NCBI GenBank assembly: GCA_947561715.1
Contig: OX387199.1
Location: forward strand, 7,631,001 to 7,695,000
From: Ascidia mentula
Lineage: Eukaryota; Chordata; Ascidiacea; Phlebobranchia; Ascidiidae
Length of the DNA: 64,000 bases
Direction of reading: 5' to 3'
A model generated the notes under the pieces. It did not search any database, was not told the DNA's origin, and saw nothing but the letters and a program-made list of their open reading frames with translations. Positions within the stretch are counted from its first letter, which is position 1; each line of letters starts with the position of its first letter. This document shows positions 1-64,000 of the stretch, in pieces. A program made the translations under genes and the position numbers.

Positions 1-1658
1 CAGTGGCAGAAAAGATTGGCGAAGCCCAAAGCGGAGACGCCACGTGCATAGATTCTATGGGGATATTCAAGACCTCACCGTGTGGAAGGAGGCGATCTCT
101 GCAAGTCACATGTTACGTTACTCTGATGCCACTGTCTCAAAATGGATCGGTAGGTTGGTTGCGAATTTGATTTCGTGAAAATTTGCTTGTAAACTTTTTG
201 ATCCAATTTGTTAACTAATTGTTACAGATTAAAGTCAGCTAGTTTATTAAAATAAGTTTGAAGTCGATGTTGCTCGCATTGGCACATTTGTTTCTGTCTA
301 GCTGACTTCAATCTGATTCATTTCTTAATAAATTGTTGTTTGTATAAAAACAATGCACAGTCGAGGGATACATTCTGTCACAATTAAAGAACCAGTCCCC
401 TTGACTAAATACTTCATTTAATAAATTGGTAGAGACAAACTTTTTTTTATACACCAACTTTGTATTGACAAAAAGTATCACTGTTTGCGATTTGCTGTAC
501 TGTTATGTCATGTTAGATTTCGTGTCTGTAAAAATTACTTTCAATTTATCACAGGCAACATTCAGCCGTGTGCACCAACCTGGCGATCATTCGGTTGTAA
601 ATGCTACAAGGTGTTTCCCACCCCACTTAACTTTAACAACGCGTGGGCAAACTGTGAGGAAGAGGGTGGCCGCTTGGTGGTGATAGACGAGATCCCAATC
701 CAACAGTTCGTGTGGACGCTTGTAGTGACGTCATCCGACCAGGATTATTGGATAGGTAGCTAGATTCCATTAGTGGTTAATTTGGGATAAATATTTTCGT
801 ATATCCTTCCATTTTCCTTTGGTAAATTGTATTATTTTGACGTGAAATTTGAAACATTTTTTTAGAACGTTTTCAAAAAGCCTATATAATGTTGCATATA
901 CGATAATGCTGTTTCGCAACAATGTCCAAAAAATTTCGTATTTATTAGCGCACAAGTTTGTCCAACCGCACTCACTATTGTATATATGGGTAGAATATCC
1001 GTCATTTCCTCCTAAAACTTTATTGAGGTTAATTTTGGCATTTGCATCCGATCTGCATGAGCCGGTCGCTGCTTAAGCCGTTGTATGTTACCATATGGAC
1101 CGAACCAAAAGTGAAACCTAAGTCAAATTTCGCCAGTAGCGACTTTCATTAAAAATGTTTTAGAAACTAAAACTGTTGGCTTCCTAGGGTTGAACGATAC
1201 TATGAACGAAAACGTCTGGAAATTTTCATCTGGTTCTGAACTCAACTACTTTATCGGACAGTGGAACAATTTTCCTGACAAGTAGGCTTAATTTATTAAG
1301 TAAAATAACACATTCGTGCCTTTGTTACAAAGTTATTCCATTAAATTCAAATGACTTCGTAATCTCGTGGCGATTCGCTTGTTTCTTTAAACACCTTGTT
1401 TACCTTAAACTTGAGTCGTTTGCCAATTACCGACATTGCTATACAATTCCATAACCCTGTCATTAAACTTCACATAGCTCTTTTTCGTTGCTGCTGTTCA
1501 GCTTTTTGACGCTATGTATTTTCAGATTCCCCGACAAGGAATACAAAACCGATGACTGCGCCGAACTGCGCAAGTTGTATGCTGGAAAATGGAACGACGC
1601 TAATTGTAACAAGTATAACTCATACATCTGCGAAAGGGACTCGACCATCTGTGCTTGA
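1..1658 (+). CDS. LamG/pentraxin-like plus C-type lectin domain protein (3' part)
   Basis: Four exons are read: 1-149 (5' cut by the window), 555-755, 1188-1281 and 1526-1658, all with GT/AG borders and matching phases (1, 1, 2). The first exon encodes the last strands of a concanavalin-like fold (YGDIQDLTVWKEAISASHML), as in LamG and pentraxin repeats. The rest is one C-type lectin domain: CAPTW opening, CEEEGGRLVVI, then DDCAELR, then WNDANC and YICER closing the disulfide pairs. The Ca2+-binding EPN/QPD and WND signatures are only partly kept (WND is present as WNDANC; no clear EPN), so sugar binding is uncertain. The protein is probably secreted, possibly a multi-domain recognition lectin; the N-terminus is outside the window. 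A polyadenylation signal follows at 1739. Confidence 0.85.
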
Positions 1659-1738
1659 ATTACACATTCACTCTGTCAGAAATTGATTTTTTGTATTATT
1701 TATGTTCATGTGGGGATGGCCATGCACTCTTTCGTGCC

Positions 1739-1744
1739 AATAAA
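1739..1744 (+). terminator. Polyadenylation signal AATAAA of the lectin gene
   Basis: AATAAA lies 80 bases after the lectin stop codon. Confidence 0.6.
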
Positions 1745-1942
1745 TCGCTTGAAATTGTGGTCTGGCATTGTTTTATTAAGCTTTACTTTATACCATTCAA
1801 ATTTCTTGTTGCGTTTATGACGACTTGCTTGCAACATGATACGACATTATAGTGAGCATATTATTGCCACATAATTGTGCTTTGTGTTAAATGTTGTCGG
1901 TATTCGAAAACTCAACCTTCCCAATATATAGAAATCTAACCA

Positions 1943-2524
1943 ATGGCAACACAAGGTAGCTACGCTAAACATTTAACACCAAAATGTATGGAAGTTGATG
2001 GGGGCTGTAGATCGGGTTTATACAAACCAGCAAGCTGTTACAACAGCACATGCTTTGACACAGTGAACGCTAATTTCAACCGTGCTTTCTATCAGGATGC
2101 AGGATATGTGTTGTCGGCACGCCATGATTTGGGAAGGCGATTATATGCTCATCCTCTGGCTTCGGGTACATCCGAAATTGTAAGGAAGGAACGTACTGCA
2201 ACAACCACGAAAGAACCAGACTTTCCAGGGGATAACTGCAAAACAGACCTTGCAGCAGATCTACACTTTAAAAACACTTCCACGTGGAACTCGCATTCAC
2301 GAACCAAGTTTACTGATAAATTAAAACGAGATTGTGGTTGGTGTGATGTATGCTTTCTATTTTTGCATCGCCTTTTGATTCTGTTGAAAAAAATTCAATT
2401 CAAAACCAGGTCGGAACGTAGGCCTACACCACAAACAGGGCGCAAACGGTTTGTCAAATCAACGTTTCGCGCCAAGCCTTTGCCCACCACTGATATGCCG
2501 CCTAGTATAGAATTGCGCGTCTAA
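1943..2524 (+). CDS. Unrecognised open reading frame, 193 codons
   Basis: A true ATG at 1943 opens 193 codons, long for chance in DNA this AT-rich. The product is Cys-containing in its first third (KCMEVDGGCR, CYNSTCFD), has a short hydrophobic stretch near residues 136-148 (CFLFLHRLLILL) and a basic tail. I recognise no family. No splice sites are needed to read it, but it could be one exon of a spliced gene. Its 3' end overlaps another open frame that starts at 2506 and ends in a strong donor, so the two may be one exon broken by a one-base frame change. It could also be fortuitous. Confidence 0.35.
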   Translation: MATQGSYAKHLTPKCMEVDGGCRSGLYKPASCYNSTCFDTVNANFNRAFYQDAGYVLSARHDLGRRLYAHPLASGTSEIVRKERTATTTKEPDFPGDNCKTDLAADLHFKNTSTWNSHSRTKFTDKLKRDCGWCDVCFLFLHRLLILLKKIQFKTRSERRPTPQTGRKRFVKSTFRAKPLPTTDMPPSIELRV

Positions 2525-2682
2525 ATTCAACAGACCGCACTGACATCGCCATTCTGATGGCTTTCCGGAGTAAAAGCACCTTTCACAGCGATAGGCAACC
2601 ACTGGTGCAGGGCGTTTCATTTAGGCGTCCACCTGCAACCAACAACGAAGCGACCTCGTCCAACAGCAACCGCTGCGCAGTG
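2506..2682 (+). CDS. Possible exon ending in a consensus splice donor
   Basis: This frame is open from 2506. It has an ATG at 2557 (MAFRSKSTFHSDRQPLVQG) and ends in phase 0 at a perfect GTAAGT donor (2683-2688). The encoded peptide is Ser/Arg/Asn-rich and matches no family I know. It could be the first exon of an unseen gene, a far-upstream exon of the gene at 8893, or the continuation of the 1943 frame. No matching downstream exon was found with confidence. Confidence 0.3.
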
Positions 2683-2940
2683 GTAAGTAAACATTTGTGT
2701 ATTTTGTGTTGTTTATTTTAACAGTTTCGGTGGTGGTTGATTCATCACTTTAATTTGGAACTTGTTCCTTTGTTACGAAACATGTTGGTGACGACACAAA
2801 GCCCAAATAGTTGCTGTGGAAAAGATGTTTGTGGCCTTGCAAACTTGTCAAGTCGTTTATGCTATCTATCTATTTTGTGCCCTCAATCAAAAACAGTCAA
2901 CAACTTTCGCAGTGACGAGGCTGAAATGGCTGAAATGTTG

Positions 2941-2964
2941 TATCTATCTATCTATCTATCTATC
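2941..2964. repeat. (TATC)6 microsatellite
   Basis: Six perfect tandem TATC units; a shorter impure run occurs about 80 bases upstream. Confidence 0.95.
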
Positions 2965-5900
2965 ATAATGTCACATGCTGTATTGTGATGTCTTTCAAAG
3001 CTGTAACTGACTAACTAGGCCTGTCAGTGCCAACTTCCATTTTGCCAGCAAACTAACAGCTGTACAATTAAAGTCGTGGTTGAATAGGTGCCAAAATCAG
3101 CATTCGTGCAACAATTTGGGAATATTACAAAGATCAATGATTTACACTAACACAAAGAGGTGAAAATGGTGCCGGTATATAACGCGCCCGCACCGCGGAA
3201 GTTCTTGTTTGGGTTTATAACTGACTCTATCATAGATCAGGATGTAACAATTAAGTTCGCTATTAAAGCTGTGGCTGGTGTAAGGGGCAGTGCGTGTTTG
3301 TGGTTGCGCAACAATAAGGCAAAGAATTGTTCGCGAAGGTTGCGCAATCTGCGAACTGTCAGCTGATCGGATTTAAATGTTCATTACTTGACAAAATCAG
3401 GGATAAGTTAAATCTGAAGGGCATGTGTTTGCTTTATGCTGTTAAGAATAGTAGCCCCAATGTCTGCTGCAGTAGCCACATTAGAATGTTGCATTGTGAT
3501 ATGTTTCAATTAATTAGATTGCTTGTGCTGCTTTGTTCATAGCTACCTATTTTGTTTCCTACTATTTTTTGGCAGGCCTATGGTTTTCTGTCTTTCACAA
3601 AAGGGAATCCAAAACATGTATCAATGCCCGTGGCCTTATTTGGTAAAATGTATAATGAGTCTGCTAAGGCGAAACTAACTTTCAGCTGTTAAATTTTACT
3701 GCTAGGAAACAATGCAAAGTATGCTTTGAAAATTATGTACATTTGACAGAATGGATTGTGTGGTTTTTGTGCTATGAGCGGTTTCTCCCAATCCCGATCC
3801 TATTTCGTCAACCAATTACCATAGCCAGTCGTTTGCATCGATTATAATGAGCGTCCGCGCCAATTCCACGATACGATTTTGTCTAGTTTTGCATGCTCCC
3901 GCCAGCATTAGCATGCAAACCGGTCAATTGTAGTCGCCATTAAAGATACAGCACTGCTTGTACTATGCACAATGTAGCCATTTACATGCACCCTTGTAGG
4001 CCAATGAACATAGAAAAGACCAGGGCATCAAAAAGAGACACAATGGAATATTTTGCTGTACATATACTAACTGCATAGGGCGGCGGACAATGGAGTATGG
4101 AATGCACGTAAAGATGTGAAAGTACCGTGCGTTATCAAACAGGAAAGTGCGCTCACGATCCCGGAAGGTCCTTTGTTTACGATTATAAGTCTCCACAGCT
4201 TAGTTAAAGGCTGGGTTACGTTAACTGCTGGTACTTAGCTATATCGCAAATGACACCACAGCAGTCCGTATTTTGTCACACGTATTATGTACTGAGTTGC
4301 CAAAATTGCAAACAAACGATATCCTAGGTGGCGCCAAAGAGTTGCCTGTTTCACTCAACGTTATTTTTTCTATTTTCACTTTCTGTTGCAAAACATACGC
4401 TAGGGGTCCGACGAAGAATTGCTATAGAGTAAGTATAAGTTTTCCTATTGCGTGGATTGTTATGGTAACAGCTTATGTCCAACCTAAATAAATATTGCCT
4501 ATGGGATTCGGTGATTGGGATGTGCGGACAGTGGCCCCTTTCCGGTGTCAGGTTACGTCGCGTAATGATTCGTGGGTTCGCCCCTCTATGCGTTTTTTCA
4601 CAGCAGGTAACAATGGTAAAATGAGCCAAGATGTGCGGGTTCCTGATGCTAAAAGCATCTAACCCGAGTGGGATGGACCACATTTAAACTGCAGCGCCGC
4701 GCTGATATAAACGCATCAACAAGCCCACAGTGGCCTATTACGTTGTTCTGTTTACGGATATCGACGTTCGAGGCCCCGTGACGTCATCGGTTCCGGGATC
4801 CCACGCGTGAAATCGTCAGCAATTTTAATCAAAACATCTGCGTGTCTTTTCCACAACAGTGCATGTCACGATTGCAAGTAATGCAAACAGTGCGAGAGGG
4901 CGATCAGTACACGACCCGATTGCCTGCTGTTGCCACAACAAGGTTACACTGGAACCCGTTTTAGTTTGCGAATTGTTAATTCGTGAGCGCGCTTCGGATT
5001 TTGGCAGAAATTTACCCGGAAGTTGCTTCCTCCCAGAGCGAAACATTGTATCCTCAGACCTTGCCCCGTGTTATGAAACCCAGGCAACACTGTCTGTTGC
5101 TGACAATGTACTGAAATATGAGCATTCACTGTAAACGTAAACGTTCCATTCACGGGAAGAAATCACATAATTTACGACGAATATAAATAGATTGTTTACA
5201 ATAAGTGAAGACATGTGTTATTCATGTTTCTGTTGTTGTAAATATTATGCGATTACAAAACTTCTAAGCTTTGATTGCATTCGTCTGCACACACGCGAGG
5301 CCTAACGAGCAAAGGTTTCCTTTAAACGTCAACGGCCTAGCGTGCCCTTATTTGGCTTTCAGGCAAATGCCCAGTGATGGGGGTTCCACAATTCGTGATA
5401 GCAATCATACTGGACAATTATCCAAACACCAAAGTCAAAACGCAAGTTCCATTGCTGATTTATTTTCTTTCTTGAACAAAACCCCTCGAAACCCCAGGAA
5501 GTATCGTTTGCTTGTCACTAAAACATAACTAGTTCGTTTCAAATGGATCGTTTTGTAGAAGGAAGTTGACTGCTTGGTTGGCAGGCGTATCAGGTAGAAG
5601 CAAAAGGGCCCCCGAGAGAGCAGCTACTTCGCCACACAAGCGCACTTTCCATTCGGGAAGACGGGTCGACATTTTCCGCCGCTAACCAAAACAGTAAGCG
5701 AGCGATTGCTTAATGTGGCGAGCACGGGTGTCGTGGAGGCGAGCGGACGTCGCGTTTCCGGCTCTACTGAGTCACGGCCCGACAACAGACACAAGACAGC
5801 AGGGTGCATGGCACATCGCGCAGGCAAGCAGGTCGACGGTGGGCTGTGTGTGAGATTGAAGAAACTGACAGCAGTCGTTATAAGCCACTGCTTCAGTCGG

Positions 5901-7493
5901 TGTGCCAGGCAGTTGTCATAAGACGTTCACGCAGGAGTTATCCGGTAAGAACAGCAGTGAGTGGTAGAAACATGGTCGAAGTTAGTATAGCTCTGGGAAG
6001 TGTTATATCTCTTTCCGGGTAACTGCGCATTTTCATTGGCTTTGTATGGGGTTAATGCCTACAGTGACAACGAAGTCGGTAAGGCAACGTTTTACTGAAC
6101 ATTTGATTTAAAACTGAATGTGTCGGAAATGCCTTACAACGAAAAGGCTAGGCCACCACGTACTCCTTAAAGTTATTTAGTCCTCCGTTATAACCGCCAA
6201 GCTGGGCAACAAAATGCGTCATAATGTTTAGTATGCGTCGACATGTACGAAAAATCCCGGCTTCTGTTTGAAAGTTCTTGTTTAAAACTTCGGCAGAGGA
6301 GATGACATAGTTAGCAGTCCTTGACGGACGTTACGTATAGCTTATACGTTGCATCGCAGGCGGCTTGCGTCGTCTCGCGATAGGAAGATGCTCCATCCGG
6401 TGGAAGCTCCTTTTTCTGTTATTTATCTCTCTCGCTTATGGCTCCGCGCGCCTTTCCTTTTTCTTTCTTTTCTCTTTCGTGCAGAAGCGCGCGTGAAACA
6501 GAGAGGAAAGTGGGTGTGACAAATAATGGCACGATATGCCTAAGCAGAAACAAAGAGGCCGTCGTGCACTGTGCAGTCGCTTACAACCTCTCAGCTGAGC
6601 GGAGGTAGTTTGATTTGCAGAGCGAAGATGGTCAGACGTTGTGGTGAGGCCATAGCGAATTCAACGACCCGGCGTATAGGTGGATTTGAAACAGTGATCA
6701 GTACTACAGTTTGCTGAACAGTGTTAGTTGTCTTCTGACACAATCCCGGCACGGTAACCGTCCTCTTTTGGTGCAAGGAGTCCATTGCGTAACATCTAGC
6801 ACCATTAGAAAATGGTAATTTTTACTGGGAACTCTCAACGGCCAAGTTTATATTTACGCTGAGAACTGTGATTTGTACTTAAAACTATAACTGAATTTAG
6901 TTAATGACAGAGCTTAATCGCGAGTTATAAAAACAGAAATACAGACCGCCAACAGTTAAACGTCTGCTGCTAACCAAAACAAAGCGTCCTTCCTGTAAAG
7001 CTGTAATATAAAACACCACCCTGCACATCCACCTGGTGGCGCTGTCGCGACGCCTTGGAAAATCCAAACCTACTGGATCCAGGCTCGTGGCTTATTGAAG
7101 ACAAAGGGATGAAATATGTAAGTGTTACCTTCAGGTACTTAATCCTACATGAACAACCGATGATAATTGTTAGACCTAGGCCTATATGCATAAATGTGAT
7201 GCTTTTTAGTTAAAAATCACTATAAAAGAGACTTGGTTGATATAATTAAAGTGATTCCGATAAGCACAAATCGATGGTTTATGATTAGAATGTATGCAAG
7301 TTACTAAAATTTAACTTTTGTGCAGTAATTATAAAAAATAAACGCTAATGCAGTATGTAACGATTTACCACAAAAACGTATGGTGGTCTATTGACCATAT
7401 TAAAATAGTGTCCTTTTAACCAAACACTGTGATGACAACAGTTTTAAAAGTCTGTCTTATCTGTCAAGGAAGCTGCGAAACAACGAACAAGGA

Positions 7494-7509
7494 AGAGAGA
7501 GAGAGAGAG
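7494..7509. repeat. (AG)8 microsatellite
   Basis: Eight perfect AG dinucleotide units in tandem. Confidence 0.9.
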
Positions 7510-8892
7510 CGGACGCACGACTTTCATGAGGCGGTTTGCGTCACACCACGGGTTGGAGTGTATTGTAGCAACGCGTATTAACGTCAGAAAAACGACCAAC
7601 CAACCTATACCGTTTTCAAACTAATGAATGGTTTGACCAATAAATAACTTGAAAACTAGACAGTGTGTATACGCTTGCGACTAAAGTGTTATAGCGAGAG
7701 TTCATCATTTACATATGCCTGCGTCACAAAACACCATACGCTCTGCGAAGCGCTTCCGTTGTTCGCTGCAAGTGAACGAAATACAACACATGTTTTAAAT
7801 TTCTGTTTATTTATTTAACAATTTTGTTCTTGAATAATGCCATTTGTGTTCATAGACTATAAAATAAAAAGCTGGCACACAAATATTGAAAAGGCGGATC
7901 TGTTACAGCTTACGTTAATTATCACGTTTTCCACGTTTATTTTCGTTACAGAGTCCATGTGTCATTTAGGTTGTTGCTTTTTCAATAATAGTCGATGTGT
8001 GCTTGTATTTTACGTGTTGTTTTCGCCGTTTTGTTGCTTTTATTCTTTGAATTCACTATTCGTACATTTGCGAGCTTCCTAATACAAAATTCAAAAAAAC
8101 TTTTTTGTAGATGTGTTTGATTAATAGTCAGCGTGTTTTCTTAACTTTTTTTTATGGGGTTGGCAGTTTTGACAACTGAAAATGATTCTGATTTCCTCAG
8201 GCGAGAGCACTATAAAAAAACACTTAAATCGCGTAATGAAGCGGTTGTCGCACAAGCGCGTCGTCAAGGACCATACGCCGTGAAGCGCTTTTGCGTCCCG
8301 TGCAATTGTGCGATGGTGCAATTTTAAGGGGCGGGATAGCTTTCAGAATAAACGACAGTGCTAATTTAAACTGTGTAGAAGTCACATTGAATCGTAGTAA
8401 ATACTTCTAATTTCCATAGATTGTCATTGAGGCACATTAAAGCCTGGAAAGAGTTGTTTGTCCAAGCGCCACAAAATTAAACGGGCATCGCCTATTTACA
8501 GCAGAGCTTTTGTTGACTGGGGCACCTGACAGATTAGCTTTCAAATCATTCAGTCTGACTTTGAAGACGAACAATTCCATAGGAGCAACCTGAATACGGC
8601 GTCTTATCGCATGGATGGCAATGGAAGGTAAAATTGATAAATTAAGTTTTGTATCGTTGTCTGTCCATTGTAAAAACACGATTGCTGTGGCAAAAATGAA
8701 AAGCATTCATGTGTCAATGAACAATGCCTAACAGCACCTTTGTGGCTGAAATTCTGATCACAATATGATATGGTAGTTGGGATGACAATAACTGTTCTTT
8801 GTGGGACATTTCTATGTATTGAAATAATGGCTGTCATTTGAGGGATATGCGATGCAGCTGAACATGCTGGAATACAAACTGAAATAGTAAGT

Positions 8893-11800
8893 ATGTCAGA
8901 GAGTCCAACAAAATCAGCTAAACGGGTAGTGATTAGGATTGACCCTGTCCCAGTCATAAAAGTTCAGGGTGATGTGCAAGATGGTTATAGTAGTGACTCC
9001 CCAGATATTTTTGAAAGTAAGTATTCAGTCATTCTGATGTTTGTAACATATCTTTTTATGAACTGCAAGATAAGATGTGTTACTTACACTGTACAATTGG
9101 CTCACAGGAAAAAAATCATCATTAAAACCAAGTCGGCGCCAGTCTATGATAACTGTCACCACACCATCATCACAAATTAAGCATGTTACACTGAGGCGTC
9201 TTTCTGGACCCACAAGTGAAGTTGATTATAACCAACAAAGTCCTACCTCTGCCTCTCACCCTTTGGACGACTTGTCTATGCAAGAAGAAAATGAGGAAAC
9301 TGAGGTCACACCATATCACCATCAGGTATAAATTTAACACTTTTTGGAAAAACTGTGCCTCACTTTTCAAAATACACGAACTACAAACAGTGACATTATT
9401 TAGTGTAAGTTGTTACATACCAAGCAGTTTGCATTCCATTGATTGTCTTGCTTTTTGTCCAAAATCATCAAGTTGTTTAACTATATAACACATTTTTGTC
9501 AAATGTGTTTAAATGCAATTTAAAATTATAATGCATCCATGCTAGGTGTTGTATGAACTACTTGGAGCTGATAAGGCAGAATCGATTTTAAACCCAAAAA
9601 TGGAGGAGCCAGCTAAAAAAGAAGAGAGCAAATCGGAGCACAGACACAGACGGAAGTTGCCAACTGGTAGTTTTCTTTGATTACACTAAAATTTACAAGA
9701 ACTTTAGTTCATAAATAAATGCCCCATAATGGTAGATATATTAATATTCCAAACAATGAGCTCATGTCTGGGACTTTGGTTTTTGCAGTGGACACAGGGC
9801 TGGGTGCAGATGCACTGTGGAAAATATTGAAACAAGAATCGGAGAGAAAACTTGCAACAATGGATAACAAAATACCCATAGACTGGAAGGTAAACACTTA
9901 CTAAATATTCCATAATCTTCATGTGAATTCCAATACATTTACATATCCTCTAAAAAATTTTCAGTTTTTGACTTGTTGTAAAGGGGTTTACTATACATGT
10001 GGTTGCAAATTTCAATGATCTTGTACCACTGTAATACCTCTGTTAACCACCGGCTAACTACAGTGATGACGTCATAGTGCTTATCTAAAACGTATTGAGA
10101 ATAGGATTTTGGCAATTGTAACTCATCAAAACATCTGACAAACAGAATGTCCCTACTACTCAAGCCTTGAATTTTTCTGATTAAATCAACTTACCTTACG
10201 ACGGCGACATAATCTCTATCTTATTCTTGCAAACGGTTTGCTTGAAATGAATATGCTTCTACCTCACTTTCTTTGTCGAGTGTTACGTCACAACCACTAT
10301 AAAGCTCCAGTCAAATATGAGTGACATTGGTTGGTTTTAGTGAGACACTTTTAAAGTCACAAGCAAATTAAACCAGGTAAATTGTGAACGCGTGTTACTG
10401 TTGAGATGGTATTACAAGGGGTATGTATGCAAGTAATGTGGTTATTGTCTTTGGCAAAATTATAGCTGTAAATATAGTTTAGAATACATGGGATCATAGA
10501 AGATGATTTGCCAAACAGTAATGCAATTGATGTTGTTTTGTTGCTTTAAATATAACTTGGTGGGCCACATGATCAGTCACGGGGCATGCAGCACGGTCGT
10601 GGCTCAGAGTCACTAAATATGTAATGTCAAGTAAAGTTGCGAAAACGACAGGAAAGGTTTGCGTCGTAACGATGCCTGCGTTCATTTGACGAACACGGAA
10701 ATGATTTGGTAAAATCACGACTGGCTAGGCGCAAGTTTTGCACGTTTTTCGACGTTTTTGTATTCTTGATTAGCACGAGTTGTCCCCGTTGTGTGATTGA
10801 TGTCATTCCGTGGTTAACAGCACTTAATTTAAGCCGTGCACGAATCAGCTAAAATGCCCGAACCTCGTGTCCCAAAAGGCAAATTAAAAAAAAAACTAAA
10901 TATTTGTGTTCGCATTTTCACAGGTCTCATACGGCGCGTTTTTGCGTGAAAGCATCAACGCAAACAGAGTGATTGTGCATCGCAGTTTCACTGAACATAC
11001 CGACGTTCCAGAGCTTGGCAAACTCTTGGACAGGCGATACCAGGTGGGGTCTAGCAGTCTTCCAGTACAATATATTATATAAGATGAGTTTATATAAATT
11101 TTGTAGACAAGATTAAAACGACACGTAGCTGTTGAGCTTTGGGAATTGTTGAAATACTACAGAATAAAAAAAAATACAGAATTCATAGGGATAGCAAAAC
11201 AAAAGTACCCCCCATACAACCCCAAAGGCTTTTCTGAGTAATGTTCACTTGATTCATATGAATGTGCAATTTACATTCTCAGCCATAAACGGGTTGGCGC
11301 GTACAAGTAGTGAATAATTTCTACTATATTGCCACCCATTCCCATCATTCCAAACGTTATAGCGTGAAACCTACAAATGACATCTCTTGTGTTTACCATA
11401 AATTCGACATGCTGTAACTGTGCAACAGATGTTTGCAATATGATTAACTGAGTCACGTTTAAAGAAAAGCAGGCGGCATGCCACACGGCACCACCACAGT
11501 GTGCCGTGATTTCATTTCCGCCGTGATGTGTATGCCCACGCCGCATTGATTAAAACAACAGGCAAAACATATTTTGTCGTGAAGTGACTTCACCCCGCAC
11601 TTGTTTACCATATAGGGACCGTGCACTTAGTTGTTTCTAAACAAAGCACTAAACGTGCTCTAAAAGGTCAACTGAAGGCTATACATTGCGACAAAAGTTA
11701 TATCATTGCGATAACAATTGACTAAATACATTCAAAGAAACGTTAAGACAACATTTTCCAAAATTGCGTCGTCTCTTGTCTCTCGAAATTCTTGCACAAC

Positions 11801-14413
11801 AGTTAAGATTTTTTTGGGGGCAAGTAAATCTAAACACATGAGCCAGGGACTTGCCTTGTACCTCCTGTCAATGATTTAATGTGAAATGTGCAGTTCGATC
11901 CATACAAGGAAACTGCTCTTAATCGTAATCTTCAAATATAGTTGTTTTCGTCAATGCAAGCGTTGGCCTCATACACACATAACTGTTGTTCGATATTAAA
12001 AACCACGCATTGTCCGACGCTGATGCTATTTGCAATATGTTTAGGGTCGGGTTCGACGCGCTCGCCATCATACAAACGTGATGTTCCGATCATCCGAGAA
12101 CAACAAAAATAAGACCACCGTGCTGCTGAACAACAACCCTGTGCCAGACTATACAGACCGAGAAGGAGTTATGCCGATCACCAGGTACCTATACAGCGTG
12201 TATGCAGGCTCAGGTTTCAACATATGTTTACCCCTCGGTAGATTCCATTGTAAACCCGTGTTTATGTAATGCGCAGTGTGGTCCTTCCCGCGTGATATGA
12301 TAAAGCAAAATGACCTATGGGATTGCTGGGTCAAATTATACTGATTACCTATTTGCTTGTTCATCGACGAGTGCTTTCATGGCGTCCAGCTTGGATTGTC
12401 TGTTCGTTCTTGGCCTAAAAATTAAATCCGTAAAAGCGCGTAAATATATTGTGCTGCTGTTGTTGCCATGTATTGTAATTTTAGAAGAACTGTCCTTATG
12501 GCATAAAAGTTACGTAGATTGTATTTTAACCGACGTTTTGTCTTCCATGCAGCAAGACTTCTTCATGGCTATGGCGTAAATGTTGAAACAATTTGATTCT
12601 TTTCGAGTTTCCCATTTTAACACGTTCCCGTCGCAGGTATTTCAGCGACGAACAGAGAGTGCGACTGTGGGGGGACGACTCCCTTCCCAAGGTGGAGTCG
12701 CCGCGGGCTATTGAGGGCGTGCGGTCGTCTTCGAGCGAGGGTGATGCGGCGAGACAGCATTTCACCAACCTACATTTCCTCACTGAAAACCGGGCACGCA
12801 CCAAGGGCACGTTCTATGGGAAATACGCTGGCGACGACCTCGTTAAAATGGTAAATGATGTAACACGGTCTTCTATAAAAATCTAAGCACCTTGGGACTC
12901 TTTTTGACATTTCGATTGTGAAAGTTAAATACAACTTAATGTTCGGTGGCGCCGTGGCAACTGCGGATTAAGCCCATTCGGAGATGTCTGCCATTGTAAA
13001 TATTGTCGCATAGCCACGTGACATATGTTATAAGCCTGAATTTCGGAAAATACGTATCTGCACAACCGCGGTACCCGCACACCTATTTTGATTAGCCAGA
13101 GTTTGAATGCTTTCCGCATCCGGGTTATCGAGTTAGGAAACTCCCTTCGGTGAGCGCATGACAACACAATGCGACAAAAGGCATTCCCGACACATTACCG
13201 CTGTTTCGGCCGATAGTTGGCTGGACAAGTTTTGTCATGAATTCCAGTCACGTACCCGGAAGTAAACGGTGGTGACGTGCTGATAAACGCAACAAAAATC
13301 GTGCAAAGTGTTGTCGTTTGTCGCGACTAACGGCGCTTTACCGGAGCTTGCATGATGCACAAACAGTATTTTCCTCGGCGCCTCTGGTGGCATTTGTCAG
13401 AACGCCCTTTAATGCATTCTTGTCTGCAATGGTTACAATGCGTTGTTGCAAGAGGAGGGTTCCTAGATCCTATAAATTGCATACGCGTATCCACTTATCA
13501 ACTCTGAATACATGCAAATGATATTGCAAACGTTTCTCGTCTGTCGTAACCGCCCGTCCACCTAACAATTTTCACAGTCTTCTAGTTGTGAGGGCATCGG
13601 TTATATAAAATATTGCGGCCTCTTTCTTTCGTAAAGTTTGACTTTCTCGATCGGTTTCCCTGTGTTCCCATAAACAATGGCAATGCTGGTGATTTTGAAG
13701 GTTAAAATTCTAACAAATACAAAAATGTGGGAAGTAAACAATGAAGCCCAATAATTTCTTTCAAAAAGAGTGTTTTCGTTCACAAAATGGTCGATGTCTT
13801 TTCATGAGAGACAGAAAGCACACAACTAGCCGAGTCACAATACAAATCTTCCGAAATTGACGCTTTACCTCCCTCGCGCGGATGTTTAAGCAATAAAAAT
13901 TAGTTTGTTGTTTTTAAAAAGAATTACATACATGTATTCTTGTTTGTTTGTGCTGTTTTTTGACGACTGAACGCAAAGTAAGAAACGTAAGCTTTTAAGA
14001 TATAACAGTTTGTATAGATAATAAGGCTATGCATGCAAATATATGCTCTTTGAGCGAAAAACAACAATGTATTTGAATCACAAACAGCAAAACACTATGT
14101 TAAAAACCTTATACCCTTCCTTTCTCAGGTCACCGACTTCCCAGGTTACAAATCGAAACTACCGCCCTCTATGACGGAGCGCGTAACGGTCAGCGCCCCA
14201 GTGCACGACACCACGGGCCACAGGGACGCCATAAACCGGGCCAGGTTCTTCACAAGGCGGGCATCTCACCAGCAAAAACGCGAGCCCACCTGGCAACCTC
14301 TCACTGTGGGTGCGCTGATGGAATACGCTCCTACTAAACATGTCATGGGTGCTGGCGAATTTCGCTTCGGCCAGGCCTCCAGATGGAAGACGCCTGCGCC
14401 AAGCACGGCGTAA
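8893..14413 (+). CDS. Conserved-looking 440-aa protein of unknown function
   Basis: Eight exons join cleanly: 8893-9016, 9108-9325, 9546-9666, 9789-9889, 10924-11043, 12045-12184, 12637-12850 and 14129-14413. They total 1323 bases, or 440 residues, and every phase matches. The N-terminal third is Ser/Thr-rich and charged. The middle has a helical stretch (ADALWKILKQESERK). The C-terminal half is dense in aromatic and basic residues (GTFYGKYAGDDLVKM, TDFPGYKSKLPP, FRFGQASRWKTP). No signal peptide or membrane segment is visible. The short Pro/aromatic motifs and absence of a catalytic domain recall sperm-tail or axonemal microtubule inner proteins (the TEPP/SPMIP type came to mind), but that is a weak impression. 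The codons upstream of the chosen ATG are open back to 8842, so an upstream 5' exon is possible. AATAAA follows at 14717. Confidence 0.8.
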
Positions 14414-14716
14414 ATAATAATGTATTGGGCCCAGTGTGATCCCATTATTAGAGATTTGTTTTGCGCGTGCTAATCGTGAAAATTGAAATCCGTCATTTGA
14501 AAAACATTTTGTTTGTGAAAGGAATGAAATTGGGTGCCATGGTGTGTCATCGCTGTTGCTTGTGTAAGTTTTGCCAGTTGTGCCATCGACTGCCGGTAAT
14601 TGCGTTATTGTAGGTTGCTCTGTACATTTTATACTTATCGTGATTATAAGCTATTGCATCTAAGATACAATTGCATCGTGAGATTGCATTCAAACATAAT
14701 GTGCCATTTATTCGGT

Positions 14717-14722
14717 AATAAA
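14717..14722 (+). terminator. Polyadenylation signal AATAAA
   Basis: AATAAA lies about 300 bases after the stop of the unknown 440-residue gene. Confidence 0.5.
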
Positions 14723-15698
14723 TTTTATATCATTGCAATTCATTTTCTGGATGACTTAATTGTATCGTAAGCCCCTTGGTAGACAACTCCAACATATCCT
14801 AACCTCAATAGCTTCTTGAGTTGATTGACACCAAATCGCTGCTCATAAAGTGGATTCTTCATTGTTGTCGTTTTATCCGTTTTAGACAGAGACCAATTGT
14901 AGTTTCCTGAATGCCTCGGTTTTCTATATGCTTTTTGGTCCAACAGGGAGCCCACTCTGGCACTTAGGATTACGGAAAAACGTGTTTGGAGAGCGCTACA
15001 GAAGAAAAACTTCAAAAGCAGTTAGCGTTGGCAACAATCAATATTGTAATGATAAAGTGCATGACGCAGCACTAATTTATTGGCACAACAGTTATTTCCT
15101 GCTGTTTTACCCCCTATCAGGTTGATTCGGTTTTCCAATTTTGTTGCTTTTAGCTTGCATGGACATCATTCATCTTGCGTGTATGAATTTCTCTACGTCA
15201 CAAAGGCAAATCGGTGGTTTCGAATGCAGCTCTGTCTTCCAAAGCAAACAAACGGGCATGAAGTGTTTGAGGGTTAGCAGTGTAGCACCTAGCACCACAC
15301 GCATGTTAACCAATTTGTTATCCAAACGTTGCAATATCAGGTGGCTTAACTTTAAATTGTCCCAAGCGCGTTAGGGACTGAGCGAGTAACTTCTACATTT
15401 GTTCAAGTAAGCTCGTGCCAGTTAGTTAGTAAAATATCAGAGACTAGTTGGGTGGCAGAGAGAATGTCAGAATGAAGTTCAAACAGGTAACACGCATTTA
15501 ACAAGTTACGATGAAAAAAGGACGGTCGTCGAGCCGGATGCCAGAAAGCTGTGCGAGTTCTGCCGGAAAGCCTAAAAGTCCAAATCCTTCGTTCCGTTTG
15601 TGTTCCAAATGTGTGAAAAGAATTATGTTGGGAAACATGCGTGTGGTGCTACAGTAGTTATAATTTATTAGCAAAGCAGACATCGTAGGCTAAAAAGC
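14723..15698. other. Intergenic, no gene seen
   Basis: Open frames here are short and overlap on both strands without splice logic or family similarity. The right end should contain the promoter and 5' untranslated region of the dehydrogenase gene. Confidence 0.5.
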
Positions 15699-17292
15699 AT
15701 GAAAAAGTTTGAACGCAAAGTAGTACTGGTTACTGGTGAGTAAAATGATGACAGCCTAAATTGCTTTTATTTACTTACTGTGGCTTACGTTTTAATTGTT
15801 GAAACGTTACGTGTTCTTGCAAGTTTTCGCATGGCTAACTTCCATGCTTATGCATAAAAACACAGCTAACGGCGACACACGTTTCTATTTATTTAATATA
15901 AAGGTGCGTCCAGCGGTATTGGTGAGGAAATTGCGCAACGTTTTGCAAAAGAAGGAGCATCCTTGTGTATCACTGGAAGAAATGCGGACAATCTGAGGAA
16001 AGTCGGCTTAAAATGCAAAGAACATGGCTCACCAAACGTAATAAACACCTTTTTCTTTTACGATAGAAATCAAATGAACAAAAAAAACATCCAAAGGCTA
16101 TAGTCCCGGCCAAGATTTTGGCAAATTATCTATTTAGTATTGGCATACATGTCAGGTTGTAGAAGTTGTGGCGGATCTTGCACTAAATGACAGCTGCCAG
16201 CAAATCATATCTGAAGCATTGGAGAAATTTGAAAGACTTGACGTGCTGGTGAACAACGCTGGGATAGCACGAATTGGAGGCATCGAAAATGTGAGCAACT
16301 CAAAATATAATTAATATCACTCTTAAACTTGAATAAACAGCATGAATATATACGGTGTTTGATTAAAACTAAGCCTGCTATTTTTACAAAAAAAACGTCT
16401 ATTTTATACTCTTTAACATTTCTACTGTTTCATGATATTTGCAGGCTACTATGGAAGACTACAACGACATGTTCAATGTGAATTTGAAATCAGCTTTCTT
16501 TGTCTCCCAACTGGCAACTCCATACTTAAAAAAAGTTAAAGGTTTGTGTGATTTCACCCGCTTGAAGGTGACATGTTTTAAGGTGGTAGGTGTAATTCCA
16601 ACGCAAAAATATCGAATGATCATATATATAGTAACATAAACCAAATTACAGGTTCTATTGTAAACGTGTCCAGCGTTAGTTCGACAACCTTCTTTTCACA
16701 TTTACTTGTCTACGGAATGACCAAATCAGCAATGGACTACTTCACGAAATGTACAGCACTCGGTAATATTAAGTTTCTGCAGCAACTTGGAACCGATTGT
16801 CTTTACCAAACGTTTTTGCAGAGCTCGCCCCAAGCGGCGTGAGGGTGAACGCAGTCAAGTGAGTAAACGTGCTTTTCGTTGTTTTTGTACCCAATGATGT
16901 GGTTCTCTTTTCATTCACTTAAAACTATGTTGGTTGGACCCGTTACAAAATAAATTAAAAAAGCTAAAATTAACTAATGTGAAAATCGCAACTTCAAGGT
17001 AAGTGCATCAATATTCCATTCAAAAACTTGATACGTTTTTTTGCGCATTGTTTTTTTTTAAAAAAAACATTGCAGTCCAGGAGCTGTCAAAACAAACATC
17101 CACGCTCATCGTATGACTGACGCTGAGTTACAAAAATACTACAAAGATGTTGCGGCGGAGCATCCACTTGGGCGGATTGTGAGTACAGGGGATGTGACTG
17201 ATGCCGTGATCTTCTTGGCTTCCGAAGATGCTTCAATGATAACTGGAACTTGCTTGTTAGTGGATGGCGGAATGTCACTTACAAGCGGATAA
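15699..17292 (+). CDS. Classical short-chain dehydrogenase/reductase (FabG-like)
   Basis: Seven exons (15699-15735, 15904-16037, 16156-16290, 16445-16541, 16652-16762, 16822-16858, 17076-17292) give 255 residues, the usual size of a classical SDR. The Rossmann cofactor motif TGASSGIG is at residues 12-19 and the structural NNAG at 90-93. The catalytic set is Ser142 in NVSSVSS, Tyr155 and Lys159 in YGMTK. The family C-terminal pattern [12 protein letters not shown] is present. There is no mitochondrial or signal sequence, so it is probably cytosolic. The substrate cannot be told from sequence; 3-oxoacyl-ACP reductase-like or small carbonyl/steroid reductase activity with NAD(P)H is the family expectation. 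AATAAA at 17315 ends the transcript, which is convergent with the neighbouring peptidase gene. Confidence 0.93.
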
Positions 17293-17314
17293 AATTACAT
17301 TGATATCTTTATGC

Positions 17315-17320
17315 AATAAA
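17315..17320 (+). terminator. Polyadenylation signal AATAAA of the dehydrogenase gene
   Basis: AATAAA lies 23 bases after the stop codon. Confidence 0.6.
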
Positions 17321-17826
17321 TCGGCTGATCGCCTTTTTTGCACGCAAGGCATTAGAATAGCCTTCCGAATAGTGGCAGACAGCCTTTACTGTACACATGG
17401 ACATCCGTTTGGATCTTTCCTGTATATACGCCTATTGATTAAACACTTACACATATTCTCAGGAGTTGGATTTAAAACAAAATATTGAAAGTAAACTCGT
17501 CCCACCCTGCATTTTTTCATAAAAGCAAACATTGTATTTGGCACTGAAGTGAAGACACTGCTTCTACCTTTCGGGTCTTCTTGAAAGCAGCTTGGTGAAT
17601 GACCGTGGTCTGTCGGCTTTCGGGACAAATTACTTCTCACGCTGAGTAAGATACAAAAGGAGACCACACAAGTCAGACGAACACGAATATATTTTACTAA
17701 TCCATCCGGTCGGTTGGAACGAAGGCAACCAAAAACAAAAATCAGGCGTGTTCGTATTTTTCGGATCACTTTAAGTCAGTTTAGAACAAAATAAAATGAA
17801 ACAGCAGGATAGCAAGGGGGCTCAAC

Positions 17827-20800
17827 TCAGTGAAACACCTTGTACATTTTAGCACGGATGTTCCCGTAGTCGGGCAGAGCCTCAGTGGGTCCGATGGCTG
17901 CAACAGCAGGGCAGGAATCCCAGACGTATTTGCCCATCACACGTTTAACGTCACTCGTTTGCACGCGCTGTAAAAAAATATAGAAGAAAATTAATGTGGT
18001 TCGGGCGTTGTACAGTACATGATTGGCTTGGAAAGAAATTGTAAGAAAACCGCATACTGTGTGTAGTTCATTAGATTAGAAACCTTAGCGGCTTTATTTG
18101 ATGTTAACAAATTTATACAAACTTGTCTTTTGAAAAAGAATAGTTTTGTTGTATATTTTACAAAAAAGTTTGAGCATATGCATGGGGACAATCTTTATAA
18201 ATAATTGAAAAATTAAATGTTCATTACACAATTTACAAAAAAATACGGTCTTTGTTTCAATCTAAAGCTTCGCAACCCTCAGTCTGATTTGTTTTATACC
18301 TTGATGCGTTGAGCAATTTCAGGCCATGGAATTCTTCGACCATAGCAAAGCATCTGCCTTCCAATGTCCTCGCATATCGGTGTGGTGCCATCAAGCATCA
18401 GAGCCATGTTGGTAAGCAGAGTGTTTTTGGCTCTGGATACCTCGAAGTCAGTGAGGTTGGTACATAACCTTACCCTGAAAAGTCACCAAAACAAATATTG
18501 ACTTATTTGGCTTTACCAAACACACACATTTCACCACACATTAAAAACATTATTGTTTAAAAATCAAAATTTGGTTACTGATAGATGTAATTTAACTATA
18601 AGAGGTGTTGGATCAAACCAAACAGTTTCCCTACCATTCGTCTTGTACACGAATGGTGCAATCATTCAAGTGGTCATTGTCCGTTACATAGTATATGCCC
18701 CTGTAATTCAAAAAAGCAACAATTTTAACTGGTTTTAGTTTAACATGGGATTACACAAAGAGTCAGACCTCGTTAATTCAGACTACTTTGTTTTCTCAAA
18801 TAATATCAGCCTATTGGGGTGACATGATTAACAAAATCAAAAAGTAATAACGCAAAAAAAAACATAAAAAATGAATCTGTTTTGTAAGTTTTGTGCCAAA
18901 TCTTGGATGTTTTAATTGATATCATTTGTTTGCACAAACATTCTATAGTATGGAATCCATACCATAGTCCAGTATCAGTGTAAAGAGTGTTGAAAGACTG
19001 GAAGCTGACACAGAGGTTCTCATTGGCCATCCTCCTCACCAAAGGGTTGGGAAAATGGGAACCATTGACGGAAGATCGATCCCAAGTACCAATTATCTGC
19101 ACGGCAAATTAAACATGTCACGTCTATAGTACTGTACGGTAATTGTACTGACCTGGTTGGCAATCATCAAAATAATGGTATCTGGATGTTCCCAACCAAC
19201 ACCCTCAACTGCCATGGCAACATGCACAAATGGCATGTTGTCGTTACGGTGACGTATCTATGCAAGAAAAAAAATTACATGATTCTGTATATACAATGTG
19301 TACCTGTACTGTACATACGTCAGAAAACCACTTGAAAATTGTATATACAACTCATACTTGGTTCATAATTCATATTTGCTGAACTAAACATTGTTTTGAA
19401 AAAACAAAAAACTTTATTCCAAATAATGGACATGACACAAAAGACTTACATCACTCCCCGTGAAGACACAAGGAGCAAATACGGAAGAGACTTGTGCCTG
19501 ATCTTGGGTGACTGACGTTCCAAAGAATTGTTTTGCCAAATCCACAAGTTTGTCATGGTCAACACCACCGGCTGCAGCAAGCACCATTCGCGAAGGACTG
19601 AATGCAGTTTTCATGATAAGAACTCAATTGTACATTAATTGTAGCTTTTACTCACTTGTAATGAGTTTTGATGTAGGTCAAAAGGTCATCACGATTTATT
19701 TTCTTGATGTTCTCTGATGGTCCGAGGATTGTGAGACCAAGTGGGGTGCCTTGGTAAGCAGTTGCGTGAAGGTAATCGAAAACCACTTCCTGTCATAAAA
19801 CAAATAAAGGTTACTTACCTCAATATTTACTTTACAGATTCTATTAGAACTAATAATTAAAACTGCATACCGGATTTAAAATGTTAAGTATATTTGGCAC
19901 CTGTTGATTTTGTTCAATTTCTTCCATTTCACGTAGAATAACCCCGCGTTCCCTTTCAATTTCTGCTTCTCCAAGTGTGCTGTTTTGTATGATATCAGCC
20001 AGGATCTCCACAGCTAACACAACAAGTTTTTTTTTACATAAAACATGAAAAAATTATTTAATTTATGAAAAAAAATTGCAAATTTTACCTCTGGGCATGT
20101 CTTTGCTAAATGCCTTTGCGTAGTACACAGTCTGCTCCCTAGATGTATAAGCATTAAGATGGGCACCCATGTTTTCTATTTCCATTTCAAGATCTAGCTG
20201 GCTGCGATTTTGGGTTCCCTGTAAAACAAACGCAAGTATACATTACAGGTTTTTATTGATAACTGTCAAAAAAGACTTGACTTAAATTTTAAATTATTAG
20301 GTTATCATTCAGTTATGTCCATTTCTTAATAACTCAATATATACATAACTCACACAAAGAGTGCAAAGGTTACCAACTACTGCTTAATACGGATCAACTT
20401 AGAGCTACACCATAAACATGCATACAATAGTTAACCAACAGGTGATTAACCAAAATTCATTAGCTTTATACCTTAAATGCCATGTGTTCCAGAAAGTGAG
20501 CAGTGCCATTATTGTGGTTTTGCTCATATCTGCTTCCTGCATCAATCCACAAGCCAACTGTGCATGTTGACAAGCCAGAGTCTTCAGAGGCCACTCTCAA
20601 ACCATTTGCAAGTTTAGTGATCCTTGTTTCTGGTGTGTTAACGTGGACAGCTGGTTGCCCCGACTGAAATCTTTTCAGAACACCCTGAAAGAACAAACAA
20701 ATGATTAGATATTACCACTAAATCAGGTAATATTTTATGTTCAATTTTAACTCCACAATACTATTACTAGCTATGGAAAAAAATTATGTTTTAATTACAT

Positions 20801-20915
20801 GCTACAACACAAGGTATTACTATACACACCACAGTTTACCACTCACCTTGTTTTGTCCGAGTGTGCACTTTCTTAAAGTTCTAGAGAATTGATTCATTGC
20901 TTTGGACGACAACAT
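17827..20915 (-). CDS. PMPCB: Mitochondrial processing peptidase beta subunit
   Basis: Eleven exons (20915-20847, 20684-20472, 20218-20089, 20013-19901, 19789-19656, 19597-19450, 19257-19153, 19096-18963, 18700-18635, 18474-18300, 17967-17827) encode 475 residues, close to the vertebrate length of about 489. The N-terminus is Arg/Ser-rich ([16 protein letters not shown]), like a matrix-targeting presequence. The M16 zinc motif HxxEH is HFLEH at residues 86-90, and the distal Glu ligand is in ILREM near residue 166, the expected ~76 residues on. This intact motif marks the catalytic beta subunit rather than alpha or core 2. With the alpha subunit it cleaves presequences of imported proteins in the matrix. 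The 20013-19901 exon has a second in-frame donor 30 bases downstream. Confidence 0.97.
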
Positions 20916-22695
20916 TTCGGACAATGCAACCCGTCCCACACACCAAAATTCTAAAATAAATGTCCAACTATTTATCAAATTTACTTTTGCAGTAACCTTG
21001 CGAGTTTTGCGAGATCCGATGATCGGTATCAAAAAAACGTAAAGTTGATGGACAGCGTAACATGTCATTTCGGCTTGCTTTTTCATAATTTCTTAGATTT
21101 TTTTGGATAAATTCAAGGTACGCAATGTAAATACGTACGTCAAAATAAATACCATTCGGGTGCTTAATTAATTCTACTTGGGATAGATTTTATCAACTAT
21201 AATGAGCAATTAAAACGTGTTGCTAATCGTGCCTTTTCCCTTGGCTTTAACATGCCACTCATCCATTTTAAGCACAAAACACAGCTGCTGTTCCTACTAC
21301 GGCCTATGGCCGAGGGACGTGCCAATCCAATCACAAAATGTGGATCCGGTCAAATTGTGGGTATTTTTTTTAATATTCGACCGAATCCGAATATTGACCG
21401 AGATTCGTACGTTTAATGCGGTGGTTGGAATCGTTGGGACTGATACATGCACGAAAATGTAACGCTACGAATCAAAGAATGGAATTTTGCGCACAAATAA
21501 CGAAGTATGATAGAATTATGTCACTACAGCGAAAATACAAATTCTGCGTGCGATTTCTCGCAAAACTATCCTATCAACCGAACGGTTTTGGCATATATAT
21601 AAACATTTTTCAGCATGGCCTGGTGGTCATCTGACTATACGCGGCTTATCGCAACCCATCACTTTCCAGTGCTACTGGTTTCGATCCTATAGCAGACGGT
21701 GATTGTCAGTGAGGAAATCACATGGCCACTAAACCCGATAACCCTTCGGTTTTATTGGTAGGCCTACTGCAGGGGTTGGATAGTTACCCAATAGCCTAGT
21801 GCAATTTTAATTTTTTATAATTTGCCCAATAGGCGAACCCAGTTTTGTCGGCAGGGTTAGCCACCCCTGTTTTAAGCGTACGTATATCTGGAACATCCTC
21901 TGCGCTACATTTTGCGTCGTTGGCATATACGTCTAACGATCCATTATCGACTGATCTAGCAACAATGAATGGTTTCAAAGCTCCTTGAACACGGCATTAT
22001 ATTCCGATTACGTTCGTTTGCAATTTATTATACTGTCGCAGTAGAGTGAATGACAACGCAACGCGCAACAAGCACTTCGAGAAATAAGTAATGAACCTAC
22101 AAAATCAAAAACTTGCGTCCCAATACCAACTATCTGTCGTAGTCTTTGGGCCGACAGAACGGTTATAAAAACGTCAACATTTTCCCTCGAATGAAGTAAA
22201 TCAGGCGAACGCGGACAAAGGTGGCGAACTTTTTTCTGAGGCTTGGATGCAGTTCGCCTTCAGGTGCAGTGCAAAAAAGATGACGTGTGTTTCACTTGGA
22301 CAAGCCGCGGCAGACCAGGATCAAGAATCATACGCTGCAAGCAAAAACGGAAAACGGTCTTTCTATAATCTTGGGCAAGAATGTGCTTGCAACCATGGTG
22401 ATTAGTAAACCTCGGGTAAATCCGGAATTTAGGCTTGAAATAAACGTCTTTGGATAATCCGGAACCACGTTTAATTTGATGAATTTGTAGGTCTATGTCG
22501 AATCCAGATTAAAAAGGTTTGATGTGCAATGTCCCAAATGTTTTCAAAGCAATCCTTATTTGAGCTGCACACAGTTTTCCGTAATGTCTGCAGCCCATTG
22601 CGCAATATTAGATCATTGCTTGTACACAATCTTACGGAGTAATTAATTTTTTGTGTCATTTTCAGTTGGAAATCGTGGTACTGAAGTATTTACAC
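20916..22695. other. Intergenic region between PMPCB and NSD
   Basis: No gene was found. The right part is the 3' untranslated region of the minus-strand NSD gene; a variant signal ATTAAA (minus strand) lies at 22475-22470. The left part should hold the PMPCB promoter. Confidence 0.45.
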
Positions 22696-25600
22696 TTACT
22701 GGGAAGTTTTGATGTCTTCTAACGGCACGGAATGGTCGGAACGGTCTTTGTGGGATTTGCGCCTCTTCTTCTTTCGGCCTTTGTAATATTGTGTCTTGGT
22801 GCGTTTGCGCTTCACGGGCGAGGTCATAGTTGGTCCTAGATCCTCATCCGAGTCTTAACGTTGCAAGAAATGTAATTACGGGTTAAAAACAAATCAGTTT
22901 TTTTTTCATAGTTGCGAAGATCAATTTTTTTTGAATAGAAATTATTGTCAGGCACAATTTGTTTGAAAATATTCAAACGTATACAGTAAGTAGAAAATAG
23001 CAATAGGTGTAGAATATGTTTACACGGTTCCAAATTACCAACACAACTACCCTTTGCATCACTGCCATCTTATAATCTTATTTCCACTTTGAAAAGTCTC
23101 AAAACCAACCTGAATCTCCGTTTTCCTCTTCACCAATCTGCAGGGAATCGTCCAAAAGTGACCCAGCATCAACTTCCGACTCCGCTTTAACAGCTTCCAC
23201 GTTCGCATATACGCCGAGCGCCCCTGCATTTCTGTGAGGAATTACATTGCAAGGTTGAATGGATGCTGAACAATGAACGTGCGCTCAGTGGTCGACTTAC
23301 TTGCGAGGTCGCCCCCTTTTCCGCTTCGGGGTTTCGACTTTACTTTGAGCACCCTCTTGCGGCTCAGGTTCCCTGACTTCTCGCTTCACTCTGCTCCTGG
23401 CTTTAGACTCAGCCTCGTACTTGAAATAAATAACATTTAAGTTAACTAGTAGGTCTGCGTAAAGAAGATATTCGACACTTCGTACGTTATCTGAGATACA
23501 TGTAATTTAGACAGCAGGATGTTATGGGATTCGTAGGTTATACGACATAATTGTTTAAATTAAATTCATGAACACACAAGTCTAACAAGACATGTCGCTG
23601 AGAATCTATAACAAAAAGAACCTTTAGTACTAAATTGTCTTTAATACAAACTAACATTAGTTTTTTTTTTTAATTTCCTAATATTTGCCTTTGACAGCCA
23701 GAGCTACAACGAAATTCGGTAACTTAAAATTACAAATACATCATTTACACAAAAACAATGCTACCTCTATATTTTCGATAGGTGTCGGTTCGTCTACGCT
23801 TTCATTCCAGGTTTCCGGCGGGATCATAGATTGCGCCACAGTTACAATCGCTTCTTCCATCTCATACTCAGCAACGTTAGGGTCGTGGTCTGTGCAGCAA
23901 TCGTATTTGCTGGGTACGCTCTCCACCAGTTGGTTTTTGACGTGCGACGCACAGAAAGAGTTTGGACAGAAATGGCAGAAGCTTTGAGCTCGTCGACCGC
24001 AGAAGTCGCAGTGATGCCAAGGACATTCCCACTTACCTTTACATGTAATACAATGATTAACCAACGTTCAAGTGTTGGAATTCGATGTTTTTTTGTTGAT
24101 TTTTTTTTTGACCACACCGGGATTTAAACCCAGGACATCCTGGGCACGAATCCCGATCAGGTTTTTTTCTTGGTATACGGGTTGGAATTCGATGTGTTTT
24201 TGTGGTTGAATTTTACAACATGTGGTTTGGGTTATTCGTTATTTACGACATTTTAGTGTTGGTCATGCGCTATGAAGGTGTCGGTTTGTTTCTGGAGTTT
24301 CGGTGTTTCTAATAGCTTGAGCAGCTGAAGTGAAACCAAAACCAATGCCATTTTGCTGCAGACAGTAGTGTACACTGTATCACTCTGCGCAGTTATTTAA
24401 ACTATTGTCATTAAGTTAGCGTGTAAGCTTACAAAAATCCAATCACATATTACATACAGTCCTATAGCAATCACATATTACATACAAATGAAGATTTTGT
24501 CTGGCAAGAAAATATAAGAGAAAGGCAAAATTACCGAATGGTGGCTTCGTAAGACGCAAGCAGGAGAGACAAAAGGCGCGTTGACATCCTCGCACGTCGC
24601 AACACACAAGCGTTCCGGTCTGCCGACATCGAAAGCAAAAGTCGTCATGCTTGGGTAGGATTCGGGTGTCCGCCTTTTTTCTTTTTCTCTTGTTGCGATG
24701 CGAATTCAGGTTGTTGCCATTTCCCATTTGCGGCTGCGCGGGTTAAATGTGAAAATAAATTGAAGAGTGAAAATAAATTCTTTTGGACTTGCTGACAGGC
24801 AAATCTCAAAACAACTTTTGCTTGAACGAGTTGGTTATTTTACAAAAATCTAAACTATTATGTAAATGAAAATTTCTGTAAATCAAAAAAATTCAATAAT
24901 TAGGAATTTTGTACCTAAACATAAATTGTAATCATAGTGTTTATCTGACGATGTCCAAATCGCGAACAAAACATTAAACCAAGTTAGGTGACGTTAACAC
25001 ACCTTGGGTCTGACGCCGATGAAACCACTGCAGTTTTTCGCCCCACACATACACGTGGTTTTGTCGTTTCCCAAACAGTCAAGGTTGTAATTGAAAGTAA
25101 ATTCGCCACCTGGACACAAATACACCAATCATTAACAAGCAATACACCACGCAAGTAGGTCATCGGACATTGCTATTCATTGGGACTTGGAGGTAGTTGG
25201 CACCAGCAGCCTATTTTGCCAGTTTTAACATTTTACTTCAATTTTTTGTTTAATTGTAAAACTGATGACGCTTTTAGCGAAACATGTTTTCTTTGTAATA
25301 AACTGCGTTTTGACACGAGGTTATTTATAATGTATTTAAACAAGTATTAAGTTGCCCTTCAACAAACATTAGAAACCGTATATCAAAAACGATAACGTAT
25401 ATGATTTAGTGGTTGTGAATCACTCGCGTTATACCTTCCGGAATATCTTTCCGTGCGAACAGCCCAACCCTGGTGTCACCATTCACCGTCCACTTCTGCG
25501 TCTCACAACTCGGGTCACACGAGTGGTTCATAAATCGGGAATAATTGCCCTTGGGCCCAGCGTCGATGATGCGATCCTGCACAAATGAATGTAGGTTGTG

Positions 25601-28600
25601 TTAGTGAAGAATAGCAGGTTAAGGTTGTAGGATAATGCGGGATCTCTTTTTTTCCATTTCTACTTAAAAATGTGTGTACTTCATGCCTTCATACGACCTG
25701 TATGCACAGATGGAAAAAGAAAATCTGTATCAGTTAAATTATTTGTTTAAAGTTGGCCGATGTTATTGGGAGTTGTTACGATCACTTGCATGTAAATAAT
25801 AAATAAAGCATCGTTGTTAGTCGGTCCGAATTCTGGCTCGGCCACATTTGGGTCGTATAATCACACCTTCTTTGCGAATGTTGATATAGTTTGCGTCAGT
25901 TGCGTCACTCCTTACATATACAGAACTTTGTTACATCATAACTGCTTGAAGCAATTGAATTTGCATTGAGGCACATTAGAGTCGCAGTTTGACTTTGGGC
26001 CTAACAATTCCGAAAAGGGACCATCCTTTTCCAGACTGTGTATTATATTTAAAGCAGCATAACCTCGTTGGTCGCCATGGTTACCTATTATTTCCAGTCA
26101 GCTGCAAACCAAAACATTAATAATTCTATACCTTGTCGATTGTAAGCATGTAGAAGTTGGTGACGTTACTCTTGTGAGCATGCTCGATTCGTCGGAGGCA
26201 CTCCTCGTTGTCGACCAACTCACCCACATATTCGTTCACGAATTCACCCTTGGAAGGTAAAGAACACGTGACCAACGCGCAAAAGTGACGGAAAAGGCAT
26301 CCACTCAGTTACGTCACATTCGTTAACATAAAAAAACTACACCAAGGAGATATGGACACATGGTAACCGTTTGCTTGATGTTTACTGTTATACTTGATAC
26401 CTTCTTGACTCTGACTTTGGTGCGGAGACCCCAGCCACCCCAGTTGGTTTTGAACACATCGGACTCGGGGTAAGCTCGTTTCTGGAAGTTCTGGTTTTCG
26501 CATTTATCGCCTGCGTTATAGAAGTTAGGAAAATGATTACGACACATTGCACAAAGTGATTGTTCGTTATAAAACTGAAGTTACATAAATTATTGAGACA
26601 TTTCAGGGTTATTGTAAGGTGTGGAATGTCCCGAATAGTTAAGAAATGTTATAAGGAATCTTTTTTCTTCCAGTAAATGCAAACCAACCGAACATCGACA
26701 AAAACATATTTAACTTATTTATTTCTTAACACTAGCGTTTCGTACGATATTAGGAACATTTCAATTATCGTTTGGACACTACAAACACTCTTTATACCTA
26801 ATTGTATATTACCGCCTATAGTTGCATTGCCAGTATATATTGTGTTGTTCACCTGCGGGGCAAAGAGTAGGGTGGCATTCATACATCAGCATACGGTTGA
26901 GACATTCAGATTCGGCACCGCAAGGATGTGGGTCCGACCGCTTACAAATGCACCTTGAAATCTCACTGGGATCTGCGGTATACACTTGTACGTTGCCGCA
27001 AGGTTTGTTGACCTGACGAGATAATGTGATTTCAATTTAGAGGAAGAATTAAAATATATTCTTTGCGAAATTAATCTATTCCCGCAACACTTCTTTTGCG
27101 TGACACAAGCGGAAACTTCAAAGTTAATTCCCAAGTATAAAAAAAAACTTGTGTCAAAACGGTTTTATTTTTTAAAACATGTTTCGGTTTTATTAGCACG
27201 GAAATTCAAATTAAAAGCTTTGAACCGAAAAATAACATCCTGTATTTTTATAAATATTTTTTGATGGCAACTATAATGAATGTGGAAGTAACTGAACTGT
27301 TCGTGAAAATGCATTTTGCATCAATAGCAGGGACTGTGTTGTTAATGTTGAGTACATTTAATGAATTTTTCGAATTCTAAACAAATTAAGAATGTTTTTC
27401 AACAGCCTTGTAATAAACAAGCTATCTGTTAAAAAAAGCTACCTTAATGCAATGGTAAAAATCCGTAGACTAACGCATTTTTTGTGAGTAAATGCATACA
27501 ACTTGTGTTTATTTACCTTAATGTGTTTGTAGCTTGGTCTTTTGTTTTGGGATTTGAGGTCTTGCAACTTCTGCTTGTGTGAAGCAATATTCTCGAACCT
27601 CTCCCTGGCCACTTGTAGGGCTTTGTTGAAGACGCTGCTGATTCCCCGAGAACAATTAACTGCGGACGCACCGGTGTCGCCCTCCTGTGTGTATTGAAAC
27701 ATAAGCACTGAATTCCTATCGTTTACATATCGCAAGCAACGCGCACACGTTTGGAATTCTCAGTGTAGGCAAAAACTGCTTTACACGGGAAAGTTGGCTG
27801 CATTACAGCCAGAGTTGGGTAGTCACGATTTCAAGAAAATGAGGCGACTGTGACTTCTTTTGTTTAAAATGGTCGTTAACTTGATTAATATGGTTCAGGG
27901 TTATGACGTCACGATTATTTGGATTTGGCTGAGTACTTAAGTGCTATTCGGATTCGAATCCGAATAATTTTGTTCAGTAACATTCCTCCCAACTTGACGT
28001 TAAGTCGCTGACCGTAATTACAACAGTTAGTTAAATCAGTCAGCCACTTACGCACAAACTACCGACTCCAAAACCAAGAATAATGTACTTATAATTAGGT
28101 CTAGCGATAGTGTTAAAATACACACTGCATTTTTTACTAAGAAACAACCACAACAAAATATTACCTGGTAGGCGAACACCCTTCGCTTGTTGAGCCAGAA
28201 ATAGTCGTTTGAACCGAAAAACTTGACAACGAATTCGCCGATGCCGTGATGCAATCTCTGTATATTGTCTGGAATCTCATTGGGATGCGTAATCTCACCT
28301 GGCCACCACCTGCAGTAAATATTTGCATTGAACAATTTGCAAATTTGCAAAAAATTTGCAAAAAATATTACAGAATGACAAGATATTCGACAACTTGGGT
28401 AATTTTTGTGACGTAATGGTGCATGCACATTTTGCCGTACTAAAAGTAGCCGAAAACAATACAAATCTTCTACACTGCGAGCACGTTTTAGTATTTCGTT
28501 GTGCACATCATTCTTCCCCTAATCTAGCACACAAGGTGCCAGAACATTTTTATAGTGGTTTTTAGACTTGGTCGACCCGAAGTCGATCGCTTGTCTCAAT

Positions 28601-31600
28601 TTTTTGTTGCCCTAAACACGATTCGCTTACCTGTATGACCCTAGTTTCACCCACACAATGTCGCCATACAATGGTCTTAAACGATGTTGGCAGTCATGGC
28701 AGAACCATTCACCATCGGGTGGTCTCTCCATCTCAACACAAGTGGGATGGAAGGCTGCAGGGCAACCTTCACAGCACATGAGTTGTCCGCCTGAAGATAA
28801 CAACAAATAGTTACTCTTAGAAGCAGATTTTTGTATATGTAACTGTTAATTTGGCACCGCGTAAGGCTAAATAAGATGAAAATGATGTTGCTTAGCATAA
28901 CAAAATATAAAAATCAAGATGCTATAACCTTTTTCACCAAAGTAAAAAAATTCAGAAAACTAGAAACCCCATTTTTTTACAGTCTCAAAATCATGAACAA
29001 CAGTTATGTTTGTCACAAAACATCAGAAATACCTTTGGAACAAACGAAACACCAGCTGACATGCACTGGTTGATGGTGAGGGGTGGCTTTGTGTGGTGCA
29101 AAGTGGTCGGGACATACAATGTTTAACCCTGGAAGAATTAAGGAGCCAGCAGCAATACAATCGTCACCTGCATGGTAGGCAGTTGGACACCGGACACACC
29201 TTACATACATGAAACCAGATTTAGTTTGGTGGAGCAACAAGACCTTTTCTTGATATTCCTGCATTTGCCTCAATCATAAGGCATGGTAACAACACTGACA
29301 TGAAATCAGAGCAAGATAAATAGTGAAAAATAGTTTCTGTTCGGCTTAATTGATTTTAAAAATTGGATGTACTTACTACATCAGTAGTTGTAGAAAAATG
29401 TAACACATAATTATGGAAGCCGCATCTTTTTTCTGGTCAAACAACCAGCGCATAAAATCTTACATGAAAAAATTACAAAGAAATGCACATCTATGTATAT
29501 AGAAATGGGTTATGATTTATTACTTGAACATGCGTTGCCTTCCAACATTCAGGCATGCTGTGTGGTCATCCACCGCTTTCGATGCACATGTTGCACAGTG
29601 ATGAAGAGTACATCGATTGTTGTTGAGGAGAGAGTTTCTAAATTTACATAATATGAAATTGTGTTACTAACCAATCCCAAAGAATTTCTGACATATTTCT
29701 GGCAAGCAACTACACAATATTGTGTATATTACAGTGAATTGTTACTTGATCCTAAGGTCAAGGATGGTGGACAAAAGTTTACTACATGAAGTTTATTAGC
29801 TTTTGTACAAGTTATACTACAATTTGTGACATTTGTTGAACACAAATCAATAGTATTTTTGATTGTTAACAAAACATAAAGAAGCTTATCTGGCTATCTA
29901 ACAAGAGAGGTCAGTACTTCTCACCTATCGGATTTCTCAGACTTGTCTGCCTCCTCATTACCGAGTATGGCAAGTTTACGTAGATGAAGACAGGTGGTGT
30001 GATAAGAGCGGCCACAGTTTTGAATGTTGCACCTTTTAATTTCACCCAGATCTTCACTGCCCTCAGAGGCAGATTTTTTGCAGATAAAACAAGGGTGGGT
30101 ACCTATTTAAATGTAGAGTTATATATTTTGAAATTGGAAGATAAATGAGTGAAAGAGCAACGAGACGCATCTTTTTATCCCTGTTTTGTATTAGGTAAAC
30201 AAAAGCAAGCAGGCTTTCTAGTATTTTTAGCTGCGGAAAGCGGATTCCATTTTAAGAAACTCTAAACTGTTTATTTACAAGTATTATGCAACCCCCTCTA
30301 AAACCCCAATTGATGCAACAGAATATCACAACCCACAGTTTGAGAACCAGCTTTAAACTATTAGTTTCTAGAATTTGCACAAGCCTGCTGTGTTTGAACT
30401 TAAGCAAATAAGTTAACAATGGAGGTAGTATTGGATGGAAAGTATTTACCATCTTGGCAATTTTTGCATTTGAATGGATCAGTGGATTTAGGTACACTTA
30501 TGCAAGCCGGGTGGAAGCTCTGGCAACAACCGCCAGTGCAAGGGAGAAGTTCATCACCAAGATCTTCGCACACCTGAAAGTTTTCAAAAACGACAACTTA
30601 GAAAAGGTGTAAAATTTTATAGAAGCAGATTTTTTGTATCTCACTCAGATGTTTTAAGGGGAAAAAATACTTTGAACCATCTTGAATGCAACGTCATTGT
30701 TACCCATGTATCTTTATTGTTCACATTTTTTTCATGTGGCTCTCACTTTTGGAATTACAAATTAACAGGCAGTATAACAAAAATATTAAACAACAGACAT
30801 GTTCACTACAACCTGCAACAGGTATGAATTAAATTTGTTGGTTTTACATTGTTTTAATGTTTTGCTTACCTCTAAAGTAAACAAAACACATAGGAAGGAT
30901 TGTCATTGTAACAGGTGGTGGCGTATATATACAGTATTTTTGAACTAATAAATATCTTAAAGACATGCATCCAAATGTATTTTGTTGCAATTTTGAGCAA
31001 CACGTAACCCTTTTAGTTATCTATAAATTTTAATTTGTAATTTTCAACAGAATAATTTTTTGCTCTTTTTACAATAAAAATTGTAAACTTTGGAAAATAT
31101 TTTTTTTTACGAAGAAATGATGTTGTCAGAAAACTGCTTACTGGGCAGATATTTTCTCTTTTAGTGGTGGAACCCAACTGGGGTCCCTTCCATCTTGATC
31201 TTCTTACAGAACCGTTATCATCACCATTGCTGCTTGCATCATCATGGTTACTGCTGCGACGACTGCTCCTGTCATCTTCATCAAGACTTTTTCTTCTGCC
31301 AGAGTCATCTTTAGAATGTTTTCGCTTTGCGAGAAGATCCATTCGCGATAAACCTCGCCGGCTTTCCGGAGTGGCAGACTTAAGTTTTTGTCTTGGGGAT
31401 TTGGAGCCTGTTGCTAGTACAACAAACATAATAGTTATTGCAAAAAAAATTAAAGGTTTTGTAATCATCTGAAACCTTAATCTTTCATATAATTATTTAT
31501 GTGAACAAGCTGAAAGTATAACATTAAAAGAGGCATCTGAATAGAACAGTAAGTTATTCTATGTGAATTATTGCTGGTTTAAATCAGGGATTCAGAAACT

Positions 31601-34600
31601 TTTTTGATTATGACCCACATAATTGATTAAAATTTGACCCTTTGCAATTGACAGTCATCTAATATTTTGACATTTCATTGAACAAGTTTTGGGTGTAATA
31701 CAGGTTTTATTGTTTTCTGTACATGCATGATTCATGCAAGTACTTACAAACAGTATGAGTGCAAAACTTGCGATGAATCTGTAGAGCTTTGGCACTGAAA
31801 AACTTGTCAAGGCACTTGTCGCAAGTGAAAGCAAAAGCTGCTGACTCCGCACTTCCATTCTCTGTTATCCAGAATAAAAAAATACAACATCATAGGAATT
31901 TACTTTCACGCAAGCGATATTACTAATTACAAGAAAACTAAAGGATTCCAGAAAACAAACCTTTACGCCTACATTCTAATCAGATGTACTGTTTTAGTCA
32001 TAACAGGTCATATCTATCTGACGGTAACAACCAACTGTGTCACATGTTATTACAACTATGTTTTGCAATAATTCTTTTATCATTTGTATTTAATTTCTCA
32101 TAACATTGAACATGCTGTAGTGATAATTGGAATAAAAATCAAATTTGGCGGAGACAAAATTTACAGTTTGGCAAAATGCAATTAAAAGTTACTACATTAA
32201 CCTGTGACTGTGCTGGCAGTTTTACCACTTTGGGGTATTCTCCCAAACTTTCCCTTCGACTTCGAGCCTATGCACATAAAAACCATTTTGAAGATACAGA
32301 AAACACCATAAACGTCAATTGTGTGTATTAATGTACCTGAGTTAGTCGGCAAGCACCAACGCTTGTGTTGACCCAGAGAAAACTTGGTCGGATAAGAAAT
32401 GTTGCAAGCAGGACAGGAAAATATTTGGTCTTTATCACTGAGGGGCACGGGCTCTTCGTCCTCATCATTATCACTCTTTTCCTGAAATCAAGGATGTAAA
32501 TCTACAGCTTTTACTTTTACCCGAACTTAACAGTTAAAAATACAAATGTTAACAGTATGACCAAGAAAAAGCAAAGTTTTCAAAGTTTACGTAACTTTTT
32601 TTGTAGTACAAATTATTTGAACAAATCCTTTTTAAAAATGTGCTAGCTGGTAGACTAGCAGGCACACAGATTTCCACTTTGTGGTACCTTTTTAAAAATG
32701 TTTCCTAAAAATAATCTTCAATATTTATGTGCTTATAAGCTACCTGTTGAATCAACGACCGCCTCCTTGGTTTGTTTGTGGCAGCAAGATCACCCAACTC
32801 AGATTCTACCGAGATTGTTCTTTCCTCACTGGAAAGAGCCTCCCATTCCATCCAGATCATTGCTTCTAATTGTTCTGGAGTCATTTCTGGATTTTGAGCA
32901 GCAATCTAACCAAAATCAATACTCATTAACAAGCATCTGTACCAATATGTCTCGAGTTTTCTTCCATCATGTACAAAAACCAACTGCCAAGTATATCCAG
33001 GGAGTAACAAAGTACCACCACTACATTTTAGAGACAGATATTACATTAAACAAAACTTACTGAGGGTTTATGACGCTGACAATACAGCTCAAACATTTTC
33101 GTCTCGGACAGATTCATTGAAGATGAGGTTTTCGGACTGTTTAGCAGCTTTTCCTTGAGTTCTAATGAAAGATGGCGTTGGGTTAACTTTAGCTACTACA
33201 GATTTAGCAATGAGTCACGGAGTATTGGCTGTTTAATGTAATCTTATACATTCATCCATTCAATCTACACATGAAAACCTTTTTTCAGCAGATTTTTTTC
33301 TTTCTGGATTTGACGCAATCTTTCATTTTTCATTTGTCTTGCAGAGTTCAGTCTTTTTACAGCATGCTTCTGCTTAAGCTTCTTTAACTTGCGACCGACT
33401 TTGTTTTCATTTTCCTTTGACATTTGCCTTTCCTGCCAACAGTAGAGTACAGTTAGACTTAAACAATCCGGAAAAAAAACTTGGTCATCTGCCCAGCAGT
33501 GTTTGTCAGAAGGCCAGACACCAACAAAAACTAGGGAACAATTGGAAAACAGGCCATTTTAGGCATTAAATGTTCTTTAAAGGTTGTTTACTGACAGTTC
33601 TGGAACAACAAACACTGCTGTGCACATGACATGTTGATCTTCACAAAACATGGCAATAAAGAAAAAAATACTGACACCTGAGTTTGTTTAGAAAACCTGT
33701 AGACACAATATAAGACCATTTAGTTTCGAATAAAAACTGACAAAACTGCAAAAGAACAATTGGTACTATCATAAGATGGAGGTACAAAGCAGTGAAAGTT
33801 GTTCCAGAACATGCCACACACACTGTGAACAAAACAAAGCACAAAACGTGCATTCTGGCCATTCTGACAATCTGCCCACTCTAACACTAATGTACAGATA
33901 AAACTTTTTTTCTAAAACATACTTGCAGGGCAAGTCTTGTTGAATGCTGGCTTCTCGTTTGCAATGTAGTCGTGGAAGATCCATTGCGGATACAAAAATC
34001 ATGCAACTTTTCGTCGCTGAATGTTTCAGCCGGATACTTGTCACGATTTATCGGAAACAAGCCACTTTCATCAAATGAAGAAATAATTGTTTCTGGCGTC
34101 AAAATGTCCGTCCACATGTCCTTGGCAATTGTTACTATGTCAGACGATGCATACTTTTTTGTCGTTTTCCCTGAAACACTTGCAAGAGTTTCTTTTACTA
34201 CTTTGTTATAGGGGACTTCAAACACAATACAACTTGACGCATGCGGCAACTTAACGATAGCAACCTTTTTCTTCATCATTGCCAACATGAAGGATATGGG
34301 CAGTTCAGATAAATGGCTATCTAACAAAATCAAAGCAGGCTCTTGTACTTCATCAAGAAAAGCAGTCAACCAAAGTTCGAAGAGTTGCTGATCGAACTGG
34401 CCATGCTCGGAAAATGCACAGTTCACTTTTGGTCTCTGTCCAACTCCCGACTGGCAAGAATGACTCCAAAGCACACCACCACTAATAATGACAAGGGGAT
34501 TAAACTTCTCACCTGCTGCATTTATAGCAGACACAATGCTGGCATTTTTCATATTCTTTAACTTGACCAGAAATTCTTGAACCAAATAGACTTGGGAAGG

Positions 34601-37600
34601 GCTGTTGTCAACACCGAGAGATTGCGATATTTTCTCGAGTTTGTCAAACATTGCATATATTAAAAAGGGGTCTGCTTCAGTCGGTGTGGTCTCCGCTTGT
34701 GGGTCACAGTACTCAATGTTGTTGCGGATGCAGAAGTATTTCAACCAAATGTTTGTCACTGTATTAATGTGATTCAGGCTTTCCAAATAATCCGTTACAA
34801 GTTTTGATAAGTTTTCTTTGCTCAGATTCCAACCCCAATCAAGTTGAGTTTTAAGCGCACTGGAAATATTTGCTTCCATTTCCATTCCTAACCCATGCAC
34901 CACCCGCTCTATGCGTCTCTTAGACTTTTTGTATAAGCGACCCCGGGCGTTATCTTTGAGAGTTGATGCGGGAATTCCATACTTGTTAGCAACTGTTCGT
35001 ACACGACCACCCTTTCTCACCTCGCAAACAGCATCATGCAAGTCTTCTTTCGTGTATGTCCATGATTTCCCACTGAATAGACTTGGTTTGTCGCGATGCC
35101 TCATCTTTTGCTTGTGTTCTGGGGAAATGTTGTCTTCAATAGATACAACAACAGATGGCATTTTTTTCTTCAGTTGTTTGATTTTATCGACTGTGTTCTG
35201 ATTTTCTGTTTCAGGAACTTTTTCTTTCAATGGACATACTTTCCTTCTCCTAAACTGTGGACCCATAATACGAAACAAGTGCCTGTTTGCTTTGAGAATA
35301 CCCAAGCGCTTGTGATGTGGAAGGCGCTTGGACTTAATAAGGCTTTGGTAAATGCCGGCATTTCGTTTAATGCAGTCACGGATAGTAGTGTTTGGAATGC
35401 CATATTCCTTTGAACAACTTGTCACAGTGGTTTTGGCAGTCAAAATTTTGTCAAGTGATGCCAAAAGATCATCATGTGAGTAGGAATTTTTCGCAACAAC
35501 TACACTTGGTTTCACAGGTAATGCAACTTTAGGTGGAGGCATGTTTGTCGACTTATTCAAGAAATACTTTATGCGCTTACAAAACATTTGTAGTGAGATG
35601 TTATGAGCAGCTGTTGAAACATGTACACTTGCTCCCTGCAAACATTTTCTCATTGCAAGTCGGAAATCCTGCTCCGTAAAATCTTCAGATTCGGAGCAAG
35701 AACTTTTGTAACTCTGCAATTTTCCAGGTTGGCGATAGTTGTGCCAAGCTGTTGCCAGCTCACCTTTTTCAAACTGTACAATGTCCTGTTTGTTGCTGGA
35801 TGAAGCAGTAGCTACAGATGCTTTCTTCACTGGCAACAGTTTTGATTTTACTTTATCCACACTTCTAGGTCGTGGCTGTAACTGAAGACGTCTACATTCA
35901 CCTATCAATTTGATGTGATGAATCTTATTGTCAATGATAACATATTTGCTGCACAGGAACATGGCACAGCTGGAGTGGTGCTTTATAGCAAGGACTTTTT
36001 TGCCCATTGTATAATCCCACAGTGTTGTTGCAGGAATTCGAAAGTTGGCTGCAACATGCCGATATGGAAAGCCTTCCTCAACACTTTTTATTGCACTGAT
36101 GAGATCTTGTATGGTGTATGTAAACTCTCCCAAGCCACGGCTTTCTTCAAGTGCAGTGCATGTACATACATTAATATCAACAGTCTGTTGGATTTTCAGC
36201 GCGCTTAAAGCTTTTTCAGCTCTGCTTGCTGTTATAATGCTTCCACGTTCGTAAGATGGAAACTTCTTCGCCACAAGCCCCAAACATTCATGAAATGCAG
36301 TGGTTTTGTTATTTTCATCACTGTGGTCCTGTTTTGGTTTTGATAAAGCAGTGCATTGGTGTGTAAGTTCCTGTTTCCAGTTTACTGCCTGCAAGGCATT
36401 ATCACTGACACATAGCTCTTGCAATGCAATATTTGATTCTGAAGTACATTTTCGCCTGTTATTTTGCAGAATACGTGCTGCTGGTCTAATCAAGTGTAAA
36501 GCATCTTTTGGATTTATTTGGCTGTCGTGTGATGCAGCTCTTGTTTTCTTTTTGGATCTGGTGTAATGTATCAGCAGCTTCGTTTTTACATTGGGCAAAA
36601 AGTTTTGAGGATCTGCGATTTCCACGCTGCTCTGATTTCCACTGGGAAAATCTTTTTCGGTTTTCTTGTGCGACACTGAGGTAGATATGTTCTTGGGAGA
36701 TTTATTTTGCAAACAATTCGACTGCACAACAAATGCACATGTACCACTTGCACCAGGGTTTACAGGCAATTTGGGCGCATGGTCTGCGATTCCGCTGCCC
36801 TCGGCAAACTTGTTGTTAGGGTATTGCACATGGTAGACTGGAATACACTTATCTGTTACCAAACAATCACCAGGTGTCTCTGAAATAAGACTCTCTTCTG
36901 CGGAACAGCTTACAGCACCATTAGTTATCGCATTACTGTCTTGGTGGGTCTGAAGTCTGTCTAAACAATTGTCTCCGGGAAAGGATATATCTTCCACCAA
37001 GGCCTTTGCCAGCAGCTGGTCAAACGAAACATCTGCTTCTTCATGATTCTTGGTGAGATGAAAGTTTGTTAACAAAAATCACTTCATTGCCATGTAAAAA
37101 AACTCAAATCAGAGTGAATATAAAAAAAACAAACACAAATAGATAGTGCTGTTTACATGGGACTTTGCCACCTACACAAAGGACTTACTTCAGGAGTGTT
37201 TGGTTTGGTCAGTTTCTTGATGTAGGGCTTGAAGTCGTAACCAAATTGTTGAATTCTTTCCTCTGCATTGAACGGTACAGCCTCCTGGATTTCATCTACA
37301 GCGGAATCCCAGTCTTGCTTCAATCTGACAAAAACAAATCCATTGAAGTGTGTAAATCCTACACGCCACCCCTACTTTTAAGCAAATAAGACAAAAATGT
37401 GTGAGATTTATTTCACAGTTTGTAGCTGTTGAGCAACAACAGACTCAACATTATACTTACCGGACAGGAATATCCAATCTTGGCACTTTCAAAGACATCT
37501 TTTTGCTTTTCGTTGTAAGTTCTTCAATGATTATCTCATAGTCGTCTGGTCCATTGTACAGAAAGACCCTTCTTTCGTTAATCCAACCTCGCTCTGGACG

Positions 37601-39193
37601 GTCACCAAGAAACTGCACATGGTACACTCTGCAACCCTTCGGTCCACCACCTATTCCAATCATAGAAATATTAGTGTTTACCAACAAAAAATAACATGAT
37701 ACATTAACATTTTTAAATTTGCCAACAATTAAAATTCTTTTCTTGTGGATTTTCTAGTTACAAACACTGACATTGGCATTATGTGATAAACAGTAGTGGA
37801 GATAAGCTTTCTATAGTGCAATATAAAAATTCATAATATGTAAGCATAACTAAACTATATTCCACATTAAAACACAGATTTAAAATCATTGCACATACAG
37901 AGAGTATGAATAAAGAAACACTATTGAACATCAATAAAAAATTTTAAATTTTTTTAAGGATGTTTTATTTCTTTAATTTAAGTATATGTTGACTTGTTAA
38001 AGTTTATTAGTTGTGGTCGATTTTGTTGACTGATTTTTTTCACACTAAATCTATGCAATAAAGAAGAAAAAACGTTACATTTAAACATATGTATTATATA
38101 AATATATATAAAACAAGATCCAACACACACTTATTCTAATTTCAGCCATCTAAAACAAATAGCAGCGGTTGCATATTTGCGCATCTAACGTTGGAGAGAT
38201 TTTGAGATACAAACAACATAGTTGCCAATGCCAAGCACTAGATGGCAATATAAATGTGCAGTTACCATGCATTTTGGTAAATATTTCTTCCTCCGGATGA
38301 AGAGTAATCATACATGGCCACAAGGGATGTCCCGGAACATACGCCCATACCAGATCCCCTAATTTCCAAATGATAGCGGTCTCAACAAGAACAACCTGTA
38401 AAAAAAAGAATAACATCAGTCTGTCACACCAGAAACTACAGAAGTTGTGTACAATACAAAAAAGTTAAAAAATACACTTTTTATTGACTAACCTTTTCTT
38501 TAACAGGCCTTGGGGGTGATACCACTTTTTCTTCTTTTTTGTCATCATTATCATAGTCAAGAGACTTTTTAGGGACCCGCTTACGTTTGGAAACTCTGTC
38601 ATTAATAAGAATAAACTAATAATGTTAATCGCAAAAAACAACAATGTTTTATTTTACATACCTTGGAGATGGTGTATTTACATTAGTGATGTTTGGCTTC
38701 AATTTGTCTAAATAACAATATGAACAATGTTGTGTACTGCACACCAGAAAATCTTTAATTTTTGATCACATCACTTACTAGGCAAAACTGGTGTTGCTGT
38801 TGGACAGGGTTTAAACTTTGCATTTTTGACTACTGATTCCAACATTTCTCCAATTACTTCTTGTGATATATCAAAGGAGTCATCCAATTCTGCAGACCCA
38901 TCATTACTGGTAAGATTTGATTCAACCATCTTACATGATGTTTGGCCTCTTGGCTGGTTTAGAGATTGTTCAGAATCAAAAATTGTATTTTTGATCATCT
39001 TAGTGCTGTCGTCTATAGTCAACTCATCAATACTGTTCTTCATAGTCATGGTTACCAAGGGCAAGACTGGCACGTCATTATCTACACTGCAATTGTTTCC
39101 ATCATTTGCATCCCAAATGGAGTATGATTTGGTATGTATGGGTTTATTGCCATCCTCAGCAATCATTGAAGGGATCAAACCTTCAGACTCCAT
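22696..39193 (-). CDS. NSD (orthologue of NSD1/2/3): NSD-family histone H3K36 methyltransferase
   Basis: Thirty-one exons run from ATG at 39193 to TAA at 22696. Exons in order: 39193-38779, 38707-38662, 38595-38494 (one end ±1), 38395-38266, 37650-37461, 37324-37189, cassette 37048-33923, 33432-33279, 33161-33061, 32905-32744, 32481-32337, 32267-32202, 31861-31748, 31407-31142, 30573-30450, 30102-29925, 29637-29524, 29268-29033, 28790-28631, 28309-28165, 27684-27517, 27012-26853, 26510-26401, 26248-26132, 25576-25435, 25109-25003, 24733-24535, 24036-23765, 23419-23301, 23231-23110, 22853-22696. Without the cassette this is about 1552 residues. Domains (short form): PWWP1 ~190-290, HMG-like ~415-465, two C2HC fingers ~500-585, PHD fingers ~672-945, PWWP2 (RWWPGE) ~935-1020, AWS ~1070-1104, SET ~1105-1227 ([11 protein letters not shown]), post-[11 protein letters not shown], final PHD/C5HCH ~1290-1370, AT-hook-like KRKRGRPRK near 1455. 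It is nuclear and methylates H3K36. Confidence 0.95.
24089..24180 (-). mobile_element. tRNA-derived SINE fragment with target-site duplications
   Basis: On the minus strand this reads as a tRNA-like T-arm/B-box segment (CTGGGTTTAAATCCCGG) followed by an A-rich tail. It is flanked by a perfect 15-base direct repeat, GTTGGAATTCGATGT, at 24074-24088 and 24181-24195. It lies in the NSD intron between exons 24733-24535 and 24036-23765. Only about 92 bases remain, so it is 5'-truncated. The duplication shows retrotransposition by a LINE-type machinery. Confidence 0.75.
25255..25300 (+). ncRNA. Hammerhead-ribozyme-like motif (degenerate)
   Basis: CTGATGA at 25262-25268 is followed by a short hairpin (GCT TTT AGC) and GAAA at 25279-25282, then the palindrome ACATGT, as in minimal type I hammerheads of Penelope-like elements. 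Stem I pairs only about two bases beyond the core, so it is probably a decayed copy. It lies in an NSD intron on the strand opposite the gene. Confidence 0.35.
32627..32701. mobile_element. 45-base micro-insertion with 15-base target duplications
   Basis: The direct repeat CCTTTTTAAAAATGT occurs at 32627-32641 and 32687-32701 with no mismatch. The enclosed 45 bases (32642-32686, starting GCTAGCTGGTAGAC and ending TTTGTGGTA) match a segment at 44580-44625. The insert contains a tRNA A-box-like string (TAGCTGGTAGA), so it may be a severely truncated SINE. It lies in the NSD intron just downstream of exon 32905-32744. Confidence 0.75.
33923..37048 (-). CDS. Giant NSD cassette exon encoding a domesticated pogo-like transposase
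   Basis: The exon is 3126 bases, 1042 open codons. The acceptor is ...CACCAAG/AAT and the donor CTGCAA/GTATGT. Both ends are phase 0, as are the neighbouring NSD exon ends (37189 and 33432), so it can be included or skipped in frame. No Met occurs before exon residue 348, which excludes an independent start for the N-terminal third. Four pipsqueak-type HTH units lie near residues 311-349, 456-498 (degenerate), 522-563 and 662-707 (pattern DL..A...V..G...VA..YGIP..TL.D). A CENP-B-like block follows (738-779), then a DDE_1-like domain (816-1001) ending in [13 protein letters not shown]. The expected DETG is VQEF (about 824), LLDSHLSE keeps its Asp (910), and QPLD is VPYN (about 947). It is probably catalytically dead and DNA-binding. 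The alternative is a nested decayed transposon. Confidence 0.85.
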
Positions 39194-42100
39194 AGTCCTG
39201 CATAAGTTACAAGAATTTATTTTTCATGACAAAACAAAGATGCGCTTTGGGCATGGGCAGATACGAAAAGTACTCTTCTGTAGTCCCAAAATTAACATAA
39301 CGGCGGCTTATAGCAGCATTTATTAAATGAAATTTATGTAAATATGACTACCTTTATGTACCATATTATTGGAAAATAAAAATCAGTAAGAACCAAAATA
39401 ACAAATAACATGAAACACAAAAGCTTGCCATTCAGCCCACGTGGTAAAGTTTTCACCCGAAATTCATTCAAAAATGAACAAGTTTTTTAAAAAATATCGT
39501 CAGATTACCAACTTACATTAAACAGTGTCAGATCATGTCCAAATAGTAAGTCATTATGCTGACCGCAAACTTGATGAAAACCGCCCAAAATGTGCAAGGT
39601 GTACAGCACCTCTCGTGCCTTTCTCCCTTATTTTGTCGCGAAAACCCGCGCAAGTGGCTCACTTACAGTCACGTGACAGGCTCGCAGCATGGCGAGATCA
39701 TTTGGCCGTTGGTGCTGTGCTTGGCATGTTCATGATATCATTGCTATTTCTTGCTACATTTTCTTTTTTGTAGGTCAAAAACCATTTAAATCGTAACATA
39801 AATGTTGGGAATTGTACGTGTGATTGAAATACTTGTCCTACTGGTTGCAATTTTTGATTAAGTGAGAGAAAAATCTTGAATAAACCATTTGGCCTGTTGC
39901 AAACCGTGTCATTCAAGCACGGATCGCCATCTTGAATTGTAATTTTCCCATACAAATGTCATCATTCAGAGACGTTTTTTTATAGAATCAATGTTTGATT
40001 GTGAAATTGAGTAAATTTTTATGTATTCACTTGTTTTGAAGAAAAATGTATGTATAAGATATATGACACATAAGCTACACTTCCATGATTGATGACACAC
40101 CAACAATCTTAAATCATTTACATATGGCACTATGGATTCAATCATTTATCCATGCAATTGCGACATTGATTTTTTGAAAGTTTTATGACACAAAATTTCA
40201 TCCATCAAAATTGTTCGGCGTGCGATAATTGCAATGCGTTTTTATGGCAAGATTTAAATTTTGCGAAAAATGTGAATTTACAAAATGCGCGTTCACATCA
40301 CTTTAAATGCGCCATATGCGGTGTTTACATAAGTTGTGCAACTACCTTTGTGAAATAATTGTTGGCGGGTAATGTTTTTACATGTAGGCTATACCCGGAA
40401 AAATAGTTTAATTACATAATCATCTCATACATAAATAATAGAACATGATAGTTTCGTTTTAACGGACACAAGTTTACTGTGCTTATATTGATTCTGTTTA
40501 TGTAGTTAAAAACAGCAAGATATCAAGGTCTTGTATCTTAAAATTGGAAAATGATTTTCTTGCACCACAGCTGACAGGTAAAGAAAACCTCCAAAACTAC
40601 TTGGATGACAGTTATAAAAATATGTCAAAAACATGAATTTAGTGTCATATGGTTTTGTTGAAAGATGAAAATCCATGCAAAACATAGGTTTGGTCTACAT
40701 TTGCTGGTAATTTCATAATTTTAATCAACACCGTTCGTAGGAAAGCTTGAGCATCCGCTTCGATTAAAACCGTGTCATGCAAATTAAAAACATTCTCTAA
40801 ACCAGTGAAACCCTGAGTAGAATCAGATAGAATGGCTGATTGCAATCATGGCAGTCGCCCATTGGTTTATGCCGCTGTATTCAGTGCCATAAAATCTTCA
40901 TCATGACTGTACACAGCCCTACACAGGGGTGGGATAAGATAGGTTATATATCAGGTACAGTCAAACAAAATGCAGTAATCTATATGTTGCTGTTTAATTG
41001 TATATTCAACAACGTGGATAGGTATGATTCAACTTGGGTGGGCTGAAAGCTGATTCCCACTGACCAACGATTGGGAAATACCCTCTCCTCGCCCGATTTC
41101 GCAAACCGTCTCTGATACGACGCTACGACGGCGCGTGCACACTGGCACGATCGTACGCTAGCAAGTGCTTCAGTGTGTTTTATATATAGAACGTTAAAAG
41201 TTTGCGTGCAAACCTACTTCAAAGCTTCTTGTTTATGGAGAAATAATTGCTAAAGGTCCAAAACCACAACGTTGATGCATTCAAAATTTATTCACCTTTT
41301 TAAAACACATGATTAACAACATGAAAACAATTCTAAATGGATTATTGCTATTATTTTCACAAAACCTAATTTGTTGGTTTTGGAATATGGTCCTTATCAA
41401 ATTAAGAGATAACATCTCTCACACAGAACATACTTTATGCGAAAAACAACTTAGTTATACCAGCCTACCAAGTGGGTCACTTATTGCCAACTGCTTGAAA
41501 ATATAATCTTTTGTTTTTTTTATCTACTGTAAACGATAAATTCGTCAATTTTATTAAGAAGTAAAGGTGTTACCAGCAACACATATGAATATCCGACAAT
41601 GTAAGTGTTTAAAAGCATCATGTATAATCTAAATTATGGGTATTTTGCAAGCAATCACTGTGCCATAAGATGATATATATTTTTTTCATTGTGTTTTTTA
41701 TTTACAGGTATATGCAATGGATGAACAGTCAAATTCCTGGTCCTAGTAATAGAAAATAGCTGTAACAAAAGCACTTTTTGACAAACAGCTGCTGCTACAT
41801 GCTAACATCTTGTACATACTCACTCTTACATATATCGAGTCCTAAAATTGCATTTATTTGTAAGCTATTACAATTGTTATAATGACAGTTGTTTTAATAT
41901 AACAGATGTTCACAAATAATAATTAAATTCATGAAAAAAAGGGGGAACATATTCTGACAGTTGGCATCAGCCTTTTGACGCGGTTACGACGGCAAGGTCC
42001 AACTTTTTCACAACATTTTTAAAGTTGTAGGCAAAATTGTGGGGTCATAGAAGAGTATGAACAGAGGCTGGGTAGAATGATCAAATTTTGGCAGTAAAAA

Positions 42101-42660
42101 GAGCTCCAAAGTTTAAAAATCATATCCGTGTTGCCGTGAAAAGTGCACACGATGAGCTACCCAAACCACTGTAAAATCTGGTAGCCTACGTGTGGAAGGA
42201 TCCAAACGGCAAAAGTGACAAGGTTTTGTAAAGTCTGGGTCGGTGTGTTTTCGTGTGATATTTTTCGAGACTAACTGCAGTGTTGCGCCTCTGTTATGTT
42301 AAATGTGAGTCTCGAATCGGGTCTTAACAATATTATTTATGATGGATGGAAATCCTATTTGATTAGCGCATTTGACATTAGATCGCAAGTGAGTTCTAAT
42401 TGTTGTGTTTTCTTAACCTGACTTTAATTAACTCTCGATGCAAACACTACATGCAGTAACTAGGTAACGTCAAATTAGTAAGTTTTCATTTTATGCGGAA
42501 TTTTAGAAATATCCAAAAGAAACTAGGAACAGTGCAATGTTGCAGGGTGTTGCTACGTATGCGGCAATTCTGCATAATTGTTGCGTTTTTGCCAGACATG
42601 GTATAATTTTTCATGAGATGTTGATGAGGGACAAGAACGGTGGAATCAGCACTCACACTA
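39194..42660. other. Intergenic, no gene seen
   Basis: This 3.5 kb upstream of NSD is AT-rich with only short, unsupported open frames on both strands. A GC-richer patch at about 41085-41160 is the only compositional change. The NSD promoter and any 5' untranslated exon should lie in its left part; an AG acceptor (TTATGCAG) sits four bases upstream of the NSD ATG. Confidence 0.5.
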
Positions 42661-43062
42661 TATCTCTGTAGTCTTAAGTATTCTATGATTTAATAGAAAT
42701 CAGTGGCTTAAACTGTTTTGCTAATTTTTCGTCTTTTTCACAACGACAGCATACGCCTGCACGTACTTTAACATCAGTTTACTATAGTGATATGCCTAAC
42801 TCATAGTTTCTTTCTTTAAACTGTGTAAAAAATGTGTGATGTACCGAAACTGGTGACCCGAGTCAGTTATTATGTCATTGTTCACTAAAATTGAGGAATA
42901 CTTTTTGCGTTTCGCTAGGAAAACATGGTATTGGCTAAATTTGATTTTGAGCTAGTCATGTTGTGGTCATATGGTTTCAAAGTGGCAAAAGTAAAGAAAT
43001 AAAACGTTTTCAACTGTTTATTATTTGAAGAATAACTTTCAGTAGTTGCTGAAAGAATGATG
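42661..43062 (+). repeat. Dispersed repeat, copy 1
   Basis: This roughly 400-base segment recurs in the same orientation at 44742-45107. Shared blocks include ACTGTGTAAAAA, CCGAAACTGGTGACCCG, GTCAGTTATTATGTCAT, TTTGCGTTTCGC and CAAAGTGGCAAAAGTAAAGA. Both copies end in the hairpin CTTTCAG-TAGTTG-CTGAAAG (43036-43055 here) followed by AATG. It carries no protein frame. It could be a non-autonomous element or the two terminal repeats of a decayed element. Confidence 0.8.
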
Positions 43063-44741
43063 GGGCCTAGTGCGGAATCGTACGTAGGCTACCTATGTTA
43101 CAGACACCGGGGAACCCCAAATTACGTCACAATGAAGGTGGGGTCAAGTTGACGTCACACCAAAAACAACGTCACTGTGACATCACCAGCCGAAGATACG
43201 CACCGACGAAAACTCTCGCTTATATACACGCACATACGCGGTTCTGTAGGCATCGGGCAGGCGACGAAAGGCACAACAGCAATGAAATAAAGCATGGATA
43301 CTCTTCATTGAATATTTAATAAAATAAACCTATTACAAGCTTGAAATTACGTATGATCAACCACAAGGGTGCCCAAAGCAATATATAGCTAAAATATTGG
43401 TAACTCTATTTCAATCGACGACAAACTTTTGTTTGTGACGTAATAACGTTGATAATAGATGGATTCGATTAAAATTGTGACCAACTCATAACACCGTCCC
43501 TTATGTACAATCGTACCCATTTTCACATTAATCGGACCAGTATATAAGCTTGCACACCACGAAACACAAACACACCTCTACGCACTCTAGCGCCGTTGAC
43601 GGCAGAAGGGGGCACCAAGTGCGGAGTCGTACGTAACCACAGAAACTTGAAATTTGGTACAACATACTAAAGTCACCACCGTTTATTAATCTTCTTAAAC
43701 AATGAAATCGAAATTAAACAAAAATTAAAGCCAAAACAAACAATTAAGTGACTTGCAACGATAAGCTGAACAAGGCACGGCCGTCGCGCTTTGCTGCTGA
43801 ATGGCACATTAAAATGCTTTGTTGTCTCATTTTGAAAATCAATAGAATAAAGAAAGAAATCGGATTTTACAGTTCTACTCAAAACACACTGTTGCGATTA
43901 TGTGCAAAATTTCATTTCGATTGAATTTCAAACAAACAATTGAGAGACTGACAATTTTTAGACGACCAGGTATGACCCGCTTGCTTTGCTATTGACTGGG
44001 CGCATGGGAATGCTTTATTGTCTCGTGCTTTTGCTTTGAAACTGCGAAACGATTACGCGTTGTAATGCGTCTTTTCGTATGGAGTCCCAATGGCCCGAAC
44101 CGCTTTGCAAAATGATTGACAGGCTGTCATCACCAATTGAGGTACCAAGTTAACACTTTTAAACATGTATAAGTGAATACGTTGACCCAGTAGCTTTGCG
44201 CGAGGTACTACTCGTACAAAAAAATTGTTTTGATGAAAGGTCCCGCAAAAATAACAACGACTACGTCGAGCTTATAGGTCAAAGATGCAGTTAGAAAACA
44301 TAACGTGTACAGCTTTTATTGTTGTCTGCGCGAAAATTAATTTTTGCAAACGTGTTTTTACTTAGCACGTCGGAAATAAAGGACCACAAATGGGAATGCG
44401 CAGATGTCACCATAACATTTGGATATGACTTGAAATATACCTTTGGGCACATTAACTAAACAAAAAAATATCTATGGTATACGCGCAAAAGAGTCATAAT
44501 AATCACGGTGAGCTGCAGACAGGTGTACACACTGTTTCCACCTGTAAGGTCTCATCAGTTAGCTGGTGACTGTGACACAGGCTAGCTGGTAGACTACTAG
44601 GCACACGGATTTCCACTTTGTGGTACCTTCGGGTCAATCGTCGATATGTTGGGTACCAAAAGTGTCAATAAACATAGACGAACCACGTGGAGCGTCTTGT
44701 GGCCAAACAACTGTTTTGGATCCAGCTAGCTGTCTGCAGCT
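43063..44741. other. Segment between the two direct repeat copies
   Basis: No open frame similar to gag, integrase or reverse transcriptase was seen. It contains a duplicated short string (GTGCGGAATCGTACGTA near 43070 and GTGCGGAGTCGTACGTA near 43620) and the longer copy of the micro-insertion sequence at 44578. It may be a patchwork of decayed non-autonomous elements. Confidence 0.45.
44576..44630 (+). repeat. Second copy of the 32.6 kb micro-insertion sequence
   Basis: GCTAGCTGGTAGACTACTAG through CACTTTGTGGTACCTT matches 32642-32690 with about three differences. Here the element continues rightward (CGGGTCAATCG...), so this copy is less truncated. Confidence 0.75.
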
Positions 44742-45107
44742 GTCTCTATGGTGTTTACGTATTCTATGATTTAACATAAATTAGTGGCACATAATTAAAC
44801 TGCACGTAATTAAACATCGATATAGTATAGTGACATGCCTAACATATAGTTTCTATCTTCTGAACTGTGTAAAAAGGTGTGAAGCGCCGAAACTGGTGAC
44901 CCGTGTCAGTTATTATGTCATGGTTCACTAAACTTAAGGAATAACTTTTGCGTTTCGCCAAGAAAACTTTGTATGGGTTTAATTTTTATGTAGCTCAAGT
45001 CATAATGTAGTCATATGGTGTCAAAGTGGCAAAAGTAAAGATATGAAAAGTAGTTCAACTGTTTATTGTTTGAAGAATAACTTTCAGTAGTTGCTGAAAG
45101 AATGGTG
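44742..45107 (+). repeat. Dispersed repeat, copy 2
   Basis: This is the direct copy of 42661-43062, a little shorter because of small deletions. It ends in the same perfect 7-base-stem hairpin at 45081-45100. It ends about 260 bases before the NDUFV3 start codon, so it may contribute to that gene's promoter region. Confidence 0.8.
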
Positions 45108-45370
45108 ATGTAATGATCCCTTTTCATGTTTAAATCCAGCTCTGTTTAACCAAAAAACTGTTTTCTTTACTTAAGCCCGGTGTTTACAGCAATTAAATGT
45201 GTATTAAACAGTCAATCATGGCCACTGTTACACACTAAAAATATGTGTAACTATTGTCAGAATATTTAATTACTCAAAACTCAATAGTAGAAAGGTTTAG
45301 GCTACACCACTTCATATAACTTGTTAATTTTCGAAGGTATTTACTATAGTTTTGAAGTGTTTGTGTAAAG

Positions 45371-45685
45371 ATGGCCAGGAGTCTAGTAAAGTTGGTCCAG
45401 TCCTTAAACTCATCAGTGCTTGTGAAACGATCAAATTTTCCATCCTTCATCTCAACGAACATACATCGACATATTTCCACTACAGCATTGTTTAGTTCTG
45501 AAGAATCAAACAAAACATCATCACAAGGACCACCTCCGCCTGCTGCCCAGTCACCACCTGCTGTTGACCCAACAAAGTACAACACTCCAGAGTATTATGA
45601 ACACTCAGAATTTTCCTATTATGATATTGCAGCACAGTGTGTCGAAAAACAATTACCACAACCAGATGCTGAATTAAAACCATAG
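45371..45685 (+). CDS. NDUFV3: NADH dehydrogenase flavoprotein 3-like (complex I)
   Basis: A single exon encodes 104 residues from ATG at 45371 to TAG at 45685. The N-terminus is Arg/Ser-rich with no acidic residue for about 40 positions (MARSLVKLVQSLNSSVLVKR), like a mitochondrial presequence. The middle is Pro-rich. The C-terminal block (YNTPEYYEHSEFSYYD then KQLPQPD) has the Y-x-H-x-F-x-D and K-x-x-P-Q-P pattern of NDUFV3, a small accessory subunit of the complex I N-module. GTAAAG directly precedes the ATG, so the AG may be a spliced-leader acceptor. AATAAA lies at 45743. Identification rests on the C-terminal motif and the presequence; I am fairly sure. Confidence 0.85.
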   Translation: MARSLVKLVQSLNSSVLVKRSNFPSFISTNIHRHISTTALFSSEESNKTSSQGPPPPAAQSPPAVDPTKYNTPEYYEHSEFSYYDIAAQCVEKQLPQPDAELKP

Positions 45686-45742
45686 GAAGTTTTTTTTATA
45701 GTTTGTAAAATATTTGAGCAATCAATTTGCTATTGGAACTGA

Positions 45743-45748
45743 AATAAA
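45743..45748 (+). terminator. Polyadenylation signal AATAAA of NDUFV3
   Basis: AATAAA lies 57 bases after the stop codon. Confidence 0.7.
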
Positions 45749-46471
45749 ATTCTTTGACGCATAAAAGTGTTTGCATGTCTTAGAAATGATGCAACTAGAA
45801 AGCAAAGTATACATAACCTTACAGTATTGTGGTATATTTTGCTGTCAACCACCAACCTACATTGAAAGCAGGTGTAAAAATAGAAAATAATTTATTTTTT
45901 TGCTCCAGGAAGAGCATTTTAGGCAACCAATTATCATTTTTTTACTTTTTTCACCTTGCATGTGCTGGTGATGCACTCATCTCTTAAAAAAATGTCCCTT
46001 CCCTTGTATCCACAGGCCAGCTTCAAAATGAGATAAGACGATGCAATTAATTGCCTGTGAAATATTTAGGTTTGTCTGTTAGGATAAGGAGAAAGTAGTC
46101 ACAGTATATCAAAAAGCTATATGACTTACTTCAACAAATTTTCTTAAGTTAAAATTCAAATCCTACCAAAGGTACCATTGCAACATTTCTTTTTGAAGTA
46201 GCGCTCAATTGCAATTATTTTTTAACCTCGTACGCATTAGTTTGAGGTATATTTTTTTGTCAATAAAAACTTTTTATTATTCGCTTTTTGATTTATGTCC
46301 ACATTTCCAAAAATTAATACATATTTACGATTTTTGAAACAAAATTAATAAATTTGTGTGCGTATTATAACGTAACAATGGCGTTTCATTGCCGAGTTTG
46401 GCATTTTTCTTCGGTTTGTTTTATTTTTACTCGAGGTAAGCAAAAACGTGTTTGTTGGTTCATTTCGCAGT
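45749..46471. other. Intergenic, AT-rich
   Basis: No gene was seen. An AG acceptor (TTCGCAG) one base before the tetraspanin ATG at 46472 suggests a 5' untranslated exon in this gap or trans-splicing onto the coding exon. Confidence 0.5.
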
Positions 46472-47985
46472 ATGGGTTTCTGCGACGAGTTTGCAAAAAA
46501 GAGTTTGATTGGTTTGAACAGTATCGTTACCATCGCCGGTATAGCATGCATCACTGGAGGAGTGGTGGTAAAATACAATTTTGCTGACAGTTTGCAGTAC
46601 TTGTCCTTTGGTAAGTAAAATTTCCTTCTATTTTGACACCCTAGTGCAAAATGATCTGTGCGTATTGTTTCCAACTTGTTTATAAATATAGATTGTTAGC
46701 AATTGGATAAATTCAATCTAGAAGTAGCTAAGGACAGTTTTTGCGCAAGGTGAAGTGAAAACTGCAGTTGATTTTCTGGGAACTGCACCATTGCTGTTTA
46801 TCATTTTTGGCGCCGTTGTGGTCTTGATAGCCTTGTGCGGATGTTGTGGTGCATACCTTGAAAAGCCATGGCTGCTAAAGGTTTGTGTCACTGCAAATGT
46901 TCTCGTATACATAATATTTGTCCGCGTGGCAAACTCATATTGATTTTACTTTCAGATGTACGTTGCTTGTCTTTTGCTTATTTTAGCATCCATAGTAACA
47001 ATTTCTGCGTTGACATTTACATACGGTGCATCTATTCAACTTGCACTTTCAGTTTCTGCAATAAGTAAGCCCAACGTTTTATTGTGGTGTTCTAGTTCTA
47101 ATTCCAGTTTGTAAGTGGTACTCACTGTAGATAGAAACTGACCATTTTGGTAAAATACATTTAATTTTGTTCATTCGACGCTAAAAAAATGTAATATTGC
47201 TCCAAGATACAGCCCACATGAAAAAAACAGGTACGGCACGCGAAGACCTGATCGCAAATTGTTTTACCCGTAATCACTCAAAACTTTCAACGCTTAATGT
47301 GTATAGACTTGTTGCACACATACAACCAGACCGGAGAGGTGTTTGACTTGATTCAATCACATGTGTATTGCTGTGGTGTTGATTCCTACATGGATTGGGT
47401 GGACAGTGAAGCTTGGATGGACGAAGCACGCCAAAAGGCAGCGGAAGCGTACGTTTGCAAACAGTGATACGTGATACCGTAATGTTTCTATTCTGGAGTG
47501 CAAAGGCTTTTAACCATAAGTAAACAGCAAAATCTCCTAATTATCAATGTACTGGCCCATTATAGCAAAAGCGTTTTTTTCCTAACGACCATATGCCTGT
47601 GTCACTATTAAAACTGAAATGTATATTAAAAAGGAATAACCAAATTTACTTGATTAAAGTGCAACAAACCACAGAAGTTATTTGATCACAGTGTACATTG
47701 TATTTTGTCTGCTTGTGTTTGTGCAGGCATCAGCCGTTGAGTAGCTATCCCGTCCCAGACAGCTGCTGTGTGACACCTAGCGATGGATGTGGCCTGTTTA
47801 CTGACGCAGTGGAGGGCACCATTTATCTTGACGGGTGCGCTGTCGTAACTTGGATGCTTCTGTCTACAAATGGAGAAGCGATTGCAGTAATTGGACTGAT
47901 TTTGGCTGCTATAGTGGTTTTATGTATCGTATTTGCATGCTGTGTGATTAACTATTCCGAGCGGTTTGGTCGTTTTCGGGTATAA
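46472..47985 (+). CDS. Tetraspanin
   Basis: Five exons (46472-46610, 46750-46880, 46956-47064, 47307-47448, 47727-47985) encode 259 residues. There are four membrane segments at about 14-33, 53-75, 86-110 and 222-245. The large extracellular loop lies between the third and fourth and has the family signature: CCG at 148-150, PDSCC at 184-188 and GC at 194-195, giving a six-cysteine loop when the remaining Cys near 210 is counted. Cys-rich juxtamembrane positions (CGCCG, FACC) are likely palmitoylation sites. Tetraspanins organise membrane microdomains with integrins, proteases and other partners at the plasma membrane or late endosomes. I cannot assign a specific orthologue. AATAAA follows at 48018. 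Confidence 0.95.
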
Positions 47986-48017
47986 CGGTGCCAATATTTT
48001 CACATATACTTCCAACT

Positions 48018-48023
48018 AATAAA
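48018..48023 (+). terminator. Polyadenylation signal AATAAA of the tetraspanin gene
   Basis: AATAAA lies 33 bases after the stop codon. Confidence 0.6.
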
Positions 48024-49537
48024 GGTATTCGGGAAATAAATAGCTCATAAAACAGTACCCCTGCCCTGTAAAACATATGATTGGTTTTAACAATACCACA
48101 TAATATGCGCGTTTTTGCCACATTGGAACTCTGTCACATTTGTGTTACTTGCGTCGACTGTTCGACGAAAAAACGGTTAAATATTAATACCTTTTTTATG
48201 TTGAAGTGACGTAGAAGACCGTTTGTAATGCTCAGGCGCATGGCAACCAATAATGCTTGTGGTCGAATATACATCTACTGTAATTTGCCCAACAGTGCAA
48301 TGAAAGTCGGTCATGAGCATCGGACCGCCTTTCGACCCTTATTTACGGAGGTGGAAAGGAAATTAAAAGTTTCAATTTAGCGCCACAGAAATATTGTTTT
48401 GAACTCCCGGCCTGTTAGCGACCTTTTGACCTCCTACTCTGCAAGATTCTTTTCCTGTTTATTTCTATTCTGTACCTCTTCCGTTCTTTGTTAATTCGTT
48501 CCGCAGTTTCATTGTAACTAAATATATAACTGCAAAGATTTTGAGATTTTGAGAAAAAGTAACGGGAGGTTTGCGACCGACATATTGATTTGAAATTCTG
48601 AGGAAAGCGAACGTCGACCTTTTCGTCTTTGTATTAACGCGGCGAGTGCGTAGTTGCTGATGGAGGAATGATTGCGCCGGCGCCTGGCATTAAATATGCA
48701 TGCCCCTTGACAAATAAGCACGCAAAAGTTGTGTTGAGTCGCCGTATCACGTTGACAAGCTATAGGTTTAATCGCGGGCTATATCGCCACGCTTGACTTA
48801 AAGTTCATAATGTTATATGCGCTTTAAAGGGATGCGGTTTCATTCCTGGATCTTATAGTTTTATTATCTGGGTTGACAGGAAGCCACTATTAGTGACTTG
48901 ATCGGTTACTTTCATTCTTAAATTGACCGTTCCCCACACATTATCGATCGATTCCCACAAAGAAGAAGTTCACGACTGGTGTCTTTTTTGTTTATCCCCG
49001 CTTGCTCGCAAAAGCGACTGCATATTGATGAGCAAACATAAGGCAAAGGAGGAGAGGACGCATCGTTGGGTACGCTCCCTTTTGGTTATTTATCGCTTCA
49101 GTGATCGGTGCTTGAGTTGTTTCGATTTTTTGTAATTGAACCGGGTGCCACACACATTGTAGACATGTTTGCTTTGTTGTTGTTGTTACACAATGGATTG
49201 TGAAACCTGTTCAAAAATCGGTTTTGGCATTTACAGCCTGTCTTAATTGAAAAATGGCAGTCGGGAGCTTTGCGTTTGTCTGCCTATAAAGGAGCAATAT
49301 TATGAAAGCATTGAAAATTTATGAGGCGTGAGTCAAGTGGAAGTTTGAATTAGGCCAAGGTCATTAATTTAGAATGTATGCAGCGGATTTTTTGTTTTCA
49401 TCGCCATTAATTCAATGAGATGGTTGTTTGTATTAATAATTAGATCGTAACTGAATGATTCACCAAGCTTAGAAAACCTAACTATATACCATATACAAAA
49501 GACAACAACATTGCTTCAAAACATTACATGGATTACC
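48024..49537. other. Intergenic, no gene seen
   Basis: Short open frames on both strands have no splice logic or similarity. The right end is the likely promoter region of the EF-hand gene. Confidence 0.5.
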
Positions 49538-52500
49538 ATGACTCAGTGCCAAGATTGGAAAAACGGCAAAGCTCGTAAAAGTGAAAAGGATATATTTTTA
49601 AGCGTCAAGAAACGTCAGACATGCGTGGAAAATGCCTTCCAAAACTCTTTGCGGAATGAGACCGAACCTGACGTAACCGGGTTTTCCGCATTGGAAAGGC
49701 GATGCGAAGAAGGTGCGAACATCGTTTTTCTCGGAGCTGGAACTGCACCGGTCCCAAAATGTTCGAAAGAAGAAGGTTTCATTCGCCCGGCTGCAAATTA
49801 TAGGCGGCCGCAGTCTTCACAAAGGCATGCCCGGTGCTTCGAAAGCGACCTGAAAGTGATCTTTCTTCCGCAAAATATGAGTGATCATCTCACTAATGTT
49901 CAAGAGAGAAACCTGTCCTCATTGTCTGCCAGGCCTTCCCTGTCAAAGGAAGCAATGAAAAAGAGGTCGGCTTGGACCGCAGCCACCAGTAACCGACAGC
50001 TACGTCTTAGTAACACATCGGAAGAAAGTGCAAGAACTTTGTCGTCAACAGAGTCAGGCTGCGTCCTTCGTCCCGCTCCTGGTACTTCTTTCGAGAGAGA
50101 CGCAACGAGTGGACGTAGCCTTTCGCAAGACAAAGATTCCAACAATCTGTTGAAGGTGCCTTTGCCGTCCGGGAGTAAATCCCCATATTCCACATCTCCC
50201 TCAACCGACGAAGGAATTGTAACAGACGAGCATCACCCCGACGAAAAATTGTCGCCCTCAAAAACCGTCTTTGTGAGTCAGGAGATGGACTCCTCACGAA
50301 CCTCCACTGTGCGCATTGTAAAAGCTCGCGAACTCCGTCCTGGGCGCAGACGTCTGCCCTCCACCAAAGATTTAAACGGCAATCAGGTAAAATGATTTAC
50401 TTGCTCCAATACTTCCGACGTATAGAACGAGATTACATACAAAACTTCAGGTATATCATAGCCTCTAGGAAATCTGTCATGATGTTCGCCAAAATGTAAA
50501 CAATGTACATAGATTGTTGGTGAATCTGGAATTCTATCATTGTCTTTTATACGGAAAGTTGAACATACAATTTAACAAAACAAGGGCCTGTAAGCTTCAA
50601 TCTATAATACCCAGACATGCGCCGAGGTTTCATTTGGGTAAAACAGATTTTGGGTTTTCTATTACTTAAAAATAATACGCTCAATTTAACAAGTTTTTGT
50701 AAAACGTACTCCTGCAATACATGTAGCGTCATGAAACGCTCAAGAAACTTTAACAGAAAGCAAGTTACCGCTGATAGTGTTTATTTTTGTGCTGTTTGTT
50801 GACATGTATGACGTCACACAAGACATTTTGTAAGTTTAGAATGAATTTGTTTCTCCGGTTCTAATTTGTGACAAACATTATTTTTACGATCTCGATGCAT
50901 GTAGCGCGAAGCTAGGAGGAGGGAAGCCGTTGGCGATGACTTCGATAGGAATAACAATTCGGGCAACAACAGTTTTGTGCCACTTCTGAAGAACTCAAGT
51001 CAGAGAGAAAACGATTTGCGGAAGGCTTTTTGTGGTCAACCGCACGACCAGCAGGTAAATGGTATCCTCAGCGGGCCGTATCATTGGCCTTTTCACGTAA
51101 ACTCGACTGGAAACTAAGGGCTAATTAAAAAGCCTGCGGTATTCTTCCAGGCATTGCCTGTGACGTTAAATTGACCAAAATAGTGCCGCACATTCAATTA
51201 CAACTCTCAAGCATTTTAAAACCAGGTTGTTGCGATTGCAGCTGCGCATTTGCGTTAGTAAAGGGGCGGTTTGTGGTTTTCAGGATTCCGTGACTGACAA
51301 GAGGTTAGCGTACGTTAAACGTGGTCCGAGTGTCAGTGATACAACTGGGCAGACTTCAAGAGCTGGAAGACACTTGCAAATGGGTGCCGCTCATGCTGGT
51401 TCAAGAATTCGACAACAACAACAACAAGTATGTGTATAGCTAAAAGTTTGGAAGTTGTGCGTCCTTTAGTTGTCTAGTAAACTGCCCCAAGATATATTCT
51501 GTCATATTGTACGCGAAAGCCAGTTTCTGTGGTCTCGACATTGTTTATTATATTTGGCGCTGGCTGTACCTTCAGGCAGGACTTGCCCTAAACGAAAAGT
51601 GGAGAGCCAACTTTGTAATGTGATACAAACTTGTTTACTTACAATTTGCGTGTGCATTTATGATAGAGTCTAGTGCCATAAAATTCATTGTGACACAAAT
51701 ATAGCATTTGGATTAGGATTATATGGAAGTTTTACTTGCAGTATAATTTTTGCCATAATAAATGTTATGCATCGTCTTGCATGGCAAAGGTTTTAACCCT
51801 AAAATAACCTCTCACAATGACAACAACGCCATTCAACAACATGCTTGGATAAACCTAAACTTTTCCCTGTAGTGGTATATGAAAGATGTGCTTCAACCTA
51901 TTTCAAACATTTTTTCCAGCATCCAGTCCGCCAAGCCAGCGTCGGGTCTGCTCCAAAAAGAAAGGAAGTGCCCAACTCTTGGCGACGAACTCCTTCAACC
52001 TCATACGCCAGGTCAGGCAGCAGCGATGAAGACGACAACCCTGTGATCTTGTATTCTCGGCCCCCGGGCCATGCACGCCCTGTTGACAGTTGCACGTTCT
52101 CATTATTCGACCACAACGATCAGCCACAGCACAAAAGTGCTGTCAGTGAGAATGCAAAACGCCATGTCAAGGTAGAAACACCGTCTGAAGTCACCCACGA
52201 ACAAACTCCGACACGACGTCCTCAGATTAAAGCAGGTGAATCCAGCGAGCAAGCAAAACCGACCACAGCAAGTCCGTTGAAGACCACGGCAGTTGGAGTA
52301 GAACGGCAAGTCAGTCTTACGCGCCAGATAAGCGAGCCTTCCCGCAGCGACAGCACACCTGGGATGCTTTCAAGCGGATCGGTGTCAAGAAAAGATGCCA
52401 TATCACGTAGCGGATCGGTGAAGTCAGCGCTCGCAGATGGTAATATATACATATTGTCTATGTTGTGGGTATTAAAATACAAAAAGGAAAATACTGTGTG

Positions 52501-55500
52501 GATTTAACGAGGTCATCGGTTTCAAACCATGTCGTTACGCGTAATTCCTTTTCAGATGTGGTAAATCGAACTTCCTTTCATGACTCACAGATAACGCCTA
52601 TTTATATATTATTCGTGTTCGGCGCGGGTCCTTTGGGAGTGCGTGGGTTTGTGAGATTGTGCACTCCCGCAGATTAAAAGTCATAATCTTGATCTAATTT
52701 TGGCGTTATTTATGACATGCTATCGATGCAAGCTTTTGTTTAAAAGTAGTTACAAAACTCTTTGTTGCATCGTTCAAGGATAGTTTTTAAAATTAAGTGG
52801 TTGATTCTGAACGGTGTATTTAGGCAAATAATTTATTAATAGGGACACCTTTTATGTCATAATTATATAGGTACGTTATGCCATTATGTCTAGAAATAAC
52901 ATAAACTGATAATTGTGTTTAGCCCAAGTTTATGTTTGTTAAGCATGAAAAGTTCAAGTGGATGTACACGATTTAAATGAAAACACATAAAGCTAAACCG
53001 ATGAAACGCTTGATTTCGAAGGAAATTACATAACAAGAACATAATTTCAAAAAAATAGCGTTCCAATTACGAATACCCTGTTCTGTATTAGTTAAATTTT
53101 AGCGTTTTTCAGAAACTAACAGCATTGAACAGCACAATTTTTTGAAAAAGCGCATTTTTTATACGCTATTCTCAATATATCATTTTTCTGAACTCCGCTG
53201 TATAGTTACAGATATTATCACGACAATAAACCAAACACCGCTGTTTTTTATTTCAGCTGTATCCCACGTGGTCGGTGCCACCTCCTCGCGTAATCTTCTC
53301 CCCAGGAACAACATGACGCCCAAAGAGAAGCAACAGACTCTAAGCGAAAGGTTAATGACTGTCGGGCCCAGTGACCCACGCAGAGTGCAGGTAATCGAGT
53401 GGTTTCCTGCTGATTGCTTTTATGATCAATATCGTGGTTGACGGTTAAGGAGCATTTTTGTCACCTTCTACCCATTGACGATAAATAAGTTTGTCGGAGT
53501 GAAAAGATCTCGTAGCTTTAACGTTTGTTTTTCTTGTTGCATGTTGCAAAATATCAACTTAAAATGCCCCCAGCGCTCTTTCTACAGAAAGTATGTGAAT
53601 AATTTGAATATGCTTGAGAATTGATTCTGGGAATCATTTCCCATTCTGTTGCAATTTGGCCCTGAAGATTTCCACCTTATTATATATATAACAACTGTCT
53701 AGGAAACTTTCGTTTCAGGTTAAAATCTTTCAGTCTTCTTTAATTAGACATATATATTTCGCTTCGTTAAAAGCATCATCAGTGTCTATAAAAGCAAATT
53801 AAGAATTAGGTTAAAATAAAATAAAGTAAAGGCTCTCCATTACCTCACAACACGCCCTTTACACAACTAAAAACCTGCCACATGCAACGGGTGGAAGCGT
53901 TGAGAAACCACGGAAAAGATAATATAATTTGAATATAGTTGAAACAATTCTGTTAATACATTACGTTGTTTATTATATTTTTACACACCTTATGTACAGT
54001 TTTTTGATGCCGGGGTAGCTTTGTTCAAGCATAGATCCAGCAGTATAGTTTCTATTAATCTTTTCATATGTAGTGTGAATAAAAACTCCGAAATTGTTAT
54101 TTTGTTTAAATTAATTTTTTACTACGTGCCCAAACACAATTATAACCAAGCGCATCTTGCGAGAAAAAACAGTGGAAGATTTTGTGCCGAAACCCGGTTT
54201 TGGTATAAAACTTCTTAAGGGATTCAGTATCAACATGTTCGACCGACAGCATACCGTGGTTTTAGCCTGGTTCGAAAACCGCACCGTCAAAACCGCAGAC
54301 TTCGATTAATACAGTCGGTAATTATTTGAGGGGAAACCCCCTCGCACTGTGGCGCGCGCGAGTTTCAAGACAAAGAGGACCGCGGAGGCCCCGCGGGAAA
54401 GCGGGTTCCATCGTTTCCCTAAATAATGAATGATAAGAAATATGGATCGCCGCTCTTCGTCCTTCCAAGTTTTGTTCGACACTAAGCGCCTTTTGGTGAG
54501 GATAAACGACCAAACGGAGAAATTCCAATTGTTGGGTTTTGTAGCAGCGTGAAACCATTTAAAATTACCTACTTCTATTTGGCGAGTGCTATAGATGTAG
54601 TATTTTTTCTATAGACGTAAATCAATGTATATTTTTAGAGCATCGTCGAGGACATTCTTTGCGAGATGGGAGAGGAACGCTTGGTGCAGTACAAGAACGC
54701 CTTCGCCAAGTTCGACAAAGTACGTTTCCGTCTAAAATGAACAGTGAGAGTTCATATAATCAAAATCTCCTGATAGCTTTATGGCCAACAGACTTGGTAG
54801 CACATAATTTTAACAGCTTTTTGTGAAACAAACCACTTAGGATTTATTACAGAAGTTGTAAAACGAGGAACACATTAGGTCCTTATTCGGACTGAAATGG
54901 AAACCCATTTTGCCCCATTAGCAATAACAACCAACCAACTCACTTTCCTTTGTCACAATTTTTCGATATAAAAGCGATGCTGGTCGTTACGAAGTGCGGG
55001 AATGTCTAATTATAGCGTGATCAACATAGAAAGCGGAGAAACAGTATATTTAATTGACTTAAATCAAGTTGTAGGATCGCGGGTGGTTGGAATTAAAAAG
55101 TGTTTAGTTTGCGAAAATCTGTAGAACGTCAATGCCTTTGTAGAAATAAATAATTAAATCGCCGCCGAAAATGACGTAAATAATTTGAATCATTGAAAAA
55201 AATCTGCATTTCTGAGGTTATTGTCAGCATATACAAACCGCATTGTTTCGGACATTTTATTGATCGAGCCCCTTATACACGAGTTCGTCCGATAACACGG
55301 AATCGCGGTCATTTTACCTCCGTCGACGCCACTTTGATTTTGCTGTCCGTCATTCAGTGCTTTTTTATGCAGCGCAAGTCACTTTCAGTTCCCAAATCAA
55401 TGCATTTGGACACCTACAGGCGTTGAGTCACGTGAAAAATACCGGTTAAATGGTATAAGCAGGGTCGCGATACCGTGGTTATTTCTAAGAAAATGCAAAT

Positions 55501-58500
55501 GTGTTTATTTCTGAGAGACGTCCAAAATATTCGATGGGCATGTTTTCTTTTAAACGTGCCTATATCATTAATTGTGGAATGCTGGTTCATGGCGCAGTGC
55601 GCGTTAGACATTTTAAGATGTATTTTGGAGCCCGCGTGCCCCAAGTCATTAATAATAGCTCTAAGGATCGGGCAATATGACTGAAACAAATCACAATTTT
55701 AATCATTTGCGTCATCAAATAGCTGCCCGTCTTTTTATCTGATGGGCTAATGGTGACCCTCAATATGACTGGTTCGGAGACTTTGCCCAAACTGTTGTTT
55801 ACATTGCGTTTACACTGCATCTCCTAAAGTTTTTTAAAAAAAAACGCAACGCATATGAAGGCATTCAAAAACACAACACAAGCATGTCAAAAAACAAAAA
55901 AGTCTAGTTTTTTATTCGGCAATCCGTGTTTGCAGGATTCTAGCGGCATTATCAGCTCCAAACAATTGCGGCGTCTCCTGCGTACTTTGGGCCACAATCC
56001 GAGCGACATTGAACTGCGTGAACTCGTTAACCAGGTCGATATGGACGAAAACGGAAAAATCGATTTCAACGAGTTTATCATCATGATTGGATAGTAAGTT
56101 GTGACACGGCCGATGACGAGAGGTTTTCATTCTGTGTTAAGCAAACGGGGCGAACAACGTATGTAGTGGTAAACGTCACACTAAATGTACCGCAAATATG
56201 CCGGTACAAAGTGTTACTCTGGAGACCTATCACGAAATATTGTTTTCAGACAAAAATCTTTCGCGGTTATTATCGAAGGAAATGTTTGTTTTTATATTTT
56301 CCTATAGGTTTTTCATTTAGTTTTATTTTGAATATACCAATAATCATGACAGAAGTTATGAAATAGTGTCTACAAATTTAATACAAACTACAACAGGCAT
56401 AATAAAGTTTTGGCTCGAAAAATGGGTAGATCACTTTTATTGCATGTTATAGTTCAGAAAGCCATTGCATCCTGTCATCCGAAATTCGTTTATTATTCCA
56501 ATAAACTACAATTTTAGCATCGAATATTCGCAATAATCATATCAAAAAACAAATATTATTTGCTTGACAGAGGTGACAACGTGTCACAATAAATAAAACA
56601 TAAATTTGCAATTGTTGTTTTGCTTAAACTTTAACTAAATTTACCTGTCGACTGTTCGATGTCATTAACTACTTTTTCATCACGTAAAAAGTCATTTTTG
56701 ACGATTTTTTTTTGTTAATTTATTTTGGTATTAATTTAATCATAAAACAATATATATTTTTTTCTTTTATGCAATTATTCAAAGTATACGGTTGTAACTT
56801 CGAAATTTGGCGTAGAAAAAAGATTCGCAACGAATACGAACACTAGGCTAAATTTGTTTCGTTGGCTTTAAGAGCCCGTAAAATTAATTTTTTACAGCGC
56901 GTCGGCGGTTTCTGGTTACGAGATCTGTTTCGTATTCTTGGTTGACTATCCACGCAACCTACAGGAAATTGAAACCGATAAATAGACCAATGACGTCACA
57001 TCGTGTGGCATCACTTTTTCTGGCCGCTCTATTGGCTTCAGAAAGTCTGTCGAACATACATATTACCACTAAATTTGTTAAGCAAGAACAAGGCGCCGTT
57101 GCGTGATATGAAGACTTATAAATGTGTGAATTAGTGACTAAACAGATATTGACCAGGGTCCATATGGCTTTAAATCGAAGCAAAATTGCTGCTGGGTAGA
57201 CGGAAGCAAGTGACTCATATTTGGACCGACCCCAACCGCACGCTGTCACTTTGTGCATCGACAGTTATTATTGTATCAAATATTTATCAAGTTTGCGTCT
57301 TGAGCAGAGTGCCGGCCGTCAATAATTTAAAAGGTCTTTATTTGTTTGGCCCAAAAACTGATCAGCGGCAAAACGGTTTCAGCCGTGCTCCAGGTACTTG
57401 TCACGCCATTTTTACTCCGCGTGTTTGATAGAAATAGCTACTATCTGTGGTGTAATCTGCAAAACAAACGGCTTTTTAATCAAACGCGCCTTTGCAGCCA
57501 ATTGCAGTCGTTTCGGTTTTAAGACATAGACTTGATGGGGAGCTTGGGATGCGTCTGCTGCATAAGCAAAACTTGTTAAGCATGCATGAGGCTGTTATGC
57601 ACATTTGTAATTTTAAAGCTTGTGTTTGGTTTTGCTTATCAAAGCGCAGTTGCTTCATAACCCGAGTGGGGATTTCGACCCAAATGTGTTCTTATTAATT
57701 TGGTTTACACGATGTAGGTTATTATTTCTCAAGTGAAAGTAAAAGAATAATTAACCGACGTTAACAGAAAGTTTTTTGCCAACTCGTTAATAATTTATTA
57801 GGTCGGCATTTAATCTATATGTTGAAAAAATTTCGCCCCTTTATGGGAGAGAAAGGCGTGACCTATTCTGTGGCATTTTAATATAATTTTTTGTACAGCA
57901 TCTGCAGATGGAAAAGTACAGCAAAGCATAATACAGTCGCCTTAAACACACAGGAACTCCACATTGCAATGTTTTTACAGCTTTGACAAAGCGAACAACG
58001 AGGATGAAGATTTGTGTGATATTTTTCGCGTGTTCGACCACGAAGAAAAAGGAAGTATAGACGTGAACGAACTGCGCAACATCTGGAATGATTTTCTCTC
58101 CGGGATGGCACCCATTGAGGAGGTAATTGTATTTCTTTTGGTAATTGTGTTGTGTAGGTTGCGTTTTTGTGAGAGTCTCTGTCTTTATATATATGACCAG
58201 TGTTTGTAAAAAAAGTTCCAAATTCACACTAACGTAGGGTCAAATACCGTATTCACATTTTCTCAATAGATATAGCACTCTTTTAGCGAAAGGAATTGAA
58301 ATGAATGTGAAATTGCAAAGCAGCCCGCATTTGCAAAAAATTTTCAGAAACTGAATATTGAAGTGAACAGTTAAGAGTTTTAAGTATTTCCACGCAAAAA
58401 TGTACTAGGCCAAACTAGACTACTTTCCACCGACGAAATATCTGTTAAACCGATATCGACATACCATATACGTGTGATAAATAAACTTTTATTTATCCGT

Positions 58501-59021
58501 GAGCTGCTTTAGCCTGCACAAACGATTAAACTTCTTCATAGAATCAAACGAACTCAGTGGCAATTTATGATCGGTCAAATCGTTATAATTCTGCACCTTG
58601 TTCTTCGGTTGATTGTTTTCCGGTGGTCAAAATCCGTTTTCAGTTTTCTAAACATAATGCGCCAAACAAGATTACCAATTTTCTGAATGGTAATTCCTGT
58701 AGAGTTGCCAAAATATTGCCGTGATGAATGAAAACATTTTTCCATTTCCAAAGTCAAAACTGCTTCTTGGCTATTGATTCAAAGCCAATTAAAACAGCAT
58801 CAAATTCAATTCCATTCGAATGGTATCGATTTGATGGGGAAGGTTGTTTTTAATTGCGCCACATATATTCCGTGCGGCATTTTCAATCTCGCCGTCAGGT
58901 GATTTCTTTTTCTATTTTCTCATTTCCCGTGTAGTTCGAAGAAATGATCAACTTTATCGACAATGACGGCAACGGCGAGATCAACCGAGTGGAACTGCTT
59001 GAAATGCTCAGCATGAGGTAA
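49538..59021 (+). CDS. Calmodulin-like EF-hand protein with long Ser/Arg-rich N-terminus
   Basis: Nine exons (49538-50386, 50905-51054, 51284-51427, 51920-52439, 53257-53390, 54639-54719, 55936-56093, 57981-58122, 58935-59021) join in phase to 754 residues. The frame is open upstream only with a TTG, so ATG 49538 is chosen. Residues 1 to ~595 are disordered, rich in Ser, Arg, Lys and Thr with many RxxS-type sites and a Gln5 run. Residues ~600-754 form four calmodulin-type EF-hands: loop 1 DKDSSGIISSKQ (Gln at position 12, probably weak), loop 2 DMDENGKIDFNE, loop 3 DHEEKGSIDVNE, loop 4 DNDGNGEINRVE. Three loops have canonical ligands, so Ca2+ sensing is likely. Introns split loop 1. The partner or target is unknown; a cytoskeletal or signalling scaffold is a guess. 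An extra upstream exon cannot be excluded. Confidence 0.88.
53740..53795 (-). ncRNA. Minimal type I hammerhead ribozyme motif
   Basis: On the minus strand the order is stem I 5' arm UAGACA, CUGAUGA (53782-53776), stem II GCUU-UUAACG-AAGC with one extra U before it, GAAA (53760-53757), a tiny palindromic stem III (AUAUAU) ending in UA at 53752-53751, then stem I 3' arm UGUCUA (53750-53745), which pairs perfectly over six bases with the 5' arm. The predicted cut is between 53751 and 53750. This is the layout known from Penelope-like elements and retrozymes. It sits in an intron of the EF-hand gene, antisense to it. Whether it cleaves is untested; no element protein remains beside it. Confidence 0.65.
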
Positions 59022-60293
59022 TTAACGCTCCTGGCAAAGGGCGTTGACGTCGTACAAGAAGCTGGTGACATCGGTTTTCGGAACGGGGCGGTTAGAAAAC
59101 ATACAGACAGTCTCGACGTTTTTTTCACTATTCGTTTCTACAACACTGCACTATTCTATATTTTTTGTTCAAATCAAAATGTTTTGTGATGCGTTGTTAC
59201 TCTTACCACCGCTTTGCAGAATAAAATTGCATATACTGTGTAACACACAGCGTGTAGTAGGTATAGGGCTACCATAATGAGCACAATCCCTGACTAAAGT
59301 TATGTCAGTTACGCAAGGGTTGCCTAATGTTTTGGGTCACGGGTGCAACAGTAAAAAGAGAAAAATAAATAAAGCAACATCCTTAATTTATGATTGCAAC
59401 AGCTCACGAAATGGTCAAGTTGGACTTTTTTGTCCTATCGTCACGGGACGGACTAACGTTTTCGTAACTACTTTATCGTCATCTAGCGGCTGAGGGTATT
59501 TCTATAATTTCTGAAAAGTATACGAAACGACACAGTAAATTAAAAAGTACACGTAACAACAGTAAAAAAACACAATTGAATCAAACACAATAAACATATA
59601 ATGCTAGCATTGTCTTCACACAAAAACGGTGATTTGCTTTTGAAAATTTCCAAAATTACGTCGTCATACAGGTATACACATACGCTATAAATATTATTTG
59701 CAATAAGTGTGGAACGCGAGGTGATTATTCACTGCATACCAAGTGATTTTTCAAGTCATGTGGTTGGCTAAATATTTCATTTCCAAACTTTTAATGCCTG
59801 AACTTTCAAACCAATCACAAAAGATTTTTTTGCTGCAACTGGATTTAGACAAAATCGAGTTCTTAGACCTGTAGTCGGTAAAATTTTCTTTGGTTTACAT
59901 GTCATTTTTGTGTATGAAAACTTTGCTGAAGGTGCTTGAAAACCAGTAAAAATACAAATAAATGATTTTTTTAAATTGTTTATTTGGTGTGATCAGTCAA
60001 TGGATGGGAGATTGTTGATACAGTTTTGAGTGGAAATATAATGAAATGATGTAACATACGCAGTCAAGAATGTAAAATTTAGAAACGAAATGGACGTCTT
60101 GATTTAATGAATACCCTACAATATGTTGATTTACAAAGACAACTAAAGACAAATATCTCAACGAAAACCTGAAAAAAATATCCCAACAATCATAAAAAAC
60201 ACTATTCGTTATAGCGAAAAAAGTCGACTGGGTAAATGCGTGCTGCATCGAAATCCGTCTTTTCGATCTCGGTGTAAACGAGTTGTAGGCGAG
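59022..60293. other. Intergenic between the EF-hand gene and RPS8
   Basis: No gene was seen. The right end carries a pyrimidine-rich CTTTTCGATCTC near 60259-60270 that may act as the 5'-terminal oligopyrimidine start of the S8 transcript (inference). Confidence 0.5.
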
Positions 60294-62410
60294 ATGGGTA
60301 TTTCTCAGGATTCGTGGCATAAGCGACGAGCAACAGGCGGCAAAAGGCCCCAGCCCCGCAAGAAGCGAAAGTTTGAGTTGGGTAGACCAGCTGCTAACAC
60401 CAAAATCGGTTCCAAGAGGATCCATTTAGTTCGAACCCGTGGCGGCAACACCAAGTTCAGAGGTCTGAGACTTGATCACGGAAATTTCTCTTGGGGTTCC
60501 GAAGCTATTTCGCGCAAAACCCGTATCATCGATGTGAATTATAATGCCAGCAACAACGAATTGCTCCGTACCAAAACCCTTGTGAAGAACTGCATCATAC
60601 AAATCGACAGTACTCCCTTCAGACAGTGGTGAGGGCATTTTCCTTTTTTTTGGACCAGTGAGCGGTTTGTCCTATGCTTGTAAGACGGTATTAATTAATG
60701 TGTCTGAACTACAGAATCAGCAATTGTGCTTTTCACATAATCTGCCTAACTGAACTTAATATGTTGTTGTGAAGTATTATTTCGCTAAGGTTGTTATGTT
60801 TTTTTAACCTTTTTCACGAAATAATAATTCCAAATCTTGCTCCCACTCACTTTAGAAAATAAAACAAAAATAATGTAAAAAGTAAATTCTGCAAGATGCT
60901 ATTCATGGATCAACATTGGGACTGATATCACAGCAACAATAGATATTGTCGAATAAGTACCAAGCACTAAAACTTAAAATTTATGTTTGTGTGAAGAAAA
61001 TGGTCTCAAATTAACTGCAACCAACACATCTTTGCATTGATGTACACATTTGCTGTCTCCTTAGTGTTGAAAATCGAAATTATACACATGTTCTCCTTTT
61101 TCTAGGTCCATTTAGAAAAGATTTTAAAATTTAAAAATTTTTTCAAACTTACTTGTACACACCACCAGAAAACGTAACAGAGCTTTAGTCTTCATCTGCT
61201 GTCAGTTTTGATGCAATCAAGACTTTTCGCCCAGCAAAAATGAAAACAAAACCCAAGTTGCTAGTTGCCATTATTTCCAGACATTTTTCTTCGCCTAAGC
61301 GTAGAATTTCATATTTGGTGCTTGGTACTTATATTTGTCATCACTTTGTGATTTGCCTGAAGTAAAATTTTCCTTTTTTTTTAGGACTGCGCTACACACG
61401 TTTCAATAAAAATCTCCTTTCTAAACCAATGCATTTTCAGCCCATCTTTACCTGCAGCATTGTGACGTCAGGCCCATTGTTGACTCAAAGTTGGAACCAT
61501 GAAAATCTTAAAGATGTCCATTATCTTTATGTTTTTTTTGTTGAAAGGTATGAAGCTCATTATGCCACCCCTCTTGGGCGCAAAAAGTCAGCCAAGCTTA
61601 CAGAGGCAGAGGAAGAGGTCCTTAACAAAAAGCGTTCCAAAAAACTCCAAAGGAAGTATGATGAGCGCAAGAAGTTGCCAAAGGTATTGTTTAACTTTTT
61701 TGTATCTGCAACTTCTCTGAATTCCATAATATGGTTTTGCTAATATTGTAACATAAGGTTTCATAGCAAGAACATACATTATAGCAATGTTAGTTGATAT
61801 ATTTGCTATATTGAGAAATAGGCAGTGTACTAATCAAACTGTACTAGAGGTATATACAACAAAATAATTGTAGTTTAAAACTACCTGTTATTACATGTTT
61901 TGATTCATCAATCTGCTCCAATCTCCATGGCAACAATAGCACTGCCCTAATACTTTACTCATGGCCAGTTTGCTAATAATTTACGATTGGATCGGAAGGC
62001 CCGTCTAATGTTCCAGAGTGGTTGTTGCTCTCCACCAAACATGTTCCAGCTTAACTACCCATAGCCCAAAATAATTCAATGAGTGATGTGCTTTAACTAA
62101 ATTTTGTGTATGAACTTTCTCAAGCGTCAAATTGTGTGTGAACTTTTCTCGAGCGTTTTTTCATATCTCTGTCCGGTCCAAGTTTTGGGGGGTTAAATGA
62201 TATTATGTGGTTGTCCATCAGAGCATGATTCAATTTTACAAATTTCTTTTTCAGGTAGCACATGGGTTGGAAGAACAGTTTGTGCAGGGCCGCATCCTTG
62301 CCTGTCTTTCATCAAGACCTGGTCAAAGTGGCCGAGCCGATGGATACATTCTTGAGGGCAAAGAACTGGAGTTCTACCAGAAAAAGATCCGTGCGAGAAA
62401 GGGCAAATAA
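60294..62410 (+). CDS. RPS8: 40S ribosomal protein S8 (eS8)
   Basis: Three exons (60294-60628, 61548-61683, 62255-62410) encode exactly 208 residues, the length of vertebrate RPS8. The start [17 protein letters not shown] and the end KKIRARKGK are family hallmarks, and the whole chain is Lys/Arg-rich without gaps. It is a structural protein of the small ribosomal subunit in the cytosol. Introns are in phase 2 and 0. The vertebrate gene hosts C/D box snoRNAs in its introns; I looked for box C/D pairs here and found none convincing. AATAAA is at 62431, only 20 bases after the stop, giving a very short 3' untranslated region. Confidence 0.98.
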
Positions 62411-62430
62411 GTGTTGTGCACTTTCTCATG

Positions 62431-62436
62431 AATAAA
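62431..62436 (+). terminator. Polyadenylation signal AATAAA of RPS8
   Basis: AATAAA lies 20 bases after the stop codon. Confidence 0.75.
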
Positions 62437-62998
62437 AAATTGCAAAGAAAATTATTGTTTTTGTGCCAGCTGCCAGGTCAGGTGCAAAAATGCAAGGTCC
62501 AGTCCAGTTAGCATTTTACAATATTATTGCTGTGCAACAGTCACATACAGGTATAGAGAGATATGTTACTATGGCCATATTACTTGTAATGAAAACTTCT
62601 AACGGTGTCGACATGCTCGCTCTTAATGTTGCTATTGATTGTGTTTAGCATGTCGTCGCACTGTAGAACGAGTTCTCACACAAAAGTGGGTGATGCTTTC
62701 TGTGTTTCATAACAACATACTTAGTGAATAACAAGGGCACTGGGCATACTAAGCAAACATTTCAAACACACCTGTATTAAATGCTATGGTTTCTGAGCTT
62801 ACCTACAACATCCATTTTTGGATAACACATTTGGTAGCAAGGTTACACAAGTGTAGGCCACCAACTAAGCCAGTTGTACAAAAATGATCTTTTTCTTGCT
62901 TCCTTTGCAATCCTATCAGGATGCAAAAAAATCAACAAACATTTGTCTTTTGTTTATTACTGAACCAATCCAATTTATCAAAATATAATTTAAATGAG
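62437..62998. other. Intergenic between convergent RPS8 and MRPS31
   Basis: No gene was seen; it holds the two convergent 3' ends. The MRPS31 signal was not assigned. Confidence 0.5.
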
Positions 62999-63992
62999 TC
63001 AATCTGCTTCTCCTGGAGCGATAGATGACTGCACCAAACCAATTTGTTCAAGGACTTGTAGTTTTTCATCAAAATATGATCTAAACCAGTCAATGTGGTC
63101 ATGTTTCTCCTGTAGTGACAGATGACCATTCAGCGACAGCGATAACACAACAGCGTTCATAAATAACCGCAATGGACCAGACTTTGGGCACCAGTCTTCC
63201 AGCTTTTCATCAAGGAAAACATGAGAGTAAAATGGGACTTCTTGCTCTTCTTCCATGCCTGTGAACAAATAGACTCAATTAAAATCAGTGGAGAATCCAT
63301 TGGGTGGAAAATAGTAATGTTTATACATTAAGTCTTTACTTTATTATTACAAGCAGTGAGCAACAGCTTGTGAACACTATACAGAGCAATGTACCATGTA
63401 CATTTTAATTGACCAGATTTTGTTTAAATTCGAACAGGGCTGGTTCTTGATACACCAAATTGGGTCAGGCACTCGAAAAGGTATGCCCAGAAGTTAAAGG
63501 GACACATTCCTGTTGTTTGATTTAGAAAATGGTGATGACGCTTTAGGTGAAGTACAGGTATTTACCAGTCCTGCATTTTTTAGAACCAGCTCTGGTTTAA
63601 CGAAAAGCTGTCAAAATTTGGTAAGGTTTGTTTTTTCAGTTCATGTTGGTTTTAATGGGGTTTCCACATAAACAAATTGAAAAATAATGCATGAAAAGAA
63701 ATACATTTCTTGAAGATAGCGGAGTTGTAAGATGTCCAGCCATTCAGATTAATCGGGTCTGACTCAATTTAACAAAAGTGTTGAAACAAAGAATGTTTTG
63801 AACACCGGATAAAACAATACCTTCTTCATTATTGATGGGAAAGGTAAACATTTTTCCTTGTTTTGTGAGCAATATTTGCTCTTGGAAGGAATTTGTTATA
63901 GTTTCTGTTCTCTTTACGTTGGCAAGTGTATCATTCTCATACTTGTTGTACCAATCTTGGGCAGTCCACTGAAGTTGATCTTCTGGTGGTGA
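62999..63992 (-). CDS. MRPS31: Mitochondrial ribosomal protein S31 (3' part)
   Basis: Two exons are visible: 63992-63821 (acceptor TTAG/TCA at the window edge, the rest of the gene outside) and 63258-62999, encoding the last 143 residues. The segment KMFTFPINNEE followed by SHVFLDEKLEDWCPKSGP, then LRLFMNAVVLSLSLN and HIDWFRSYFDEK matches the conserved C-terminus of mS31 (in vertebrates, LWTFPINNE, then a HIFLEKHLE-type block, then HIEWFRNYF). It is a component of the mitochondrial small ribosomal subunit. The intron is in phase 1. The gene is convergent with RPS8. Confidence 0.9.
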
Positions 63993-64000
63993 CTAATGAA

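Follow-up and report, generated by a model that had tools for sequence, protein, structure and literature searches.

A pogo-type transposase segment inside an ascidian NSD histone methyltransferase gene: a probable old and alternatively spliced fusion

In the stretch of Ascidia mentula DNA analysed here (the window, 64,000 nucleotides), a very long open frame with similarity to transposases lies between two exons of a gene for an NSD-type histone methyltransferase. This raises the question of whether the frame is an exon of the gene, how it came to be there and what it might add to the enzyme.

The host gene and its long seventh exon

The gene and all features described below lie on the minus strand. 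Our model comprises 28 exons, all with GT-AG borders, and stops at exon 28 (23765), additional C-terminal exons downstream being left out. Pfam and PDB matches together with this spliced model place PWWP1, the NSD PHD fingers, PWWP2, AWS-SET-post-SET and C5HCH within a single gene, in the same order as in NSD1, NSD2 and NSD3. In detail, PWWP1 is encoded by exons 4-5 (37461..38395; PWWP 7.1e-14 when the spliced N-terminal part was searched), the PHD fingers and PWWP2 by exons 15-20 (28165..30573) and AWS, SET and post-SET by exons 22-26 (25003..27012), the latter two regions being supported by Pfam and by the NSD2/NSD3 structures, and the final PHD finger and C5HCH by exons 27-28 (23765..24733; C5HCH 2.5e-14). 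Exons 9-10 (32744..33192) encode an HMG-like box, whose HMG_box score (8.3e-5, 23.4 bits) is below the curated Pfam cut-off of 25.4. Exons 11-13 (31748..32481) contain two C2H2-like zinc-finger motifs recognized by their pattern, the top Pfam match of the region (zf-C2H2_4, 0.0041) lying below its cut-off; this pattern is present in all six tunicate NSD proteins and in none of the 114 other listed ones.

The sequence-only reading had called the host an NSD gene, which is borne out by these matches, by the model and by 93% identity over 633 columns to the NSD protein of Phallusia mammillata. An NSD tree, rooted at the midpoint, covered the protein of the window and 15 of the 120 listed ones. 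By domain content the host is an NSD-family H3K36 methyltransferase, and its activity is predicted from the intact GGWGLRT and RFMNHSCDP motifs.

The transposase-derived exon, exon 7 of the model (33923..37048), was recomputed with the same result as before: it has 3,126 nt and phase 0-0, is open for 1,042 codons without a stop and lies between the PWWP1 exons and the following NSD exon, while the remaining five frames contain 27-72 stops. The chance of an open frame of this length was computed as ~2e-29, with codons taken as independent and a trinucleotide make-up taken from the introns of the NSD gene. Upstream lies exon 6 (37189..37324), 3' of PWWP1, which ends at 37189 with a donor in phase 0 and over 41 residues is 88% identical to Phallusia and 61% to the Ciona X4 model; downstream lies exon 8 (33271..33432), which is basic with a VKRL stretch and starts in phase 0 at 33432. 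Because both neighbours are in phase 0, inclusion and skipping alike preserve the frame, with 2,454 modelled codons upon inclusion and 1,412 upon skipping, in both cases free of stops.

The donor of the exon (CAA/GTATGT) scores fifth of the 28 in the gene; the acceptor at 37048, described before as consensus-like, is weak (22nd of 27, equalled by 17% of the 825 other AGs of the region). An in-frame acceptor with a better score is located 33 nt inward at 37015; as the Phallusia protein retains 'SF..LL' residues upstream of that point, 37048 is favoured. The donor of exon 8 ranks last of the 28. The codon-usage signal in exon 7 is weak, and its frame was not singled out by codon-usage scoring. 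The first Met of the frame is codon 348, and the lack of Met in the first 347 codons had been taken to mean that the frame must be entered by splicing. This argument stands for the window species and was dropped as a general one, given that the excised stretches of the relatives carry a first Met at residue 16 (Phallusia) or 90 (Clavelina).

Putative DNA-binding units and an apparently broken catalytic core

When the whole exon was searched with Pfam, HTH_psq (4.8e-10, in three stretches) and DDE_1 (5.8e-8) were found above their curated cut-offs, and CENP-B_N (20.9 bits, 2.8e-4) slightly below its cut-off of 21.2. A transposase-derived exon with a DDE_1-like domain, as had been proposed, is supported; of the profiles suggested beforehand, HTH_psq and DDE_1 were recovered and CENP-B_N was marginal. 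A pogo-type layout is present, with HTH units of the CENP-B_N/psq type upstream of DDE_1.

Of four pipsqueak HTH units that had been postulated, three are clear and one is doubtful. Unit 1 (aa 311-350, 35999..36118) carries the CENP-B_N match of the whole-exon search and reaches 0.068 for psq and 0.059 for CENP-B_N when searched alone with Pfam. Unit 3 (aa 523-563, 35360..35482) scores 20.7 bits against a cut-off of 20.4 and diverges between families. Unit 4 (aa 665-704, 34937..35056) and the helical unit that follows it (aa 720-777, 34718..34891) form the two halves of a CENP-B-like DNA-binding region; the latter, a candidate for a second DNA-binding HTH (HTH_Tnp_Tc5), has no Pfam match when searched alone and is covered by the alignment to 1hlv. 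The doubtful unit 2 (aa 459-497, 35558..35674) lacks a psq match in Pfam, and its score in a purpose-built HTH profile falls inside the range of shuffled sequences; AlphaFold predicts three helices for it (AF2 model, block pLDDT 68-78). Clear units number three in the window, three in Phallusia and five in Clavelina, the last scoring above every shuffle, in a profile whose training units, unit 1 included, came from these very sequences and which gives those units high scores by construction. Unit 1 is surrounded by conserved Cys and His residues (C295, C297, H357, H358, C361 and H378; 35915..36166), which are invariant in all four species, and the segment comprising both (aa 294-390) is 86% identical in Phallusia, 51% in Ciona and 40% in Clavelina.

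The DDE_1 or RNase H-like domain (aa 837-971, 34136..34540) reaches 6e-9 when the C-terminal piece is searched. Its model matches the folds of Mos1, IstA, integrase and the SETMAR transposase; since HIV and other integrases rank alongside Mos1, these matches indicate an RNase H-like fold only. By sequence, the whole exon found no match in the PDB at E 1 and the DDE part none at E 10. The catalytic positions were assigned presumptively, from motifs and from the strand order of the predicted model. By this motif assignment the first Asp position is lost (codon 824, Gln, 34577..34579; Q in the window and Phallusia, Y in Clavelina, H in Ciona), the second is kept (codon 910, 34319..34321; Asp in all four species) and the third is non-acidic in all four. 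With two of three acidic positions gone throughout, the cutting activity looks broken, and an active transposase was rejected on the grounds of this incomplete triad.

Relatives, isoforms and age of the fusion

Predicted NSD proteins from three other ascidians, Phallusia mammillata, Ciona intestinalis and Clavelina lepadiformis, carry a related segment at the same position, as had been anticipated for the NSD locus of related tunicates. The relatives are public protein models (Ciona X1 and X4, Clavelina isoform X2 and a Phallusia UniRef entry), in which the downstream flanks of the segment were read directly from the sequences; the fusion proteins are 2,305-3,112 aa long. Among the listed NSD relatives (the best 120 of 1,665, with lengths of 1,350-4,294 aa) the exon matches three, and the other 117, mostly vertebrate, are unmatched at E 10. 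Two tunicate NSD proteins of the same best 120 (P0006 and P0007) are without the exon and may be exon-skipping isoforms or predictions. In the window model and the three other genera the transposase domain is in frame with the host domains and conserved, the splicing being predicted. Linkers drift between species while the DNA-binding and DDE segments are conserved, suggesting purifying selection for a role other than transposition.

Two isoform models of Ciona have an identical 1,188-aa C-terminus, before which one carries the transposase segment and one skips it, and both join at the same boundary. The exon is predicted to be an alternatively spliced cassette.

A single capture with an age above about 250 million years is likely, and the triad that looks broken in all four species points to an old, domesticated module and not to a recent capture. 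When exon residues 300-1042 were compared with the protein database, none of the 7,968 candidates sharing most words reached E <=0.01, the 2,305-3,112-aa fusions lying outside this set; likewise, none of 7,998 such candidates reached E <=0.001 with the four-species alignment of the second half of the exon. Viral contigs gave 122 pattern matches, of which none was confirmed. Nine inverted pairs are present in 33433-37188, and one of them (14 nt, 13/14) flanks the exon, about as expected by chance according to our own estimate.

Readings of the fusion and known systems

The best explanation, with a probability of roughly 0.68, is in our view an ancient ascidian fusion of NSD with a pogo-type transposase that was probably captured once and would, as a DNA-targeting cassette included by alternative splicing, direct where H3K36 is methylated. 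A transposon would have landed inside the NSD gene and become an exon, after which its cutting activity would have been lost. The HTH units would still bind DNA, so that DNA targeting by this module is suggested, and the DDE domain would persist as a structural or dimerising core. Inclusion of the exon might then shift NSD from general, PWWP1-guided engagement of chromatin to selected DNA sequences, comparable to SETMAR at Hsmar1 ends. A more specific version remains tentative, and we hold it to be somewhat less probable than its opposite: a DNA-programmed H3K36 methyltransferase, dating back at least to the split of Ciona and Phallusia, in which splicing swaps in the internal pogo cassette, the HTH array grew differently in each lineage, a new first HTH bounded by Cys/His residues was added and, in Ciona, the cassette replaces PWWP1. 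If this is true, one Ciona gene yields two kinds of NSD enzyme, one guided by chromatin and the other by DNA.

The module might instead have ceased to read DNA, its DDE-like core and helices acting as a scaffold or oligomerisation domain by which splicing tunes the assembly of NSD complexes. The C-terminal DDE segment is indeed among the best-conserved parts (84% in Phallusia, 43% in Clavelina, 37% in Ciona), and the degenerate unit 2 and the divergence of unit 3 fit as well; HTH units were, however, retained or gained and none was lost, and no segment is better conserved towards Phallusia and Ciona than that of unit 1 and its Cys/His residues, for which reasons we regard a mere scaffold as unlikely. 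It is more improbable still that the exon is chiefly a separate gene of transposase origin nested within NSD, or else an alternative first exon, with the fusion from PWWP1 to SET as a minor product. The Ciona X1 model, a fusion that begins at its own Met without PWWP1, would suit such an arrangement, but even X1 extends into the PHD-PWWP2-SET part of NSD, the Phallusia and Clavelina models unite the transposase segment with two PWWP domains and SET within a single protein, and in the window species the Met-free beginning of the frame and a 490-nt downstream intron without AATAAA or ATTAAA speak against it. A recent non-functional insertion or an artefact of gene prediction, to which the weak acceptor and weak coding bias could point, has hardly any credibility left: three further genera of ascidians have a homologous protein segment at the same position, with E-values of 3e-60 and 4e-53 in the two that are distant, a likeness that neutral decay would be expected to erase over that span. 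A recent insertion or pseudogene was rejected accordingly.

The known case of a transposase aiming a methyltransferase is SETMAR, a young fusion restricted to primates. If the preferred reading of an ancient, DNA-targeting NSD fusion is true, an older and independent case exists in a central chromatin enzyme, which would mean that evolution has reached this solution more than once and can maintain it. In vertebrates, NSD1 and NSD2 are genes of growth disorders and cancer, so that a naturally DNA-targeted NSD would be of wider interest. Ciona and Phallusia are chordates with tractable embryos, and a single cassette exon whose skipping is neutral to the frame would allow a clean test of where H3K36me2 depends on it.

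That no NSD-transposase example was known beforehand agrees with the titles and abstract starts among the matches listed in open-licence PMC, where, SETMAR papers aside, no such fusion was found; the match listed there for Ciona with NSD2 and H3K36 concerned another subject. Domesticated pogo-type genes (CENPB, POGK, POGZ, JRK, TIGD) resemble the ascidian exon in combining a CENP-B_N-type HTH with DDE, and their triad is often partly or wholly degenerate; as described in PMC7386202, which lists 12 such genes, all vertebrate, three are chimeric and, unlike the ascidian fusion, have as their added part a dimerisation domain, KRAB or zinc fingers and no histone methyltransferase. KRABINER and the F-box A2 HTH genes, in which a transposable element inserted near a host gene was exonised by splicing and DNA-binding joined to a regulatory host domain, illustrate a route of exon capture like that proposed here (PMC12062965, whose main text makes no mention of PWWP, psq, pipsqueak, 'SET domain', DDE_1 or tunicate).

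The closest analogue is SETMAR (Metnase), the primate SET-mariner fusion, which likewise joins a SET methyltransferase to a transposase and is described as having originated when Hsmar1, a mariner element, landed downstream of a SET-domain gene ~50 million years ago. It had been named as a precedent from a different superfamily. An orthologue of SETMAR was rejected, since the host here is NSD and the profile match, to psq/DDE_1, lies inside the protein. The ascidian fusion, by contrast, is built on NSD with a donor that looks pogo-like; its module, with several HTH units, is internal, between PWWP1 and the HMG-like box, and the fusion is common to lineages dated at ~285 million years.

The exon and its NSD host gene

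The transposase-derived exon (37048-33923, minus strand) is open throughout its 1,042 codons, whereas the other five frames contain 27 to 72 stops, and its earliest Met is codon 348, confirming the claim of the sequence-only reading that the exon is fully open with no Met in its first 347 codons. If codons are independent and follow the trinucleotide frequencies of this gene's introns, such a frame would arise by chance with a probability of approximately 2e-29. By score within the gene, the donor ranks 5th of 28. The acceptor at 37048, described as consensus-like in the sequence-only reading, ranks 22nd of 27 and is outscored by an alternative in-frame acceptor at 37015 (minus strand), 33 nt inside the exon (6.85 vs. 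2.89). Because the residues upstream of 37015 are kept in the alignment with Phallusia mammillata, 37048 was preferred, and as the putative true start it remains a choice.

For the surrounding gene, a model was drawn up manually on the basis of reading frames and domain hits. The 28 exons, with GT-AG introns, run from an ATG at 39193 to 23765 and give 2,454 codons without a stop, further C-terminal exons lying downstream outside the model; minus the exon, 1,412 codons remain, again without a stop. On the strand of the exon, Pfam and PDB searches detect PHD_NSD, PHD-1st_NSD, PHDvar_NSD, PWWP, AWS, SET and C5HCH; the top-matching structures are NSD2 and NSD3. In detail, PWWP1 was found at 7.1e-14 in the spliced N-terminal part and an HMG box at 8.3e-5 (below its cut-off) in the part after the exon. 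SET has its motifs GGWGLRT and RFMNHSCDP.

Ahead of the first PHD, NSD exons 11-13 (31748-32481, minus strand) encode zinc-finger motifs of C2H2-like type, the first of which weakly matches zf-C2H2_4 (0.0041). Among the best 120 of 1,665 relatives, this pattern occurs in all six tunicate NSD proteins, a count that includes two isoforms from a single Ciona gene, and in none of the 114 other listed NSDs. In the intron downstream of the exon, two inverted repeats, I1 and I2 (imperfect, 23-29 nt; 33484-33810), are perhaps the remnant of a small element. Elsewhere in the window, several reading frames downstream of the NSD gene, on its own strand, contain fragments of an M16 (insulinase-type) peptidase gene (about 19450-20597, minus strand). 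On the plus strand, the long open stretches 49451-50395 and 51821-52507, without a Pfam family at 0.01, are perhaps exons of another gene, and a weak NDUFV3 match (0.0011, below its cut-off) lies near 45575-45667.

Relatives, isoforms and age of the segment

Using the spliced protein as query, with scoring confined to residues 1860-2420 and hits to proteins of about 1,350-4,294 aa, a search recovered 1,665 relatives out of 3,460 candidates. The sequence-only reading had suggested looking at the NSD locus of related tunicates. Among the best 120 of these relatives, three predicted proteins carry the segment: Phallusia, Clavelina and Ciona isoform X1. A profile of its second half, which includes the three by construction, matches exactly these at E 10, as does the window exon alone, a single sequence independent of them; BLASTP with this exon gave 4e-53 for Ciona and 3e-60 for Clavelina, and at best E 7.7 for the tunicate NSD protein P0006. 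The segment follows the 'YDFKP' exon after PWWP1 in the window, Phallusia and Clavelina, and precedes the 'VKRL' stretch in the window, Phallusia and Ciona. Ciona X1 lacks PWWP1, and the upstream side is seen in Ciona solely via X4, which runs from 'YDFKP' to the shared boundary. Judged from these proteins, the segment is at one common position in NSD.

The public Ciona models comprise X1 (2,305 aa, with the segment, one PWWP) and X4 (1,535 aa, without it, two PWWPs), whose last 1,188 residues are identical and are preceded by '...SYH' and '...KDE', respectively. Such a pair would be expected from a cassette or alternative-first exon spliced to one acceptor. In the Phallusia and Clavelina models, the segment occurs in one predicted protein together with SET and two PWWP domains.

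In a tree built on the PHD-PWWP2-SET part and rooted at the midpoint (the window and 15 of the 120 proteins), the window groups with Phallusia, a phlebobranch of the family Ascidiidae (100/100; 93% identity over 633 columns), and both fall within a supported clade that also takes in Clavelina and Ciona (95/92). The source of the window is accordingly a sea squirt close to Phallusia. The simplest reading is one capture predating the split of the three lineages. P0006 and P0007, tunicate NSD proteins without the segment which share the C2H2-like motifs, adjoin the ascidians (100/100). Delsuc et al. 2018 (PMC5899321) give 285 +/- 37 million years for the Ciona/Phallusia split and 389 +/- 32 million years for that of the stolidobranchs; if P0006 and P0007 are stolidobranchs and truly lack the segment, the capture would fall between these dates. 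They may instead be skipping isoforms.

Conservation and catalytic residues

Between the window and Phallusia, the Cys/His and unit 1 segment is 86% identical, the DDE C-terminus 84%, unit 4 61% and the linkers 16-27%, an uneven pattern that selection on domains would be expected to leave. Against Ciona, the Cys/His and unit 1 segment reaches 51%, compared with 62% for PWWP1 (window vs. X4). Around HTH unit 1, the arrangement CxC ... HHxxC ... H (35915-36166, minus strand; C295, C297, H357, H358, C361 and H378) is invariant in all four ascidians. No Pfam zinc family matches there; the six residues suggest a putative metal site, making unit 1 a possible metal-bound HTH. Clavelina (aa about 860-1552) has five psq units that score above every shuffle, the window and Phallusia three units each, so the array seems to have expanded or contracted by lineage.

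The catalytic positions, which we assigned by motifs of DDE_1 transposases and by the strand order of a structural model, point to a loss of cutting activity. The first is Q, Q, Y and H in the four species, the second Asp (D910) is retained in all four, and the third motif, F-x-(V/L)-P-Y, lacks an acidic residue where one would be expected.

Proposed function and known fusions

The HTH units would supply the methyltransferase with a DNA address, the dead DDE core would contribute structure or dimerisation, and splicing would set whether the enzyme has this address or not. The main rival is a scaffold role of the module without DNA binding. The working precedent for a DNA-addressed methyltransferase is the primate fusion SETMAR, which according to PMC6326780 binds Hsmar1 ends in vivo and whose gene effects depend largely on the methyltransferase; the same source describes the gain of H3K36me2 near bound sites as not consistent. 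Several domesticated pogo genes have degenerate triads (PMC7386202).

Host-transposase fusions are of a known kind, a tetrapod survey of them being cited in PMC12062965. The sequence-only reading knew of no NSD example, and our search of the open-licence PMC literature likewise found no NSD member among the matches listed. Compared with known fusions, we rate as new the internal position, the several HTH units, the alternative isoform models and the great age.
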